A stretch of 63,930 nt of DNA from a virus: positions 1-63,930 of IMG/VR virus record IMGVR_UViG_3300034283_002015. The stretch is one strand, 5' to 3'. A program made the translations under genes and the position numbers. Numbering within the stretch: the stretch's first letter is position 1; the number at the start of each line of letters is the position of its first letter. The notes beneath the pieces are model-generated. The model saw only the letters and a program-made list of their open reading frames with translations. It had not been told where the DNA came from and made no database searches. Positions 1 through 63,930 of this stretch are shown piece after piece.

Positions 1-3000
1 AAGTTCCTGATAAACCTGAAGTACCGCTTGCACCTGAAGCACCTGATGTACCTGATGTACCGCTTGCTCCTGATGTTCCTGAAGCACCTGATAAACCTGA
101 AGTACCACTAGCTCCTGAAGCTCCACTTGTACCTGACGCACCTGATGTACCTGACGCACCTGATGTACCTGATGTTCCTGAAGCACCTGATGTTCCGCTT
201 GCTCCTGATATACCTGATCCGGCTACTAAACTCCAATATGTTCCGTTTGTAGGGACTATGTTTTCACTTCCTAATATGTTTATATAAGAACTTCCATTGT
301 ATGAAACAACATTGTTTGGAATGTATGAAGTTCCAGCATTGTAAGCACCTAACCAAATTAAACCTATACCTGAACGACCTGATGTACCTGAGGCACCTGA
401 TGCACCACTTGTACCTGAAGCACCTGATGTACCTGATGTACCTGAAGCACCACTTGTTCCTGAAGCACCTGATGTACCACTTAAACCTGATGTTCCGCTT
501 GCGCCTGAAGCTCCTGATGTACCTGATGCTCCTGATGTTCCTGATGCTCCTGAAGTTCCACTTAAACCTGAAATTCCTGATGTACCTGATGTTCCACTAG
601 CACCTGAAGTTCCTGAAGCACCACTTGCCCCTGATGTTCCTGAAGCACCACTTGTACCTGAAGCACCTGAAGTTCCTGATAAACCTGAAATACCTGATGT
701 ACCTGAAGTTCCACTAGCACCTGAAGTACCACTTGTTCCTGATGCGCCACTTGTACCTGAAGCTCCTGAAGTACCGCTTGCACCTGATATACCAGACCCA
801 GCTACTAATTGCCAATATGTTCCATTTGTAGGGACAACTCCTTCGCTTTGTAATATGTTTATATAAGAACTTCCATTGTATGAAACAACATTGTTTGGAA
901 TATAAGTTGTAGCGCCATTATAAGCACCTAACCAAATTAAACCTATACCTGAGCGACCTGATGTTCCTGAGGCGCCTGAAGCACCTGATGTACCTGAAGC
1001 ACCACTTGTACCTGAAGCACCGCTTGTACCTGAAGCACCTGATAAACCTGAGATACCTGAGCGACCTGATGTTCCTGAAGCACCACTTGCACCTGAAGTT
1101 CCTGAAGCACCTGATGTACCTGATAAACCTGAAGTGCCACTTGCACCTGAAGCCCCTGATGTACCGCTTGCACCTGATGTTCCTGAAGCACCTGATAAAC
1201 CTGATGTTCCTGAGGCGCCACTAGCTCCACTTGTTCCTGAAGCACCTGATGTACCTGAAGCACCTGATAAACCTGATGTTCCTGAGGCGCCACTAGCTCC
1301 ACTTGTTCCTGAAGCACCTGATGTACCTGAAGCACCTGATAAACCTGATGTTCCTGAGGCGCCACTAGCTCCACTTGTTCCTGAAGCACCTGATGTACCT
1401 GAAGCACCTGATAAACCTGATGTTCCTGAGGCGCCTGATGCACCACTAGTTCCTGAAGCTCCACTTGTTCCTGAAGCACCTGATAAACCTGATGTTCCTG
1501 AGGCGCCACTAGCTCCACTTGTTCCTGATGCACCACTTGTTCCTGATGCGCCTGATGTACCTGAAGCACCTGATGTTCCGCTTGCTCCTGATATACCGGA
1601 CCCAGCTACTAACTGCCAATATGTTGGGTTTGTAGGGACTATGTTTTCACTTCCTAATATGTTTATATAAGAACTTCCATTGTATGAAACAACATTGTTT
1701 GGAATGTATGAAGTTCCAGCATTGTAAGCACCTAACCAAATTAAGCCAATGCCTGAACGACCTGATGTTCCTGAAGCACCTGAAGCTCCACTTGTACCTG
1801 AAGCACCTGATGTACCTGATGCTCCTGATGTACCACTTAAACCTGATGTTCCGCTTGCGCCTGAAGCTCCTGATGTACCTGATGCTCCTGATGTTCCTGA
1901 TGCTCCTGAAGTTCCTGATGCTCCTGAAGTTCCACTTAAACCTGAAATTCCTGATGTACCTGATGTTCCACTAGCACCTGAAGTTCCTGAAGCACCTGAT
2001 GTACCACTTGCACCTGATAAACCTGAAATACCTGAACGACCTGATGTTCCTGAAGCTCCTGAAGCACCACTTAAACCTGAAGTTCCTGAAGCACCACTTG
2101 CACCTGATGTTCCTGATGCTCCACTTGTACCTGAAGCTCCTGATGTACCTGATAAACCTGAAATACCTGATGTACCTGAAGTTCCACTTGCTCCAGAAGC
2201 ACCACTTGTTCCTGATGCGCCACTTGTACCTGAAGCTCCTGAAGTACCGCTTGCACCTGATATACCGGACCCAGCTACTAAACTCCAATATGTTGGGTTT
2301 GTAGGAACAGTTGCTTCACTTTGTAATATGTTTATATAAGTACTTCCATTATATGAAACAACATTATTAGGAATATAAGTTGTAGCACCACTATAAGCAC
2401 CTAACCAAATTAAACCTATACCTGAGCGACCTGATGTACCTGAAGCACCTGAAGCACCACTTGTTCCTGAAGCACCTGAAGTTCCTGATGCACCTGATGT
2501 ACCACTTGCACCTGAAGTTCCACTTAAACCTGAAATTCCTGATGTACCTGATGTTCCACTAGCACCTGAAGCACCACTTGTACCTGAAGCACCTGATGTA
2601 CCTGATGCGCCACTTAGTCCTGAGATACCTGAGTTTCCTGATGTACCGCTTGCGCCTGAAGCACCTGAAGTACCGCTTGCGCCTGAAGTACCTGAAGCAC
2701 CACTTAGGCCTGAAATGCCTGAGTTTCCTGATGTACCGCTTGCGCCTGAAGCTCCACTTGTACCTGAAGCACCTGAAATACCTGATAAACCACTTATACC
2801 TGAACGTCCTGAAATACCTGATCCTGCCACTAATGACCATGAACTTGGTGTATCTGATGGAGCTGCATCATTATTATTATTTAAAGCTATATAAGAACTT
2901 CCAAGGTATGATACTAAGTCATTTGTTTGATAATTTGTAGCACTACTCCAAGAACCTTCCCAAATTAGACCTATACCTGAAAGACCAGATATACCACTTA

Positions 3001-6000
3001 GACCTGAGATACCTGAGTTGCCGCTTAAGCCTGAAATACCTGAGTTACCTGATGTACCTGAAGCACCACTTAAACCTGATATACCTGAGTTACCTGATGT
3101 ACCTGAGGCGCCACTTAGACCTGAGATACCTGAGTTGCCGCTTAAGCCTGAAATACCTGAGTTACCTGAAGCGCCTGATGTACCACTTAGACCTGAAATG
3201 CCACTTAAACCTGAGATGCCTGAGTTACCTGATGTACCTGAAATGCCTGATAAACCTGAAATACCGCTTAAACCTGATATACCTGAGCGACCTGAGATGC
3301 CTGATCCTGCTACTAAACTCCAATATGTTGGTGATTCGTTAGGTGATTGGTCTAAACTATTTTGTATCGCTATATATGTGTTTCCAAGGTATGATACTAA
3401 ATCATTAGTTTGATAGTTTGTAGCACTACTCCAAGAACCTTTCCAAATTAGACCTATACCTGAAAGACCTGAAATTCCGCTTAAACCTGATATACCACTT
3501 AGACCTGAAATGCCTGAGCGACCTGAAATACCGCTTAGACCTGAAATTCCTGAAATACCAGAAATACCACTTAAACCAGATATACCTAAAATTCCTGATA
3601 AACCTGAAATACCTGAGCGACCTGAGATGCCTGAAGCCGCTACTAGTTCCCAATATGTTGCATTTGTAGGTAAATTATTTAAGTTGCTATTTGTAATTGA
3701 TATATAAGAACTTCCATTATATGAAACTAAATCATTAATGTTATAAGTTACTTCAAAATCCCATCCTCCTGCTTTCCAATATAAACCTATACCTGATAAA
3801 CCTGAGCGACCTGAAGTACCAGATAAACCTGATATTCCTGATAAGCCTGATATACCACTTAGGCCTGAGGTACCTGATAAACCTGAAATACCTGAGTTAC
3901 CTGATAAACCTGAGATGCCACTTAGGCCTGAGATGCCTGAATTACCACTTAAGCCTGATATACCTGAAAAACCTGAAAGACCACTAACTGCTATAATAGA
4001 CCAATATGTTGGTTGAGCTGATGGAGTAGCGCTAATATTACTATCTTGTAAAGAAATATAAGAACTTCCTTGATAATAAACTATATCATTTATATTATAT
4101 AAAGTAAATGCATCCCAAGTACCTTCCCAAATTAAACCTATACCTGATAAACCTGAAATACCTGAGCGACCTGATGTTCCTGAAGCACCTGAAATACCTG
4201 AAATACCACTTAAACCTGATAAACCTGATATACCACTTAATCCTGAAATGCCACTAAAACCTGATAGACCAGATATACCACTTAAACCTGATAATCCTGA
4301 AATACCACTCAAACCACTTAAACCACTTATACCTGAAATACCTGATAAGCCTGATAAGCCTGACTCACCGCTTAATCCTGATATTCCTGAAATACCGCTT
4401 AAACCTGAAATACCACTTACACCGGATAAACCTGAAATTCCTGATATACCTGATAAACCACTTATACCTGAAGTGCCGGATAAACCTGAAATACCTGATA
4501 AACCTGATATCCCTGATTCACCGCTTAAACCAGATATTCCTGAAAGGCCGGATACACCTGAAAGTCCTGAAATACCTGATTCACCACTTAGACCTGAAAT
4601 TCCACTTATACCTGATAAACCTGATATACCTGAAAGTCCTGAAATACCTGATTCGCCACTTAAGCCTGATATTCCTGATAAACCACTAATTCCGCTTAGA
4701 CCTGATATGCCTGAAGTACCACTTAAACCTGATACTCCTGAAAGTCCTGATATACCGCTTAATCCACTTATGCCGCTTAAACCTGATAAACCAGATTCAC
4801 CTGATAAACCACTAATACCACTTAAACCTGAAATTCCTGATAAGCCTGATATACCAGATTCACCGCTTAGACCTGATATTCCTGAGAGTCCTGAAAGTCC
4901 TGATATACCTGATAAACCTGAGATACCAGATTCACCACTTAATCCACTTATACCTGAAGTACCACTTAGGCCTGATAAACCTGATTCACCACTTAATCCT
5001 GAAATACCTGATAAACCTGAAATTCCACTTGTACCTGATAGACCTGAAATACCTGAAAGTCCTGAAATACCTGATATTCCTGAAAGTCCTGATAAACCAG
5101 ATTCACCTGATAGGCCTGATACACCTGAAAGTCCTGATATACCACTTAATCCTGAAATTCCTGAGGTACCACTTAGGCCTGAGATGCCACTTTCACCACT
5201 TAATCCTGATATTCCTGAGAGTCCTGAGATACCACTTAGGCCTGAAATTCCACTTGTACCTGATAAACCTGAAATGCCTGATGTACCTGAAAGTCCTGAT
5301 ATTCCTGACTCGCCGCTTAATCCTGAGATGCCACTTAAACCACTTATACCTGAAATACCTGATAAGCCTGAGATACCTGATGTACCTGAAAGTCCTGATA
5401 TTCCTGACTCGCCGCTTAATCCTGAGATGCCACTTAAACCACTTATACCTGAAATACCTGATAAGCCTGAGATACCTGATGTACCGCTTAATCCACTTAT
5501 ACCTGATGTACCACTTAAACCTGAAATGCCACTTAAACCTGAAAGTCCTGAAATACCTGAAGTGCCACTTAGTCCTGATAGACCTGATTCACCGCTTAAT
5601 CCACTTATACCTGAAAGTCCTGATATTCCTGATAAACCTGAAATACCAGATTCACCACTTAAGCCTGAAGTGCCACTTAATCCTGAAATTCCGCTTGTAC
5701 CTGATAAGCCTGAAATGCCTGAAGTACCACTTAATCCACTTATACCACTTAAACCTGATAAACCAGATTCACCTGATAGACCTGAAGTGCCACTTAAACC
5801 AGATAAACCTGATAGACCTGAAGTCCCACTTAAACCAGATAAACCTGATTCACCGCTTAAACCTGAAATTCCGCTTGTACCTGAAAGTCCTGATAAGCCA
5901 CTTTCGCCTGATAATCCTGATATTCCACTTAAACCAGAAATGCCACTTGTACCACTTAATCCACTCACACCACTTAAACCTGAAATACCTGAGTCACCAT

Positions 6001-9000
6001 TTAGGCCTGATATACCTGATAATCCTGAGATGCCTGATAAGCCTGAAATACCTGAAGTACCACTTAAACCAGATAAACCTGATTCACCGCTTAAACCTGA
6101 AATACCGCTTGTACCTGATAAACCTGAAATACCACTTAAACCAGAAATGCCTGACTCGCCTGATAAACCACTAATTCCGCTTAAACCTGAGATGCCACTT
6201 GTGCCACTTAATCCTGAAATTCCTGAATCACCATTTAGGCCTGATATACCTGAAGTACCACTTAAACCAGATATTCCTGATAAACCTGAAGTACCACTTA
6301 ATCCACTTATACCTGAAAGTCCTGATAAACCAGATTCACCTGATAGGCCTGATATACCTGAAAGTCCTGATGTACCACTTAATCCTGAAATTCCTGAGAT
6401 GCCACTTAAGCCTGATAAACCACTTTCACCTGATAAACCTGAGATACCTGAAGTACCACTTAATCCACTTATGCCATTTAAACCGGATAAGCCACTTTCG
6501 CCTGATAAACCTGAGATGCCGCTTAAACCAGATGTACCTGATATTCCTGATAAGCCTGAGGTGCCACTTAAGCCTGAAAGTCCTGATAAGCCACTTTCAC
6601 CTGATAATCCTGATATTCCACTTAAACCTGAAGTACCACTTGTACCACTTAATCCACTTGTACCACTTAGACCTGATATACCGCTTAAACCACTTATACC
6701 TGATATACCTGATATACCACTTAATCCTGAAATACCACTTAAACCTGATAAACCTGATTCACCTGATAGACCTGAAGTTCCTGATAAACCAGAGATGCCT
6801 GATATGCCTGAAAGACCTGATAAGCCTAACTCACCACTTAAACCTGAAATTCCACTTGTACCTGATAAGCCTGAAGTACCTGATAAGCCTGAGATGCCAC
6901 TTAAGCCTGAAAGACCTGATGTACCTAAAAGTCCTGATAAACCAGATTCACCTGATAAACCTGAAATGCCACTTAAGCCTGAAATACCTGATAAGCCTGA
7001 AATACCTGAAGTACCACTTAATCCTGAAATACCGCTTGTACCTGATAAACCTGATAAACCACTTTCACCTGATAAACCTGATATACCTGAAGTACCACTT
7101 AAACCTGAGAGACCTGAATCTCCACTTATACCTGATAAACCAGATATACCTGAAAGTCCTGAGATGCCTGAAGTGCCACTTATACCTGATATACCTAAAA
7201 GACCTGATATACCTGATAAACCTGAAGTGCCACTTAAACCACTTATACCTGATGTGCCGCTTAAACCTGAAAGTCCTGAGTCACCTGATAAGCCTGAGAT
7301 GCCATTTAAACCAGAAATACCACTTGTACCTGATAAACCTAAAAGACCACTTAAACCTGATGTACCTGAAAGACCTGATATACCATCTATACCAGAAAGT
7401 CCTGATAAACCGCTTAAACCTGAGGTACCTGACATACCTGAAAGTCCTGATATACCTGATGTACTTATACCACTTAAACCAGATAAACCGGAAAGTCCTG
7501 AAGTTCCATCTATGCCTGAAAGACCTGATATACCGCTTAAACCTGATGTACCTAATAAACCTGAAAGTCCTGATGAGCCGCTTAATCCTGAAAGACCTGA
7601 GTCTCCATTTAATCCTAAAATACCACTTATACCACTTAAACCTGAAATTCCTGAGTCACCGTTTAGACCTGAAATTCCTGATAAACCTGAAATACCAGAC
7701 AATCCTAAAATACCTGATAGGCCTGAAGTACCACTTAGACCAGAAATACCTGAATCTCCAATAGTACCATTTGTACCGCTTAATCCTGAAATACCTGATG
7801 TGCCATTTAAACCTGAAATACCTGAATTTCCAATTAAACCAGATATACCTGAAGCTCCTTCTAAACCTGAAATTCCTGAAGTACCATTTGTACCATTTGT
7901 ACCTGATAAACCACTTATACCTGACTGACCTAATAAACCTGAAGTACCTTCTAAACCTGAAATTCCTGAAGTACCATTAATACCACTTAAACCAGAAATT
8001 CCTGAATTACCTAAAAGTCCTGAAATGCCTGAAGCTCCTTCTAAACCTGAGATGCCTGAAGTACCATTTGTACCATTAATACCACTTAGTCCTGATATAC
8101 CTGATATACCTATAGTACCTGATAAACCTGAAATACCTGAATTGCCTTCTAAACCTGAAATTCCTGAAATTCCATTAATACCACTTAAACCAGAAATTCC
8201 TGAATTACCTAAAAGTCCTGAAATGCCTGAAATACCATTTATACCTGAAATACCTTCTAAACCTGATATTCCTGAAGTTCCATTTGTACCATTTGTACCT
8301 GAAAGTCCTGAAATACCACTTAATCCTGAAGTACCTAAGATACCACTTAATCCTGAGATGCCTGAGTCACCATTTAGACCTAACAAACCTGATAAACCAC
8401 TTATACCTGAAGTTCCTAATGTACCTGATAAACCTGAAAGTCCTGATGTACCTTCAAGACCTGAAAGACCGGATGTACCATTTGTTCCATTTGTTCCTGA
8501 TAAACCAGATAAACCTGAAGTACCTAATATACCACTTAAACCTGATAAACCTGATGTACCATTTAATCCACTTAAACCTGATGTACCTTCAAGACCTGAA
8601 ATACCTGAAGTTCCGTTTGTACCGGATAAACCACTTAGACCTGAAGTTCCAGTGCCACTTAAGCCTGATAAACCACTTGTGCCTTCTAAACCACTTAGAC
8701 CTGAAGTACCATTTGTACCACTTGTTCCTGATAAACCTGAGAGACCTGATGTACCAGTACCACTTAATCCACTTAGGCCAGATATACCTTCTAAACCTGA
8801 AAGTCCTGAGGTACCATTTGTTCCTGATAAACCTGAAAGTCCTGAGGTACCATTAGTTCCTGAGAAACCACTTATACCAGATAAACCACTTATACCTTCT
8901 AAGCCACTTATACCTGATGTACCAATTGTACCACTTAATCCACTTATACCTGAAGTTCCAGTTCCACTAAGACCTGAAAGACCAGATGTACCTTCTAAAC

Positions 9001-10174
9001 CAGATAAACCTGATAAGCCTGATAAGCCTGATAAGCCTGATAAACCAGTTCCTGAAAGACCAGATAAACCTGAGGTTCCAGTACCACTAAGACCTGAAAG
9101 TCCTGAAAGTCCTGTTCCACTAAGACCAGAAATTCCTGATGTACCTTCTAAACCTGATAAACCTGAAATTCCGTTTATACCTGATAAACCGCTTAAACCA
9201 GAAGTGCCAGTACCACTTAAACCTGAAAGTCCTGATGTACCTAATATGCCACTTAGACCTGATGTACCTTCAAGACCTGAAAGACCGGATGTACCATTTG
9301 TTCCTGATAAACCTGAAAGTCCTGAAGTACTAGTACCACTAAGACCTGAAAGACCAGATGTACCTTCTAAGCCTGAAAGACCAGATGTACCATTAGTACC
9401 ATTAGTACCTGAAAGACCTGAAAGTCCTGATATACCTGTACCACTTAGGCCTGATAAACCACTTAAGCCTTCTAAACCTGAGAGTCCTGAGGTACCATTT
9501 GTACCATTAGTTCCTGATAAACCACTTAGACCTGATGTACCAGCTCCTGACAAACCAGATAAACCTGAAGTTCCAGTACCACTAAGACCTGAAAGTCCTG
9601 ATAAACCTTCTAAACCAGAAAGACCTGAAGTTCCATTAGTTCCTGAAAGACCGCTCAAACCAGAAGTTCCTGTTCCACTTAAACCACTTAGACCTGAAGT
9701 TCCTGTACCACTTAAACCAGATAAACCACTTATACCTTCTAAACCTGATAAACCTGAGGTACCATTAGTTCCTGATAAACCGCTTAATCCTGAGGTGCCA
9801 GTTCCACTTAATCCTGATAAACCTGAAGTGCCAGTACCACTTAAACCTGATAAACCTTCTAAACCTGAAAGTCCTGATGTACCATTTATTCCTGATAAAC
9901 CACTTATACCAGATGTTCCAGCGCCACTTAGTCCTGAAATACCTGATGTACCTGTTCCTGATAAACCTGAAATACCTGAGGTGCCAGTACCACTTAAGCC
10001 TGAAATACCTGAGGTGCCAGTACCACTTAAACCTGAAAGACCTGATAAACCTGAAAGTCCAGATGTACCAATTCCACTACTACCTCCTGAAGTAGGTACT
10101 TCAAAAGAAGCTATAGATACTTGATCTAAAAATCGTACATTGTTTCTTGGTATGGAGTTATTGATTCTGGCCAT
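1..10174 (-). CDS. giant collagen-like (Gly-X-Ser) tail fibre with carbohydrate-binding-like modules, 3' end beyond window
   Basis: Reading the minus strand from ATG 10174-10172, the frame stays open to the left edge: 3391 codons with no stop. Residues 1-33 are non-repetitive ([15 protein letters not shown]...). From about residue 34 the protein is Gly-X-Y triplets with Y mostly Ser and X mostly Leu, Ile, Thr, Ala or Glu. I saw no Pro in the triplets. The first ~1975 residues are almost pure triplets; after that, eight ~50-residue modules with spaced Trp/Tyr residues interrupt them. The start overlaps the upstream tail-terminator-like gene by 17 nt, so it belongs to the same operon. Position and architecture fit a long adhesive virion fibre that binds surface glycans; that role is inferred. 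Long proline-rich frames on the opposite strand are by-products of the repeat. I am sure of the frame and less sure of the role. Confidence 0.88.
221..370 (-). repeat. carbohydrate-binding-like module 1 of the giant fibre
   Basis: This ~50-residue insert between Gly-X-Ser blocks begins [16 protein letters not shown], continues with an [12 protein letters not shown] core and ends [10 protein letters not shown]. Spaced W/Y residues around a V-S-Y-x-G-S-S-Y core resemble the CBM5/12 (ChtBD3) chitin-binding fold. It shares nearly all positions with modules 2-4. Confidence 0.7.
800..949 (-). repeat. carbohydrate-binding-like module 2 of the giant fibre
   Basis: It has the same layout as module 1, with [28 protein letters not shown] and [10 protein letters not shown]. 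The Gly-Ala-Thr-Thr and Gln-Ser-Glu-Gly substitutions separate it from modules 1 and 3. Subfamily A. Confidence 0.7.
1191..1406 (-). repeat. three exact 72-bp tandem copies inside the fibre gene
   Basis: The unit starting cctgataaacctgatgttcc recurs at 1191, 1263 and 1335 with no differences seen, and a fourth partial copy starts at 1407. Each unit encodes eight Gly-X-Ser triplets, so gain or loss of copies keeps the frame. Confidence 0.9.
1604..1753 (-). repeat. carbohydrate-binding-like module 3 of the giant fibre
   Basis: Nearly identical to module 1, with [28 protein letters not shown] and [10 protein letters not shown]. The closeness at DNA level suggests recent duplication or gene conversion between modules 1 and 3. 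Subfamily A. Confidence 0.7.
2273..2422 (-). repeat. carbohydrate-binding-like module 4 of the giant fibre
   Basis: A subfamily A module with the same W-L-G-A-Y opening, the [10 protein letters not shown] core and the T-Y-W-S-L-V-A ending. It differs from modules 1-3 at scattered positions, so it looks older. Confidence 0.68.
2825..2977 (-). repeat. carbohydrate-binding-like module 5 of the giant fibre
   Basis: Reads [20 protein letters not shown], then LGSSYIAL and [10 protein letters not shown]. The W-x-G-x-W-x-x-x-T-x-Y-x-x-x-D-x-V-x-Y-x-G-x-x-Y spacing is the typical CBM5/12 pattern. Subfamily B, with module 6. Confidence 0.72.
3308..3460 (-). repeat. carbohydrate-binding-like module 6 of the giant fibre
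   Basis: A subfamily B module: [31 protein letters not shown] and TYWSLVAG. It is very similar to module 5 in its first half and divergent in the variable loop before the final Trp. Confidence 0.72.
3635..3793 (-). repeat. carbohydrate-binding-like module 7 of the giant fibre
   Basis: A divergent module: [31 protein letters not shown] and [10 protein letters not shown]. The extra Gly-Gly before Trp and the different loop set it apart from subfamilies A and B. Confidence 0.68.
3983..4144 (-). repeat. carbohydrate-binding-like module 8 (most N-terminal) of the giant fibre
   Basis: The first module met when reading from the N-terminus (about residues 2011-2064): [31 protein letters not shown] and [10 protein letters not shown]. 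It marks the boundary between ~2000 residues of uninterrupted triplets and the modular C-terminal part. Confidence 0.68.
5286..5483 (-). repeat. two exact 99-bp tandem copies inside the fibre gene
   Basis: Copies start at 5286 and 5385 (cctgaaagtcctgatattcc...). Each encodes eleven Gly-X-Ser triplets. This is an in-frame duplication that looks recent because no divergence is visible. Confidence 0.88.
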
Positions 10175-11030
10175 ATTGTATTTCGTTTGTTGGGTTTGTT
10201 ATTGTTGATTCTAAATTTATAATTATTTTACTCTTACTTGAAAATTTCTTGATAGAGTTTAAATCTTTTTGTAATACTTCTGGAACTATATAACCATATA
10301 CTTTAATATTAAAAGTACTTCTAACTAATCGTTCAGCGTCATTTTGTAATTCTGTTACTGTATTAAATGTATCAATACGAGTTTGGAATTGAAATTGTTC
10401 TGGGTTACCCCAATACGCATCTGAAGCATATTCAATTGCTTCTACTATTTTATTTAATTGTTCTACATAGTAAGTAAATACTACACAACTATAAGTTAAT
10501 GTTAAGTAATCAGGTACTACTGAAGCATAATATGTAGTAGTTGGTATTCTGTTAGTTAAAACATTAAAATTACTATATATATTACTTGGAGAGTATTGTT
10601 TTTCTGTTACTGTATAGTTGTTAGGTCTATTAGCATCTAATTTATTAGCTACAGTCCTATTTTTTTCTATACTATCTCTTTTAAACATAATAAGTGGAGC
10701 CATAATAGCACCGTTTACATCTCTATAATAACCATCCTTTTGATATGATTTCCATTTTTCAGGTGAACCATATATAACAGGAACTTCTATTCTTTCTTCA
10801 TTTTGCACTACAAAAGGTTTAATAACATTTTGAAAATAATACATAATAGCTCCATCAATATCTTGAAGACTAATACTAAATGGTTTAGTATTATCATTTC
10901 TAAAAGAAGTTTGTGTAGCTCTATTAGGATTATTAGACTTATTAGGGTTACCTCTTTCAACATCAAAAGGTACTTGTTGATCTACAAGTATCTCTTTTTG
11001 TGTTTTAGGTATAGGTATTCTTCCAGCCAT
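10158..11030 (-). CDS. tail terminator / sheath-stabiliser-like protein (gp15-like)
   Basis: 290 residues, close to T4 gp15 (272). It has a conserved-looking block around residues 150-185 ([20 protein letters not shown], then [18 protein letters not shown]) that I associate with a neck or tail-completion protein of T4-like phages encoded next to the gp14 homologue. It follows the gp14-like gene directly: its ATG at 11030 touches the end of that gene. Its last 17 nt overlap the giant fibre start. No signal peptide or membrane segment is visible. The gp15 assignment rests mainly on size and gene order; it could be another connector such as a gp3-like terminator. Confidence 0.55.
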
Positions 11031-11578
11031 TATAATCTTGCTTTAGTTATGTTTACTCTATCTTGTGGTACATAATGACAATCACAAACAATTGATTGAT
11101 CCCAACCAAAGTTTTGTAATCCTGGATTTAAAGGATTTACATCATATGGGTAATCAGGATCTTTGCCTACAAATTGTTGGTTTGAAATTACATTATCTAC
11201 TTCAAAATATCCATTTTGATATAAAATAATATCTCCTACTTGTGGTACTAAATTAGCTCCATAAAACTCAGTATCAATATTGTAGTCATAATTTTTATTT
11301 AATAAATCATCTTTTAAAAATGCTACTTTTATACCCCAAACTAAATCAACACCTAAATCACTTGTAGGGAATGCTTGATCATTTCTTTCAAGTAAACAAT
11401 CTAATAGAACTGGGCCAATATAAAATTTACCCTCTACATTTTCACCATACATATTAACTCTAGTTTGACCTAGATTATATTTGTAATAAGCAACTTGTTG
11501 GGTAATAACATTACCCATTAATTCTCTATTAATAAATCTTAAAGCTGAAACATCTCTTATACTTCCAAATAATGCCAT
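11030..11578 (-). CDS. neck protein gp14-like
   Basis: 182 residues. The pattern INRELMGNVITQQVAYYKYN, then QTRVNMYGE, GPVLLDCLLERND, VAFLKDDLL, VGDIILYQNGYFEVDNV and QQFVGKDP matches my recollection of gp14-type neck proteins from marine T4-like phages, where the protein helps close the head and join it to the tail. It lies between the gp13-like and gp15-like genes and is co-transcribed with them (1-nt overlap downstream, 1-nt gap upstream). Soluble, with no signal peptide. The identification is from family memory, not a search. Confidence 0.65.
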   Translation of the reverse strand: MALFGSIRDVSALRFINRELMGNVITQQVAYYKYNLGQTRVNMYGENVEGKFYIGPVLLDCLLERNDQAFPTSDLGVDLVWGIKVAFLKDDLLNKNYDYNIDTEFYGANLVPQVGDIILYQNGYFEVDNVISNQQFVGKDPDYPYDVNPLNPGLQNFGWDQSIVCDCHYVPQDRVNITKARL

Positions 11579-11579
11579 T

Positions 11580-12800
11580 TTATGCTATATAAATTACCAT
11601 TGGTACTTGATTTATTTCTGTTACACGTGCTGCTGATTCAGCTGCTCTTCTTTCAAGCAATGCTTGACGTGAAGTTTGATCAAAATATTCTCTTAATCTT
11701 AAAATTAAAGCATCTTTAGTAGCTGTAGCTGAAGATAATAAATCTTGTTGATTTAAAGTTACTTCAGCATTAGGAATAGGAACAGTACTATATTTTCCTC
11801 TAACATATCCTAATATTTCTTTAGTTAATGCTAAAGTGTATTCATATATCCAACTTCTACCTACTGAATTTAAAGCATTATAATTTGGATTAGTATAAGG
11901 TACATTTGATGTGTTAGTAATTTTATTTGTACCATCTCCAAACGCTGAATCTAATCTTTCTTGTAATGAAACATATTCAAAATTTAAATACATTCCGTAA
12001 TCTAAATTATTATCCATTTCTTCATTAAAAAATCCAGTTCCAGGAACTGGAAACACTGAGATTACATTATTTGTAATTTCAAAAGTATAATTAGATAAGG
12101 TTATAGTGTTTTGCATCTCAATAGCTTGAATAGTTTGAGCTGTAAAACTTGTAGGCATCATTAAATAATTTGTATAACCCATACCTAAACCATAAGCACC
12201 AGCCGCTGGGACTCCGCCTAAACCTCCTGCCATTGTTCCTAAGAAAGGAGCAAACATTTGAGATACAGCTGGAGGTGGTTGGTAAAATACTCTTTTAATT
12301 TCAATTCCACCTACAATACCTTGAGACTCAGCCCAAGCTTTTAAATCATATCTTTGTACTCCTGGAATTAAAGTTAATCTACCTTTTCTCCAAGTAACGT
12401 TACCTCCTGAACCTGCTTCTTCTCCATATTGTTCAGATAATCTAACAATATTAGCCATTGAAGGAGTAATTAATGCATTATCAGCATCAATAGAAGTTGA
12501 AGCTCCTTCAAATGTAAGATAATTATCTCTAGTTAAAAAAGCATATAATTCATTTCCATATGTAGTAACTGCTTCTTCAAAAGCAGCATATATGTTAATA
12601 TCTTGAAGTTCAATATCCATAATAGGATATCCTAATCTACGAGTAACAAACATAGCTACACTATCAGCGTCTGTTTTAAATTGAGTCTCATTATCATAAA
12701 ATCCAAACGGAGTAGGAGGAATTCCTGATGAAGGAGTATTATAATAAGATGCTGATACTTGAGCAAATGAACTAGAACCAGGCCAAATAGGTATATTCAT
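11580..12800 (-). CDS. neck / head-completion protein gp13-like
   Basis: 406 residues. Residues ~45-90 (VAMFVTRRLGYPIMDIELQD, INIYAAFEEAVTTYGNELYAF) carry the R-R-L-G-Y-P...F-E-E-A signature of connector proteins in marine T4-like phages. A Gly/Ala-rich hydrophobic stretch (MAGGLGGVPAAGAYGLGMGY) is in the middle and a basic helix near the C-terminus (QALLERRAAESAARV). It is longer than T4 gp13 (309). Gene order (gp13-, gp14- and gp15-like) supports a role at the head-tail joint. Confidence 0.6.
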   Translation of the reverse strand: MNIPIWPGSSSFAQVSASYYNTPSSGIPPTPFGFYDNETQFKTDADSVAMFVTRRLGYPIMDIELQDINIYAAFEEAVTTYGNELYAFLTRDNYLTFEGASTSIDADNALITPSMANIVRLSEQYGEEAGSGGNVTWRKGRLTLIPGVQRYDLKAWAESQGIVGGIEIKRVFYQPPPAVSQMFAPFLGTMAGGLGGVPAAGAYGLGMGYTNYLMMPTSFTAQTIQAIEMQNTITLSNYTFEITNNVISVFPVPGTGFFNEEMDNNLDYGMYLNFEYVSLQERLDSAFGDGTNKITNTSNVPYTNPNYNALNSVGRSWIYEYTLALTKEILGYVRGKYSTVPIPNAEVTLNQQDLLSSATATKDALILRLREYFDQTSRQALLERRAAESAARVTEINQVPMVIYIA

Positions 12801-12809
12801 ATTATTTTA

Positions 12810-13244
12810 TTAAATAGTTACAATGTAATATTCTATTGAAGCTGCGCTTGATGAAGGTTGTGCTTTAACTGACTGAATATCACTAAAATTAAAACTACCA
12901 GTACCAACACTTACACTTCCTGTCATTTTACTTGTAGATATCATATATGAACTACCTGTAGCAATTAAATAACTCATAGCTTCTGTTGAAGAAGATACAA
13001 TTAATTTAATTGGTGTAACAGTTGAATTGTTAGTTACTCTAACATACTGAACACTACTTGTTACAAATGTTCCAGCACCTGGTACTGAATCCATTGAAAA
13101 TAATGTAGTAACTGAGCTAGTAGGGATACTAAGGATTCTGTTATCTACAAAATTAACATTGTTAATGGTGTTAGTAACAGAAGATCCTACGTTATCTCCA
13201 TTTAATGTTAAAATTTCAAATATTTGGGAAGTGAAAGTTGCCAT
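12810..13244 (-). CDS. hypothetical Ser/Thr-rich virion protein
   Basis: 144 residues, rich in Ser, Thr and Val, with alternating hydrophobic residues suggesting an all-beta fold. It has no Cys, no membrane segment and no recognisable family. It sits between PhoH and the gp13-like neck gene; an ATATTTATAA element ends 9 nt before its ATG. A small beta-rich protein here could be a head decoration or neck whisker component, but that is a guess. It resembles the 74-residue protein at 19709-19933 in style only. Confidence 0.6.
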   Translation of the reverse strand: MATFTSQIFEILTLNGDNVGSSVTNTINNVNFVDNRILSIPTSSVTTLFSMDSVPGAGTFVTSSVQYVRVTNNSTVTPIKLIVSSSTEAMSYLIATGSSYMISTSKMTGSVSVGTGSFNFSDIQSVKAQPSSSAASIEYYIVTI

Positions 13245-13253
13245 GCCTTTTAA

Positions 13254-13263
13254 TTATAAATAT
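13254..13263 (-). promoter_or_regulatory. ATATTTATAA element upstream of the 12810-13244 gene
   Basis: The minus strand reads ATATTTATAA nine bases before the ATG at 13244. It is one of nine near-identical elements placed just upstream of gene starts in this window. The plus strand of the same site reads TATAAATA, the T4 late promoter consensus, so orientation and function are open. Confidence 0.45.
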
Positions 13264-13280
13264 CAAAAAAATATGGTTCC

Positions 13281-13994
13281 TTACTTAACTTTAACATTGG
13301 TCATGCCTCTTTCGTAAGCATCATTATATAATTCAATTAAGTCTTCAACTATTGGATTTCTATGGTTAGTAGTTAATTTAATTCCAATCAAGTTTTTAAT
13401 TTTTGACGCAGCTGTGTATAAAAATTTAAATCCAGAGTCACGTTTATTTTTTAAATCTACTTGATTATCATCACCACATACTATCATTTTAGAATCAATA
13501 CCAATACGAGTAACAATCATTTCCATTTGTTCATGGGTTACGTTTTGAGCTTCATCTACAATAACAATTGAGTTAACAAATGTTCTACCACGCATAAATG
13601 ATACAGGTACAATTTCTATATTACCTTCGGCTATATGTTTTTCTATAGCAACTTTATCATATAGTAAAAACATATTTTGATAAATTGGTTGAACCCAAGG
13701 ATCCATTTTTTCTCTTAAATCACCAGGTAAAAAACCAATTTCTTCTTTTGACACTGTAGGTCTAGTAATAATTACTTTTTCTACTTCTTTCATAAATAGC
13801 TTTTCTAATGCTATCTGACATGCTAATAAGGTTTTACCTGAACCTGCTGAACCAGCTAATAATGTAACTGTATTATTTAAAATTTTTTCTTTTGCTTGCT
13901 TCTGTTCTTCGTTTAATTGAATTTTAAATTTAATAGGAGTTTTAGGTTTACGTTTTTCTTTGAAGATCTCGTCCTCATGATGATTTGAACTCAT
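13281..13994 (-). CDS. phoH: PhoH-like ATPase
   Basis: 237 residues, a full PhoH ATPase domain with Walker A AGSAGSGKT (about residues 47-55) and Walker B IVIVDEAQN. GRTFVNSIVIVDEAQNVTHE and the conserved Asn-His-Arg near the C-terminus (LTTNHRNPIVEDL) also fit the family. PhoH genes are common in marine and T4-like phages; the protein has been proposed to act in RNA metabolism or phosphate-stress responses, but its phage role is unsettled. It is preceded by a ~220-base gap holding the capsid terminator and a possible promoter, so it probably starts its own unit. Confidence 0.92.
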   Translation of the reverse strand: MSSNHHEDEIFKEKRKPKTPIKFKIQLNEEQKQAKEKILNNTVTLLAGSAGSGKTLLACQIALEKLFMKEVEKVIITRPTVSKEEIGFLPGDLREKMDPWVQPIYQNMFLLYDKVAIEKHIAEGNIEIVPVSFMRGRTFVNSIVIVDEAQNVTHEQMEMIVTRIGIDSKMIVCGDDNQVDLKNKRDSGFKFLYTAASKIKNLIGIKLTTNHRNPIVEDLIELYNDAYERGMTNVKVK

Positions 13995-14064
13995 AATACA
14001 GTCGTTTAGTGAATAAAATTGTTGATTTGTTGATTAGCCCGTCTAATACAGCGGGTAAATATGA

Positions 14065-14095
14065 GATAATATAGTTGTGTATATTAATATTCAAA
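14065..14095 (-). promoter_or_regulatory. possible promoter of the phoH unit (TTTG / TATATT type)
   Basis: On the minus strand TTTG (14095-14092) is followed after 18 nt by TATATT, close to the Bacteroidota -33/-7 layout. It lies downstream of the capsid terminator and ~70 nt before the phoH ATG. Weak evidence in an AT-rich gap. Confidence 0.3.
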
Positions 14096-14163
14096 TTGAT
14101 AATAAGCGGTATTTTAGCAATATTTCCACTCATAAAACTTATTAGTTTTCAATACATATAGAC

Positions 14164-14190
14164 AAAAAAAGGACTCGCAATGCGAGTCCC
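14164..14190 (-). terminator. intrinsic terminator after the major capsid gene
   Basis: The minus strand has an 8-9 bp GC-rich stem (GGACTCGC / GCGAGTCC, arms 14171-14178 and 14182-14189) followed directly by seven T residues (14170-14164). It starts 26 nt after the gp23 stop. Confidence 0.88.
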
Positions 14191-14215
14191 TTCTTTTTAT
14201 TCTATTAATTTAGAA

Positions 14216-15892
14216 TTAAATAGTATTTAATCCTTGGATATAGATCTTACCATAAAATTCTGGTCTTAACATTTTCTTAGCGTAACGAGTTAATAAACCT
14301 TTACGTGGAGTAAATGTATCTGGATCGTACACAAGTGGAGTCATAATTAATGGAACATATGGAGCAAATACAGCACCAGCTTCTAAGAATTGTGAACCTC
14401 TGTAACCTAATAACATGATATTTTCAGTCATGTAAGGGTTTTTGTAAACTGTGTAACGGCCATTTAATTGACCTGCTTTTTGTACACCGAAAGCGTATTC
14501 CATTTGAGCAGCATCACCATTGTTGTTAGAAGCAAATCCTGGGATTGATTCTAATACTGTAGCTACAGTTGGAGATGTAACGATGAAGTTAGCACCACCT
14601 CTTAAAGTTAATTGGTGAATTTTGTTGCTTAATTTTTGGATTTTAGTTCCTAAAGTTTGGAACCATTGGCCTTGTGTGTTGTAGAACGCTGAACCAGCTG
14701 TTGAGAAAGTAGCTGTAGCTGGGTTGTAAACGTTGTTGTTAACTGTTGACCAGTACTCAGTACCCGCAGCAGCATCTTCGATCAACATATCTAAGATTTC
14801 AAGATCAATTTCCATTGAAATGTACTCAGACATGATGTTTGTTACTTCAGCTTCAGCATCAATGTTTTGGTAAGCAGCTAAATCTTGTGAGAATTCAGGT
14901 GTCCATACTGCTTTCAATTTTTTAGTTTTAGCAGTGATGGCTTGTGATTGCATTTTAACATTAATCTCAGGAATAACGATAGATGAGTTATCTTGAGCAT
15001 TTGGAACTGCGAATGATGACGAATCTTCAAAATCACCTACGTTATACGGGCTCATTTGAGTAGCTTTGTTATACAAAATTGTATAAGCACCTGAGTTAGC
15101 AATTGTAGCTGAAGAAGCACTCACAAAGAATGTAATAGTGTTGTTTGTGTAATCAAATGTAGTAAACTGTTGTAAGTTATTAGCAGCAGTAATAGCTGAA
15201 CCTGATAAAATTAAGAAACCTCTAACAGCATCCATATCAAATGAAGGGATGTTTGTAGAAGCAGTTACTAATGTGATTGCTTTGATTTGACCTGCAGCAA
15301 CTGAAGCTGAGTAATCTGAATCAAAGTTAGTTGTAGCTAACGTACCTGAAACGATAAGTGAACCAGTTGCAATTGTGATTGCCGATGATGAGAATTGGTT
15401 GGTAGAGTAAGTGAAACGACCTGTTCCGTATAAACCACCTGATGGTGCTGGAGTTGCAAACGGGAATTCACCTGTTGCATTTCTGTTACCATACAATGAA
15501 CTACCTACTGCAAATGGATCTTTAGCTGTTCCGTATTGGAAGTCTAAGAAGAACACAAGACCTGAAGGCATTGACATTGGTTGAACTGAAACAAATTCTT
15601 TTGCTGCAATTTGAGCAAATACTTTACGTACTAAAGGTAAAGCAATACCAGCCCAGTTTTCTGATTGACCAACAGAGAATGAACCTGCTGATGAACCTCC
15701 ACCTGTATCTGATTGTTCCATAACTAATTGCTTAGCTTGGTTTTCTAATAATAAAGACATGTTGTTTGCCTCTACATTTGTTAAGCCTTCTAATAGACCC
15801 GTTTTGTTCCATTTAGAAGACAATTTAGCTGCATCGCTTTGGAGTGATTTCCAAGGACTAGCTGATTCTAATAATGATTGAATTGTGCTCAT
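14216..15892 (-). CDS. 23: major capsid protein gp23
   Basis: 558 residues against 521 in T4. The N-terminus (MSTIQSLLESASPWKSL...) resembles the T4 gp23 propeptide. A probable maturation site for the gp21-type protease is VME59|Q60 just before SDTGGGSSAGSF, matching T4 cleavage after residue 65. FVSVQPMSMPSGLVFFLDFQ corresponds to the gp23 block containing VQPMNSPTG. The C-terminal TPLVYDPDTFTPRKGLLTRY and the closing GKIYIQGL also fit the family. It forms the head shell. It lies 28 nt after the scaffold gene and ends at a strong terminator, as expected for the most abundant late transcript. There is no Shine-Dalgarno; the leader is a run of A and T. Confidence 0.95.
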   Translation of the reverse strand: MSTIQSLLESASPWKSLQSDAAKLSSKWNKTGLLEGLTNVEANNMSLLLENQAKQLVMEQSDTGGGSSAGSFSVGQSENWAGIALPLVRKVFAQIAAKEFVSVQPMSMPSGLVFFLDFQYGTAKDPFAVGSSLYGNRNATGEFPFATPAPSGGLYGTGRFTYSTNQFSSSAITIATGSLIVSGTLATTNFDSDYSASVAAGQIKAITLVTASTNIPSFDMDAVRGFLILSGSAITAANNLQQFTTFDYTNNTITFFVSASSATIANSGAYTILYNKATQMSPYNVGDFEDSSSFAVPNAQDNSSIVIPEINVKMQSQAITAKTKKLKAVWTPEFSQDLAAYQNIDAEAEVTNIMSEYISMEIDLEILDMLIEDAAAGTEYWSTVNNNVYNPATATFSTAGSAFYNTQGQWFQTLGTKIQKLSNKIHQLTLRGGANFIVTSPTVATVLESIPGFASNNNGDAAQMEYAFGVQKAGQLNGRYTVYKNPYMTENIMLLGYRGSQFLEAGAVFAPYVPLIMTPLVYDPDTFTPRKGLLTRYAKKMLRPEFYGKIYIQGLNTI

Positions 15893-15920
15893 TTTTTTTA
15901 AAATTTTTTTTTAAATTGTT

Positions 15921-16979
15921 TTATTTAATAATTCCTGCTATTTTTTGCATTCTTTTGAATGTGTCATTAACTTCTACAATAGGTTTTCTTGCCGATGGCA
16001 TGATACCTGTTGTTTTAGATGCTAAACTAGTTTTCAATGATTCATTAACATGTGATTTAGAAGTTTCTTTTAAACCTTCTGATAATGTTTCGAATACTAA
16101 TTTAGTTTCTTTTACTGTTGATGCTTTATCAAATGCATTTAAAACCTTTACTTTTTGTGACTCGGTTAAGTTTTTAGCTTTGAAAATTTTGTTAGTGTAA
16201 AGTAATTTCGCATTTAACAAATTAACTTCATTGATGTCAGTTCTCATAGTAGCAATAGTTGACATAGCTTCTTCTAACTCTTTTTTAAGTTTAGTCATTT
16301 CTTCTTTGTCTTTCTTGTCTTCTTTGTCACCTTTTTTCTTAGCTTCGTCTAATGCGATTTCAGCTAAAATTTCATCAATTGAAACTTCTTCTTCTTCACT
16401 TTCCATTTCTTCGCCTTCTTCACCTTCCATGCCTTCACCAGCTTCTAATTCGCCAGATTCAACCATGTCTTTAATTACGTCTTCAATGAATGATTTTAAC
16501 TCTTCTTCAGTCATGTCTTCAATGTTGATTTCTTCTTCAGTTTCAACTTCTTCTTCACCTTCTGCTTCGTTTAATTCTTCTTTTTTCATTTCGTCGTCTT
16601 CAGCATGCATGTTTTCGTCTTTCATGTCTGCTTCTAATTCAGCTAATAATTCGTCAAGATTAAGTTCATCTAATTCTTCTTCAGCTACATTACCATGTGC
16701 TGTTGGACCTTTTGGGTTGTTGATTAGATCTTCTTCTTCTTTAACTTCTTTGTAGCCCATTAAGTTTTCTTCTTTTTTAGAATACATTTCTTCCATATCA
16801 TCCATCTCTGCTTCTTCAACATCCATTTCTTCCATTTCTGCAAGTTTAGCTGATAGCATAGATTTTAATTGTGGAGTAAAGTGTTCTTCAAGTGCTGCTT
16901 TTGCGCTTGCTATTGCTGTTTCTTTAACAACTTTAGCGTCTTCGATTGCTTCTTTAAGCAAATCTCTGTTTTTACTCAT
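15921..16979 (-). CDS. prohead core scaffold, gp22-like, with C-terminal MQK-AGI tag
   Basis: 352 residues from ATG 16979. A GTG at 17009 would add ten residues, but the ATG has the better leader. The middle third is extremely acidic (Glu/Asp runs with Met), followed by a Lys/Glu coiled-coil region, as in T4-type core scaffolds. The N-terminus MSKNRDLLKEAIEDAK contains L-x-E, a possible gp21 site. The last residues, VNDTFKRMQKIAGIIK, match a peptide found at the ends of four other proteins in this window. It lies directly upstream of the capsid gene, the T4 order 22-23. In T4 the scaffold shapes the prohead and is digested by gp21. It is longer than T4 gp22 (269). Confidence 0.8.
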   Translation of the reverse strand: MSKNRDLLKEAIEDAKVVKETAIASAKAALEEHFTPQLKSMLSAKLAEMEEMDVEEAEMDDMEEMYSKKEENLMGYKEVKEEEDLINNPKGPTAHGNVAEEELDELNLDELLAELEADMKDENMHAEDDEMKKEELNEAEGEEEVETEEEINIEDMTEEELKSFIEDVIKDMVESGELEAGEGMEGEEGEEMESEEEEVSIDEILAEIALDEAKKKGDKEDKKDKEEMTKLKKELEEAMSTIATMRTDINEVNLLNAKLLYTNKIFKAKNLTESQKVKVLNAFDKASTVKETKLVFETLSEGLKETSKSHVNESLKTSLASKTTGIMPSARKPIVEVNDTFKRMQKIAGIIK

Positions 16980-17033
16980 TTGTCCTAAAATTTTGTTTGG
17001 GAAATACACTTATTTAAAGTGTAATAGAATTGT

Positions 17034-17041
17034 TATTTATA
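17034..17041 (-). promoter_or_regulatory. T4-type late promoter box before the scaffold-capsid genes
   Basis: The minus strand reads TATAAATA, the exact T4 late promoter consensus, in the sense orientation, 55 nt before the scaffold ATG and just downstream of a terminator. It would start the scaffold-capsid transcript. Confidence 0.5.
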
Positions 17042-17116
17042 GATACTGCAAATGCGATTGCGGGCAGTATATTCTAATATACATATGTCCAGATTATCTA
17101 AAACACACAGAAGTGT

Positions 17117-17145
17117 AAAGAGAAAGCTCTTCTTTTGGAAGAGCC
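17117..17145 (-). terminator. terminator after the secreted nuclease gene
   Basis: On the minus strand GCTCTTC - CAAAA - GAAGAGC (arms 17144-17138 and 17132-17126) is followed by TTTCTCTTT. It begins 7 nt after the nuclease stop codon. Confidence 0.75.
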
Positions 17146-17150
17146 ATGTT

Positions 17151-17744
17151 TTATTTACAATTACACTTAAACGTGTTTAAGTCTTTTGATGTAGGGGCAA
17201 TGTTAAGAAAATAATAACAATACTTAGTGTTACCTACTTTTAATTCTTTATAGAATCCTTTAGGTATTGCCGCGTTTGTAGGTACACGTTTAGGTACTTT
17301 ATCGTAATCTAATCTAACATATACTGATACAGTAGTTGTTTTTGCTTGTTCACGTTCCCATATTTCTAATGCTTTCCAAGGACCACGATTAAGTGATTGT
17401 TGTTGCATTGCTGAATTAATATAGGTAAATGTTGAGTATAACATTTCTTTAGTACAGTTAAATGAAGCAGCAGGAGCAATATGTCCTTTGTCCCACTCAT
17501 TATTAACATAATCTTCGTTATCAGATGTTTTAATGTTTTTGTCTGTGTAGAATTCCATACCTGCTCTAGAAGCGGTACCTGTAGGACATTTAACAGTATA
17601 AGTAACCCATTTAGGTTGTTCTAAAATTTCAGAATATACAATACGAAAGTTAGGAGTTTGATAGTTAACACTATCTCTTAATTTAGTTTGTCCAAAAACT
17701 ACTGTTGATAGGCAAACTAATATTACTAGAAATAAATTTTTCAT
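17151..17744 (-). CDS. secreted DNA/RNA non-specific endonuclease (Serratia nuclease family)
   Basis: 197 residues from ATG 17744, 1 nt after the gp21 stop. A longer start at 17774 would overlap gp21 and spoil the signal peptide. MKNLFLVILVCLSTVVFG|Q is a signal peptide ending before Gln, as is usual in Bacteroidota. The core has DKGHIAPAASF (the D-x-G-H motif with the catalytic His) and NSAMQQQSLNRGPWKALE, with the metal-binding Asn and the Glu of this beta-beta-alpha-metal family. The enzyme would be exported and cut nucleic acid in the periplasm or outside. Its place between prohead protease and scaffold is unusual. It could degrade host or competitor DNA at lysis, or clear DNA from debris; both are inference. 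Confidence 0.88.
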   Translation of the reverse strand: MKNLFLVILVCLSTVVFGQTKLRDSVNYQTPNFRIVYSEILEQPKWVTYTVKCPTGTASRAGMEFYTDKNIKTSDNEDYVNNEWDKGHIAPAASFNCTKEMLYSTFTYINSAMQQQSLNRGPWKALEIWEREQAKTTTVSVYVRLDYDKVPKRVPTNAAIPKGFYKELKVGNTKYCYYFLNIAPTSKDLNTFKCNCK

Positions 17745-17745
17745 G

Positions 17746-18351
17746 TTAGAATAACGGACATGATCCATTAGCACATAGAATATCAGTAATAATTGAATTA
17801 ATTTTACCGTATTGATTTGTACCTGGAGTATATGATTCGTTTAAGTTGGTTGGTTGCATCCATGAACCAGGATTAGAAGGTGTTGAAACAAAATCCCAAC
17901 ATAGTAATTCAAAGTCATCTTGTACTTCCATTACATTACCTTTTTGTTCTAACGAACCCATTCCTCTTGATGATACACCTACTGTAATACCACTTTCAAT
18001 TAATGCTTTTAAGATGTTACCAGATGGAGTAGGTAAAATTTCAATTAAACCCATTACATTATCTCCATTCCACCAGCATTTTTTAATATTATGTGAAACA
18101 TTTTTTAAGTTAATAATTGAAGAATCTGGGTGGTCTAATTCACCTAATGCTCTGTTTTCTCGAACTGATTCCATGTAGCGATCCATTTCACGTTCCCATA
18201 ATTCTTTAGCGTAATATCTACCATTACCGTTTTTTACTTCGACAGTAGCTAACACACCTTCTACTAATATGTTACCTCCAGGATTAGTTCCTTCAGTTAA
18301 CCTAACAGCTTTAGGAGAAAATAATTGTGTTTCAATTAATACTTGTCTCAT
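17746..18351 (-). CDS. 21: prohead core protease gp21
   Basis: 201 residues, close to T4 gp21 (212). It has the ELDHPD motif (catalytic His74), GVSSRGMGS (nucleophile Ser127 or Ser128) and a downstream DFELLCWDFVSTPSNPG block, all typical of the S80 / U9 prohead protease family. In T4 the enzyme cleaves capsid, scaffold and internal proteins after (L/I)-x-E. It lies upstream of scaffold and capsid with only the nuclease gene between. The many (L/I/V)-x-E leaders in this window are its likely substrates. Confidence 0.9.
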   Translation of the reverse strand: MRQVLIETQLFSPKAVRLTEGTNPGGNILVEGVLATVEVKNGNGRYYAKELWEREMDRYMESVRENRALGELDHPDSSIINLKNVSHNIKKCWWNGDNVMGLIEILPTPSGNILKALIESGITVGVSSRGMGSLEQKGNVMEVQDDFELLCWDFVSTPSNPGSWMQPTNLNESYTPGTNQYGKINSIITDILCANGSCPLF

Positions 18352-18357
18352 ATTACG

Positions 18358-19695
18358 TTAATTTGTATTTCTATTACTTATAATTTTTTCAATTGCATTT
18401 TTTCTTCCTCCAAATCCCTTAACACCTTGACCACTTAATATATCTCTTAATTCATCATCTGTTATATTACGATCATTAATTTGCTTTTGGTATTTCATTA
18501 ACAACATGTTTTCAGATCTATTATCTGCCTCTTTACCTAACTCTTCAGGTGATCGCTTTAATGGTGTTACATCTGGGTTTGAAGAAGGTCTTGATAATAT
18601 ATCTCGGTCATGAATACCTTCTTTAATAGTTTTAGCTTTAGGTAAATCACCATATCCGCTTGACTTATATTTACCTTTAGGTGCAATTGTTAATTTTTCA
18701 GTTTTAAATCCTACTCCTTTAGTTCCAAACATAGCATTTTTAGCATAATAGTTTATGTCTTTAACCATGTTTTTAAGTACAATTTGTTTTAACTCATCAA
18801 CTGTTTTAGTTTTGTTTTTAGGATCTTTCATTTCAGCATAGTAGCCATTTAAGAAAGATGTACCATAAACATTATCAATATTTTTCTTATCTTCAGTATT
18901 ATATTGATCAGCTAAATCTTTTTTAACTTGTTTAGATGGTTTTTTAAACTCATCATAATCACCATATAGTTTTCTATTTGGAACACCAATGACTTCTGAT
19001 AATGTTTCTTCTTTAACTGGTCTTAACAACATTGGTTTAGTTACAAATAACTCTCTACCATCTTCTGTCTTGCCTTTAATTTGTTTAATTTTGCCATCTA
19101 CTTTATCTACTAAAGTAATTTCTACTTTATCATCACCAATCATAGCTTTATCACCAACTTTAACTTTAGAGCCAAATGATAAATCACTATGTGAAGTACC
19201 TAATACATCACCTTCATTTGTATTTAAAAGAGGTTTTATATCTTGTGTAAATATTTCAGTTTCAGTGAATTTCTTTCCATCAGCCATTATAATCATATCA
19301 AGATCTTCTTTTTTAAGTTCTCCTGATTTAAGAGCATTAAATAAATCAATAGCTCTAGTGATGTTTTTATCATTTAATAATTTAGCACCTCCATTACGCT
19401 TTATCATACCTACAGCCTGCCCAAAGGGACCATCAGAAGCTGAAGTCATATCTACTGCCTCATTACTTGTATTTTCTCTAAAAATTTCTAACCAAGATGA
19501 TGATGGTTTGTGACTAATTACACCACCAATACCTTCACTTAAAATACTTTTTGATTTAAGTACACTTATAGTTGTATTATAATCAGAATATTGATTAATA
19601 TAATTTGGAAATAAAATTCTTGCTTGTTTTAAGAAATGATCTTTGTTTCCTTTTCCTTCTTTAATAAGGATGTATTGTTCTTGTAATGTTTTCAT
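18358..19695 (-). CDS. hypothetical prohead-associated protein
   Basis: 445 residues. The N-terminus (MKTLQEQYILIKEGKGNKDH, FLKQARILFPNYI, ...KSKSILSEG) resembles a head-cluster protein seen in marine T4-like phages near gp20-gp21; I cannot name a function. Residues ~160-235 contain a Lys/Val/Asp-rich beta segment (GSKVKVGDKAMIGDDKVEIT) like a small SH3/KOW-type fold. The C-terminal ~30 residues are basic. L-x-E and I-x-E motifs near the N-terminus (IKEG, LSEG) would allow gp21 processing. It lies 6 nt upstream of the protease, so it is probably a core or internal head component. Confidence 0.6.
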   Translation of the reverse strand: MKTLQEQYILIKEGKGNKDHFLKQARILFPNYINQYSDYNTTISVLKSKSILSEGIGGVISHKPSSSWLEIFRENTSNEAVDMTSASDGPFGQAVGMIKRNGGAKLLNDKNITRAIDLFNALKSGELKKEDLDMIIMADGKKFTETEIFTQDIKPLLNTNEGDVLGTSHSDLSFGSKVKVGDKAMIGDDKVEITLVDKVDGKIKQIKGKTEDGRELFVTKPMLLRPVKEETLSEVIGVPNRKLYGDYDEFKKPSKQVKKDLADQYNTEDKKNIDNVYGTSFLNGYYAEMKDPKNKTKTVDELKQIVLKNMVKDINYYAKNAMFGTKGVGFKTEKLTIAPKGKYKSSGYGDLPKAKTIKEGIHDRDILSRPSSNPDVTPLKRSPEELGKEADNRSENMLLMKYQKQINDRNITDDELRDILSGQGVKGFGGRKNAIEKIISNRNTN

Positions 19696-19708
19696 TTATA
19701 ATGAGTTA

Positions 19709-19933
19709 TTAATTGTAAAATAATACTGCTCCTGATGATAAAGAAGCACTAGTTACATAAATAGGAACAGTGAATCCAGCGGGTACAACCCAAGGAGTTG
19801 TTAATGGAGATCCATTAAAATCTTTTATACCAGTGAATGTAGCTGATCCTGATACTACTGTAAAGCCAGCGTATGAACCAGTGATTGATGTTGTAGTTAC
19901 TATTCCGGTTGTATTAACAGGTATATTTGCCAT
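19709..19933 (-). CDS. small hypothetical beta-rich protein
   Basis: 74 residues, rich in Thr, Ser, Val and Gly, with no Cys or membrane helix (MANIPVNTTGIVTTTSITGS...). It is packed tightly: the preceding gene ends 1 nt before its ATG and the next begins 13 nt after its stop. A small beta protein in the head cluster could be a decoration or plug protein, but no family is recognised. Confidence 0.55.
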   Translation of the reverse strand: MANIPVNTTGIVTTTSITGSYAGFTVVSGSATFTGIKDFNGSPLTTPWVVPAGFTVPIYVTSASLSSGAVLFYN

Positions 19934-19934
19934 A

Positions 19935-20771
19935 TTAGTCTTTAAATAAGTTTATTAAATCGTTTAAATAATCGTTTGCTAAATCAGTACCATATAACAC
20001 ATTAAAACTAGGTTTATCTTTATAATAATTTAATGTTTTTTCTTTTGCGTTTTGTAATAATGGTAATAATTCGTTTAATTTTTGTTCTAATGTATCAAAT
20101 CCTTCTAATCTAGATTTGATAAATATTTTTAATTCTGGTGTATCTATGTTTAAAGAATCAATATAAGCATCTACATCTAATTGTGCTTCGTTTACATTCT
20201 CTTTCCACATTTGTTTAACTTCGATTCCTTTCGCCTGTTGATTCAGTTTTTTTTGATTAACAGGTTTGTAACCTAGTTTATAGTAATAGTTATTTGTTGT
20301 GCCTTTAGAATTAGTATTTTTTTTATAAGCTGCATCTGTACCTGCTTTTGTAGCTGTTTGTGGTCCTTCACCTGGACTAAATGCCCCTGCTGATGCTCCA
20401 CCTCCTGTACCTGACTCTTCTTCTAAATCAATATTTAAATTGTTAAATTTTTCTTGGTTATAATTATCTAAATATGGTTTTAAATCTTGTTTCCAAACTG
20501 CGGTTTGTGAAAAAGCTATATTATCTGCTTGTCCATGCTCTCCTTGTGTAGCTTTATCTAAGTCTTGGATAGTAATTTTACCAGTCTCCATAGCTTTTTT
20601 AAATGTTCTAAATTCATTAGATGGGCTATAGATTTCTAGTTTATTTTTTAATAATTCTTTACCACCAAAAAGCCAAATCCACTGAAGAGCTGTATCAAAT
20701 TGTCCGTCAATACCTTTATGAATACTAACTTCTTTTAATGTTTGTTTAATGATACTTTTTAACTTATCCAT
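19935..20771 (-). CDS. hypothetical head-cluster protein with helical leader
   Basis: 278 residues. The N-terminus MDKLKSIIKQTLKEVSIHKG is an amphipathic helix with L-x-E, of the leader type found on many proteins in this window. A Gly/Ser-rich linker (EESGTGGGASAGAFSPGEGP) lies near residues 118-137; it resembles the GGGSSAGSF segment after the capsid propeptide. The C-terminal third is helical. It overlaps the upstream gene by 8 nt. It is probably an internal head or core protein; no enzymatic motif is seen. Confidence 0.6.
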   Translation of the reverse strand: MDKLKSIIKQTLKEVSIHKGIDGQFDTALQWIWLFGGKELLKNKLEIYSPSNEFRTFKKAMETGKITIQDLDKATQGEHGQADNIAFSQTAVWKQDLKPYLDNYNQEKFNNLNIDLEEESGTGGGASAGAFSPGEGPQTATKAGTDAAYKKNTNSKGTTNNYYYKLGYKPVNQKKLNQQAKGIEVKQMWKENVNEAQLDVDAYIDSLNIDTPELKIFIKSRLEGFDTLEQKLNELLPLLQNAKEKTLNYYKDKPSFNVLYGTDLANDYLNDLINLFKD

Positions 20772-21618
20772 TTACCTTATGTAATTCTTCTAGTAATTCA
20801 TAATAATGAAGTAAATTAGTCATATCATCATTACTAATTTTATCATTTTTATCTAATGTAACTAAAATATTAGACACCTCATTAATTTTAATTTGAGTTG
20901 TCTTATCTTTAACTTTTTTATTTAATTTAGTTAAATTAGATTTAATTTCTGTTACTTTAGTATTGTAAAAATCTTTTAATTTAGATGGATTATCAACACT
21001 GTTGATAAATTCTTTTAATACTGATTTTTGTCCTTCATTTAAATTAGCATACTTAGAATTAAATTTTTCTAATAACGCTCTATAAGTTAACATACGAATA
21101 TCTTTATCGTATGACTTAAATTCTTCCATTAGTGTATCTTTAGCAACTGTTGTAAGTGGTGCTGAAGTTAAATGTTCTAATAGAATTAATTTATTTGAGA
21201 TTACTTGGTTAGCTTCTGGTTGATTAATACCATCATACATTTCTAATAATGTATAAAACGCTGCTTGTGTTTTGTAGTTAGGAAGTTTGGTTTTAAAAAA
21301 TTCATCAACGTCATAATTTGCTTTAATTTCTTTAATTAAATTATATTTTTGACGACGTAATGCTGATTTGTTTAAATATTTAGCACTTTCTAATAAAGTA
21401 CTGATAATAATATCGGCTTTGCCTTCACTTAATTTAATGTTGTTTAACAACGTTTCATATAACTTATACTCTTTTCCTAACTCTGTTTTTACAAAGTGTT
21501 TTTTTAGAATAGTTGCTGCTTTTGAGTCTACGCCTGACAATGTATCAGACGTAATTTGTCTAACTAAAAGTTCAAATAAAATGCCAGTATTCTTGTATTT
21601 TGAATGTTTAACAATCAT
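20764..21618 (-). CDS. hypothetical helical protein next to portal
   Basis: 284 residues, almost entirely helical and Lys/Leu rich. The opening MIVKHSKYKNTGILFELLVRQITSDTL resembles a conserved protein in head clusters of marine T4-like phages. A coiled coil (TKVTEIKSNLTKLNKKVKDK) is near residue 220. It lies between portal and protease, where T4 has core genes 67 and 68, so a prohead core role is plausible but not shown. An ATATTTATAA element sits 15 nt before its ATG. Confidence 0.6.
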   Translation of the reverse strand: MIVKHSKYKNTGILFELLVRQITSDTLSGVDSKAATILKKHFVKTELGKEYKLYETLLNNIKLSEGKADIIISTLLESAKYLNKSALRRQKYNLIKEIKANYDVDEFFKTKLPNYKTQAAFYTLLEMYDGINQPEANQVISNKLILLEHLTSAPLTTVAKDTLMEEFKSYDKDIRMLTYRALLEKFNSKYANLNEGQKSVLKEFINSVDNPSKLKDFYNTKVTEIKSNLTKLNKKVKDKTTQIKINEVSNILVTLDKNDKISNDDMTNLLHYYELLEELHKVNG

Positions 21619-21633
21619 TCCTAAAGTGTTTTA

Positions 21634-21643
21634 TTATAAATAT
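21634..21643 (-). promoter_or_regulatory. ATATTTATAA element upstream of the 20764-21618 gene
   Basis: The minus strand reads ATATTTATAA in the 35-base gap after the portal gene, 15 nt before ATG 21618. Same element as at eight other gene starts. Confidence 0.45.
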
Positions 21644-21653
21644 ATAAGGATTA

Positions 21654-23531
21654 TTATTCTCTAATTTGGGATTCATCTAATAGCGAATCTCCTGGTTTTT
21701 CTTGACTAAGACATAATTTTTTGTCAACTTGTTCAAACAAACGTTTATTTCTTGCGAAAGCTGACTTAGCATTTTCTAAAGCAAACGGTTTGGTTGTTGA
21801 TTTACCATATCCTGGTTGGTCATCTGATTTCATATCTTTAACACCTAATCTATCACGACCTAACGCGCTATCTTGTGTGTTAATATTAGATACTTTTTCT
21901 TTTGGACGACCTAATTGTGTATCATTATTATATCCTGGTGGTAATTCACCTTCTGGTCTGCCGTTTTTACTATATAAACTGGCTAAATCATGTGGTGTAC
22001 CATAAGATTTACCTGTTTCTACTGGATCATTACCTTCTTCTTTAATTTGTGCGATTCTAAATTCACGTTTTGCATCTTCAATCATCATATCTCTATATTC
22101 ATCATATGAATCTTCAGAGAATCTGAATACATTGTCATAAACCCAATCAGTAGGCATTAATTTAGTTTCAATGATGTTTTTAGCTAAATCAACTTTTTCC
22201 TTCATTAACATAATACGTTCTTGATCATATATAATAGACGGTGTGGTTAACGATAACTCGAAGTTAGTTAATTCATCATTAGTATAACCTTGAACATATA
22301 AATGTACTAATGCGATTTTATATAATTCAGACAATGTAATACGTTGAATACGATCAATTGTACGAGCAAAACGAATATCTTCCGCTGCTAATGTTGCTTT
22401 ACCTTGTAAATCTTTATCATAACCTAAAAATGCTTTAGGTACCTTTAATGCTGCAAATAATTTATCTCTTAAATATGCAACGTCTTGAATACCATCGTAA
22501 TCTAAACCTTTAGTATTTTCAATACGTGTTGCTTGGTCATTACCTCTTACTGGAATATAAAAATCTTCTAGTAAGTTTTGCATGTTATATTTTACGTTAT
22601 ATTCACCTGTCTTTTGATCCATTAATGGAGTACGTTTCATTGAACTAATAGTTTTCTGCATAAATGCTTCAACTTCATTAGGCGGGATAGAACCAACATT
22701 AATAAAGAAAGTACGTTTTTCTGGTGAACGAACTACACGATGGATTAACATTGCATCTTCCATTAACGCGTATTGTTTATATAAACGACGAGCTGGTTCT
22801 AGATAAGATCTACCATATGGTAAATAATTAACATCTGTAATTAATCTAAAGTGAGCAACCTCATAGTTTTCAAAGAAAATACCTGGTTCGTTTTGACGGC
22901 CTAAATTAGGTGTATTGTAATAACCATCACCTGATAAAAATCCTTCAGGTTTAAATTGGAAACGAACAGACGCTGGTTTGTCTTTATCATAATTTTCTTG
23001 TCTTTCAATATGATACGCTGTGTATGGAATAACATTATATACACCAAATTTTTCAGCAATTTCTAATCTTAAGAAAAAATCACCATATTTACACATTTGA
23101 CGAATCCAAGACCATAAATTAAATTCGATATTTAATACATCATAAAATAAGTTATATAAAATTCTTTGAATGTTTTCATCTGATGAACGAATAGATAATA
23201 CTTCACCCATATCATCTTTTAATGTAGACTCATCAGCTACAATATCAAGTGCAGAACCAACAATTGCATCCTGATCCATGATATCATAGTCTGAATATAA
23301 TTGGGTACGTAAGTATTGATAATTTAAATTTAATTGAGCTCCATAAAGTGAAGATGCATTAGTTGAATAGATTCTATTATATCTATCCATTAATGAGTTA
23401 GTAGCGATATCACCTGTTTGTTGTATGGTGTTAACGTCCATTACTTTTAATTGATCACCACCCTGATTTCTCATCACTACATCAGTAGAGAACAGTCGTT
23501 GTAATCGTGAAAATAAGCCTTTGTCTGCCAT
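21654..23531 (-). CDS. 20: portal vertex protein gp20
   Basis: 625 residues against 524 in T4. Characteristic blocks: DYDIMDQDAIVGSALDIVAD, LWSWIRQMCKYGDFFLRLEI, IHRVVRSPEKRTFFINVG, PPNEVEAFMQKTISSMKR, GLDYDGIQDVAYLRDKLFAA and LKVPKAFLGYD. The dodecameric portal is the DNA entry channel and the start point of head assembly. The extra ~100 residues lie mainly in the C-terminal Gly/Asp/Lys-rich tail. It follows the terminase by 27 nt. In T4, genes 18 and 19 lie between 17 and 20; here they are missing. Confidence 0.95.
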   Translation of the reverse strand: MADKGLFSRLQRLFSTDVVMRNQGGDQLKVMDVNTIQQTGDIATNSLMDRYNRIYSTNASSLYGAQLNLNYQYLRTQLYSDYDIMDQDAIVGSALDIVADESTLKDDMGEVLSIRSSDENIQRILYNLFYDVLNIEFNLWSWIRQMCKYGDFFLRLEIAEKFGVYNVIPYTAYHIERQENYDKDKPASVRFQFKPEGFLSGDGYYNTPNLGRQNEPGIFFENYEVAHFRLITDVNYLPYGRSYLEPARRLYKQYALMEDAMLIHRVVRSPEKRTFFINVGSIPPNEVEAFMQKTISSMKRTPLMDQKTGEYNVKYNMQNLLEDFYIPVRGNDQATRIENTKGLDYDGIQDVAYLRDKLFAALKVPKAFLGYDKDLQGKATLAAEDIRFARTIDRIQRITLSELYKIALVHLYVQGYTNDELTNFELSLTTPSIIYDQERIMLMKEKVDLAKNIIETKLMPTDWVYDNVFRFSEDSYDEYRDMMIEDAKREFRIAQIKEEGNDPVETGKSYGTPHDLASLYSKNGRPEGELPPGYNNDTQLGRPKEKVSNINTQDSALGRDRLGVKDMKSDDQPGYGKSTTKPFALENAKSAFARNKRLFEQVDKKLCLSQEKPGDSLLDESQIRE

Positions 23532-23549
23532 TTTATTATATGTTATTAA

Positions 23550-23559
23550 TTATAAATAT
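23550..23559 (-). promoter_or_regulatory. ATATTTATAA element upstream of portal
   Basis: The minus strand reads ATATTTATAA in the 27-base gap between terminase and portal. It ends 18 nt before ATG 23531 and abuts the terminase stop. Confidence 0.45.
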
Positions 23560-25136
23560 TATCGTATTAACCAACTAATGTCTTCATTTCCGCCCATACC
23601 ATTTTCTATACTATATGGGTTAGGAACACTAGAACCATACGCTCCTGTAAATCCTGTTCTGTTAACAGACATATTACTTAATGTTGCTCTAGACATTTCT
23701 AGGTTTTGTGATTTAAATCTTAATGATGTATCTCTTAAATACATTCCAATTGCAAAACTCATAATTAAGTCATCATTGTATCCTGATTGTGCTTCAGGAC
23801 GACCATTTTTCCAAATGAATACTTTCATTTCTTCTAGTAAACGTTTAGATTGAATAACAACACTTTTATCACCTATATACTCTCTAAATTTATTAACTAT
23901 TAAAGGACGAGTTTTCAGTGATGTTGTAAAACCAGGTACTAATTTTGAATTATCCATATATTGGTCAAAATAAGCATCAGCATTATTACTAGCATCACTT
24001 TTAGGTGAATAATATAAATTCTTATATCCACGTTCTTGAATTGCATCTAATGCTGACCAACCAATATTAGCATTTTCTACTACTAATAAAGCTTGGTTAT
24101 ATTCTGTAGCTAAACCAACTAAGAAAAATCCAAATTCTTTAGGTGGTAATTGACCTTTATATTCTGCTACCTGTGTATTAGATTCAACATGTATAACATG
24201 GGCTGCGGAAAAATCCTTGCCATCACCCCGTGCTACATCGGCTATAACCATATATGATTGAGTATAGTCCGCCGGTTCCCATATCCATAAGTTACGGTCA
24301 ACTCCGCGGCGTTCTAGCGGTTCTTTTATTGTGGTTTGAGATATAAATTCAATCCATTCTGAATAGAATACTGTATCACCTGAAGTACTAAAATCACAAT
24401 CACACTCTTGAGATGCTAATCTAGGATCACCTAATAATTCGTCTTGTTTTTTTCTCCATGCTTCATTTCTTTCAGGATGGACAAACCAAGGTAATTTAAT
24501 AGGTAAGAAATCGTTTTGTTGGGCTTCAGCTTTAACCCATGTTTGATGAAACCAATTACCTGTACCATAAGGAGTAGATAATACAATAGCACCACCACCC
24601 GTAGCTAAGGTTTGTTGAGCAGAAGCCCAAATTGTATCAATACCTTCAATAAATGCTGCCTCGTCAATTAATAGTAAAGATACAGCTTCAGATCTACCAG
24701 CATCACCAGCAGCTGATACTGCTTTAATTTGAGATCCGTTATTTAATCGTAATGTAAGTTTATTATTTTCGTCTGCTGTTACTTTTAACCATGATGGTAA
24801 ATTTTCATACATGAATTTTACCTTAGTTACCATGTTTTTAGCAGTTTCTTGCTTTGTAGCAATACAAAGTACGTTTTTATCTTTATGGAATAACATTAAC
24901 CATAAAGAATAACCAGCTGATAGTGTTGAAATACCTAATTGTCTTGATTTAAGTACTATACTGTATGGATTGTCTTTCCATAAATTTAATACTTTATCTT
25001 GAAATGGATATAAATTAAACATGATTCTTCCTCTTTGAGGATGTTGAATATAACAGTATTTTTTCATAAAGTGGCTTGGGTCACTCGCACACTTTACATA
25101 TTCCTGTCTTATAACTTCACGTAAGTCTTGACTCAT
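23559..25136 (-). CDS. 17: terminase large subunit gp17
   Basis: 525 residues. ATPase: Q-motif-like NLYPFQ, Walker A-like KSRQLGIST (63-71; T4-type S-R-Q-L-G-x-T/S-T) and Walker B LLLIDEA with catalytic Glu (154-160). Nuclease: VIADVARGDGKDFSA with Asp300, LVVENANIGW, and the C-terminal GYNDDLIMSFA metal ligands. It pumps DNA through the portal and cuts the concatemer. It is slightly shorter than T4 gp17 (610), lacking part of the N-terminal extension. The start overlaps the upstream spanin-like gene by 4 nt (ATGA). Confidence 0.95.
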   Translation of the reverse strand: MSQDLREVIRQEYVKCASDPSHFMKKYCYIQHPQRGRIMFNLYPFQDKVLNLWKDNPYSIVLKSRQLGISTLSAGYSLWLMLFHKDKNVLCIATKQETAKNMVTKVKFMYENLPSWLKVTADENNKLTLRLNNGSQIKAVSAAGDAGRSEAVSLLLIDEAAFIEGIDTIWASAQQTLATGGGAIVLSTPYGTGNWFHQTWVKAEAQQNDFLPIKLPWFVHPERNEAWRKKQDELLGDPRLASQECDCDFSTSGDTVFYSEWIEFISQTTIKEPLERRGVDRNLWIWEPADYTQSYMVIADVARGDGKDFSAAHVIHVESNTQVAEYKGQLPPKEFGFFLVGLATEYNQALLVVENANIGWSALDAIQERGYKNLYYSPKSDASNNADAYFDQYMDNSKLVPGFTTSLKTRPLIVNKFREYIGDKSVVIQSKRLLEEMKVFIWKNGRPEAQSGYNDDLIMSFAIGMYLRDTSLRFKSQNLEMSRATLSNMSVNRTGFTGAYGSSVPNPYSIENGMGGNEDISWLIR

Positions 25137-25522
25137 ATAACTAGTAAAATACCAACAAAAGCAATAGAACTAACTATGAACTTTAATTTGAATTTTTTTA
25201 TTTGTTTTTGGTAATCAGTAATAATATTATCTTTATATTCTAATTGTTTTTGACGATCTATATCAATTTTTTTATATAATGAAATAGATGTATCTTGATT
25301 TTTTATAATAGAATCTTGATTGTTTGTTATTGTAACTAAAATATTAACTGAATCTCTAACTACTGTGATTTGATTTTTAAGAAAATCACGTTCATTTTTT
25401 ACAATTAAAGCATTTTTTAATGTTTTAGTGGGAACTGTAACTAAATCCTCAGTTAAAAGCGTTTGTGAACTCACTAACAAGGGCATCATTAGACAAGTTA
25501 TTAATACGATTATGTTCTTCAT
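25133..25522 (-). CDS. secreted coiled-coil protein with C-terminal membrane helix, spanin-like
   Basis: 129 residues. A signal peptide (MKNIIVLITCLMMPLLVSS|Q) precedes a ~90-residue Asp/Lys/Gln-rich coiled coil. A C-terminal hydrophobic helix (LKFIVSSIAFVGILLVI) with a basic flank on its inner side follows. The gene starts inside the end of the upstream gene (74-nt overlap, different frame), as with Rz/Rz1 pairs. The topology (exported N-terminus, membrane-anchored C-terminus) recalls a unimolecular spanin, but there is no lipobox at the cleavage site. The role in outer-membrane disruption at lysis is inferred. Confidence 0.6.
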   Translation of the reverse strand: MKNIIVLITCLMMPLLVSSQTLLTEDLVTVPTKTLKNALIVKNERDFLKNQITVVRDSVNILVTITNNQDSIIKNQDTSISLYKKIDIDRQKQLEYKDNIITDYQKQIKKFKLKFIVSSIAFVGILLVI

Positions 25523-25805
25523 TGTATTTAGTTTTATATAAATCGGCTTTATATTTTAAACCCGATAATTTTGTTTTATCTTCTGTTACTTGTTTTTTAT
25601 AAACAGCAGTAACTGAATCTAATTGGGCAATTTTAATTTTAGTAGAGTCAATATTTGCCTGTAATGAATCTATTTTATTATTTAATGTTTCGTTTTCTTT
25701 AGCCAAACGGAAATTAGGATTAATGTTAAGAATATTTACAATTAATAACACTAATCCTATGTATCCTAAAAATTTAAGAATTTCTTTATACAACATCAAA
25801 TTCAA
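25449..25805 (-). CDS. inner-membrane coiled-coil protein, Rz / i-spanin-like
   Basis: 118 residues. One N-terminal transmembrane helix (FLGYIGLVLLIVNILNI) is followed by a long coiled coil (ENETLNNKIDSLQANIDSTK and on). The end is YNEEHNRINNLSNDALVSEF. Size and topology are those of Rz-type inner-membrane spanins. It overlaps the 25133-25522 gene by 74 nt and the upstream gene by 20 nt. Its place beside terminase rather than with a lysin is unusual; no endolysin or holin is recognised nearby. Confidence 0.6.
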   Translation of the reverse strand: MNLMLYKEILKFLGYIGLVLLIVNILNINPNFRLAKENETLNNKIDSLQANIDSTKIKIAQLDSVTAVYKKQVTEDKTKLSGLKYKADLYKTKYNEEHNRINNLSNDALVSEFTNAFN

Positions 25806-26832
25806 ATTTATCCTTTAATGCTTCTAATTCTTTCTTTTGTGCTGTTTTTTCTTTTAATTTAGCAACAATATTTGCTTTTTCTTCGCCTTCAGCTTTTTTA
25901 TAGTCGTTAGCTAATGTCTTCATTTCTTTTTCTACTTGAATTAAACCTTTTAATACTTTATCTAATTTAGAAGTACGTTTAGTTAATTTATCAGCAGCTT
26001 TAGATGCTTGTTTGTCAATATCTGTTTCGTCTGGCGCTGAGTCTTCGTCTCCTGCTTTATAGTAGTCATCAGCTTCTTCTTCGCCTGTGTTAATATCTTT
26101 TTCCACTGCTTTAACTGCTTTTTCTATTTTTTCTTTAGATGGTTTAACAACCGCTGCTTTTGGAGCGGCTCCACCCATTGATACTACACCTTTATCTTTT
26201 AACATACCCATTAATTCTCTGAATTTAGGATTGTTAATACTAGCTGTATCATTTAAACCAAATTCTTTAGCTACATCAGCAACTGACATTTCACCTTTTT
26301 CTAAAAGATATTCTAATGCTTTTTTAACATTACCTTTAGCTTTTTCAATTAATGAAGCTAATTCATCTTTCATTTCTTTATTTAAAATGTAAGATACTTT
26401 AGCACGAGCCATTTCATTTAAATCATTTTCATTATTAGATAATGACATCATTAAATCTTTTAAAAGATATTTAAAATCTTTATCTTGTAACCATCCTCTT
26501 GTATGAGCATAATAATCATAAACATCTTTAACTGAGCTTAATTTTTTAATATCCTTAATAAATTCATCTGGATTTGGAGATACTTCTGATTCAAACTCAT
26601 ATACTGTTTGTTGTAATGGAGTTAAATCATTAACTTCTTCAGCTACGGCTATGGATTGTCCTGATTTTTTAGCTTGATCAATTGCTGCTTTAACAGTAGC
26701 AGTTGATGTTTTTTCTGATTTAGCTATTGTGTTAATATCATCAGTTGTTGTTTGTGGACCTACCATAGTAGTTTCACTTAATGCACCTATGATTTCTTCA
26801 CGTATAAAAGATTTAAATTCTTTGATTTTCAT
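25786..26832 (-). CDS. tagged helical protein with winged-helix-like segment
   Basis: 348 residues. The leader MKIKEFKSFIREEIIGALSE is a basic amphipathic helix with I-R-E and L-S-E sites, as on other candidate capsid-targeted proteins. Residues ~155-205 (GNVKKALEYLLEKGEMSVAD, VAKEFGLND, ...MLKDKGVVSMGG) look like a winged helix-turn-helix. The C-terminal ~100 residues are a Lys/Glu coiled coil (ADKLTKRTSKLDKVLKGLIQ). It could be a DNA-binding internal head protein. No enzyme motif is seen. Confidence 0.6.
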   Translation of the reverse strand: MKIKEFKSFIREEIIGALSETTMVGPQTTTDDINTIAKSEKTSTATVKAAIDQAKKSGQSIAVAEEVNDLTPLQQTVYEFESEVSPNPDEFIKDIKKLSSVKDVYDYYAHTRGWLQDKDFKYLLKDLMMSLSNNENDLNEMARAKVSYILNKEMKDELASLIEKAKGNVKKALEYLLEKGEMSVADVAKEFGLNDTASINNPKFRELMGMLKDKGVVSMGGAAPKAAVVKPSKEKIEKAVKAVEKDINTGEEEADDYYKAGDEDSAPDETDIDKQASKAADKLTKRTSKLDKVLKGLIQVEKEMKTLANDYKKAEGEEKANIVAKLKEKTAQKKELEALKDKFEFDVV

Positions 26833-26844
26833 GTTATATTTTTC

Positions 26845-26854
26845 TGATAAATAT
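26845..26854 (-). promoter_or_regulatory. ATATTTATCA variant of the recurrent element
   Basis: The minus strand reads ATATTTATCA in the 21-base gap before ATG 26832, one base different from the element seen at other gene starts. It abuts the stop of the upstream kinase gene. Confidence 0.35.
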
Positions 26855-27384
26855 TATGAAAATATTGTCTCTTTAACTTTTTTAACACGTTCTTCATTAG
26901 TTCCGCTAATTTCTACAAAATTTTTCATACGATGTGAATATCTATCAGCAATTCTTTGAATAAAGAAATCAATTGTTTTTCTAAACTCATTATCAGTTTC
27001 ACGTACTCCGTTATTTTCCATAACTGTTCCAATAGGATTTACATAAAATATATAATCATATTGACTAACAAATAATTTAGCGTAATCTTCAAATGCTTCT
27101 TTATCTAAAACATTAATAGATTTAGCGCATTTTGCAAATGCTATAACATCAATAACTGTTCTATCAGTAATTAATTTAGGACGCATTAATTCACTAACAC
27201 GTTCGGCTAAGAATATAGTTTGACCATTTAAAGTACTATCAGTATTTAATGGAATACCTAAATCTTTTAAATATTTACTACGTTCAGTTGTAACATAGTA
27301 GTCTTTAAATTCAGGCAATTCACCTAATGATTTTACTAATGTTGTTTTACCAACACTCATTGTTCCACAAAAACCTATTTTCAT
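26854..27384 (-). CDS. NadR-like P-loop nucleoside kinase / AAA ATPase
   Basis: 176 residues. Walker A GTMSVGKT (7-14), then a conserved Asp-Arg-Thr (LITDRTVIDVIAF) and a C-terminal helical lid (RIADRYSHRMKNFVEISG). This matches the AAA_28 / NadR ribosylnicotinamide-kinase-like family of small phage and bacterial NTPases. The substrate is not readable from sequence: nicotinamide riboside, a deoxynucleoside or another small molecule are possible. It is the last gene of the auxiliary cassette, separated from the 83-residue gene by a small hairpin. Confidence 0.75.
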   Translation of the reverse strand: MKIGFCGTMSVGKTTLVKSLGELPEFKDYYVTTERSKYLKDLGIPLNTDSTLNGQTIFLAERVSELMRPKLITDRTVIDVIAFAKCAKSINVLDKEAFEDYAKLFVSQYDYIFYVNPIGTVMENNGVRETDNEFRKTIDFFIQRIADRYSHRMKNFVEISGTNEERVKKVKETIFS

Positions 27385-27403
27385 ATATTATAATGTATGT
27401 AAA

Positions 27404-27417
27404 GTCTCTAATGAGAC
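27404..27417 (-). terminator. short hairpin between small unknown gene and kinase
   Basis: On the minus strand GTCTC - ATTA - GAGAC is followed by TTTACAT. The stem is only five pairs and the T run is short, so it is a weak terminator or a processing hairpin. Confidence 0.3.
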
Positions 27418-27436
27418 CAAGTTGTAATTAATTTGT

Positions 27437-27688
27437 TTAAACTCTAGAACCAGCTGCATTGCCAGTTGATGATTTGAACCATGGTAAACCTTCACGTTGT
27501 TTACAATGTTCTTTAAATAATTTTTCAGTGTATTTAATACCATATAAATAATACTCACGTTTTTTTCTTTCACCTTGAGGTATTAATGCTGGTCCATCCC
27601 AGTTATGATACTTGCCTTCCCAAACATACGCAATTGTTCCGTCTGCTTTTGTTAATTTTTTAGTTGGTTCAAATTTTTTATTTTCCAT
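27437..27688 (-). CDS. small conserved phage protein of unknown function
   Basis: 83 residues. WEGKYHNWDGPALIPQGERK, YYLYGIKY and FKEHCKQREGLPWFK form a pattern I have seen in small proteins of marine T4-like phages. No function is known to me. The two-part Trp/Gly/Pro pattern suggests a short beta repeat like those in antitoxin-type or MORN-like proteins. It has a dedicated promoter at 27696-27727. An overlapping frame at 27388-27573 is a shadow. Confidence 0.65.
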   Translation of the reverse strand: MENKKFEPTKKLTKADGTIAYVWEGKYHNWDGPALIPQGERKKREYYLYGIKYTEKLFKEHCKQREGLPWFKSSTGNAAGSRV

Positions 27689-27695
27689 ATAATTA

Positions 27696-27727
27696 AATAT
27701 AACATCAAATTAGTAGGAGGCCAAACT
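27696..27727 (-). promoter_or_regulatory. promoter of the 83-residue gene: AGTTTGGC, 18 nt, TATATT
   Basis: The minus strand reads AGTTTGGC (27727-27720), an 18-nt spacer and TATATT (27701-27696), then 7 nt to ATG 27688. Two other genes (49534 and 30060) have the same boxes at identical distances. Transcription would begin at or next to the ATG. Confidence 0.65.
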
Positions 27728-28050
27728 TATACTGCGAAACTTTCACCACATCCACATGTTCGTGTTGCGTTTGGATTATTGAATTGAAATCCTTTACCAT
27801 TTAACCCATCTGAAAAATCAAGTTCAGTACCTGCTAGATATAGGAATGATTTCATATCTAACACTAATTTTTCTCCGTTATCTTCAAATTCCTGGTCACC
27901 TGATTTAATAGTATTGTCAAAATCTAATTTATAAGATAAACCAGAGCAACCTCCTCCTTGTACTGATACACGGAGGAAGTATGTTTCATCAAAATTAGAT
28001 TCTAATTTGATTACTTTTATTCTATCTCTAGCTTTATCTGTAATTATCAC
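27727..28050 (-). CDS. A-type iron-sulfur carrier (IscA/SufA/ErpA-like)
   Basis: 107 residues, the full family length. The three conserved cysteines are Cys35 in QGGGCSGLSY and Cys99/Cys101 in TCGCGESF near the C-terminus. A-type carriers pass Fe-S clusters to target enzymes. Phage homologues are known from T4-like cyanophages and other marine phages as auxiliary genes. The start overlaps the phosphoesterase stop by 4 nt. Clusters may go to phage or host enzymes such as nucleotide reductase or the PD-(D/E)XK nuclease; the target is not shown. Confidence 0.92.
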   Translation of the reverse strand: MIITDKARDRIKVIKLESNFDETYFLRVSVQGGGCSGLSYKLDFDNTIKSGDQEFEDNGEKLVLDMKSFLYLAGTELDFSDGLNGKGFQFNNPNATRTCGCGESFAV

Positions 28051-28742
28051 TTGTATAATTTTAATGTTCCACTACCTATTTCATAATTAGATAATTCATA
28101 TATTACATATGATTGATTTTCAATCCAGTCTCCTGTATTGATATATCTAATATTGTCTATAGTTTTGTCTACTGGTGTGTGAATATGTCCACAAATAACA
28201 GTATGGCAATTACGTTTTTTAGCTTGTCTAACCATTTCTTGCTCATAATCAACCATAAATGAAACAGCTGCTTTAACATTATCTTTTAAATATTTAGATA
28301 AACTTGTTTTCTTATTAATTTTCTTTAATAGTCTATCAATAACAATAGCAGCATCATAACCAATTGAGCCTAACATACCTAACCAATGCATTTTAATAAT
28401 GCCATCATATTTGTCTCCATGACAAAACCAAATACCACCTTCGATAAATTCGTCTACTATTTTAATATTACCTAATTGCATAGGTGTATATTTTCTTAAG
28501 AATTCATCATGATTACCTGATATCCAAATAATTTCTTTTTCTTTAGATATTTTAAACAACTTACGTATTACTTTGTTATGATCCGTGCTAAACTTCTTAT
28601 AACGCTGGAATAACCACCCATCAATAATATCGCCTACTAATATTAAGCGGTCGTATTCTACGGTTTTAAGTAAATTTATAATAGCTTTAGTATTACAACC
28701 TTTAGAACCTATATGTAGGTCAGACATTACTAATGTTTTCAT
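28047..28742 (-). CDS. calcineurin-like metallophosphoesterase (LpxH-like)
   Basis: 231 residues. All metal-binding motifs are present: MSDLHIGS (Asp8, His10), VGDIIDGW (Asp38), SGNHDEF (Asn-His-Asp), WFCHGDKYD and CGHIHTPVD. The arrangement and length fit the UDP-2,3-diacylglucosamine diphosphatase (LpxH/LpxH2) branch, which acts in lipid A synthesis, though related enzymes cleave other pyrophosphates. In a phage it might remodel host envelope or nucleotides; the substrate is inferred only at family level. It is coupled to the FAD dehydrogenase (1 nt) and the Fe-S carrier (4-nt overlap). Confidence 0.85.
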   Translation of the reverse strand: MKTLVMSDLHIGSKGCNTKAIINLLKTVEYDRLILVGDIIDGWLFQRYKKFSTDHNKVIRKLFKISKEKEIIWISGNHDEFLRKYTPMQLGNIKIVDEFIEGGIWFCHGDKYDGIIKMHWLGMLGSIGYDAAIVIDRLLKKINKKTSLSKYLKDNVKAAVSFMVDYEQEMVRQAKKRNCHTVICGHIHTPVDKTIDNIRYINTGDWIENQSYVIYELSNYEIGSGTLKLYK

Positions 28743-28743
28743 A

Positions 28744-30060
28744 TTATTTTAATAATGATTCGGCAACATAAATACCATGTGCACCACTAACTGTAATACC
28801 TCTCGCACTCAACGCATCACCAACAAAGTGTACATTTGGATATTTAGTTAATGCTAAATTAGTATAGTCTACTAATGGTTCTGGTGATAAATATTTTACT
28901 TCAGGTATATAAACTCCCCAATCATCGCCTAATGTTGGAAATATTTTTTTCATATCATCAATAAAATCTTCAATATATTGAAAATATCCTTGAAATTCTT
29001 GTTTTATATCTTTTAATCCAATCTCATCAACTTGAGCTGTATTAATAAGAGTTCCTTCAGATGTGGTTGATGGATTACGAGTACCATTAGGTGAATAATA
29101 TAAACCTGTATTGTTAGGTTTAATTTGTAATTTATTTACTAATTCTCTAGACCAAGTAAATGGATCTTCAATATCCTTAATTTCCATAATAATACCAAAA
29201 TTAGTCATTCCATTTAGATATTTAGGATCTTTTTTAGCGTGACCATTGTAAGTAACATCACCATATGTTTCTTCTACAGCAACATAAGCCGCGTTATTGT
29301 TTGTACAAAATGAACGTAATGAAACACCTTTATCATCAAATTTTCTATATAATTTAAAGTCATATGAAATATCAATTAGTTTTTGAAAGTGTTCTTGTGG
29401 TGCTTCAAAACGTACTCCAATTTGAACTGATTTAGGTTCATCTGGTAGTTTATATTCATTTGCTAATTGTTGAGCAAAATCAATTCCTGATTTACCTACT
29501 GCAAATATAAGTTCATCATAAGTACCAATCCAAGGACTACCTGTAGTGGTTTCACCAAATATTTCACTAAAATTAAAATCAATAGTTTTAACTTTAGTTT
29601 CCCAAAAAAATCTAACACCTTTAGATACTAAATAATCATACCAATTTTTAGCAATTTCAGATAAATAATCTGTACCTACATGCCATACAGGAAATAAACG
29701 TAAACCGAAATATGGTTTAATAAAATCTGGTTCAGCAATTGGGTTTGAGCATTGTACTTCTTCAGGTTTAGGATGGAAACGTTTAAAGTTAGTAATAACT
29801 TGATCCATTAATTCCATTGCTTTTTCCTCGCCTGTGTACTTAGCTAATTGACCACCAATAGCTGTATGGTATGTTAATTTACCATCACTCCATCCACCTG
29901 CTCCTAACATTCCTGTCATCACCTCTTCAGGTAAGCGGTTATATGGATCTTTACCCATATCAATGATAGTAATTAAATTACCATCATATCCATTATCTAC
30001 TAATTTAGTTGCAGCATTAATGCCTGCTACTCCGGCTCCAACGATTACAATTTTTTTCAT
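28744..30060 (-). CDS. FAD-dependent dehydrogenase (COG2509-like)
   Basis: 438 residues. The N-terminal Rossmann motif is IVIVGAGVAGINAATKL (G-x-G-x-x-G). GVRFEAPQEHFQ, LRSFCTNNNAAYVAVEETYG and TNFGIIMEI are in the middle. The C-terminal FAD-contact block is NVHFVGDALSARGITVSGAH. These fit the uncharacterised NAD(FAD)-utilising dehydrogenase group COG2509; the physiological substrate is unknown. First gene of the auxiliary cassette, with its own promoter at 30068-30099. Such a complete bacterial-type oxidoreductase is unusual in a T4-like phage. Confidence 0.82.
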   Translation of the reverse strand: MKKIVIVGAGVAGINAATKLVDNGYDGNLITIIDMGKDPYNRLPEEVMTGMLGAGGWSDGKLTYHTAIGGQLAKYTGEEKAMELMDQVITNFKRFHPKPEEVQCSNPIAEPDFIKPYFGLRLFPVWHVGTDYLSEIAKNWYDYLVSKGVRFFWETKVKTIDFNFSEIFGETTTGSPWIGTYDELIFAVGKSGIDFAQQLANEYKLPDEPKSVQIGVRFEAPQEHFQKLIDISYDFKLYRKFDDKGVSLRSFCTNNNAAYVAVEETYGDVTYNGHAKKDPKYLNGMTNFGIIMEIKDIEDPFTWSRELVNKLQIKPNNTGLYYSPNGTRNPSTTSEGTLINTAQVDEIGLKDIKQEFQGYFQYIEDFIDDMKKIFPTLGDDWGVYIPEVKYLSPEPLVDYTNLALTKYPNVHFVGDALSARGITVSGAHGIYVAESLLK

Positions 30061-30067
30061 ATATTTT

Positions 30068-30099
30068 AATATAATTAATTTTTAACTAAAGGCCAAACT
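30068..30099 (-). promoter_or_regulatory. promoter of the auxiliary cassette: AGTTTGGC, 18 nt, TATATT
   Basis: The minus strand reads AGTTTGGC (30099-30092), 18 nt, TATATT (30073-30068), then 7 nt to ATG 30060. Boxes and distances match the promoters at 27696 and 49542. The layout fits the Bacteroidota TTTG / TAnnTT(T) type and implies a leaderless mRNA. Confidence 0.68.
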
Positions 30100-30102
30100 A
30101 AG

Positions 30103-30130
30103 GTGGCCCACCTTTTTTAGGGTGGGCCAC
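30103..30130 (-). terminator. GC-rich hairpin between the internal-protein operon and the auxiliary cassette
   Basis: A perfect 10-bp inverted repeat GTGGCCCACC / GGTGGGCCAC (30103-30112, 30121-30130) with an 8-base loop, in an otherwise AT-rich gap. No T run follows the stem on the minus strand, so termination may need a factor. It sits right upstream of the cassette promoter, so it probably insulates the two units. Confidence 0.55.
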
Positions 30131-30186
30131 AGCTCCATAATGTTTTATAAAATCGACAGGCTATGAATCTGTCTGTATGTTATTTA

Positions 30187-30792
30187 TTATTTAAAGAATG
30201 ACATATTATTATTAACAGCATATAAAAAATCTTGAGAAAATTTATAAGCTTGTTTAATTCTTTTCCCCATATATTCTTTATCACCCATAGGTTTTCCTTG
30301 GTGTACTGAATTGATAAAAGTAATTAACATATTTTTGTCTACTTCTTCTTCTTTACTTGTTGTATTGATTTTATTTAAATAAGATATAGCTATATCAGGT
30401 GTTGTACTTTTTATTGCTTTTACCATAGCATCATATGCTTGTGTATTTGACATTTTATTTATATCAGCTGTGTTTCGTTTTGCATATGAAACCGGCATTT
30501 CAGTTTTTACAACTTGCTGGATTGATTGTTTTTGGTCTTGAGAAAAACCTGGAGATGCTAACAATGATGATAATATAGCAGCAGTCATTAAGCCTTTTTT
30601 AGCATATGATTTAATTTTTTCTAATACATCATCAAATACTCCTTCATTTAATGTATTAATTATATCATCAGCTATTTTTTGCTCTTCTGGTGATAAAGTA
30701 GTTTCTTGAATATCTTCTCTATATTTACTTTCAGTAATAATCCCAGCAAGTTTTTGCATACGGATAAATTGCTCGTTTAATGGTTGCTTCAT
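30187..30792 (-). CDS. tagged protein with N-terminal MQK-AGI peptide and hydrophobic segment
   Basis: 201 residues. The leader MKQPLNEQFIRMQKLAGIIT is the tag seen also at 30795, 31059 (C-terminus), 38228 and the scaffold C-terminus. An I-T-E site follows at residues 19-21. Residues ~68-90 (GLMTAAILSSLLASPGF) are hydrophobic and then SQDQKQSIQQ. This could be a hidden signal or membrane segment exposed after leader removal. The rest is helical and Lys-rich. No enzyme motif. It ends the long internal-protein operon. Confidence 0.6.
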   Translation of the reverse strand: MKQPLNEQFIRMQKLAGIITESKYREDIQETTLSPEEQKIADDIINTLNEGVFDDVLEKIKSYAKKGLMTAAILSSLLASPGFSQDQKQSIQQVVKTEMPVSYAKRNTADINKMSNTQAYDAMVKAIKSTTPDIAISYLNKINTTSKEEEVDKNMLITFINSVHQGKPMGDKEYMGKRIKQAYKFSQDFLYAVNNNMSFFK

Positions 30793-30794
30793 TA

Positions 30795-31034
30795 TTATTT
30801 AATTTTATTAAGTAATTCTTTATGATACATGTTAACAGCAGTTTCTAAATTTTTAAGATCAGCATCATCAGCTGTGTTATCTCTTTCAAATTCACGCAAT
30901 TTGTTTAAATACTGCTTAATAACATTTTTTTGTCCTATGTTTATAGGACTATCATTTCCGGACATTTCCTCATTTATTTTAATTCCCGCAATTTTTTGCA
31001 TTTTTATAAATTGCTCATTTAATGGCTCTTTCAT
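30795..31034 (-). CDS. small tagged protein with N-terminal MQK-AGI peptide
   Basis: 79 residues. The leader MKEPLNEQFIKMQKIAGIKI is followed by N-E-E (an I-N-E site). The remaining ~55 residues are a helical, charged segment (NVIKQYLNKLREFERD...). It is essentially a tag plus a short helical cargo, and 2 nt from the next tagged gene. The arrangement suggests a small internal head protein. Confidence 0.58.
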   Translation of the reverse strand: MKEPLNEQFIKMQKIAGIKINEEMSGNDSPINIGQKNVIKQYLNKLREFERDNTADDADLKNLETAVNMYHKELLNKIK

Positions 31035-31058
31035 TTTTTATATATTTTTAATTTTAAA

Positions 31059-32171
31059 TTATATTCCTGCTAGTTTTTGCATTCTAATGAATTCTAAAGA
31101 TAAAGATTCATTTATTGCTGATGGTGATTTTATATTTTTTACAATAGAACTTATAGACTCCCAACTTTCTTTAATTAATTCAATTATAGCATATGCTAAT
31201 AATATATAATGACCAAATTCCCATATCTTTATAAGATCATCTGCGTAAGGAATATAAGCAGAATATTCTTTTATTTTTTCTTCTACCCAACTCCAAGAAG
31301 AGTTAAAAACTCCTGAAATTTCCATAACAGCTGATATAAGTTCTGGAATAACATGAAATTCCATAGCTTTAGGGCCTCCTATTTTTTCAATAAATTTAGA
31401 TATTAGTGTTAATATTTTAGAACTTGCCCAAGAACCAGTTATACTTACAATACCCATTACTGGATTTAATGCTACTTTTATTATGTTTCCTAACCATGTT
31501 TTCCATTTACTATTTTCTTCTGCTTCTAATAAAACATTAGGATTATTTAAATGTTCAGTAGTTTGTTTATTAAATATATTTTCTTGAATATTTTTTCCTG
31601 CTTCTTCTGCTTTTGTAATAACTGGTTCAACTACTTTGTCGCCAATAGCATCAATCATAGTACTTGGGTCTTCTATTTTACCCTTAAAAAAACTATCTAT
31701 TTTAAGTATGTGATTTATTTCAGCTATTAAATCATCTCTATCTGGGCCATTTAGTGCTTTTTTAAAGGCTTCTGTTATTTTATTTTTATTTTTTTCTATT
31801 AATCCTTTAATTGCTGTTTTTCCTTTTGAAATAAGATCAGTAAAAGCTTTTTTAATTTGAGCCCAAACTTTTACAACATAATTTTTAATTCCACCAAAAG
31901 TAGATTTAACTTTTTCCCATCCTGATCTAAACCAATCTGCTATACCTTCGTTTACTTGAGATTCAAATAATACTATATTTTTTCTATGAAAACTAGAATG
32001 TGATTCAAGATATAAAGATAATGCTTGTTTTTCACCACTAGTAAAATAATCATTATTTGGTATAGATTTAATAAATTCTTCTTGAACTATTTTTATAGTC
32101 TTAGGTATTAAAGAAAATGAAATTTCCTTTTTTACTTCTTTAATTAATTGTTTTAATTCTGATTGTTTCAC
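31059..32171 (-). CDS. membrane-active-looking tagged protein with both leader types
   Basis: 370 residues. The N-terminus MKQSELKQLIKEVKKEISFS is the I-x-E helical leader. The extreme C-terminus SLSLEFIRMQKLAGI is the MQK-AGI tag, here at the other end. The middle has Trp/Lys-rich helices (WFRSGWEKVKSTFGGIKNYV) and hydrophobic stretches (VALNPVMGIVSITGSWASSK, ILLAYAIIELIKESW) that could insert in membranes. Such a profile would suit a pore or ejection protein delivered with DNA, but that is inference. It overlaps the cupin-like gene by 4 nt. Confidence 0.58.
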   Translation of the reverse strand: MKQSELKQLIKEVKKEISFSLIPKTIKIVQEEFIKSIPNNDYFTSGEKQALSLYLESHSSFHRKNIVLFESQVNEGIADWFRSGWEKVKSTFGGIKNYVVKVWAQIKKAFTDLISKGKTAIKGLIEKNKNKITEAFKKALNGPDRDDLIAEINHILKIDSFFKGKIEDPSTMIDAIGDKVVEPVITKAEEAGKNIQENIFNKQTTEHLNNPNVLLEAEENSKWKTWLGNIIKVALNPVMGIVSITGSWASSKILTLISKFIEKIGGPKAMEFHVIPELISAVMEISGVFNSSWSWVEEKIKEYSAYIPYADDLIKIWEFGHYILLAYAIIELIKESWESISSIVKNIKSPSAINESLSLEFIRMQKLAGI

Positions 32172-32428
32172 GACTTATATATTTTTAATCTTAATGTACC
32201 TGTACCTTTTATAGCGCGGTGCCATTCATGTCTTGGTATAAATATTGGTTGGTTTATAGAAGTCGGCAATTGATTTTCAAGTTGTAATTGCCAATCTGTT
32301 TTACCCATTACTTCAACTGTTCTGTCTTCATCATCACGATGCCACATTAGTTCAATTGGATCTATATTTTCGTTAAATTCACGAATAATATATTCATCTG
32401 TAACTTCTATATCAGTGTATGGTCTCAT
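32168..32428 (-). CDS. small cupin-like protein
   Basis: 86 residues. The pattern IREFNENIDPIELMWHRDDE, RTVEVMGKTDWQLQLENQLP and FIPRHEWHRAIKGTGTLRLK resembles a short single-domain beta-barrel with conserved W-H-R-D and H-E-W-H-R motifs found in T4-like marine phages. The histidines could bind metal as in cupins, but no reaction can be assigned. It has no leader peptide, unlike its neighbours. Confidence 0.62.
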   Translation of the reverse strand: MRPYTDIEVTDEYIIREFNENIDPIELMWHRDDEDRTVEVMGKTDWQLQLENQLPTSINQPIFIPRHEWHRAIKGTGTLRLKIYKS

Positions 32429-32432
32429 TTAA

Positions 32433-32963
32433 TTATATATTTTTATTTATTAGTATATATAATTTATATTCATCATCTCCCCAACTGCCACCTAAAGATT
32501 CAACTTTAGTCACATATGGTAATTGTTTCATCATTTTTTCAGCTAAACTTTGATATATTCTATCTCGTTTACTATTTCTACTTGTTTCTTCATCTGCCTC
32601 ATTAGCAGGATGGCATTCTAATGTAAATTCACCATAGCCTTTAAAGTCAATTTCAATAAATTTTTTTAGAATATCAACAACAGTATTTAATACTGCTATA
32701 CCGTCTCCTGATTCAGTTTGAGCCCATGGATTTCCTTTATTTAAACCAAAACTAACATCTAATATTAAATCATCATTAGTTATATCTTCAGGTTTAGCTT
32801 TAGAATTCACTAAAGATATCCAGTAATCTTCATATGAATTATTTATAGAAACAAAAATATTGTTTCCTTTTTTATTTATAAAATTATAACGTACACCATC
32901 ACTTGTTTTTTTAGGACCTGTGAATGAGTAACTTTCTGTTAATAAATCAATGAGTTTGATCAT
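32433..32963 (-). CDS. tagged protein of unknown function (LLTE leader)
   Basis: 176 residues. MIKLIDLLTE|SYSF is a short hydrophobic leader with an L-T-E site, like the T4 internal-protein leaders (MKTYQEFIAE|A). The body is mixed alpha/beta: WISLVNSKA, ILDVSFGL, FTLECHPANEAD, RIYQSLAEKMMKQL. The E-C-H-P...R-x-x-I-Y pattern reminds me of small acetyltransferase-like or unknown domains carried by phages, but I cannot assign it. The start overlaps the upstream stop by 4 nt. Confidence 0.58.
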   Translation of the reverse strand: MIKLIDLLTESYSFTGPKKTSDGVRYNFINKKGNNIFVSINNSYEDYWISLVNSKAKPEDITNDDLILDVSFGLNKGNPWAQTESGDGIAVLNTVVDILKKFIEIDFKGYGEFTLECHPANEADEETSRNSKRDRIYQSLAEKMMKQLPYVTKVESLGGSWGDDEYKLYILINKNI

Positions 32964-33583
32964 TTTCTTTTAGTATCAATCATATCGTAATAAAATGAAT
33001 CTCCATCTTCAGTTACCCATCTATCAGATTGGTTTTCTACTGATGGTAATTCAGTGTCTACTTTAAATTGTTTTAAATCTTCAGGTAATTTTTTAGTTAC
33101 CCAATTTGAATCTTTCCAAAATAATCTATTATTTGGTTGACACATTAAATATCCATCATCTGCTTTAAATATATGTCCACATTTATAATCTGATGGTTCA
33201 TCACTATATGGATTATCATACCAATCTACAGTAAACATATAAGTTCCCCAAACTTTACTTCCGTCTCTTAAAACAATTTGAGCTCTATGATATGATAAAA
33301 AATCATATTCTACAACTGATACATTAACTGAAAAACAATCCCATAATTGTTTAAAATTAAATGGAATGTCGTTTTCTGGAATTTTAGTATAGATTTCAGA
33401 TATTGGAACCCTATTTCTAACCATACCATCATCAGTCATAACATGAAATGTTAATATTTTTCCGGAACATGATTGTAGTCCAAAAACATAAACATTTAAA
33501 AATACTTCTGAATCTTTTTTATTTTTAGTGAAATATGATTTACGAACTAAAGCTTTAAAACTTGGAATATCCGCGTTTAACAT
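32960..33583 (-). CDS. conserved phage protein of unknown function
   Basis: 207 residues, untagged. TYMFTVDWYDNPYSDEP and YKCGHIFKADDGYLMCQPNN match a pattern I recall in conserved proteins of T4-like cyanophages and other marine phages, where the segment reads like a small beta domain with an R-x-x-W motif after it. Role unknown. It sits between two LLTE-tagged genes (4-nt overlap downstream, 1-nt gap upstream). Confidence 0.6.
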   Translation of the reverse strand: MLNADIPSFKALVRKSYFTKNKKDSEVFLNVYVFGLQSCSGKILTFHVMTDDGMVRNRVPISEIYTKIPENDIPFNFKQLWDCFSVNVSVVEYDFLSYHRAQIVLRDGSKVWGTYMFTVDWYDNPYSDEPSDYKCGHIFKADDGYLMCQPNNRLFWKDSNWVTKKLPEDLKQFKVDTELPSVENQSDRWVTEDGDSFYYDMIDTKRK

Positions 33584-33584
33584 A

Positions 33585-33902
33585 TTATTTTTCTCTAATT
33601 AACAATTCGCCTAATACTTCTAAACGACCAACTTCACGTTGGAATTCATTTTGAGTCATATCTAATGATATTTTTTTATAGGTTTCATCGAATTCTTTTT
33701 TAGCTGCTTCTTTATCAAATTTACCTTTTATAGCTTTTTTATAATAAGATGGTTTCACATTAAAGTGAGTATATGTTAATAAAGCATCGCCGCCTTTTTC
33801 TTTAGCATTAGCTATAATTTTTTCAGCACCTGCTAAACGATTTTTAGCAAATGTTTCAAAACTTTCTTTAGCTTCAGTTAATAATTGAATAAGATTAATC
33901 AT
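33585..33902 (-). CDS. small tagged helical protein (LLTE leader)
   Basis: 105 residues. MINLIQLLTE|AKES is the short leader with L-T-E. The body is Lys/Glu-rich helix (KNRLAGAEKIIANAKEKGGD, ...KAIKGKFDKEAAKKEFDETY). Ala/Lys-rich composition suits a DNA-associated internal protein. The start overlaps the upstream stop by 4 nt. Confidence 0.57.
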   Translation of the reverse strand: MINLIQLLTEAKESFETFAKNRLAGAEKIIANAKEKGGDALLTYTHFNVKPSYYKKAIKGKFDKEAAKKEFDETYKKISLDMTQNEFQREVGRLEVLGELLIREK

Positions 33903-34342
33903 TTTTTTATTTTTTTAAATGGAGCATATCCTGAACCATATGGAGCTGATTTGCCAGATTGAGGATCTGGAGTTTCTGATATAGTCCAAGTTTTAGCATC
34001 ATGTGCTTTTTCTTTCAATTTAAATGTAACAACACCACGAATTGATTTAATATCTTTTTCTACTTTAGTTACAATATTAGTATTGTCATTTAATCCTTTA
34101 GGGAATGGTGATGGATCAATTTTAATATCTAAATAAGCATATTCATATTGTGATGATGGATTACCTGACTGATATTCTCTGTTATTAACAATAGTTACAC
34201 CTAATACAGCTCTAACATCAGATAAAATGTATTTCATTTTAGCAACTTTAGGGTTGATAACAATAACACCACCAATGGCTAATACCTTTTTTGATGAAGC
34301 ATATTCTTCTTTAATTGCTTTTTTAATTTCTGATAGTTTCAT
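33899..34342 (-). CDS. tagged protein of unknown function (I-K-E leader)
   Basis: 147 residues from ATG 34342. An upstream ATG at 34360 would overlap the preceding gene and displace the leader. MKLSEIKKAIKE|EYASSKK is the helical leader. The body looks beta-alpha-beta (VLAIGGVIVINPKVAKMKYI, VRAVLGVTIVNN, AYLDIKIDPSPF, IRGVVTFKLKE). The length and a conserved final GSGYAPFKK suggest a single compact domain. No known family. Confidence 0.57.
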   Translation of the reverse strand: MKLSEIKKAIKEEYASSKKVLAIGGVIVINPKVAKMKYILSDVRAVLGVTIVNNREYQSGNPSSQYEYAYLDIKIDPSPFPKGLNDNTNIVTKVEKDIKSIRGVVTFKLKEKAHDAKTWTISETPDPQSGKSAPYGSGYAPFKKIKK

Positions 34343-34353
34343 AATTGTAAGTA

Positions 34354-35001
34354 TTACCAAAAACCGGTAAAAGTAGTTTTAAATCCTAATAAGTTTGCGT
34401 AACGAGGTAATCTACATGACCAGTAACGTGCTGTTGTTTTATCTTTAGCTTGTGGACAATTCATTCTATCTGAAAATGCTTTACGTGCTTTAGGATTGTT
34501 TAGTTTTGCTCTTAAAGCTCCACCAGCCATACCAAATGATATTTTTTTAACTTTATCACCGTCTTTAACATAAACATAGAATTTTTTAGATCCACCACGT
34601 TTTGGTTTACCTAATGCTACTTCTTTACCTTGGTATTTAGCTTCAGTTATTATTTCCATTAATGGTAAATCTAAAGGAACAAATTCGCCTTCATATTTTG
34701 CCCACCTGCCAATATCAGTACGTTCAAATATTTTTTTATCTGTACCTTGTAATTCAATAATACCTTTAGACCATAACATTCTCGCTTCAGTCAATAATTT
34801 TTGATGAGCGAAACTGCCTGGGCGATATATATTCTCGGTAAGCTGTATTTTACTGTCTATATGGTAACGCATCGCCTCAGATATCGCCATATTGTACTGC
34901 TTAGACTCTACGAGTAAAGGCGGTGTATCGCAGTGTTTGCATGAATCGGTTACTTTGTAATTTTGCAAAGTTTCTGAGATAAGTTGTTTTAATTTATTCA
35001 T
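34354..35001 (-). CDS. tagged protein with basic R-Y-W-S-C C-terminal domain
   Basis: 215 residues. The leader MNKLKQLISE|TLQNYK has I-S-E. The C-terminal ~75 residues (GGSKKFYVYVKDGDKVKKIS, RKAFSDRMNCPQAKD, ARYWSCRLPRYANLLGF) match a small Lys/Arg/Cys domain common in T4-like phages, often ending K-A-R-Y-W-S-C. Conserved Cys and basic residues suggest nucleic-acid or virion binding, but function is unknown. Only 2 nt separate an ATATTTATAA element from its ATG. Confidence 0.65.
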   Translation of the reverse strand: MNKLKQLISETLQNYKVTDSCKHCDTPPLLVESKQYNMAISEAMRYHIDSKIQLTENIYRPGSFAHQKLLTEARMLWSKGIIELQGTDKKIFERTDIGRWAKYEGEFVPLDLPLMEIITEAKYQGKEVALGKPKRGGSKKFYVYVKDGDKVKKISFGMAGGALRAKLNNPKARKAFSDRMNCPQAKDKTTARYWSCRLPRYANLLGFKTTFTGFW

Positions 35002-35003
35002 GA

Positions 35004-35013
35004 TTATAAATAT
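35004..35013 (-). promoter_or_regulatory. ATATTTATAA element 2 nt before a start codon
   Basis: The minus strand reads ATATTTATAA, ending 2 nt before ATG 35001 and touching the previous stop codon. A promoter -10 box this close would start transcripts inside the gene, so this site argues for an RNA-level or other role. Confidence 0.42.
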
Positions 35014-36038
35014 TAAATTGCTTTAGCAGTTGAAAATTGCTTTTTAGGATAAAATCCAAATCTTGCGTTTTTAATGTCTTGTTGACTCATATTATTTCTA
35101 AAAGTGACAGCCATATGTGGTATATATTCTCCAGTTAATTGTTGTGGATATATAAAATAAGCAGGACTAGTTATTTCAAAATACTCACCTTTATCAATTA
35201 ATGTTATATTTCCAAAGCATATTAATTCTACTTTATCAATTCCAAAATCTTCACCTAAACCGTAAGATGCTTTTAATTTTAAATCATCAGATTTAATATC
35301 TCTTTTATAACTGTCTTTATTTTTTAGTTCTCCACCTGATGTTTGCTTAACAGCATCTATAAAGCTTTTAACCTCATCATTATTACTTAATTTACTCATT
35401 CCTGATAATTGTTGAGATTGAATATCTTTATGTTGGATATATAGATTTTCATCACCCTTAAATATAAAATCAGCTTGTTTATTACCTGGTATTTTTTCTA
35501 CTGTAGTAATATTTTTGTATACTTTTTCTCCTACTTTTATATTAATACTTCCACCTTTTTCTTCAATAGCTTTATTTAAATTACTTAATTGATAATCTTC
35601 AATATCAGCACCAATAGCTTCCATACCTAATACTAAAATTATATCTTTTCCTTCAATAGGAAATTGGAATGCAAAATTTCTGCTACTAGGATTTTGGTTA
35701 TTAGGATTACCTAATTTTGTTGGAGGAAGAATTTTAATATCTTTAGGATCTATATCAAATATATTAGATATAATATCTATAAATTCATTATTAGTAATAT
35801 TCCCTATATTTTTTATACGTTTAGGTCTACTATGAGGACCTAATTTTCCTTTAGCTTCATCTGATGATAAAATAGTTCTTATAACTTGGGGTGTTGTTAT
35901 TTTATCTTCTTTTAAACTAATACCTAAATTATTTAGTAATGATTCCATTAATAAAATATCCTGTTCATTTTTCATGTCAGGATATCCTTTAGGAAATTTA
36001 TAAGAATATTGTTTTAAAAACTTATCTAATGGATCCAT
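35013..36038 (-). CDS. possible PD-(D/E)XK-type (restriction-endonuclease-like) phage protein
   Basis: 341 residues. NKQADFIFKGDENLYIQHKD has the A-D-F...I-x-H-K-D arrangement seen in phage proteins that look like inactivated or active restriction-type folds (Asp plus x-x-K on neighbouring strands). Residues ~100-140 (RNFAFQFPIEGKDIILVLG) fit the preceding strands. The N-terminus (MDPLDKFLKQYSYKFPKGYP) has no clear leader. It overlaps the tagged 96-residue gene by 1 nt. Function could be nuclease or structural; the fold call is tentative. Confidence 0.55.
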   Translation of the reverse strand: MDPLDKFLKQYSYKFPKGYPDMKNEQDILLMESLLNNLGISLKEDKITTPQVIRTILSSDEAKGKLGPHSRPKRIKNIGNITNNEFIDIISNIFDIDPKDIKILPPTKLGNPNNQNPSSRNFAFQFPIEGKDIILVLGMEAIGADIEDYQLSNLNKAIEEKGGSINIKVGEKVYKNITTVEKIPGNKQADFIFKGDENLYIQHKDIQSQQLSGMSKLSNNDEVKSFIDAVKQTSGGELKNKDSYKRDIKSDDLKLKASYGLGEDFGIDKVELICFGNITLIDKGEYFEITSPAYFIYPQQLTGEYIPHMAVTFRNNMSQQDIKNARFGFYPKKQFSTAKAI

Positions 36039-36328
36039 TATTTTACTTCAATTTGCTTCAAATTTGAAAATATTTGAGTTAATAAATTGTCGTCATTTGT
36101 TTTAATCATAGCAATCATAGTATCAGCCAATATTTTATTAGCCGCTACATTCAAAGGTTTATTACTTTTTACTAAATTAATAGTAGTAGTAAATTTAGAA
36201 GGATCAAAACCTTCAACACCTAATTTTTTAAATAAATCTGTTTTGATTTGACCTTGAAGTTTTGGTTCTTCAGTAGTGACTTCTAAAATTTGTTCTCTTA
36301 TTAATTTTTTAAGTTCTGATTTTTTCAT
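36038..36328 (-). CDS. small tagged helical protein (L-I-R-E leader)
   Basis: 96 residues. MKKSELKKLIRE|QILEVTTEE is the clearest copy of the helical leader, with L-I-R-E and a second T-T-E. The body is helical (KTDLFKKLGVEGFDPSK, NKILADTMIAMIKTN). The same sequence pattern, KKELQEVIREQI, ends the protein at 42388-43029. Probably an internal head protein. Confidence 0.58.
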   Translation of the reverse strand: MKKSELKKLIREQILEVTTEEPKLQGQIKTDLFKKLGVEGFDPSKFTTTINLVKSNKPLNVAANKILADTMIAMIKTNDDNLLTQIFSNLKQIEVK

Positions 36329-36339
36329 AATATTAGTAA

Positions 36340-36828
36340 TTAAATTGTTAAATCAGCAGCTGGAGTTGATTCTTCAGCTGGACCTGGTTCTGTAGCTGCT
36401 TCATCACCTGAATCTTTAAATGATGAATTCGCATCTTTTGAAGCTCCATATGATAATAATCTAGCTATAGATTCTGTTGCCCGCCCTTCGTCTTTTATAT
36501 CATTTAGCCAATATTTTTTACCTTCTGATTTACAAATCCATGTAACATCATCATATAGTAAGTAAAAGAATTGATTGTTAGCTAATAATATTTTAAATGT
36601 TGTTGGTTTAGGTGCTATCCATTGTATTTCACTAACAAAATCTTTATATTGAGTTGTTAGTAATTGAATGATAGAATCACGTAATGTAGGGAATTTAGCT
36701 AAAATAGGAAACTTATCCAAATCTAAAGAAATATCTGTTTTAGGAACATCTAAATCTATTTTAGATTGGGCTTTGTAAACTTGTTTTACAATAGCACGTA
36801 TTCTATTTTTAAAGTCTTCTTTTACCAT
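36340..36828 (-). CDS. hypothetical protein with helical leader
   Basis: 162 residues. MVKEDFKNRIRAIVKQVYKA is a basic amphipathic helix, a looser version of the leader (no clear L-x-E). The middle is beta-rich with aromatic residues (NNQFFYLLYDDVTWICKSEG, KKYWLNDI). The last ~35 residues are Ala/Pro/Glu-rich and disordered. ATG overlaps the upstream stop by 1 nt. No family recognised. Confidence 0.55.
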   Translation of the reverse strand: MVKEDFKNRIRAIVKQVYKAQSKIDLDVPKTDISLDLDKFPILAKFPTLRDSIIQLLTTQYKDFVSEIQWIAPKPTTFKILLANNQFFYLLYDDVTWICKSEGKKYWLNDIKDEGRATESIARLLSYGASKDANSSFKDSGDEAATEPGPAEESTPAADLTI

Positions 36829-38228
36829 TAGTTTTTATTTTCTTTATTCCAGTCTGATAAACTCATCATGCCTACTTCAGTATCATAATCATCATAATAA
36901 TTATTTTTTACTCGTTGACCTATTTTTTGAGCTTCAGCTTTTGAATTTAAAGTATGTCTTAATTTTTTACCGGTTTTATCTACATTAATCCATACTACCC
37001 ACTTTTCACCTTCTGCTGCTTCTTCTTTAACCATTGGTTTTTTAAGTTTAGCCATTATTTTTTCAGATAATGTTGAGTTTGTTAAAGATTTAACTTCATC
37101 CATGTTCTGTGCATTTACAGCGTTAAAAACTTCTTGACCATATTTTGACACTACTTCTTTCTCAGACTTTCCAGCATCAATCATTTTTTTAGCCGCAGCA
37201 ATATCCTGTTTAAATTGTGTTGGTTTAGATGATTTAACTCTATATTTTTCTTGTGCAGGAGTAACTTCATTCATTGGTTCATCCATTGCTGGAATAATAT
37301 CTTCGTAATCCTGCATTGACAATGTTTCTTTACTTTTATTGATTTCAATAGCTTTTTCAGCCACATCATGTAAATCCATATCCGCTTTAGCGTCTTCACG
37401 AGCAAATTCTAACATACGAATAAATAAAGGTACATCCATAGTAACTGTATCTACTGCATCTTTAGCTTCTGCTTCTTCTTCGTTAACTTCTTCTTTAACT
37501 AAACCACCTTTAAGGATAGTCATAATAGATGAGTAAGCATCATCAATACTATAATCATAGTATTTAGCTACACCTTTAACAAATTGTTCTACTTTTTTTC
37601 TTAATTCAGGATTAATACTACCTCCAGTAACAAACATTTGAGCTTTTTCTTCTTGAATCATAGCATCTAAAGCTGGTTGTTTATCTTCAAATTCTAAATA
37701 ATGTTTAGCTTTATCCATATAATCAGCAGCTAGATGGATTTTTTCTTGCCACCAATCAGGGAAATCAACTTCTTGATCCATTTGATCATATTTATCTAGC
37801 ATTTTATATAAACTAGCGGCATATTTAGCTATACGATAAACAGATGCTTTTAACATATCTGGTTCATCATCTTGATGGCCTAAATCAATATCTTCTTTTG
37901 TAGCTTTTTTAATGATTGATTTTTGCAATTCATCAGGTAATGATTTTTGACCACCTTTTAAAGCAGGATCAGTATCAAACTCTTTTGAAAATTTTTCATC
38001 TACAGGACTCATAAGAGTCTTTTTAATCATTTCACGTACTTTATCTTTATTCATGTTTTCTGCTGTTTTTTTAGCTATATTAGTAGCACGTCCATACATC
38101 ACTTTTTCAGCATCTTTACCATAGCGTTTAACTAATGATGATTTTGCGGTTTTAAGTTGCTTAATAACTTCCTCACGTTTTTTTAATTCATTAGGAGTTA
38201 ATGTTTTTTCAGTGATACTTTGTTTCAT
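36828..38228 (-). CDS. acidic helical protein, candidate internal head component
   Basis: 466 residues, rich in Lys, Glu, Asp and Met. The N-terminal ~70 residues are a helix with KSSLVKRYGKDAEKVMYGRA, a pattern seen in phage head/core proteins. A DxxD-rich middle (YRIAKYAASLYKMLDKYDQM) and long helices follow. The C-terminal ~60 residues (GEKWVVWINVDKTGKKLRHT) form a small beta domain like the end of the 348- or 213-residue neighbours. No catalytic motif. One base overlaps each neighbour, so translation is coupled. Confidence 0.57.
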   Translation of the reverse strand: MKQSITEKTLTPNELKKREEVIKQLKTAKSSLVKRYGKDAEKVMYGRATNIAKKTAENMNKDKVREMIKKTLMSPVDEKFSKEFDTDPALKGGQKSLPDELQKSIIKKATKEDIDLGHQDDEPDMLKASVYRIAKYAASLYKMLDKYDQMDQEVDFPDWWQEKIHLAADYMDKAKHYLEFEDKQPALDAMIQEEKAQMFVTGGSINPELRKKVEQFVKGVAKYYDYSIDDAYSSIMTILKGGLVKEEVNEEEAEAKDAVDTVTMDVPLFIRMLEFAREDAKADMDLHDVAEKAIEINKSKETLSMQDYEDIIPAMDEPMNEVTPAQEKYRVKSSKPTQFKQDIAAAKKMIDAGKSEKEVVSKYGQEVFNAVNAQNMDEVKSLTNSTLSEKIMAKLKKPMVKEEAAEGEKWVVWINVDKTGKKLRHTLNSKAEAQKIGQRVKNNYYDDYDTEVGMMSLSDWNKENKN

Positions 38229-40351
38229 TATCTTAAAATTCTTTTTAACATTGGAAACATATTTTCATTAATTTGATTTAATTTACCTTTAGCTTTTTTA
38301 GCTTCAGCCATATCAGGATAACTATCATCATAAACATCCATGCTGTCATCATAATTATCATCATTATCATCACCTGGATTATCTCCAGCATCATATTGAT
38401 TTAAGAAGTCTTCCAATTTCATTCCTGGATTTTTCTGTATTGCTGTAAACATATCATTTATTATGTCTTCATTGTCCATATTTGATAAAATATCATATAT
38501 AGCATCAGCACTATCATCATTTATAGCTTCATTAATTGGAGCTGTATCTAAGATATGAGCTTTAGTAAAATAAGTAATTGTATTAGCAATTTGAGTAATT
38601 AATTTTTCATCACCTAATGCTTTTGCTTCAGCATATGCTGCTTGTAAGTTAGATTGAATACCTGATACTTCAGTTGTTTTACCAGCCATCATATCTGATT
38701 CAGGAGCATCAACTACTTCAGTATCGTCTACTGTTATGTCTTCAACTTCTTTATCTTTTTTAGCTTCACTAAGACTGTCATTAGCTAACTTACCCATGTC
38801 CACTAAATTTTCTAATTCTTCACGTTCATCATTATTAAGATCTGTGCCATCTTTAAATTTAGCAACAGAAATATAAACGTCAGAATAATCATTATAAGAT
38901 CCACCTTCTACTTCAATTGAATTAACATCAACTTCTTTTCCGTTTAACATTACTTTGTTTGATTCTGCTTCTTTTAAGGTAGTACCATCAGAAATTCCTT
39001 TAATACTTGAATGTAACATTGCTAAGAAATATTTCATTTCTATTATTCTATCTTCCATCTCTCTATCTGTGAATTGACCAAACATGACAAGATTTTTAAC
39101 TATATCTAAATTCCTAAAAGCAGTTTCTATAGCAGTAACAGTTTTTCTTTCAACATCTTTAGGCTTAGTAAAGTCCCAATTATCTCCAATAGTAGATATA
39201 GCTTCATCTAAAGGATTTTGCAACATATCTTCTAATTTTTCTGCTTCTTCTTCTGATAAACCAGGATAAGAGTTCATTAATTCTTCAGCATCATATTCAC
39301 GCATCTCATCTATAAAAAGATCACCTTTATTTTTAAAATATTTAAATAAAAACTCAGCATCATAGTTGTTGTCTTCTAATTCTACTTCTTCTGCTTCAGC
39401 TAATGGATCATACATGTTATTTAAAGCACCTGGTTCATCAATATCTTCTGTAGAATCTTCATTTAATTCAGCTAAAATCATTTCTTTGATTTTTGATTTT
39501 AGTTTAGATTTAGTCATCTTTTCTTTTTCGATTTCTTCACCTTTTTTAACTCCAGCACCATATATATTTTCTTCACCTTTTTTACCTAAACGTTTAGCTG
39601 ATTTAGCTCTATCATAATCAGTATCACCTTCGCTCATTTGTGTATTATTTAATTTAGATAAATCGTTTGGATCAATAACAACTATTAAATTATCAATTTC
39701 TTGACCATATCCTATTGGACTATCACCTACTTCATTTTTTACTCCAATAGAAGTTAAATAATTACTCATTTCATCTGCTAATTTATCTACTGTATTATTT
39801 AAAAATGATTTTTCTTTATCTTTTAAATAATCTCTATCACCAAAATCCATAGAATTTTCTATTTCTTTAAAATTATCACTGTTAGTAACAACTAAATAAA
39901 GTTCATTATCTACTTTATAGTATTCAACATTTTTAAATTTACCAAAACTTACTTTTGAATCTTTGTAAGCACCTTCACCTTCATTCATATCATCTAAGAA
40001 AAAGTCTTGACCTGGGAATAAAGTAGCTAAATCAGTTAATTTTAAATTAACTTGATAAATAGATGGAGCCATTTCTTGGTATACTTCTGAATTATATTTG
40101 TCTGCTATAGTTTGGATCATAATGTCATCATTTGATGCAATCATGACTTTGTTTTTTGCTGGGTATACCCAGATGTCTAGTGTTTCATCAGCATTTTTAT
40201 TTGGAGGTACCATGTGGTAGATATTATCATCTCCCATGATTCTTTTCCATGATGAAAAATTTAACATGTTAGTATTAGATCCTTGATTTTCTTTAATAAT
40301 ACCCGCAAGTTTTTGCATGCGAGCTAATTGTTCATTTAATGTTGGTTTCAT
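38228..40351 (-). CDS. large acidic tagged protein with N-terminal MQK-AGI peptide
   Basis: 707 residues. The leader MKPTLNEQLARMQKLAGIIK is followed by I-K-E|N-Q. Around residue 290 lies a second leader-like helix (MTKSKLKSKIKEMILAELNE). The rest is very acidic (Asp/Glu/Asn runs, e.g. the segment before SYPDMAEAKKAKG), like a scaffold or internal DNA-mimic protein. The end is NQINENMFPMLKRILR. It may be assembled from tagged units joined end to end. An ATATTTATAA element lies 18 nt before the ATG. Confidence 0.6.
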   Translation of the reverse strand: MKPTLNEQLARMQKLAGIIKENQGSNTNMLNFSSWKRIMGDDNIYHMVPPNKNADETLDIWVYPAKNKVMIASNDDIMIQTIADKYNSEVYQEMAPSIYQVNLKLTDLATLFPGQDFFLDDMNEGEGAYKDSKVSFGKFKNVEYYKVDNELYLVVTNSDNFKEIENSMDFGDRDYLKDKEKSFLNNTVDKLADEMSNYLTSIGVKNEVGDSPIGYGQEIDNLIVVIDPNDLSKLNNTQMSEGDTDYDRAKSAKRLGKKGEENIYGAGVKKGEEIEKEKMTKSKLKSKIKEMILAELNEDSTEDIDEPGALNNMYDPLAEAEEVELEDNNYDAEFLFKYFKNKGDLFIDEMREYDAEELMNSYPGLSEEEAEKLEDMLQNPLDEAISTIGDNWDFTKPKDVERKTVTAIETAFRNLDIVKNLVMFGQFTDREMEDRIIEMKYFLAMLHSSIKGISDGTTLKEAESNKVMLNGKEVDVNSIEVEGGSYNDYSDVYISVAKFKDGTDLNNDEREELENLVDMGKLANDSLSEAKKDKEVEDITVDDTEVVDAPESDMMAGKTTEVSGIQSNLQAAYAEAKALGDEKLITQIANTITYFTKAHILDTAPINEAINDDSADAIYDILSNMDNEDIINDMFTAIQKNPGMKLEDFLNQYDAGDNPGDDNDDNYDDSMDVYDDSYPDMAEAKKAKGKLNQINENMFPMLKRILR

Positions 40352-40369
40352 GTTTTATATAGTTATATA

Positions 40370-40379
40370 TTATAAATAT
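40370..40379 (-). promoter_or_regulatory. ATATTTATAA element upstream of the 707-residue gene
   Basis: The minus strand reads ATATTTATAA, ending 18 nt before ATG 40351, in the 31-base gap to the previous gene. Confidence 0.45.
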
Positions 40380-40382
40380 GTG

Positions 40383-40655
40383 TTATTTGTTAAACTTAAC
40401 TTTTGCTTTTTCTGTATTGGATACAAATTGTTTACCTTTTTTACTACCCTCAACTTTTTTGCGTGTTGTTGCGGCACGTTCTGCTTTAGTTAAGCGTTTT
40501 GCTTTAGCTAATGGTAAGCAACGTTGTGTTGCTTTACCTTTAGGCATTGTACCACAGTCACCTGCGATGTTACCTTGAGTATCTATACGGACCCATTTTT
40601 CTTTTTTAAACCAGTCACGTAGTGATTCTTGTACTAGACGTTTTAAATTGTCCAT
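40383..40655 (-). CDS. small basic protein, DUF5872-like
   Basis: 90 residues. MDNLKRLVQE|SLRDWFKK is a leader with V-Q-E. Then KWVRIDTQGNIAGDCGTMPK, GKATQRCLPLAKAKRLTKAE and RAATTRKKVEG. This C-G-x-M/P-K...R-C-L-P-x-A-K-A...E-R pattern is that of DUF5872-type short basic domains from phages and large DNA viruses. Function unknown; it may bind nucleic acid or pack in the head. ATG overlaps the upstream stop by 1 nt. Confidence 0.65.
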   Translation of the reverse strand: MDNLKRLVQESLRDWFKKEKWVRIDTQGNIAGDCGTMPKGKATQRCLPLAKAKRLTKAERAATTRKKVEGSKKGKQFVSNTEKAKVKFNK

Positions 40656-41005
40656 TATTTTTTCTTGCCTGACATTAATCCTTTACATACCTTAACAGCT
40701 CGACCTGATAAATAAGCTGAAGATTTTTCGCCAGATGCAAGTCTACGTTGACGATATGCTTCGCCTTTAGGGCAAAGTTTTTCAGTTAATAATTCATTTA
40801 ATATATTATCAATGCGTTCTTTTAATCTAGGTGTATTAAATATTTTATTAATAATAACAAAATCAGTTATTGGATCTAATTCATCCACTGTTTTACCATT
40901 AGCATAAAGTTTTAAAAAATATTTTACTGTAGGTGTATTGTAAGTATCAATTTTGTCTTTGATAATTTCTAATTTTTCCTTAGCTACTTGTTGAATTGCA
41001 TCCAT
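40655..41005 (-). CDS. small protein with basic C-P-K-G...S-A-Y C-terminal domain
   Basis: 116 residues. The N-terminal ~75 residues are helical. L-T-E (NELLTE) precedes the C-terminal CPKGEAYRQRRLASGEKSSA, YLSGRAVKVCKG, a short basic Cys-bearing domain common in phage and giant-virus proteins (C-P-K-G-x-A...S-A-Y-A-x-x-x-x-x-x-V-C). The L-T-E just before this domain is a candidate gp21 site that would release it. Function unknown. Confidence 0.6.
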   Translation of the reverse strand: MDAIQQVAKEKLEIIKDKIDTYNTPTVKYFLKLYANGKTVDELDPITDFVIINKIFNTPRLKERIDNILNELLTEKLCPKGEAYRQRRLASGEKSSAYLSGRAVKVCKGLMSGKKK

Positions 41006-41006
41006 A

Positions 41007-41210
41007 TTATTTACTTAATAGATCATTAATTTTGTAGTGAAATTGTGACATACTAGTGTCTAGTAAATCAGGATTATCCTTTAATATTTTATATAGTTTT
41101 TCACTAACATCAAATTTAATTACAGGATTTAATATATCTTCTTCCATCATCTCATTATTTTCAACTAAACGACGATTGTTAAAATATTTATATGTGTTAA
41201 ATGTACCCAT
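41007..41210 (-). CDS. small hypothetical protein
   Basis: 67 residues, no family and no leader peptide (MGTFNTYKYFNNRRLVENNE...). Acidic middle, helical end. It is accepted as a gene because it fits the tight coupling: its ATG overlaps the upstream stop by 1 nt and the next gene follows after 1 nt. Confidence 0.5.
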   Translation of the reverse strand: MGTFNTYKYFNNRRLVENNEMMEEDILNPVIKFDVSEKLYKILKDNPDLLDTSMSQFHYKINDLLSK

Positions 41211-41815
41211 TATTTTTTAGTTTTTAAGTAATTACTTAGTAGTGTACCTATAGCACCTATCTTCTGTCTTATAAATATCCATTCTTCTAGCGTTAATGTA
41301 TGATTTTCATTAACATAATCAATAACTAACACACCTATAAACTGATCATGCAAATCATGTATAGCAAGAGCATAAAATGATTTAGTTCCACATGTTTTGT
41401 CTACAGGGAATAAATTTTGAGCTTTATCAGCATCATAATGAGGTAATGTAATTTCACCTTCTCTATATAATGTAGAAAATGCTTTACTAAATAATGATGT
41501 AGGAATATTTTGGTATACTTCTTTAACAGATGCTACATCAATGCTTACTTTTTCATATAATATTGAAAATTTTTGTAATGATTTACCTGTAGGATATAAA
41601 TGCCCACCATTATGGAATTGTGATATCCATACACGGTCACAATTTAATTGGTCAAATAAATTATCAACTTGATGGTCGATTAATGCATTATGTTCAATAG
41701 CTTCAGCTAATGGATCTTGCTTTTTTCTTTCTAATTTAGTTTTAACCCAAGTCATTGCTATTGGTCCTATTACTGCTGTTATAAATGCAACTATCACTGC
41801 CGTTATTATATCCAT
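41210..41815 (-). CDS. membrane-anchored GAF-like domain protein
   Basis: 201 residues. An N-terminal transmembrane helix (ITAVIVAFITAVIGPIAMTW) with a basic flank, then a coiled-coil linker. A compact domain follows with RVWISQFHNGGHLYPTGKSL, KFSILYEKV and SFYALAIHDLHDQFIGVLVI. The last is the central strand pair typical of GAF folds. Similar F-H-N-G-G proteins occur in other phages. It could sense a small ligand or act at the host membrane; unproven. Confidence 0.6.
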   Translation of the reverse strand: MDIITAVIVAFITAVIGPIAMTWVKTKLERKKQDPLAEAIEHNALIDHQVDNLFDQLNCDRVWISQFHNGGHLYPTGKSLQKFSILYEKVSIDVASVKEVYQNIPTSLFSKAFSTLYREGEITLPHYDADKAQNLFPVDKTCGTKSFYALAIHDLHDQFIGVLVIDYVNENHTLTLEEWIFIRQKIGAIGTLLSNYLKTKK

Positions 41816-42384
41816 TACTTTTTTAAACTTTGTAGGTATTCTATTGTTTGTTCTTTATTCTTTAATAATTGTGCTTTGTCTGAACCGTTCCATGATTCTA
41901 CATCTCCTGCCTCTGTAATATAAGATTCCATTTTGGTATCTATTTTTTCATCAATCCAAATATTAAAATCTTTAATTATACTATCAATATCAGAATTTAA
42001 TATATTTTTTTCATATTCAACCCATAATCCTTTTGCTTTTATTGTACCTTCAAATTCTATTTGGCAATTAAAACATCTGTTATATTGAATATAAAACTGT
42101 TTATCATAACGGTGTTTCATTACTTTAGAGCATTCAGGGCAAAACAAGGGTAAATGGATTTGAGCTTTTGCTTTATCCAATTTTGTAACATTTTGTTTTA
42201 TACCATTTTTAATAGTCCATTTACGACTATCTTCTTCCCATACATCTCCTTCATTATGAAACTCTTGTTGTTTGGTAAAACCAATACTAGTACTAGTTTT
42301 TTCACCATATTTACCTTGAACTAAATTACGAAGACGTTGTACATCTTTTTCTTTAAATTCTTTTTTTAAAACTGATTCTGACAT
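41815..42384 (-). CDS. zinc-ribbon protein of unknown function
   Basis: 189 residues. FCPECSKVMKHRYDKQF and RCFNCQIEFE give two C-x-x-C pairs about 25 residues apart, a zinc ribbon. The flanks are helical. This ribbon pattern occurs in small marine T4-like phage proteins that could bind nucleic acid or the transcription apparatus (T4 uses small zinc proteins in late transcription), but no specific assignment is possible. Confidence 0.6.
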   Translation of the reverse strand: MSESVLKKEFKEKDVQRLRNLVQGKYGEKTSTSIGFTKQQEFHNEGDVWEEDSRKWTIKNGIKQNVTKLDKAKAQIHLPLFCPECSKVMKHRYDKQFYIQYNRCFNCQIEFEGTIKAKGLWVEYEKNILNSDIDSIIKDFNIWIDEKIDTKMESYITEAGDVESWNGSDKAQLLKNKEQTIEYLQSLKK

Positions 42385-42387
42385 TTA

Positions 42388-43029
42388 TTACTTTATTAGA
42401 TTTTTTATTTGTTCTCTAATGACTTCTTGTAATTCTTTTTTAGTCATTTTAACTTTCATATACTCAGCTTTAGGATCTTTAGGTAATTCTTTAATTTTAC
42501 CTGCTTTAAACTGTTGCATAAAATATAATTTTGCTTCTTGATCTAATTTATCTGCTGATTCATCAACTGCTTCTTTATCTACTATTGAATAATTAATTTT
42601 AGCATTTTTCATTACTACATCAATAATTTTTTTAGTTAAGTCTTTAGCTGGATTTCCTGATTTAGGGAAAACAATAGTATCATCTTTAACTTTATATTTT
42701 AATAATGTAGGTTTAGAAGTATGTGATTTAACAAAATCATCAATTGATGTTTTAGTTTTAACAGGAAAAGGAAAACCTTGATCTCTTTCCATTTTCTTGC
42801 GTTTAGCAGGAATAACAGGACCAAAGTGATCTTCTATAGCTTTTTGTATAGATGATTTATTACGCATGTTAGAAACATACATTCCATAGTTATCTAATGT
42901 TTCTAAAGCCTTAACTGTATCTTCTACAGAAACACTATTAGGAGTAACTACAATATCGTAATTTACTTGTTCACGATTTGAAGGTGTAGTTTCTGCTTCT
43001 TCTTCTCTTAATTTATATTTGTAAGCCAT
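42388..43029 (-). CDS. protein with a leader-like helix at its C-terminus
   Basis: 213 residues. Most of the protein is Lys/Asp/Val-rich alpha/beta (YDIVVTPNSVSVEDTVKALE, ...GPVIPAKRKKMERDQGFPFP). The last 20 residues (MTKKELQEVIREQIKNLIK) are almost the same as the N-terminal leader of the 96-residue protein at 36038. A leader-type helix at a C-terminus, with I-R-E inside, suggests that the helix is a docking tag rather than only a cleaved propeptide. Function otherwise unknown. Confidence 0.57.
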   Translation of the reverse strand: MAYKYKLREEEAETTPSNREQVNYDIVVTPNSVSVEDTVKALETLDNYGMYVSNMRNKSSIQKAIEDHFGPVIPAKRKKMERDQGFPFPVKTKTSIDDFVKSHTSKPTLLKYKVKDDTIVFPKSGNPAKDLTKKIIDVVMKNAKINYSIVDKEAVDESADKLDQEAKLYFMQQFKAGKIKELPKDPKAEYMKVKMTKKELQEVIREQIKNLIK

Positions 43030-43030
43030 A

Positions 43031-43426
43031 TTATTGCTTTAATTTTTGAATTAATTCTTTAGCTTTAGCTTTTTTCTCATCAATATCTTTTTTAGATGTT
43101 CTAAATTCATCCATTGATGATTTTAACTCATCAATTTGCATATCACGTTCTTTTAAAACCATAGTAGCTGTTCTGCCAGCATCTGATTTGTTTTTATACA
43201 TACCCATGATATTTTCATATGTTAAGCCATTTTTAATTTTTTCAGCTAATGAAAAAAGATCAGCTTCAAACATTATTTCTTCTTTTGTAGATTTAGTACC
43301 TGGTTTAGATACAACAAAGAATTTACCTACTTCATCAACTACATCATAGTTTTTAGTGATAATTTCTTTTGTTTCCATTGTTTCTTCTTCTAAATTTTCT
43401 CTTAAAAGGTCAATTAATTTTTTCAT
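43031..43426 (-). CDS. small tagged coiled-coil protein (L-R-E leader)
   Basis: 131 residues. MKKLIDLLRE|NLEEETME carries the short leader. After a beta-like segment (YDVVDEVGKFFVVSKPGTKS) the last ~50 residues are a coiled coil (KERDMQIDELKSSMDEFRTS). An internal head or core role is plausible. 1-nt gap to the next gene. Confidence 0.57.
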   Translation of the reverse strand: MKKLIDLLRENLEEETMETKEIITKNYDVVDEVGKFFVVSKPGTKSTKEEIMFEADLFSLAEKIKNGLTYENIMGMYKNKSDAGRTATMVLKERDMQIDELKSSMDEFRTSKKDIDEKKAKAKELIQKLKQ

Positions 43427-43445
43427 ATTATCTTTTTATTTTGTT

Positions 43446-46400
43446 TTATTTATTTTTAATACTGTCTTCCCAATTTCTAAACATCATATTACCTTTTTTG
43501 TAAGCTTCTCTTTCAATTTCAGGTAAATCTCCGTCTTCATTTGTATTTGTTGTACCTATATTATTTAATCTATTATCTAAATTTTGTTCATGATGTATCA
43601 TTTCATGTGAAAATGAACGTAAAACATCTTTAGGATGTCTATTCATAGTAAATAAAGTAATTGATTTTTCTTCTGGGCTGTAAAATGCTGTTTTGCCAAA
43701 TACATTTTCAGCATTTGCTTTATCATTGTTAATAAATTTAACAACAGGTAATGGCTTAATATTCATTCCTTGATTAACCATATATTTAGTTAATTCAGGA
43801 ATATATTTTTTATAGTCATTATTTTCTTTACCTTCTTTTAATTTTCCTTGTCCACCTGCTTTTAATAACGGACTATCTTTAGGTAATTTTGTATTAATAT
43901 AATCAATAGTATTTTGAATTGTTTTATATAAATCTTTTTGAAATTCTTTATATCCTTCTGGATTATATTTTCTTATTTGTTCTATATTTGAGTGAAAATT
44001 AGTTAATGTACTTCTTGAATCCCACCCTGGATTTGTATTTATTCCTAAAAACCATCCTCCCCAATCTGCTATTTTTCTTATAAATTTTTGAATATCATTA
44101 CCTTTTTCTCCTTTAGATAACCAATCCATTGTACTTTTATTAAACATTTTATTTTTACCAGAATAAAAATCTAAAATATCTTGATAATAAGAGTTTAACT
44201 CAAGTACAGCTTGTTTTAAATTATCTTTATTATTATTTATATATTCATAACTATTAAATTTTATAGCTTCTAAAAATTCACCTGTTTGTGATGGAAATTC
44301 TTCCCAAGTACCATAATATAATTCTGGTTTTGAAGGGTCATATTTAGTTTTTAATGGCTTGTGATTTACAGCTGGATCTTTTGCATGAATTAATTCATGA
44401 CGTAAAGAAGATAAAAGAGCTTCTTTAGGATTATCTCCAGTTAATGTTTTCCAAATAGATTCTAATGTTCCTTCAAAAGCAGGAAACCAATAATTTCCAT
44501 TAATTCCTATAAAATTATCTTTAAAATTAGTATTATCTTGTGTTAAAAACTTAGCTGCTGATCGGGTGTCACCATCATCATAAATGTATGGTACAAATTC
44601 TGCTTCTTCTCCTGAAGCCATTTTGTATTTGATAGGATTAGTTAATCCTACTTTAAAGTCTTTTTCTTTTAAAGCTTGTATAAAAATAGGAATTAAATTT
44701 CTTAATTTTGTTTCTTCTTCATCACTTAATGATATAATACCTTCTTTTAAATCTTCTACTTTATTAACAGCTAAGATATAATTTTTTATGTTATCAATTC
44801 CACCTTCAGGACCTTTAAAAGATATTCTTTCTTCTTGTTCATCATAATCACCAGTATTATTAAAGAAATCTCTCACTACACTTTCAGGTTCATCTTCTAA
44901 CCAATTATATTCCCAATTGTCTTCATAGTTCCATCCCGGTCTGTAGGCAAAAGGTGTTATTTTATATTTGTCAGATAATTTGTCTCCATCTAATGTAATT
45001 CTATAATCTGTTTTTACTCCAAAATTAGATCCTTTTTTATAGAAATTTTTATTACGAGTAAATGAAATATAATATAATTCATTACCTAAATAATTTTCTT
45101 CAGAGGTATTTATTTTATTAGACTGAAGGATGCCTTTTAATCCATCGGCTGATGTGTAGTGATATAAAGGACCAACTTGCTTACCTTCTTCTAATCCACC
45201 AGGTGTATCTAATTTTTTACCTGTTTTAACATCTGTATCATAATCACAAGTTCCTTCATTTAAATCAGGATTATTATCATGTCCACATATACTACCATCT
45301 GGTAATTTGTTATGGCAAATATATAAATCCTTACCACCATCAGCTAATTTCCAGGTCCAGCCACAGTTATCACAAATAACTTCTGTAGCTGTTACTAGTT
45401 CTTGAATGACAGTAGATAAAGTATTAAATATTTCTGTTTTTTCTTTTACTTTTTCAGGAATAAAAGATAAAAATGCTTCTTGTCCTTTTTTTAATGCTTG
45501 ACGAGCATCAGTTCCACTTGTATCTGATTGAGTAATTATAGGAGCTAATTCAACATTTTCATATTTACCTATACCTTTAGTTTTTGATGCTAAGTCTACA
45601 AAATCATCATCTTTACCATCTCTAGCTCCAATAACCCATATTACATCTTCATCTTGATGATTTTCAATATACTCATATATAGCTGTAATTGGTGATTTAG
45701 CTGGTTCTACTTTTACTTTTAAAGGTAAGTATTTTTTATATATATCCCAAGTTAAAAGTGATTCAGCTTGAGTAATTCCATCTCTTGTTCCAGAACCAAC
45801 ATAAATAATAAATTCATCTATTTGAGGAAATTGCTCTAATGCTTTTTCAACAACTTCAAAATGACCTTTGTGAGGTGGTTTAAAACCACCACCATAAAGT
45901 GCTACTGTTTTCTTTGAATCTGCTTCAATTAAAGGTAAGATTAATTCTCTAACTAATCCTTTAAATAATTTATTTTCTAATAAACTACTAACTGCGTCTA
46001 ATGCTGCTTGTTTATTATCACCTTTAGGTGTATCAACTTCTCCACTTTTAATAGACACCATTGATTTAAATATACCTTTTATTCTATTTTTAGAACGTTC
46101 GTTTTTTAATTTAGATTTTAAATCTTGTAATAATGTTTTAAAATCACCATCTATATTGTAGTTGTCAAATAATTTTTTAACAATACTCCAATTTGAAGAT
46201 TTCCAAACCTCAGTTCTATTAAGTTCTTTAAAATTATCTAATGTTACTATACGTAATGTTAATCCAGCACTTGATAAATTAAATTCATATTCTTGATTCG
46301 CTTCAAGTTCAGGTACATTAGTAATACCTAATCTAGTGAATATTTTTTTAGGATCTTCTTCTAAACAAATTACTTTAGCTAAACCTAAAAGTAAACCTTG

Positions 46401-46829
46401 TACTTCAGCTGGATAATCTAAGAATGTATTTTTAAATGTTGATTCTTCTTCACTAGTAGAAATAATATTATCTATTTGAACAAATTCATCAGACATACCA
46501 ACTATAGGGTATAATACAGTTACTAATTCACCACTACTAAGTGATTTTTTTCCTTTATATTTATTACTTTTAAAAGGTACAATAACTGAATCAGGGAGAG
46601 AAGCAAAATATTTAGCTAAATCTTGTTTAGCTAATTTTTTATCATTACTATCTAAATGAACAATTAAATCAATGTCACCAAAGTCTTGTTTAGTTCCTGT
46701 ATTATAAGAACCAGTTGCTTTAGCGTCCTTAAATCCAGGGAATTTAGATAATACTTTATTTATATAATCTTGAACAGTTTTTTCTACTGCTGCCCTAGAT
46801 ATTCTATTTCCACCTGCTGAACCTGACAT
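43446..46829 (-). CDS. multidomain protein: nucleotidyltransferase + cytidylyltransferase-like + zinc ribbon + ADP-ribosyltransferase-like + two metalloprotease-like domains
   Basis: 1127 residues. In order: pol-beta-type nucleotidyltransferase (GSYNTG 40-45, GDIDL 51-55); HIGH-type nucleotidyl/cytidylyltransferase (GGGFKPPHKGH 313-323, SGTDAR 438-443); zinc ribbon (Cys486, 489, 505, 515); an ART-like domain (GPLYHYTSADGLKGIL from 553); metalloprotease-like HELIH (811-815) and HEMIHH (1075-1080), the latter followed by the phage-typical GNMMFRNWED. (L/I)-x-E motifs fall between the parts (LLE 283-285, LIE 301-303, LNE 523-525), so a gp21-type protease might split it. These domains often occur separately in marine T4-like phages. 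A role as effectors delivered to the host is inferred. Active-site completeness of the ART part is uncertain. Confidence 0.75.
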   Translation of the reverse strand: MSGSAGGNRISRAAVEKTVQDYINKVLSKFPGFKDAKATGSYNTGTKQDFGDIDLIVHLDSNDKKLAKQDLAKYFASLPDSVIVPFKSNKYKGKKSLSSGELVTVLYPIVGMSDEFVQIDNIISTSEEESTFKNTFLDYPAEVQGLLLGLAKVICLEEDPKKIFTRLGITNVPELEANQEYEFNLSSAGLTLRIVTLDNFKELNRTEVWKSSNWSIVKKLFDNYNIDGDFKTLLQDLKSKLKNERSKNRIKGIFKSMVSIKSGEVDTPKGDNKQAALDAVSSLLENKLFKGLVRELILPLIEADSKKTVALYGGGFKPPHKGHFEVVEKALEQFPQIDEFIIYVGSGTRDGITQAESLLTWDIYKKYLPLKVKVEPAKSPITAIYEYIENHQDEDVIWVIGARDGKDDDFVDLASKTKGIGKYENVELAPIITQSDTSGTDARQALKKGQEAFLSFIPEKVKEKTEIFNTLSTVIQELVTATEVICDNCGWTWKLADGGKDLYICHNKLPDGSICGHDNNPDLNEGTCDYDTDVKTGKKLDTPGGLEEGKQVGPLYHYTSADGLKGILQSNKINTSEENYLGNELYYISFTRNKNFYKKGSNFGVKTDYRITLDGDKLSDKYKITPFAYRPGWNYEDNWEYNWLEDEPESVVRDFFNNTGDYDEQEERISFKGPEGGIDNIKNYILAVNKVEDLKEGIISLSDEEETKLRNLIPIFIQALKEKDFKVGLTNPIKYKMASGEEAEFVPYIYDDGDTRSAAKFLTQDNTNFKDNFIGINGNYWFPAFEGTLESIWKTLTGDNPKEALLSSLRHELIHAKDPAVNHKPLKTKYDPSKPELYYGTWEEFPSQTGEFLEAIKFNSYEYINNNKDNLKQAVLELNSYYQDILDFYSGKNKMFNKSTMDWLSKGEKGNDIQKFIRKIADWGGWFLGINTNPGWDSRSTLTNFHSNIEQIRKYNPEGYKEFQKDLYKTIQNTIDYINTKLPKDSPLLKAGGQGKLKEGKENNDYKKYIPELTKYMVNQGMNIKPLPVVKFINNDKANAENVFGKTAFYSPEEKSITLFTMNRHPKDVLRSFSHEMIHHEQNLDNRLNNIGTTNTNEDGDLPEIEREAYKKGNMMFRNWEDSIKNK

Positions 46830-47791
46830 TATGCTGCTTTATATTTATTTAAATTAGAATCATCAGGTAAAAATTTACCTTTAAGACCTAAGCGACTTTG
46901 ATTAGTAATCCAATATTCTTGAAGATCTAATGGAATATCAGCTCTAGTTGAGTCTAATATTCTTAAATATATATCTAATACTTGATTTAATTTATCTTTA
47001 GGTAGTTTTTTCTTTAAAACATCCATTAACTCAAAATAATCATTTAATACATCTTGAGATAAATTAAGTTTAAATCCTTGGTTTAATACATCTAATGCTT
47101 CTTGAGGATTAGTCGCTACTATATCTCCTGTTTCTTTATCCTTAACACCAGTACCATGACTAAAAGTTTTATTTAATGCTTGGAACATAGCTACCATTAA
47201 TTGGGTTCTATGTAAACCTTTTACATTATCTTTATAGGTATTTGAATAGTAACTAAAATTTAGCCAATCTAAATTACCTACATTAATATCTATTTGTACT
47301 GATTTATCATTAAGTATTTCTCCTTTTTCATTGTATTGAGGAAAATTACAAAATATTGAGCCATTACCTGCTGCTTTTAAATCAGTGTCTATATATTCTG
47401 ATTTCTTTTCAAGATTAGTAGCTATTAATTCTAACATAGCTCTTAATTTGCTTTGAGTTTCTGATGCTGAACGTGAACGTTTTCTAATTTTTTCATATAG
47501 AGTGTCAAATTCAGCTTTATCAATATTCCAATTAGATAATAATGGATTACCATCTTTATCCATAAATTGGTCAACACTCATACCTAAATCAATATCACCA
47601 GATTCATCTTTTTTACCAACTGAACCTAAAGTATTAAAGTTAAATTTTACTTTTGGGTATACTTTATTTAATTCAGCAGTGAAATTTTTAAGAGTGGGTT
47701 GGATGTATTCTTTTTTGATACTAGAGGTGGTGCCAAATACGTTGCCACCTTCTAAAGTTATTGATTTTAAAAGCTCAATTAAAGAAATCAT
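46829..47791 (-). CDS. tagged pol-beta-type nucleotidyltransferase
   Basis: 320 residues. The leader MISLIELLKSITLE|GGN is followed by a nucleotidyltransferase core: GSVGKKDESGDIDLG (residues 56-70) with the G-S-x-G...D-x-D signature. The catalytic third Asp is likely in the KSVQIDINVG strand. The body resembles phage NTases that act with a partner; the next gene begins with a second, different NTase (1-nt overlap). The substrate (tRNA, protein or nucleotide) cannot be read from sequence. An ATATTTATA element lies 13 nt before the ATG. Confidence 0.72.
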   Translation of the reverse strand: MISLIELLKSITLEGGNVFGTTSSIKKEYIQPTLKNFTAELNKVYPKVKFNFNTLGSVGKKDESGDIDLGMSVDQFMDKDGNPLLSNWNIDKAEFDTLYEKIRKRSRSASETQSKLRAMLELIATNLEKKSEYIDTDLKAAGNGSIFCNFPQYNEKGEILNDKSVQIDINVGNLDWLNFSYYSNTYKDNVKGLHRTQLMVAMFQALNKTFSHGTGVKDKETGDIVATNPQEALDVLNQGFKLNLSQDVLNDYFELMDVLKKKLPKDKLNQVLDIYLRILDSTRADIPLDLQEYWITNQSRLGLKGKFLPDDSNLNKYKAA

Positions 47792-47803
47792 CTTAATGTT
47801 TAT

Positions 47804-47813
47804 ATATAAATAT
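47804..47813 (-). promoter_or_regulatory. ATATTTATAT element upstream of the tagged nucleotidyltransferase
   Basis: The minus strand reads ATATTTATAT in the 28-base gap before ATG 47791. It is one base different from the common form and marks the start of the long tagged-protein run. Confidence 0.42.
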
Positions 47814-47819
47814 TAATAC

Positions 47820-48608
47820 TTATACTCCTATTTGAATTTCTGTAGGATACTGTTCAGATGATGGGCGTGGGTTTGGGTTTTCTAATTTAAATAGATTATG
47901 AATTGAATGAAATAATGTTAAATTATCTTCAATGCTACGCTCAGATTCTGCTAATTCCCAACCTTTACCTTGAATTTTTTTATTATTTTTATCAGGACCG
48001 TGTTTAGCTGATTTTAACCACAATATACCTGCACGTTCTATTTTCTCTTCAAAGTTTTCATTCCATGCTTGTGAGTAAGCAGCTAATTGTAATTCTTGAC
48101 TTGTATGTAATGATTTTGATGTTTTAATATCTACCATCCATTTTTCACCATTAATTTCAAGTACTAAATCACAAGTACCAGCATATATAAATTGGTCTGA
48201 GAATAAATGGATTTCACTCTCTATTAGAGTTGGTTTATAAGTACTCCAAAAATCATGGAATTTTAAAATCATTTTCCATACATCTAATGAATAAATAGAT
48301 GTTCCTTTCTCATCAAACCATTGTAGTTTTTCGCCTTTAAGATATCTTTCAGCGGCGTCATGTACTTGAGTACCTTCTTCAGCTGCTCTACGAGCAATAA
48401 TATCTGCGTTATGTCCTACATCTTTAAGCCAATTTTCAAAATATTTATTTTTTGGCATAAATTGTAAAATATTAGTAACAGATGGATAATAATTTCCATG
48501 TCTACTATAGAATCTACTGTCTAATATATTAACTCGTTTAGAATCTACATCCGCTTCTAAAATACGTTTAACATGTTTTTTGTTAATGTTTACATTTTTT
48601 TCTATCAT
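47820..48608 (-). CDS. PD-(D/E)XK nuclease (RecB/Cas4-like)
   Basis: 262 residues. The core GTCDLVLEINGEKWMVDIKT has the motif II Asp, the D-x-K pair (VDIKTSK) and the following Q-L-x-x-Y (LQLAAYSQAW), the standard RecB-family nuclease signature. Motif I may be the His/Glu helix around AAERYLKGEKL. Phage enzymes of this type process DNA ends during recombination-dependent replication or packaging. No Cys cluster for an Fe-S site is visible. Next to the primase with a 4-nt overlap, so it is probably a replication/recombination function. Confidence 0.85.
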   Translation of the reverse strand: MIEKNVNINKKHVKRILEADVDSKRVNILDSRFYSRHGNYYPSVTNILQFMPKNKYFENWLKDVGHNADIIARRAAEEGTQVHDAAERYLKGEKLQWFDEKGTSIYSLDVWKMILKFHDFWSTYKPTLIESEIHLFSDQFIYAGTCDLVLEINGEKWMVDIKTSKSLHTSQELQLAAYSQAWNENFEEKIERAGILWLKSAKHGPDKNNKKIQGKGWELAESERSIEDNLTLFHSIHNLFKLENPNPRPSSEQYPTEIQIGV

Positions 48609-49534
48609 AATGATAATTTTTTTTCAAGCAAGCCTGAAAAGGTTAGGGGATAGGTGTTCTGTATTAATTCAGTAAAATGTCTAAATCCTAATTCGCTTGG
48701 ATCTTTACCATCTAAATCTACTAAATATACTTCTTTGCCTTCATTTATTAATTGTTCACAAAATTGTAATGCTTCTCTTAATGCGTCTCTATCTAAAGCT
48801 ACGTAAATTTTCTTAACAGATGATGCTACTAGCTTTAACATCAACGTAGACTGTATATTCTTGCCTAATAACGGTATAACATTTCGTTTAATAGCAATGG
48901 CGTCAAACATTCCTTCGCACAGTATAATCGGTGTATTCCAGTTTATAAACAGTTCGAATGGTATAACGTTACGTGACACATCTGGATTCTTATATTTAAG
49001 ACTTGATGTTTTATCAAAGTTACGAGCAGTAAAGTAATTTAATTTGCCCGTAGCATCATATGATGGTAAAATAATCATTTTATTAAATTTACCACCCTCA
49101 CAATAACCTATATTATATTTTAATATATCATCTTCTGTTATACCTCGTTTTTTAATATAATTTAAAGCATGTTTACCTATAATATTACTATCAGATATAT
49201 TAGTTAATGGTTTAAATTCTTGAGGTAATTTTAAAATAGTTGCAGTTTGTACTATTTTTTCGCCTGATGTGTATTTAACTAATGGTCTTAGTTCTGCTAA
49301 CTTATCAGGATCAGCATGTATTGCTTTAAATAAATTAATTAATGATTTACCTTTTTTATTACAACTCCAACAATGCCATGGATTTTCACTTTTATCTGAT
49401 TCAGTAAAATTGATTTCTAACTTAGGTTTATGGTGATTACAGAAAGGACAATGATACGCGTAGTTGCCTTTTGATGTAGATTTACTAATGCCTAAAACCG
49501 AGTTTACTAAATTTACAAGTAGTTGATTTACCAT
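48605..49534 (-). CDS. DnaG-type DNA primase
   Basis: 309 residues. N-terminal zinc finger YHCPFCNHHKP (Cys29, Cys32) and WHCWSCNKKG (Cys55, Cys58). The TOPRIM catalytic core has ILCEGMFDAIAIKR (Glu) and IYVALDRDALRE (D-x-D). It would make RNA primers with a replicative helicase elsewhere in the genome, as T4 gp61 does with gp41. It is shorter than cellular DnaG and lacks the helicase-interaction domain. Its own promoter (49542-49573) matches the auxiliary-cassette promoters, so it is probably expressed at the same, non-late time. Confidence 0.88.
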   Translation of the reverse strand: MVNQLLVNLVNSVLGISKSTSKGNYAYHCPFCNHHKPKLEINFTESDKSENPWHCWSCNKKGKSLINLFKAIHADPDKLAELRPLVKYTSGEKIVQTATILKLPQEFKPLTNISDSNIIGKHALNYIKKRGITEDDILKYNIGYCEGGKFNKMIILPSYDATGKLNYFTARNFDKTSSLKYKNPDVSRNVIPFELFINWNTPIILCEGMFDAIAIKRNVIPLLGKNIQSTLMLKLVASSVKKIYVALDRDALREALQFCEQLINEGKEVYLVDLDGKDPSELGFRHFTELIQNTYPLTFSGLLEKKLSL

Positions 49535-49541
49535 ACCTCAT

Positions 49542-49573
49542 ATTATACGAAAGAATGGTTAAAAAGCCAAACT
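49542..49573 (-). promoter_or_regulatory. promoter of primase: AGTTTGGC, 18 nt, TATAAT
   Basis: The minus strand reads AGTTTGGC (49573-49566), 18 nt, TATAAT (49547-49542), 7 nt and ATG 49534. Same boxes and identical spacing as at 27688 and 30060. It overlaps the stop of the GIY-YIG-like gene by two bases. Confidence 0.68.
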
Positions 49574-50030
49574 ATAGTGTAAAGTCCTTAGTAAAGAACT
49601 TACCTAATATATTATCATTATAGAATGATTCTGGGTGTTCTAATACTTTATATGTAAATAAGGCTTGTGTTTCGTAGTAAGTTAGTAATTTTTTATTAGG
49701 TGCTAATTTAATTATAGTGCGAGTGAACAAATCTTGTTTACCGTCTTTAATTAATTGCATTACTTCTTTATTAGAGCCGTAATATGTTTCCCAATCTGAT
49801 TCTTTGGTTATTATTTTAGTAGTTGGTTTACGGCCAACACCAGTTAATTCGGCTACTTCTTTTTTACCTAATTTTACTTTTTTATTATGGTATAATACTT
49901 TTTTACCTATATAAGATTTATTAGTATCAGTATTTTTAACTATATAAATAAATCCAAATGTATCTTTAGGAAAATCGTTGAGGTTAGTGATGGGTTTACT
50001 ATTGTAAACCCAAGTTGGTAATGTTAACAT
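49572..50030 (-). CDS. GIY-YIG-like nuclease
   Basis: 152 residues. FIYIVKNTDTNKSYIGKK (27-44) fits the G-I-Y...Y-I-G motif. KESDWETYYGSNKEVMQLIK follows, a conserved W-x-x-Y-Y-G-S-N/S block found in GIY-YIG-like proteins of T4-type phages. The catalytic Arg normally after YIG is not obvious and Glu is in the QALFTYKVLEHPESFYN block, so activity is uncertain. It could be a homing-type or repair nuclease. It is coupled by 1 nt to the preceding fibre-like gene, in a virion block rather than a replication block. Confidence 0.7.
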   Translation of the reverse strand: MLTLPTWVYNSKPITNLNDFPKDTFGFIYIVKNTDTNKSYIGKKVLYHNKKVKLGKKEVAELTGVGRKPTTKIITKESDWETYYGSNKEVMQLIKDGKQDLFTRTIIKLAPNKKLLTYYETQALFTYKVLEHPESFYNDNILGKFFTKDFTL

Positions 50031-51034
50031 TATCTGTCTAAATTAATTAATATTGTTGTATCTGTAGTAGGTGATACAGGTAAGGGTTGGGATAGTTTTC
50101 CTACTGCTAATAAGTTTTGATTTTCATCATATAAACCTACTGTTGTTACATAAGGTGAAAAATAAGAACCTGTTACGTTATCTGTTAAATATTGTCCTGG
50201 AGTAAAGAAAGTACCCATTGAACTTGATATTAATGTACTACCTGAGGATAAACTTGGATTTTGAGAAAAATTAAATTCATTTTCTCTCATTGTACATTTA
50301 TATTGTGTTTCATATATTTTATATGAACTAGAGAATGAACAAGTTATATTGCTACCAGTAACATATTCTAAAATTGAAGTATTATCTCCTGCTTGACCAC
50401 CATAAAGTGTATTACCATAAGTTACAAATCCATATCCTATAGGATTAGAAGTTGTAATAGTTATAAGTCCTTGATAATAAAATATATTACCTATAATTTC
50501 TAAGTTTTCATCTATTATATTACCTTCTCCATCATCTGTTATGCTACCACTAGGTGTAGTATAAACAAATGACTTAGGTTGAATATAATCTCCAAATAAA
50601 CGTGAAGGAATAGATATAACACCTATAATATCATTTGAACCTGTAGGAAAATATCTTTGGTAAGTTAATGTAGTTTGTAAGTAGTTAAAATAGTTAGGTG
50701 TTTGTGTGGTACCAACATATCTATCTCCTGCTGTATCAGCTCCAGGTATTAAACTAGCTGTATTTACATTATCACCATAACTTGAACTTAAGTAGTTTGT
50801 ATAATATAATTCTTTAATTGAATTATATACTAAACTTTGATATTGAGTTGATACTTGTCCTGTTGTAGGAGCAGAAGCAAGATTAAAAGCTCCTGTTATA
50901 TTAGTTCCTAAAAATCTATCAATTCCAACACCAGAAGCAGTTAATGCGGCTGCTCCCTCGAAGTTGAATGCTTTATTCACTTCGAAGGGAGTTACTACGA
51001 TATCAGATGCTAAAAATTGTTTGTAAGCGCCCAT
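50030..51034 (-). CDS. tail/fibre-like protein, paralogue of the next gene
   Basis: 334 residues, Ser/Thr/Tyr/Gly-rich and likely beta-structured. The C-terminal ~80 residues (EFNFSQNPSLSSGS, YVTTVGLYDENQNLLAVGKL, SQPLP) are shared with the protein at 51038-52072. Both also begin with a short S-D-[IF]-V-V segment. The shared end looks like a docking domain and the variable middle like an outer part. Probably an appendage or baseplate protein; the exact role is unknown. Confidence 0.65.
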   Translation of the reverse strand: MGAYKQFLASDIVVTPFEVNKAFNFEGAAALTASGVGIDRFLGTNITGAFNLASAPTTGQVSTQYQSLVYNSIKELYYTNYLSSSYGDNVNTASLIPGADTAGDRYVGTTQTPNYFNYLQTTLTYQRYFPTGSNDIIGVISIPSRLFGDYIQPKSFVYTTPSGSITDDGEGNIIDENLEIIGNIFYYQGLITITTSNPIGYGFVTYGNTLYGGQAGDNTSILEYVTGSNITCSFSSSYKIYETQYKCTMRENEFNFSQNPSLSSGSTLISSSMGTFFTPGQYLTDNVTGSYFSPYVTTVGLYDENQNLLAVGKLSQPLPVSPTTDTTILINLDR

Positions 51035-51037
51035 TCA

Positions 51038-52072
51038 TTAGAAATCTAATTTTACTCTAATAAGAGCTTCTTTTGTAAAGTCTTTTAATAATGGTCTAGA
51101 TAATTTTGCTACCGCTAATAATTCGTTAGTATCGTTATATAAACCTACTGTTGTAATGTAAGTTTGTGGGTTATTAATAAATGAAGGATATAATACCTCA
51201 CCTGTTGAACCTGAAATGAATGATGGATTTTCTGAGTAATTAAATTCTGCACTTCTAGGTCTTACAAATATAAAATCTGAAGTAATTGTTTCTTGAGAAT
51301 TAATTGTAAATGTAGCGGCTGTTGAACCACTTATGGCTCTATATAATTTTTGATTATTACTACCTGTTGAATTTGATACTATACTATAATTTAATCCAAT
51401 ACCACCTGAAGCTACTGAGCCACTTAATGCTGCTGGGTTTAATAAAATAGTTCCAATATCTGGTAATAACCAACCATATGAACCTGAGTTTAAACTAAAT
51501 CCATCAGTTGTTGTAGATGCTGTAGTTACTTTAACACCTGCTGAACCTGAAATTAATTGAAATACCCTACCAGCTTCATTAAATGTTTGAGAAGCAACAT
51601 AATTACTATTATCAGTTAAAGATATAACTCCTAAACTACCTGATAATTCTAATGTTAAAGAACCAGGGAATAATGATTGTTTATATCTTGCTCTTTCAAA
51701 TGATATAGCCCAAAATTGTGAAGAAGTAAATGCTCCAAATACAAAATTTGTATTTTCATCTCCTAATACTATATTTTGGTATTGACCATAAACTGTTGAA
51801 GTAGGTGATAATCCATTTACTGCTGAGTTATATAATGTACTTCCGCTTCCGGCTGAGTTACCATAAGCTACCGCAAATTGAATTGATGCAGTAGATGATG
51901 TTTGAGGATCAGCTTGAAAAACATTTAAATAATAATCTCCACTTGAACCAGCTTCTTGAACTGATGAAGTAAAAAATGTAGTTAATGTAGGTATAGCTCC
52001 AGTCCATAACGTTGCTGTTATTGAGTCTGAACTTACTACAAAATCTGATGGATCTAATCTATTAAAAGACAT
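51038..52072 (-). CDS. tail/fibre-like protein, paralogue of the previous gene
   Basis: 344 residues, beta-rich. The conserved C-terminus (EFNYSENPSFISGSTGE, YITTVGLYNDTNELLAVAKL, SRPLLKDF) parallels the 334-residue neighbour. The N-terminus MSFNRLDPSDFVVSSDSITA matches its ASDIVVTPFEV. Middle regions differ. The pair, 3 nt apart, arose by duplication. Likely a virion appendage component. Confidence 0.65.
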   Translation of the reverse strand: MSFNRLDPSDFVVSSDSITATLWTGAIPTLTTFFTSSVQEAGSSGDYYLNVFQADPQTSSTASIQFAVAYGNSAGSGSTLYNSAVNGLSPTSTVYGQYQNIVLGDENTNFVFGAFTSSQFWAISFERARYKQSLFPGSLTLELSGSLGVISLTDNSNYVASQTFNEAGRVFQLISGSAGVKVTTASTTTDGFSLNSGSYGWLLPDIGTILLNPAALSGSVASGGIGLNYSIVSNSTGSNNQKLYRAISGSTAATFTINSQETITSDFIFVRPRSAEFNYSENPSFISGSTGEVLYPSFINNPQTYITTVGLYNDTNELLAVAKLSRPLLKDFTKEALIRVKLDF

Positions 52073-52082
52073 ATGTTATATA

Positions 52083-52742
52083 TTAAGCTGTTTTTGTTAC
52101 TGTTACTGGGATTGTTTGTCTTGCACCACTATCTCTACCTACTATTGTTAATGTAGCTTGTAATTGAGTATAAGTTTGGAATAATGTGTTCACTGTTGTA
52201 GCTCTTAAATTAAGTACTGTTCCTACTACTGTTTGAGATATTGTTGTACCTAATGTTGTAGTTGAATTAGATACATTTAATGCTGTTACAGCGGGTGAAT
52301 TAACTCCTACACCTTCAAATGTAGAAAATAATCTAACATCTGAGATTGTAAATGTGTATCCTGATGGTTCAACTGTGTTAGCTCCTAAATAATTTAATGT
52401 TTGAGGTGAAATTGCTTGTGAAGCACCTTGTGGTAAACTAATTGAAGGAGGTACTGATAATATAGGTAATCTAGCTGTACCACGAGGTAAAGTTACTAAC
52501 TTATATTTCATAGTTTGAGTAGTTTCAGCAAACGCTTCTAATAAAGGCATGTTTTCAATTGCTTGACCATAGTAAGCAGAACCTGATGGATTGTTTGGAT
52601 TATATAAAGTATAATCAATTTCATCATCAGCTAAAGCAAATTGTGTGATTCTAAACGTTCCGTCGTTTTGAGCTAGTAACTGACGACCTGTTGTTGTTAA
52701 TATCGCGTCAACTGTTACTATAGTATTATTTAAATATCCCAT
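52083..52742 (-). CDS. virion structural protein
   Basis: 219 residues. The N-terminal block MGYLNNTIVTVDAILTTTGR, QLLAQNDGTFRITQFALADD, EIDYTLYNPNNPSGSAYYGQ resembles a structural protein found in marine Bacteroidota phages. The C-terminal ~90 residues are an Ig-like beta sandwich (LQATLTIVGRDSGARQTIPV). It lies between baseplate and fibre-like proteins. Function unassigned. Confidence 0.62.
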   Translation of the reverse strand: MGYLNNTIVTVDAILTTTGRQLLAQNDGTFRITQFALADDEIDYTLYNPNNPSGSAYYGQAIENMPLLEAFAETTQTMKYKLVTLPRGTARLPILSVPPSISLPQGASQAISPQTLNYLGANTVEPSGYTFTISDVRLFSTFEGVGVNSPAVTALNVSNSTTTLGTTISQTVVGTVLNLRATTVNTLFQTYTQLQATLTIVGRDSGARQTIPVTVTKTA

Positions 52743-52757
52743 TGGTTATTATTTTTG

Positions 52758-52767
52758 TTATAAATAT
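52758..52767 (-). promoter_or_regulatory. ATATTTATAA element upstream of the 219-residue structural gene
   Basis: The minus strand reads ATATTTATAA, ending 15 nt before ATG 52742, in the 39-base gap after the 810-residue gene. Confidence 0.45.
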
Positions 52768-52781
52768 ATACAAATTTTATT

Positions 52782-55214
52782 TTATATTAAATTTTGAGTT
52801 AGTATATTTTGAATTATTGTGTCTACTTCTTTAGTAACATATTGTGGTTTTAAAATACCATTACCTGTACTACTAGAACTACCACTTTTATCTTGCAATG
52901 GATAATTTACATTAAGTAAAATACTTGATGGATCATCTACATATCGTCTTAATAAGAAACGATCTAAGTTAACTCCATTTGGTATTTCTTGATCTAAATT
53001 AAGTATCATTTGGTTATTAGCTGATTCAGTAACAGTAGTAATAATAAATGATAATTGTTCTAATCCTTCAAATCGAATTTCATCATATATTTGAGGTTCA
53101 AAATCTAAGTTAATAGGTTTAAATCCACTATTTGCTATATCTTTTTGTTTTTGATTTCTATAAATATTTAAACCTTCAGATGCTGTACTAGCTAATAATA
53201 TATTAGCGGATGAACCTGTTGTCCAAAATGGAGCTTTTGCTAAACCAGTATTTGGAGCTGGGTATTGAGTTATCCAAAAATATGAATTATTATTTAAATA
53301 TACTGGACTTTGAGTAGGTATGGCTTGGGGAGGTGAATCATATTTAAATACTTCAGTACTGGTAACAGCTACTCTATATAATGAAGAAGTTGTGGCATTA
53401 CGTTCTTGATAAAAAATATTAGCGTCTCTACTAACTCCTAAATCCTTTACGTTTTGAGGGGTAAAAGCATAATTAACTTGAGTTGTCGCTAAATCACTCC
53501 AACTAGATCCTCCATTAATTGATTTTTGTAAAGCATAAGTGACTGTAACAGCAGTAATAGTATTAGATACTAATTTAACACGAAAATCTAAAATATATCC
53601 TTCTGTTTTTAAATTAGTTAAAGATCCTGTAGGATTATAAATACTACCAGAATAAGCGATAAAAATATTATCACGTAAACTTCCTGAAGATCCTATATTT
53701 ACAGAGGTAAAATGAAGTCCAGCAGGTAATGCCATTCCTACTGAAAGGGGTTGGCTAGGGGTTATTATATCTTCTGTACCTGCCGCATACATCATATAAT
53801 CATTTTTAGTCACATTAGGACCTTGTTCTCCTTGAACAAATGACATTGTTGTTGTGTAACCAAATCCTGTTACATTACCACTAACATCATAACTAGCAGT
53901 TTGTGTATATAAAATAGGTTCAATTCTATATCCACTTTTAAAAAGAGGCCACTGACCATTTAGTGTTGATAAATCAGATCCTGATACTTCTACATTATTT
54001 AAAAAAAGAGAAGCATTAGATTGATTATGTGTTCTATTATTTATTGAAGGTGTTGATTCTGGAAATGTTTGGCGAATTGTATTTAAATTTATATTGTCAG
54101 TATCATTAATAGGTTTTGTGAGATTATTATTACTATCAATAATATATTCAATATTAACTTGAGTTAAATCAACATTATTATTACCCCATTGAGGTGAAGT
54201 ACCATTTAAACTTTTAAATGAAACAAAATTTACTTCAGGATTACTTACATTAGGTACTTTACCATAAGATATATCACCTTCTGTCCATACATTTATAGCC
54301 GCTGAAGATAATTCTTTACCAATATATCTTGGACTAGTGTTAGCAAATGTTGTATAGTTTGAGTCTTGTACTGCTGCTCTAGTTGCTGATCCTGATATGA
54401 TTTGTACTTGGTTTACAGCTTGTACAATATTAGTAGAATAATCTACATCCATATAAAGTTCACTATAGCGAGGTATAACAGCATTTCCTGCTAATACATT
54501 ATATTCACTAACATAAAAATTTTCATCAATATATGGTTGTAAAACAACTAAATCTGAAACAGAAGCTGTAGGTGGTACTGATTGAGTAGCAAAATAACTT
54601 CCTGTAAATTGAGCATCAGCTCCAGGAGAAAAAGTTAAATAAAAATATTCTCCAGTTATTGGGACTGTTGTAAATGATGATGTCATTATAGTTCTAGGAT
54701 TTCCTGTAGGGAAAAAATAACTTTGTGAAGCTACAATTCCATTAAGATTAGAAACTATACGTAAAACAGAGGTAACTTCATCTGCTGATGAAGTAACAGA
54801 AGCTGACACTTTTATAATGATAGGTATATTAGGTTGATTTCCTAATGTGTATCTACCATTACTCATATCAAAATATCCTAAATTATCATAAGCTTCAGAT
54901 CCATAAGGTATATAATTATTTAAAATATATGTTGTACCAACTGCAAAATCTCTAGTATACGAAGCTGAAAATCTATAATTTAGTACTTGATTATCAGCTG
55001 ATGAAGTAGCATTAGTTGGTGCTATCCCAAATAAGAAATAAGTATTATATTTTGAAATTGAAGTGACAGGATATTCTATTATACCTGTATCACTATAGTC
55101 AATTCTAATACTATTTAATTCTTGTAAAGACAAAGTATTATCCTTACCTTGATCGTCTATACGAGCAATTTTAATAAATTTAACACCTTGTGAAAAAACG
55201 GGGGTATATGCCAT
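52782..55214 (-). CDS. large beta-rich tail/baseplate protein of unknown function
   Basis: 810 residues, rich in Ser, Thr, Asn, Tyr and Ile. It opens MAYTPVFSQGVKFIKIARID and shows many short beta strands with T-S-S-A/G turns. The region near residues 545-570 (ITAVTVTYALQKSINGGSSW) looks like a fibronectin- or Ig-type strand pair. The last ~60 residues are Asp/Asn-rich with KSGSSSSTGNGILKPQYVTK. It follows the 1277-residue protein by 3 nt. Probably a baseplate-linked fibre part. Confidence 0.6.
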   Translation of the reverse strand: MAYTPVFSQGVKFIKIARIDDQGKDNTLSLQELNSIRIDYSDTGIIEYPVTSISKYNTYFLFGIAPTNATSSADNQVLNYRFSASYTRDFAVGTTYILNNYIPYGSEAYDNLGYFDMSNGRYTLGNQPNIPIIIKVSASVTSSADEVTSVLRIVSNLNGIVASQSYFFPTGNPRTIMTSSFTTVPITGEYFYLTFSPGADAQFTGSYFATQSVPPTASVSDLVVLQPYIDENFYVSEYNVLAGNAVIPRYSELYMDVDYSTNIVQAVNQVQIISGSATRAAVQDSNYTTFANTSPRYIGKELSSAAINVWTEGDISYGKVPNVSNPEVNFVSFKSLNGTSPQWGNNNVDLTQVNIEYIIDSNNNLTKPINDTDNINLNTIRQTFPESTPSINNRTHNQSNASLFLNNVEVSGSDLSTLNGQWPLFKSGYRIEPILYTQTASYDVSGNVTGFGYTTTMSFVQGEQGPNVTKNDYMMYAAGTEDIITPSQPLSVGMALPAGLHFTSVNIGSSGSLRDNIFIAYSGSIYNPTGSLTNLKTEGYILDFRVKLVSNTITAVTVTYALQKSINGGSSWSDLATTQVNYAFTPQNVKDLGVSRDANIFYQERNATTSSLYRVAVTSTEVFKYDSPPQAIPTQSPVYLNNNSYFWITQYPAPNTGLAKAPFWTTGSSANILLASTASEGLNIYRNQKQKDIANSGFKPINLDFEPQIYDEIRFEGLEQLSFIITTVTESANNQMILNLDQEIPNGVNLDRFLLRRYVDDPSSILLNVNYPLQDKSGSSSSTGNGILKPQYVTKEVDTIIQNILTQNLI

Positions 55215-55217
55215 ATA

Positions 55218-58200
55218 TTAGTCTGCTGGAGATGAAGTAGAACCGGTATCATAAAATAAATATATTTGACCTGATTCTGGTACTGTTGTATTTAATAAAA
55301 ATATATCTGCTGATACTGTATTCGAATTGTAAAATACAGGAGAATAATTAGTTGGAGTTTTAGGATATTGTAAAAAGGTATTATTACCATTTAAATCACC
55401 ATTAGTTACTTCTAAATTTGTTCCTTCTAATTCACCATTATAATCAAATTCATTAGTTACTAATTGTTCAAAATCACCTACTGGTGTTATATTCACAGTA
55501 TAATAAGCCGGTTCAGAATATATTAGAACATTTGAAAATTTAATATTAGCATTATCACTGTCATTTTTTATAGTTAAATATCCACTTGTTATATTAAATA
55601 TTTCATTTAATGTATAATTAAGTGGTAATGATGATGTTGTATATATTAATTCATCTGTAGTAACATCACCATTATAAAATTTTATAACTGCTGGTGTTAA
55701 TGCTTCTTGTGATGATGATATATTACTAATGATACGAACTGGTCCTGTTAACTCCAAATTTAAAGTTAAAGTATTAGTGGCCGCTAAATTAAAAAATGAT
55801 GAAGTATATATTAAATTCTCAGAATTACGAATTGATCCACCTTCACCTCCTTCAATATAACCCATCTGAACTGATGAACCAGTAACTAAAATATTTTCAG
55901 TTAAATAAGGAATATTAGTTGATCCACTACCTATAAAGGCAATTGATGAGGTAATATTAGCTTGAGGTAATGGATATTTGTTACGTTCTAAAACGTGTTG
56001 TTTTACAACAACTCCTGCTGCTAAACTTGTTCTAGCAGGAACCCAATCTTGTAACATTTTAAATAATGAGTTATCAAAGAACTTAATAAGTCTTATATAA
56101 TCCCATTCATCATAGTTGCTAGTATATTTTTCAAAATAAGCGTCTCTTAAATCATCTAAAGGAGGATATGATTCTTCTTTAGTTGGTACTAATCTTGGAT
56201 CACCAATATATTCTCCAATATTAAAGTAACCTAATTGATCATAAATGTCAATATTAATTTCATCTTGAGGAGAAAATGCTACTTCAACATAATCAATATC
56301 TCTAGTTACACTTTGTGATATTGGAGGATTTTGTTGTATTGAAATATAAGGAGATAAAGTACTGCCTGTAGGCATTATCATACTTGCTACTTTAATCTTA
56401 TCAGTGATAGGATTTTGAATACCTACTGCTGGTTGATTATAGTAAGCATATTCTGTATTAGAAGTAAATAATGGGGTTAAACTAGAAGTCCAACTATTAT
56501 TACCTCCAGCAAATGAAGATGTAGCTATCCAAGAACCAGTTACTTTAGGATGTATTGATAACGAAGCAGTATACAATTCTCCACCTAATGAAGCTCTAAA
56601 AGCTAATTGATTAGGTGTATCTTCTGATTCAATAGATTGAGGATTCATTATATAATCTTCAAATCTATTAACTGATATAGGTTGAGTGTAATATCTAATT
56701 TCTTGTAATGAACCAGTTAAACTATTAGCTGGATATTCATTATCTGTATTATAGAATGAACTAGTTACACTAGCTGATTCCCATAATCCTCCTACATAAT
56801 TTACTGATGAAGAAGCTAAAAATCCTATAGTATTACCTTCAAATCCTTGATATATTTTATTACCTGCGTATATATTGTAATTAGAACCAGTTTGGGTAAC
56901 CATCACTGACCACCATCCACCATCAAAGAAAGGTAAATAAACACTAGCTGTAGTTGATAATGAATTATAAGAAGGATAAAATACTAAATTAGCATATTGA
57001 TTATAAGGGTTAGGAATTGATCCGCTATATGATCCTGATGTATATCCTGATCCTGTATATGTTAATACTATTCCTGCTCCTTCATCTACTCCGTCTGCTC
57101 TAACAAGCCATAAACTTTGAGATAATGGAATATTAGAAGTAGGTAAACCTTGGGTTTGAAATCTAAATTGTACAGTTGAAGGAGTGTTAGTTGCATTTAA
57201 CGTATCCCAACTTGAATTTAAAGTCCATGGGGTAGTTATTACTCCAGAACCAGTAATTAAATTATAATTGTAAATTTGTTTAAAATAATCCCATGTATTA
57301 GGATTTTTATCTTTACCACCATACTCACTTATACTTAAAATAGTTTCAGGAATACCGTATGTAGTAATTAATGCTCTTAAACCCTCATATGAACCTTTTT
57401 TCTTTAATAAGAATGGTAAATTGTGGTAAATACGCTTATAAGTTTCTTTATTAACATCATCTGTACCTACTAGAGACGCTGTGTTAGAGGCGGTAACTAT
57501 AAGGTTAATATACTCTAAACCGGTTGGAGCTGGTAATGTATTTGTAATATTAGGAATATTATATAAACTTCCTGAATTAGTTAATCCTAAGAAAGCAGTA
57601 TATAAATTATCTACTGAAAAATTGTTTTGATAAATTTTAACACCTAAATCTCTTAATATTTGAGCTACTAAGTCTTTAGATACTCCATAATTTAATCTGT
57701 TGTCAGCATTATATTTGTTAGTAACATCTTTAATATAAACCCAAATATCATCAAAGTATTGACCTATCATCTCAATGAATAATTCATATTGAGCGTTTGC
57801 TGGGTCATCTAATAGATAGCTAGGAATACTATAAATTAAATTGTTACTATTTTCTAAATCATATTCTTCTGCCTCTACTAACTTAATATTTAACCAAGCT
57901 TGTGAAGCTGAAGCGTTTGTAGATAAATTATTATAAGGAGGAGTACTATTAGATTTAGGCCATGAATTACTTCCTGAGTCAAAATATAAGAAATATTCAT
58001 AACCATCAAAATTAGTTATAATATCATTTATTTTACTATCCCAAATAGTTTGACTACCTGATGTATAATAATTAGTTGAACCTGTTGTATAACTACTACT
58101 AACACTATATTGTTCAATTAATACTAATTTATAGTAAAAATTTTCTATACGTGTTTGTGCTGAAGAAAAATTGCAAAAATTACTAAAATTATTATAATCT

Positions 58201-59051
58201 ATATTAATTGAAATTCCTTTTTCAGCAAGTAAACTATTTAATTGATATTTTAAACTTGATGAATTATTTAATGAGGTTGTAGCTTTTAATGAAGAATAAT
58301 TAATATAATCAGTTGAATTATTAATTTGATCACTAATATTTAAATTAGTATTAGGTCCTTTTAATTGTATAAACTCATCTAATGGTTGAAATACTTGAGT
58401 TATTTCAATTTGATAAGCTAAAGGTTCAATTATTGTTTCTACTACCCAACATTGAGATTGTAAACTAAAATCTAAAGGAAGCGGATCATATAATTTAATT
58501 AATACTGTAGGATCATTTGGATTACTATTATCTAATAATACATTATTAGCAATAATAAGTTGATTTGATCCAAAATCTAAGTAAAAATCTTTATAACCTC
58601 CAAAAGATTGACTAATTTGAATTTGTAATTCTAAAGAAGAAGATACAACATCAATATTAGGTATTTGAGTAGTGTTTAATCTAATTTCAGTTCTATCTGA
58701 ACTGATTTGATCAATATAATAACGATTAAGAGCGTTAGATGATAATAATGGATTTAAAAAATTATAAACTGTATAGTATTGACCTTCTGTATATCCTTGA
58801 GTTTCTAAATCAATTTGAGGATCAATAGTTAATACATTTGCTCCTTGAAATGAATAACCACTATAGCCAATTTCATTACTATATAAAATATTATTATTTA
58901 AATCATAAATAAAATACTCTATATAACTTGAAGAAACATTAAAATTATTAGTGACTTCAAAGCTAGATATTAAAGATTCATCCTGAGGTGAATATGTTTG
59001 ATATTCAAATGTTATAGGATTAACTGGTTGTATATTAACTATTTTACTCAT
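55218..59051 (-). CDS. very large baseplate/tail protein with concanavalin-like (LamG) segment
   Basis: 1277 residues. Residues ~390-600 (IKDVTNKYNADNRLNYGVSK, YKRIYHNLPFLLKKKGSYEG, LRALITTYGIPETILSISEY) form a helical block that recurs in large tail proteins of T4-like marine phages. Next comes a ~200-residue beta region (LWLVRADGVDEGAGIVLTYT, GGWWSVMVTQTGSNYNIYAG, LTGSLQEIRYYTQPIS) like a LamG/concanavalin sandwich that could bind glycans. It may take the place of the T4 wedge protein gp7 (1032 residues), but I have no specific motif for that. It overlaps the next gene by 1 nt. Confidence 0.62.
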   Translation of the reverse strand: MSKIVNIQPVNPITFEYQTYSPQDESLISSFEVTNNFNVSSSYIEYFIYDLNNNILYSNEIGYSGYSFQGANVLTIDPQIDLETQGYTEGQYYTVYNFLNPLLSSNALNRYYIDQISSDRTEIRLNTTQIPNIDVVSSSLELQIQISQSFGGYKDFYLDFGSNQLIIANNVLLDNSNPNDPTVLIKLYDPLPLDFSLQSQCWVVETIIEPLAYQIEITQVFQPLDEFIQLKGPNTNLNISDQINNSTDYINYSSLKATTSLNNSSSLKYQLNSLLAEKGISINIDYNNFSNFCNFSSAQTRIENFYYKLVLIEQYSVSSSYTTGSTNYYTSGSQTIWDSKINDIITNFDGYEYFLYFDSGSNSWPKSNSTPPYNNLSTNASASQAWLNIKLVEAEEYDLENSNNLIYSIPSYLLDDPANAQYELFIEMIGQYFDDIWVYIKDVTNKYNADNRLNYGVSKDLVAQILRDLGVKIYQNNFSVDNLYTAFLGLTNSGSLYNIPNITNTLPAPTGLEYINLIVTASNTASLVGTDDVNKETYKRIYHNLPFLLKKKGSYEGLRALITTYGIPETILSISEYGGKDKNPNTWDYFKQIYNYNLITGSGVITTPWTLNSSWDTLNATNTPSTVQFRFQTQGLPTSNIPLSQSLWLVRADGVDEGAGIVLTYTGSGYTSGSYSGSIPNPYNQYANLVFYPSYNSLSTTASVYLPFFDGGWWSVMVTQTGSNYNIYAGNKIYQGFEGNTIGFLASSSVNYVGGLWESASVTSSFYNTDNEYPANSLTGSLQEIRYYTQPISVNRFEDYIMNPQSIESEDTPNQLAFRASLGGELYTASLSIHPKVTGSWIATSSFAGGNNSWTSSLTPLFTSNTEYAYYNQPAVGIQNPITDKIKVASMIMPTGSTLSPYISIQQNPPISQSVTRDIDYVEVAFSPQDEINIDIYDQLGYFNIGEYIGDPRLVPTKEESYPPLDDLRDAYFEKYTSNYDEWDYIRLIKFFDNSLFKMLQDWVPARTSLAAGVVVKQHVLERNKYPLPQANITSSIAFIGSGSTNIPYLTENILVTGSSVQMGYIEGGEGGSIRNSENLIYTSSFFNLAATNTLTLNLELTGPVRIISNISSSQEALTPAVIKFYNGDVTTDELIYTTSSLPLNYTLNEIFNITSGYLTIKNDSDNANIKFSNVLIYSEPAYYTVNITPVGDFEQLVTNEFDYNGELEGTNLEVTNGDLNGNNTFLQYPKTPTNYSPVFYNSNTVSADIFLLNTTVPESGQIYLFYDTGSTSSPAD

Positions 59052-59404
59052 TATTGATTAATGCTACCTGTAGGATTTAATATTTGTTCTTGTAAAGTTA
59101 AATTTTCTTGTCTTAATGATGTTACTTCCTCAATTAATGCTTGAATAGTATCATCACTATTACTAAAATCACCAGCGTATGCTTGGCTTGTTTTTATCAA
59201 ATATTCATGTGAATTTGTATTACCATACTTAGGTATTTCAAAAAATAATGTTTGATAATTAGTAAAAAATTCAGCTATTGAAATAGATGGAGGAACAACT
59301 GAACTAGTAGCAGCTGGCTGTACTAGTTGAGTGAATGAAGTATCAATAACTTTTTCATATTGATCCTTTAAAAAAACATTTTTATTTAAATTTACTTGTT
59401 CCAT
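59051..59404 (-). CDS. small tail protein with C-terminal coiled coil
   Basis: 117 residues. The C-terminal ~40 residues (TIQALIEEVTSLRQENLTLQ, EQILN) form a short leucine-zipper-like coiled coil suited to trimerisation or docking. The N-terminal half has no known family. Start and stop both overlap neighbours by 1 nt, so it is probably an adaptor translated together with the large tail proteins. Confidence 0.6.
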   Translation of the reverse strand: MEQVNLNKNVFLKDQYEKVIDTSFTQLVQPAATSSVVPPSISIAEFFTNYQTLFFEIPKYGNTNSHEYLIKTSQAYAGDFSNSDDTIQALIEEVTSLRQENLTLQEQILNPTGSINQ

Positions 59405-60540
59405 TATCCATTAACTACCTTAAAGTAATAATCATCATTAAAAATAAGTACTGAACCACTAAAAATAGTTTTAATTAATATTTGGTAATTTCTTTCTGGT
59501 TCTAAACCATTCATATACATTGTAAAGAAACTACCTGAAATATCTGTACTTAGTTTAGTATAAGGATCACTGAAATCTATAATTACTTCGTTGGTAGATA
59601 AATCTTTTAATGACCAATATGATTCAGTAGGTAAATAATAATTTTGAAGATAAATTGACGCTGTTTGAAATACTACTGGTGGGTATGTTGGTCTACAATT
59701 TACTCTAAATTTATTAATACTACCACTATAAAATGTACCTGGGTTTTCTCCTAATACAACAGTCATTTGATCTGTATTAATAGTAGTGACAGTTGTTGAG
59801 CCAGTATAACTAGATGTATCATTCCATCTAAACTCTAATTGAGGAGGATAAATAGTATTAGTATCAATTGAGAAAAATTTAAATTCTACTTGAACATTAG
59901 GATTATCTATAAACTCATCTTGATTAGCTTGTTTAACTATGAATCCATTATTTGGTAAACTACTACTAGTATTATAAGTATTAGTTAAACTACCTGTATA
60001 CCAAGCACTTACTATATTTTTTACACTAACATTTAAATCAATATTATCTGAGTATTGAAATAATTGAGATGATGATATATTATTATACCATACTCCTCCT
60101 CCAGGTGTTGTACTATATGAACCTGTAGAACCAGCATTAAAAGATGCTGTAGTCCATTGTATAGAACCTGAATAATTAGTCCATACCCAAGAAACTCCAT
60201 CTGTAGTTACTGGCTGATCTAAATATTTTCCTGTACCGTTATTCCAACTTTGTGAAGATGGAAAAATATCTATTGTAGTAGGTTCATTTAAACCTGTCAC
60301 AACGGCCGCGTAACATTGTAAATAAGCATCCCATTGTCTTGCTCCTATTCTAGTACTAATAATACTATTCATTTCGTTTGAATCGAATTGAATTAAAAAT
60401 CTACTAACTTCAGGATTTGGAACAAATGGACCAAATGTTGTTGTTGTTGCTTCTATGATCTCATCAATACCTGTATTCATCTGTGGGAACATAGAATACA
60501 TAGTTGCATCTTGAGTAGGAAATATTTTATATACTGCCAT
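59404..60540 (-). CDS. DNRLRE-like virion protein
   Basis: 378 residues. MAVYKIFPTQDATMYSMFPQ, ...RFLIQFD, then SQSWNNGTGKYLDQPVTTDG, DLNVSVKNIVSAWYTG and PPQLEFRWNDTS follow the order of a DNRLRE-type beta domain (D-A-x...L-x-F-D...W-x-x-G-x-G...I-V-x-x-W...P-x-L-x-x). Such domains occur in surface and fibre proteins. The C-terminal ~130 residues are a further beta domain. It lies between gp6 and the coiled-coil adaptor, so it is probably attached to the baseplate. Confidence 0.65.
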   Translation of the reverse strand: MAVYKIFPTQDATMYSMFPQMNTGIDEIIEATTTTFGPFVPNPEVSRFLIQFDSNEMNSIISTRIGARQWDAYLQCYAAVVTGLNEPTTIDIFPSSQSWNNGTGKYLDQPVTTDGVSWVWTNYSGSIQWTTASFNAGSTGSYSTTPGGGVWYNNISSSQLFQYSDNIDLNVSVKNIVSAWYTGSLTNTYNTSSSLPNNGFIVKQANQDEFIDNPNVQVEFKFFSIDTNTIYPPQLEFRWNDTSSYTGSTTVTTINTDQMTVVLGENPGTFYSGSINKFRVNCRPTYPPVVFQTASIYLQNYYLPTESYWSLKDLSTNEVIIDFSDPYTKLSTDISGSFFTMYMNGLEPERNYQILIKTIFSGSVLIFNDDYYFKVVNG

Positions 60541-60550
60541 TATTTAATTA

Positions 60551-62407
60551 TTATAAAGGTACTACTTTACCTTGAATGTCTGTGTTTAAGTATTTTACTT
60601 CAAATATAGATGGATCTAAACTAGGATAAATAACATTATTTGCTGTTGCTCCTGTAATATCGTAAGCATAAGGTGAATATCCTAAATTAGTACCTACTTT
60701 ATTTACTATATCCACAGTTTTTACTGTTTGAACTCCTTCAATTCTATCTAAAAGTATATATAAATTACGTAATAAGATAGGTTGATTAATTTGCCATTTA
60801 TCAATTGTGAAATAATCTTGTAATGCTAATATACAAGCTGTTAATACTTGATTATTATTATAGTTAGGTAAAATTATAATTTCAAAATTTACTCCAATAT
60901 TAATAATAAATCCATCTTTAATATTAATAGAATCATTAACCATTCTATATTGTGATAGATAAGTAATTACATTTTGTTTTAAAGCTAATGAGCCTGTGGT
61001 TAATTGACCTTGAGCATTATTACTTAAAACATATAAATCTAATATTGAATTAGATTCACCAGCTGATATAGTTTGTGCTTTAGTAGGTTCAATATATGCT
61101 TTTGCTACTGTACCATATTTAGCCGGCATAGCTAATGTTCTAACTAAATAATCATCTTGAGTAACATTACGTTGTTGTGAAGCAAAGTTAGCAGATGAAT
61201 TTTGTCTAATTTCTTCTTCTGTATCTCCACTACCTCCTCCACTTGCTGCTTCTGGATTTGATACAGCTAATGAATTAAATATTGTATTAGCTGTAGTAGA
61301 ATTTAGATTACTATTTAAGAATTGAACACTGCCATTAAACTGAGTTAAGTCATTAGACGGCACATTCGCTGAAACTCCTCCTCCAGTTAAGTAACTAAAG
61401 GTTAATTGAGTAGTAGACGGAGCTATACCATAGGTACGAGTAAAAGTAAAGTTATTAGGTGAGTAAGCTACTGTTAATCTATCTTTTTCAAATGGTAAAC
61501 CTAAACCAACATTGTCTGGATTAGGAATAATTTCTTCATCTTTATCTGTTGCGGTTCCAGCACCAAATTGTATTTGTAATGAGCCTGAATCAATAAAACG
61601 AGTAACAAATCTTCTTTGAACTTGTTCTAATTGTAATAAATAAGGTGTATCTCCTTGATATTGTGATAAATAAGGATCGTTAGTGTTAGTATTTCTTATT
61701 GATTTATAAATTGTATCTTGAGCTAAATAATCAACTTCATACCATGGATTACTATCAGTATCAACACAATCTAATATACCAATAATATTTTCATCATTTA
61801 ATTCAACAGTTGCAAATTGAACTGGTTCTCCAAATGTATAAGTTTTAGACTTAAGAGTAGCAGAAATAGATTTACGAGTTTTCTTTAATAAAAATGATTG
61901 AGGAGTTGTTCCTGTTATTTGATATATAGTTACTTCAGTTGGATCACTTGAACTTGAAAATGAAAAATCAACTGGATCTCCAACTAAAAATGAAATGTTT
62001 GAATTAAGATTAGATGTTACTCTAGAATTAGGTTCAATATATAAAGCATAATTAAAATCAGGTATATAAGATGAACCTGAAGATATAGCAGGTACTTGTT
62101 GATAAAAATTTATATCAGCTAATGCTACACCTGTTACATTTGGTTTATAACCAAACATATAAGCTAATTCATATAAATTATTTGTTTGACGAGCATATTG
62201 TAAAAATGTTTCTTGGAATTGATTATCTAAATAGAATGACAAAACATCACCTACATAAGCTGCCATTTCCATAAACATCATACCTGGTGATGCTGGAGTA
62301 AAATCGTTATACGTAGTTGGAAAATACGTTTTAACGTAGTTTACTAAACTAGATCTTAACTCTGTAAAATCTTTATTTAGGTACTTTATATCTTTAATTG
62401 TTGCCAT
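60551..62407 (-). CDS. 6: baseplate wedge protein gp6
   Basis: 618 residues against 660 in T4. The N-terminus DIKYLNKDFTELRSSLVNYV, YFPTTYNDFTPASPGMMFME, MAAYVGDVLSFYLDNQFQET is the characteristic gp6 / Baseplate_J-type opening. The C-terminal part (FEIIILPNYNNNQVLTACIL, ALQDYFTIDKWQINQPILL) matches the wedge core. gp6 dimers form the ring that holds the baseplate together. It overlaps the gp25 gene by 1 nt, the same neighbour pair as in other contractile-tailed phages. Confidence 0.92.
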   Translation of the reverse strand: MATIKDIKYLNKDFTELRSSLVNYVKTYFPTTYNDFTPASPGMMFMEMAAYVGDVLSFYLDNQFQETFLQYARQTNNLYELAYMFGYKPNVTGVALADINFYQQVPAISSGSSYIPDFNYALYIEPNSRVTSNLNSNISFLVGDPVDFSFSSSSDPTEVTIYQITGTTPQSFLLKKTRKSISATLKSKTYTFGEPVQFATVELNDENIIGILDCVDTDSNPWYEVDYLAQDTIYKSIRNTNTNDPYLSQYQGDTPYLLQLEQVQRRFVTRFIDSGSLQIQFGAGTATDKDEEIIPNPDNVGLGLPFEKDRLTVAYSPNNFTFTRTYGIAPSTTQLTFSYLTGGGVSANVPSNDLTQFNGSVQFLNSNLNSTTANTIFNSLAVSNPEAASGGGSGDTEEEIRQNSSANFASQQRNVTQDDYLVRTLAMPAKYGTVAKAYIEPTKAQTISAGESNSILDLYVLSNNAQGQLTTGSLALKQNVITYLSQYRMVNDSINIKDGFIINIGVNFEIIILPNYNNNQVLTACILALQDYFTIDKWQINQPILLRNLYILLDRIEGVQTVKTVDIVNKVGTNLGYSPYAYDITGATANNVIYPSLDPSIFEVKYLNTDIQGKVVPL

Positions 62408-62814
62408 TAATTGAATGCTATATCTAATTGATCACTTATATTAGTGTCTGCTATTGTATATTTTAATGTTACTACTACTTGGTTTATATCTGGATATTCT
62501 ATAACATCTAATCTAGCTACTATAACATTAGGAAAATATAAACCTATTTGGGTTTGAATATCTTGTTTTAAAAAATCAGTATTATTAGCTGTTATTTGTT
62601 CAAATATAAAATTTCTTAAATTACCACCAAATAATGGATTTAAATAACGTTCTGGTTGGTTGGTTAAGAAAAAATTTATTAAATTATTCTTAATAGCATC
62701 TTTAGTTAAATAAGTAGACTGAAATACTCCAGGATTACTAAAATCTAAACTAACACCAATAGCCGTACCAGTTTTAGTATCAATAGGAAATATTTTTTGT
62801 GCACCAAATGCCAT
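62407..62814 (-). CDS. 25: baseplate wedge protein gp25
   Basis: 135 residues (T4 gp25: 132). TKDAIKNNLINFFLTNQPER, YLNPLFGGNLRNFIFEQ and VVVTLKYTIADT give the GPW/gp25 family pattern (N-Q-P-E-R...P-x-F-G). It is the conserved wedge component that starts the sheath. 2 nt downstream of the tagged 117-residue gene. Confidence 0.93.
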   Translation of the reverse strand: MAFGAQKIFPIDTKTGTAIGVSLDFSNPGVFQSTYLTKDAIKNNLINFFLTNQPERYLNPLFGGNLRNFIFEQITANNTDFLKQDIQTQIGLYFPNVIVARLDVIEYPDINQVVVTLKYTIADTNISDQLDIAFN

Positions 62815-62816
62815 TA

Positions 62817-63170
62817 TTATTTATTTAATAAACCCATAATTTGATCTAATCCAACATTACCATCAGGTAAAGATCCATTAATTGCATCTCCTCCTCTAGG
62901 TATAAATGTATTAGCAGTAAGAGCTTCTGTTGTCATTGTTCTACCAGATGCCATATCACCTAAAATATTAGCCATAACTGCTTTTTTAGCATTTGGATCT
63001 AATGGTTTAGAACTAATTGGTTTAACTGATTCTGTAACAGTTCCATAACCACCTTGACCTGCTGAGGCTTTAGGTGCTTTAACCGCTTCTAAAAGTATTT
63101 CTTTCATTTCTTCAACGAATACTTCACGAACGGCTTCTTTAATGATTTTTTTAAATTCTTCTGATTTCAT
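62817..63170 (-). CDS. small tagged protein upstream of gp25
   Basis: 117 residues. MKSEEFKKIIKEAVREVFVE is a basic amphipathic leader with I-K-E (and EILLE a little later), as on the candidate head-targeted proteins, though here next to baseplate genes. The body is Gly/Ser/Ala-rich with AVMANILGDMASGRTM and a final LPDGNVGLDQIMGLL. Function unknown. An ATATTTATAA element ends 4 nt before the ATG. Confidence 0.6.
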   Translation of the reverse strand: MKSEEFKKIIKEAVREVFVEEMKEILLEAVKAPKASAGQGGYGTVTESVKPISSKPLDPNAKKAVMANILGDMASGRTMTTEALTANTFIPRGGDAINGSLPDGNVGLDQIMGLLNK

Positions 63171-63174
63171 CGTG

Positions 63175-63184
63175 TTATAAATAT
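63175..63184 (-). promoter_or_regulatory. ATATTTATAA element 4 nt before a start codon
   Basis: The minus strand reads ATATTTATAA, ending 4 nt before ATG 63170, in the 18-base gap to the previous gene. Confidence 0.43.
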
Positions 63185-63188
63185 TAAG

Positions 63189-63930
63189 TTAATAGGCTTT
63201 TAAATTATCTCTATCAATAATTAGTTTTAATTCATCAATTAATGTTTGATCATTAGTAGTAAATGATAATTCAGTTTGAATTAATATAATACCATCTTGA
63301 TTTTTACCAATAGCACGTCTACGAGTTGTAGTAGAAGTGTATGGTACTAATTCAATTTCAATAATAAAATCTCTATATGTTGTTTGATTTTGTGTTGTTG
63401 TTGCTTGAGCTTGTACTTTAGCTATATCTTGTGTTTCTTTAGATATAGGAACTAATTCATTTGCTTGATTAGGAGCACATTTTTGTAAGAAAATATCAAT
63501 AGAATTTAATAATCCTATAGCTATTAATATAAATCCACCAATAATAGATGATACTAATGCTGCTCCTCCAATTATTGATTTATATTTAGCTATTTTAGCA
63601 TTACCTTCTTCGTCTGTTTGTAGTTTTATTTTAGCTAAATCTAATTGTTGTAATGTACTAGGTAAAGTAGGTATTAATACAGGAAACGCAGCAGCTGCAA
63701 AATACGCTGCAATTTTAGCTAAATCAATACCTTTAATAGCTAATTTTAAAAGATCTAAAAATGTAATAGCTACTGCTAATGATATTGTGATAATAGTTAA
63801 AGTTTTAACAATTTTATTTAATTGATTAACTATTAAATTTCGTTGTTGTATTATTTTATCTATAGTAGCTTGATCAGCACAGGCTTCAGCTGCTAAATAT
63901 TTTTGTATATAAGTTTTAATTAAATTGATT
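63189..63930 (-). CDS. hypothetical protein with two hydrophobic segments, 5' end beyond window
   Basis: The frame is open from the right edge to the TAA at 63191-63189: 247 residues of the C-terminal part. Two hydrophobic stretches are visible: TLTIITISLAVAITFLDLLK and AALVSSIIGGFILIAIGLL. A Gln/Thr-rich linker (QAQATTTQNQTTY) and a mixed C-terminal domain (RDFIIEIELVPYTSTTTRRR, ...LIDELKLIIDRD) follow. The membrane-like helices could belong to a tape-measure or ejection-type virion protein, or to a membrane protein. No family is recognised. The gene lies 18 nt upstream of the tagged 117-residue gene. Confidence 0.65.
   Translation of the reverse strand, partial: INLIKTYIQKYLAAEACADQATIDKIIQQRNLIVNQLNKIVKTLTIITISLAVAITFLDLLKLAIKGIDLAKIAAYFAAAAFPVLIPTLPSTLQQLDLAKIKLQTDEEGNAKIAKYKSIIGGAALVSSIIGGFILIAIGLLNSIDIFLQKCAPNQANELVPISKETQDIAKVQAQATTTQNQTTYRDFIIEIELVPYTSTTTRRRAIGKNQDGIILIQTELSFTTNDQTLIDELKLIIDRDNLKAY

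Follow-up and report, generated by a model that had tools for sequence, protein, structure and literature searches.

A giant proline-free collagen-like fibre gene in a T4-like phage, probably of Bacteroidota

The stretch of viral DNA analysed here (IMG/VR record IMGVR_UViG_3300034283_002015, positions 1 to 63,930, 63,930 nucleotides; hereafter the window) belongs to an uncultured T4-like myovirus, probably with a Bacteroidota host, and one of its genes encodes 963 Gly-X-Y triplets (at least 2,889 collagen residues). On balance, we favour the reading that the product of this gene is the N-terminal portion of a giant adsorption fibre, homotrimeric and collagen-like, which carries polysaccharide-binding modules and is possibly O-glycosylated. 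By its sequence periodicity the shaft is collagen-like, and it is a variant rather than a standard collagen.

The fibre gene and its surroundings

The fibre open reading frame starts with ATG at position 10174 on the minus strand and reaches the window edge after 3,391 amino acids with zero stops, so that the single open frame of at least 3391 residues claimed in the preliminary description is real. The longest open frame by chance is about 101 amino acids (maximum 145 in 100 shuffles), and Gly-x-x-Gly-x-x-Gly matches number 933 versus 96 by chance (maximum 132 in 100 shuffles). The Pfam scan gave Collagen with an E-value of about 0, and PHROG profiles matched tail fibre or collagen-like minor tail proteins; the gene product is very likely a virion fibre. 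Two plus-strand open reading frames of 1,226 and 699 amino acids (4248-7928 and 8025-10124) were rejected as shadow frames of the Gly-X-Y repeat. The features of the region are as follows.

2..10174, minus strand: giant collagen-like fibre gene, 3' end missing at the contig edge; Pfam Collagen in 24 stretches
10088..10174, minus strand: putative N-terminal anchor, residues 1-29, with RFLDQV motif
8648..10087, minus strand: shaft zone 1, residues 30-509; GLS/GTS, periodic GLE, 19 register slips of one residue
4145..8647, minus strand: shaft zone 2, residues 510-2010; GLS/GIS/GTS plus GES
2..4144, minus strand: distal zone 3, residues 2011-3391; GAS/GTS triplets plus eight CBM5/12-like modules
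3980..4144, minus strand: CBM5/12-like module 1, residues 2011-2065
3629..3793, minus strand: CBM5/12-like module 2, residues 2128-2182
3299..3460, minus strand: CBM5/12-like module 3, residues 2239-2292
2816..2977, minus strand: CBM5/12-like module 4, residues 2400-2453
2264..2422, minus strand: CBM5/12-like module 5, residues 2585-2637
1595..1753, minus strand: CBM5/12-like module 6, residues 2808-2860
791..949, minus strand: CBM5/12-like module 7, residues 3076-3128
212..370, minus strand: CBM5/12-like module 8, residues 3269-3321
1170..1564, minus strand: 72-bp DNA tandem, 5.5 copies, 92% match, with a 182-bp exact repeat inside
10158..11030, minus strand: gene at neck/tail-terminator position; shares 17 bp with the start of the fibre gene
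11580..12800, minus strand: head-tail adaptor (phrog_211, Ad2)
14216..15892, minus strand: T4-type major capsid protein, 55% identity to Flavobacterium phage immuto

The juxtaposition of the neck/tail-terminator gene and the fibre gene is conserved in the relatives, in which the fibre locus is fixed between the neck gene on one side and the tail sheath gene on the other, and more fibre genes come after the giant one. The RFLDQV peptide is likely to be the virion anchor, because it is conserved in the fibres of many relatives whose shafts differ, with the Gly-X-Y shaft present or absent. The RFLDQV N-terminus of one relative (L066) had no match among 50,697 phage records. The closest isolate, Flavobacterium phage immuto (NC_055915; capsid 55%, neck protein 51%), also has fibre genes between neck and sheath, but this interval contains no Gly-X-Y fibre, RFLDQV anchor or glycosyltransferase. 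The neck gene, used as a query against GTDB genomes to identify the host, gave a single distant match, to a Chthoniobacterales MAG contig, which was unusable.

The window fibre is cut before its C-terminus, and the evidence for that end is taken from complete relatives. The sister phage (L011/G024), whose neck protein is 95% identical, has a complete fibre of 3,616 amino acids with a C-terminal Peptidase_S74 domain (1.1e-14), and the same domain was found in the complete fibres of L013 (6e-14), L029 (5e-9), L055 (7.5e-9) and L060 (4e-15). Complete fibres in relatives reach 4,661, 4,507, 4,499 and 4,182 amino acids; judged from these intact sequences, the size of the window fibre is not a freak. 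The complete relatives share the S74 (endosialidase chaperone) C-terminus with other phage tail fibres, but the shaft here is collagen-like and far longer. We regard it as highly probable that the fibre is a homotrimer.

The contig L009 matches the window at 99.98% identity along 14.9 kb. It confirms the frame as far as about residue 1640, beyond which the fibre is seen in the window contig alone. L009, like the window, terminates inside the repeat, and a short-read assembly leaves the copy number of the tandem at 1170-1564 uncertain, given the exact 182-bp repeat within it. Both observations would suit an assembly artefact, in which repeats were collapsed or joined and neither the length nor the single frame is real. 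Such an artefact is, however, extremely unlikely. Besides the agreement with L009, three contigs from separate metagenomes give the same neck-to-sheath distance for each of two related species (19,995 and 13,417 bp), with 0 mismatches in the compared fibre DNA. Complete frames are found in relatives up to the maximum length given above, and synonymous codons are diverse within the repeat, with Ser encoded by both TCN and AGY.

The shaft and its fold

Long runs with Gly at every third residue give the shaft the periodicity of collagen-like (PF01391) proteins, but the Pro-rich X and Y positions of those proteins are missing. Ser occupies Y in 889 of the 963 triplets (92%) and Pro occurs in none, as the preliminary description had noticed. 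Its constant repeat phase over 10 kb is true of the DNA frame and not of the glycine register: Gly falls in all three phases (533, 267 and 163 triplets). The register shifts by a two-residue step, mostly GT|GTS, at 19 points between residues 34 and 507, and there are two five-residue gaps at residues 280 and 902. Nor is this the uninterrupted Gly-X-Ser fibre first described, given these slips and gaps and the eight non-collagen modules, of 53-55 residues each, that interrupt it from residue 2011 onward. Zone 2 contains unbroken runs of 132 and 369 triplets. In the window, charged residues occupy about 3.5% of the X and Y positions (0.1-8% in relatives), and Ser plus Thr account for 47-96% of these positions throughout the family, with Pro about 0. 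The window fibre has only two Lys residues, both within the modules, so that its triplets are Lys-free.

Collagen stability is usually explained by proline or hydroxyproline together with charge pairs, and host-guest peptide data lead one to expect that Pro-free Gly-Leu-Ser forms a triple helix only weakly. The earlier suggestion of a non-standard triple helix stands in so far as stabilisation by Pro or hydroxyproline is missing and charges are rare; its picture of a plain fibre does not, because of the modules. Collagen matches in Pfam and PDB are driven by glycine periodicity, and the vertebrate collagens among the PDB matches were rejected as homologues for this reason. Bacterial collagens (Scl, BclA; PMC8968730) likewise have Gly-X-Y without hydroxyproline, and BclA is glycosylated, but they average 19% Pro in X, against 0 of 963 triplets here.

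An architectural parallel is the E. coli prophage protein pair EPclA/EPclB (PMC3368898), which has a Gly-X-Y tail fibre shaft, C-terminal trimerisation and N-terminal attachment, as in the present family; for EPclA, a trimeric triple helix has been proven. Its collagen part, however, has 111 residues (about 30 nm), against at least 2,889 here, and is accompanied by PfN, PCoil and PfC domains. The window fibre differs from this pair in being Pro-free and in its anchor, and its relatives differ in their C-terminus and linked glycosyltransferases. PfN (PF08400) and PfC (PF06820) were absent in the Pfam scan of the window fibre, which found only Collagen and CBM_5_12, and they are absent from the complete relatives too.

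The preliminary description had offered a polyglycine-II bundle like those of S16 gp38 and snow-flea antifreeze protein, the chain folding back into packed helices. Glycine at every third residue fits polyglycine II equally well as collagen, the shaft is Pro-free, and gp38 of S16/PP01 is a glycine-rich phage fibre component as well. In gp38, however, the polyglycine-II sandwich is a small tip domain of packed helices with protruding receptor loops (PMC12892980), whereas the window fibre forms a continuous triplet rod in which up to 369 successive triplets show no turn or loop sequence. Peptidase_S74, a chaperone of homotrimeric fibres, ends the relatives' fibres, and no fold appeared when a 200-residue segment of the shaft was modelled as a monomer with AF2 (pLDDT 38), although such a result supports neither structure. 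We therefore consider the bundle very unlikely. A collagen-type triple helix is likely.

CBM5/12-like modules

The presence of CBM5/12-like modules is well supported by profile comparison. The fibre matched Pfam CBM_5_12 (PF02839) with an E-value of 1.3e-25 and 89.6 bits (curated cut-off 26.2), and seven stretches are individually significant. In the PDB, profiles matched chitinase A1 through its chitin-binding domain (1ed7, E 1.5e-4) and a phage tail fibre through a CBM-like domain (8ke9, E 0.005); the C-terminal Trp, invariant in all module copies, aligns with the Trp of 1ed7. Unlike either of these proteins, the window fibre strings eight copies, with putative ligand binding, along a collagen shaft. 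AF2 prediction of a module gave pLDDT 59, and Foldseek found no significant match to it (all E > 2, many of them SH3).

From these likenesses, the modules probably bind polysaccharide. The ligand could be chitin or another particulate polysaccharide rather than the host cell, the fibre then holding virions where particle-degrading hosts live while other fibres of the cluster recognise the host. The resemblance to the chitin-binding domain and the additional fibre genes in relatives point that way, but ordinary phage fibres, among them 8ke9 and one of Mesorhizobium phage Lo5R7ANS, carry CBM5/12-like modules as well, and the ligand here is putative; we regard this alternative as unlikely.

Linked glycosyltransferases and a proposed mechanism

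The window is without any glycosyltransferase gene, and the linkage comes from its relatives. Glycosyltransferases (PF00534, PF00535, PF01075) lie between fibre and sheath in 14 of 14 Gly-X-Y-positive contigs with a complete interval and in 0 of 7 Gly-X-Y-negative ones (Fisher p 9e-6; 5e-4 with related contigs merged). Common ancestry confounds this association, as does the shortness of the interval in the Gly-X-Y-negative phages. In mimivirus, a collagen-like protein is glycosylated by an enzyme that the virus itself encodes (PMC4691112), and, as with mimivirus L230 (glycosyltransferase/hydroxylase; PMC4691112, PMC9614988), viral glycosyltransferases are here tied to collagen-like virion proteins, in our case by gene position in relatives. 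L230 acts on Lys, however, whereas the window shaft has none in its triplets, so Ser and Thr would be the glycosylation sites. Being based on association, shaft glycosylation is conceivable but somewhat short of an even chance.

The same trimeric collagen-like fibre might instead be unglycosylated and held together by its length, a C-terminal trimer clamp and low temperature, the glycosyltransferases modifying capsid, DNA or host surface. Immuto and Mel-JY01, neither of which has a Gly-X-Y fibre from neck to sheath, carry glycosyltransferases elsewhere in their genomes that could act on other targets, and EPclA is a stable triple helix without glycosylation (PMC3368898). EPclA contains Pro, however, which the window shaft lacks, and the position of the glycosyltransferases, their co-occurrence with Gly-X-Y fibres and a Ser/Thr content of up to 96% of X/Y positions (in G033) also argue against this alternative. 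It is a serious contender that we nevertheless hold to be less than probable.

In the favoured reading of a giant trimeric adsorption fibre, an S74-type domain would nucleate the trimer, starting at the C-terminus, and three chains would wind into a triple helix, whose length would be at least roughly 0.84 µm were the whole shaft to adopt this form. Linked phage enzymes may attach O-glycans to the densely spaced Ser/Thr residues of the shaft; glycan hydration would then substitute for Pro/hydroxyproline and charge pairs as stabiliser and keep the hydrophobic Leu/Ile/Ala-Ser rod soluble. The modules would provide weak, reversible, multivalent binding to polysaccharide of the host surface or of particles.

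A wider proposal, tentative and rather doubtful, is that widespread uncultured T4-like phages build proline-free, mucin-like collagen fibres (0.2-1.2 µm extended), O-glycosylated and in some cases sulfated or methylated by enzymes encoded beside the fibre, with glycan as a third triple-helix stabiliser and the fibre as a multivalent adsorption tether exceeding virion length. No phage collagen fibre with linked glycosyltransferases was found in the literature searched, which was mostly open-access. If the glycosyltransferases modify the fibre, glycan-stabilised collagen would have a separate evolutionary origin in phages, distinct from those in animals and giant viruses. With about 0% Pro, few charges and chains of up to 1,400 triplets, the family puts the requirements of a triple helix directly to the test, and a near-micrometre fibre would alter the distance at which phage and cell first make contact.

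Open frame, composition and zoning of the shaft

Among collagen-like phage fibres, that of the window is real and unusual. Its minus-strand frame proved to be stopless, as the preliminary description had claimed; the C-terminus is absent because the contig ends there, the window being the entire IMG/VR record (63,930 bp).

10174 (ATG) to window edge, minus strand: giant fibre frame, open without stop, 3,391 aa
Residues 30–509: shaft zone 1, 19 register slips, mostly GT|GTS; periodic GLE
Residues 510–2010: shaft zone 2, Leu/Ile and GES; unbroken runs of 132 and 369 triplets
Distal: shaft zone 3, GAS/GTS-rich
10158–11030: neck-position protein, 17-bp overlap with the fibre start

Frame and glycine repeat are beyond chance: Gly-x-x-Gly-x-x-Gly occurs 933 times against 96 expected, and the longest open frame in shuffled sequence is 101 aa. 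Glycine is encoded by GGT, GGA and GGC, and serine by TCN and AGY alike; this mixture points to selection keeping the repeat at the protein level, not the DNA level. The 963 Gly-X-Y (GXY) triplets in the window have Leu (349), Thr (219), Ile (215), Ala (107) and Glu (27) at X, and Ser (889), Asn (34) and Glu (18) at Y, with zero Pro, confirming the reported Ser-dominated, proline-free composition. The repeat phase, however, is not constant as had been stated: glycines are split 533/267/163 among phases, because the shaft is zoned and has register slips. Zoning and CBM5/12-like modules had both been missed. Pfam finds CBM_5_12 (E 1.3e-25, seven stretches) alongside Collagen; alignment gives eight copies with an invariant Trp in each, confined to the distal 1,400 residues, with roughly 57–216 collagen residues between neighbours.

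Assembly support and complete fibres in relatives

A separate metagenome record, L009, is 99.98% identical to the window across 14.9 kb and supports the fibre protein up to about residue 1640, L009's own contig end; beyond this the fibre is that of the window contig alone. At 1170–1564 a 72-bp tandem holds a 182-bp exact repeat, so that its copy number is uncertain and may be wrong in the assembly. Fibre lengths of relatives are reproducible: for one species three contigs each give 19,995 bp from neck-position gene to tail sheath gene, and for a second three each give 13,417 bp, with zero mismatches in compared fibre DNA among same-species contigs.

Complete fibre lengths in relatives (aa)
L010 2,357; L012 1,829; L013 2,176; L029 1,792; L055 2,034
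L060 2,269; L064 2,568; L066 2,756; L038 2,732; L071 2,918
G024 (= L011) 3,616; G033 4,182; G020 4,499; G026 4,507; G013 4,661

The neck protein of G024 is 95% identical to the window's. Several complete fibres end in Peptidase_S74, and island domains vary (CBM5/12-like in L012 and L024, other inserts elsewhere). The triplets of all relatives compared are nearly devoid of Pro, while Ser+Thr make up 47–96% of X/Y positions and charged residues 0.1–8%. The L010 and L029 fibres share their beginning, including an inserted domain at 397–464, followed by unlike shafts and C-termini, a pattern that points to modular exchange of the distal part between near-identical phages. In several relatives (L010 17980, L012 16443, G020, G012) one to three extra GXY fibre genes come after the giant fibre, with other N-termini, e.g. 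KLRRSS..ELAINTNDGK. At L029 8223–10393, after fibre and glycosyltransferases (GTs), lie homologues of window genes 49572–50030, 48605–49534 and 47820–48608, which in the window sit away from the fibre (47820–50030); this is a rearrangement or a mis-join.

Glycosyltransferases and a candidate stabilisation

In the favoured mechanism a C-terminal chaperone probably trimerizes the fibre into a triple-helical rod, and distal modules would provide multivalent weak binding. The more novel, testable reading of the window fibre is a glycan-stabilised, very long collagen, with Ser/Thr glycosylation standing in for proline. Glycosylated Ser/Thr is a natural candidate for this replacement, since BclA (PMC8968730) and mimivirus collagen (PMC4691112) are glycosylated; the glycosylation site must differ from that of mimivirus, because the window triplets contain no Lys. 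With the rise of 0.29 nm per residue applied to EPclA (PMC3368898), the 2,889 collagen residues of the window predict about 0.84 µm, and relatives up to 1.2 µm (G026).

Between fibre and tail sheath, relatives encode GT1 (PF00534), GT2 (PF00535), GT9 (PF01075) and FkbM methyltransferases. GTs are present in all 14 non-redundant GXY contigs with a complete neck-to-sheath interval (G016 on GT9 alone, scoring 22.3 bits where the cut-off is 22), and in none of seven intervals without GXY (G017, G018, G019, G034, Flavobacterium phage immuto (NC_055915), Mel-JY01 and LR756508); immuto and Mel-JY01 have GTs outside the interval. The linkage (Fisher p 9e-6; 5e-4 after merging related contigs) is an association, the counts including shared ancestry. 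Two relatives carry further enzymes in the stretch from fibre to sheath:

L055 17540–20175: sulfotransferase (PF13469), one ORF, APS kinase, cytidylyltransferase-like gene; directly behind the complete GXY fibre
L093 10453–11694: 2OG-Fe(II) oxygenase (PF13640) and DUF6445; adjoining GXY fibres and GTs

Judging from these genes, a sulfated glycan on the L055 fibre is possible. Fibres beside the oxygenase genes have triplets without Pro and without Lys. Genes similar to the L093 pair also occur in L112 (G020).

Neighbourhood, host and anchor

Head and neck genes of T4 type lie upstream of the fibre: terminase, protease, gp23-like capsid, PhoH and head-tail adaptor. A Bacteroidota host is suggested by the closest isolate, immuto, with 55% identity in the capsid and 51% in the neck protein. 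Of neck, tail and baseplate as possible seats of the fibre, its gene place between neck gene and sheath hints at the neck or upper tail. In most of the 80 loci retrieved, from 414 neck-protein relatives in IMG/VR, a protein starting M-A-x-(V)-RFLDQV follows the neck protein. Behind this anchor stands a giant GXY fibre, a 350–450-aa non-collagen fibre or just a ~100-aa protein, and the anchor is thus a module in its own right; it had zero matches among 50,697 phage records searched.

Two small window ORFs (17151–17774 and 25133–25522) have signal-peptide-like starts, and these leader sequences close with FGQT / VSSQT, as in exported proteins of Bacteroidota. Otherwise unlike window proteins (30187–30792 and 38228–40351; also 25786, 31059, 34354, 36340 and 43031) have in common an N-terminal peptide, either MKxxLNEQxxRMQKLAGII or MKxLxxLIKEx, which may direct proteins into the head during packaging.
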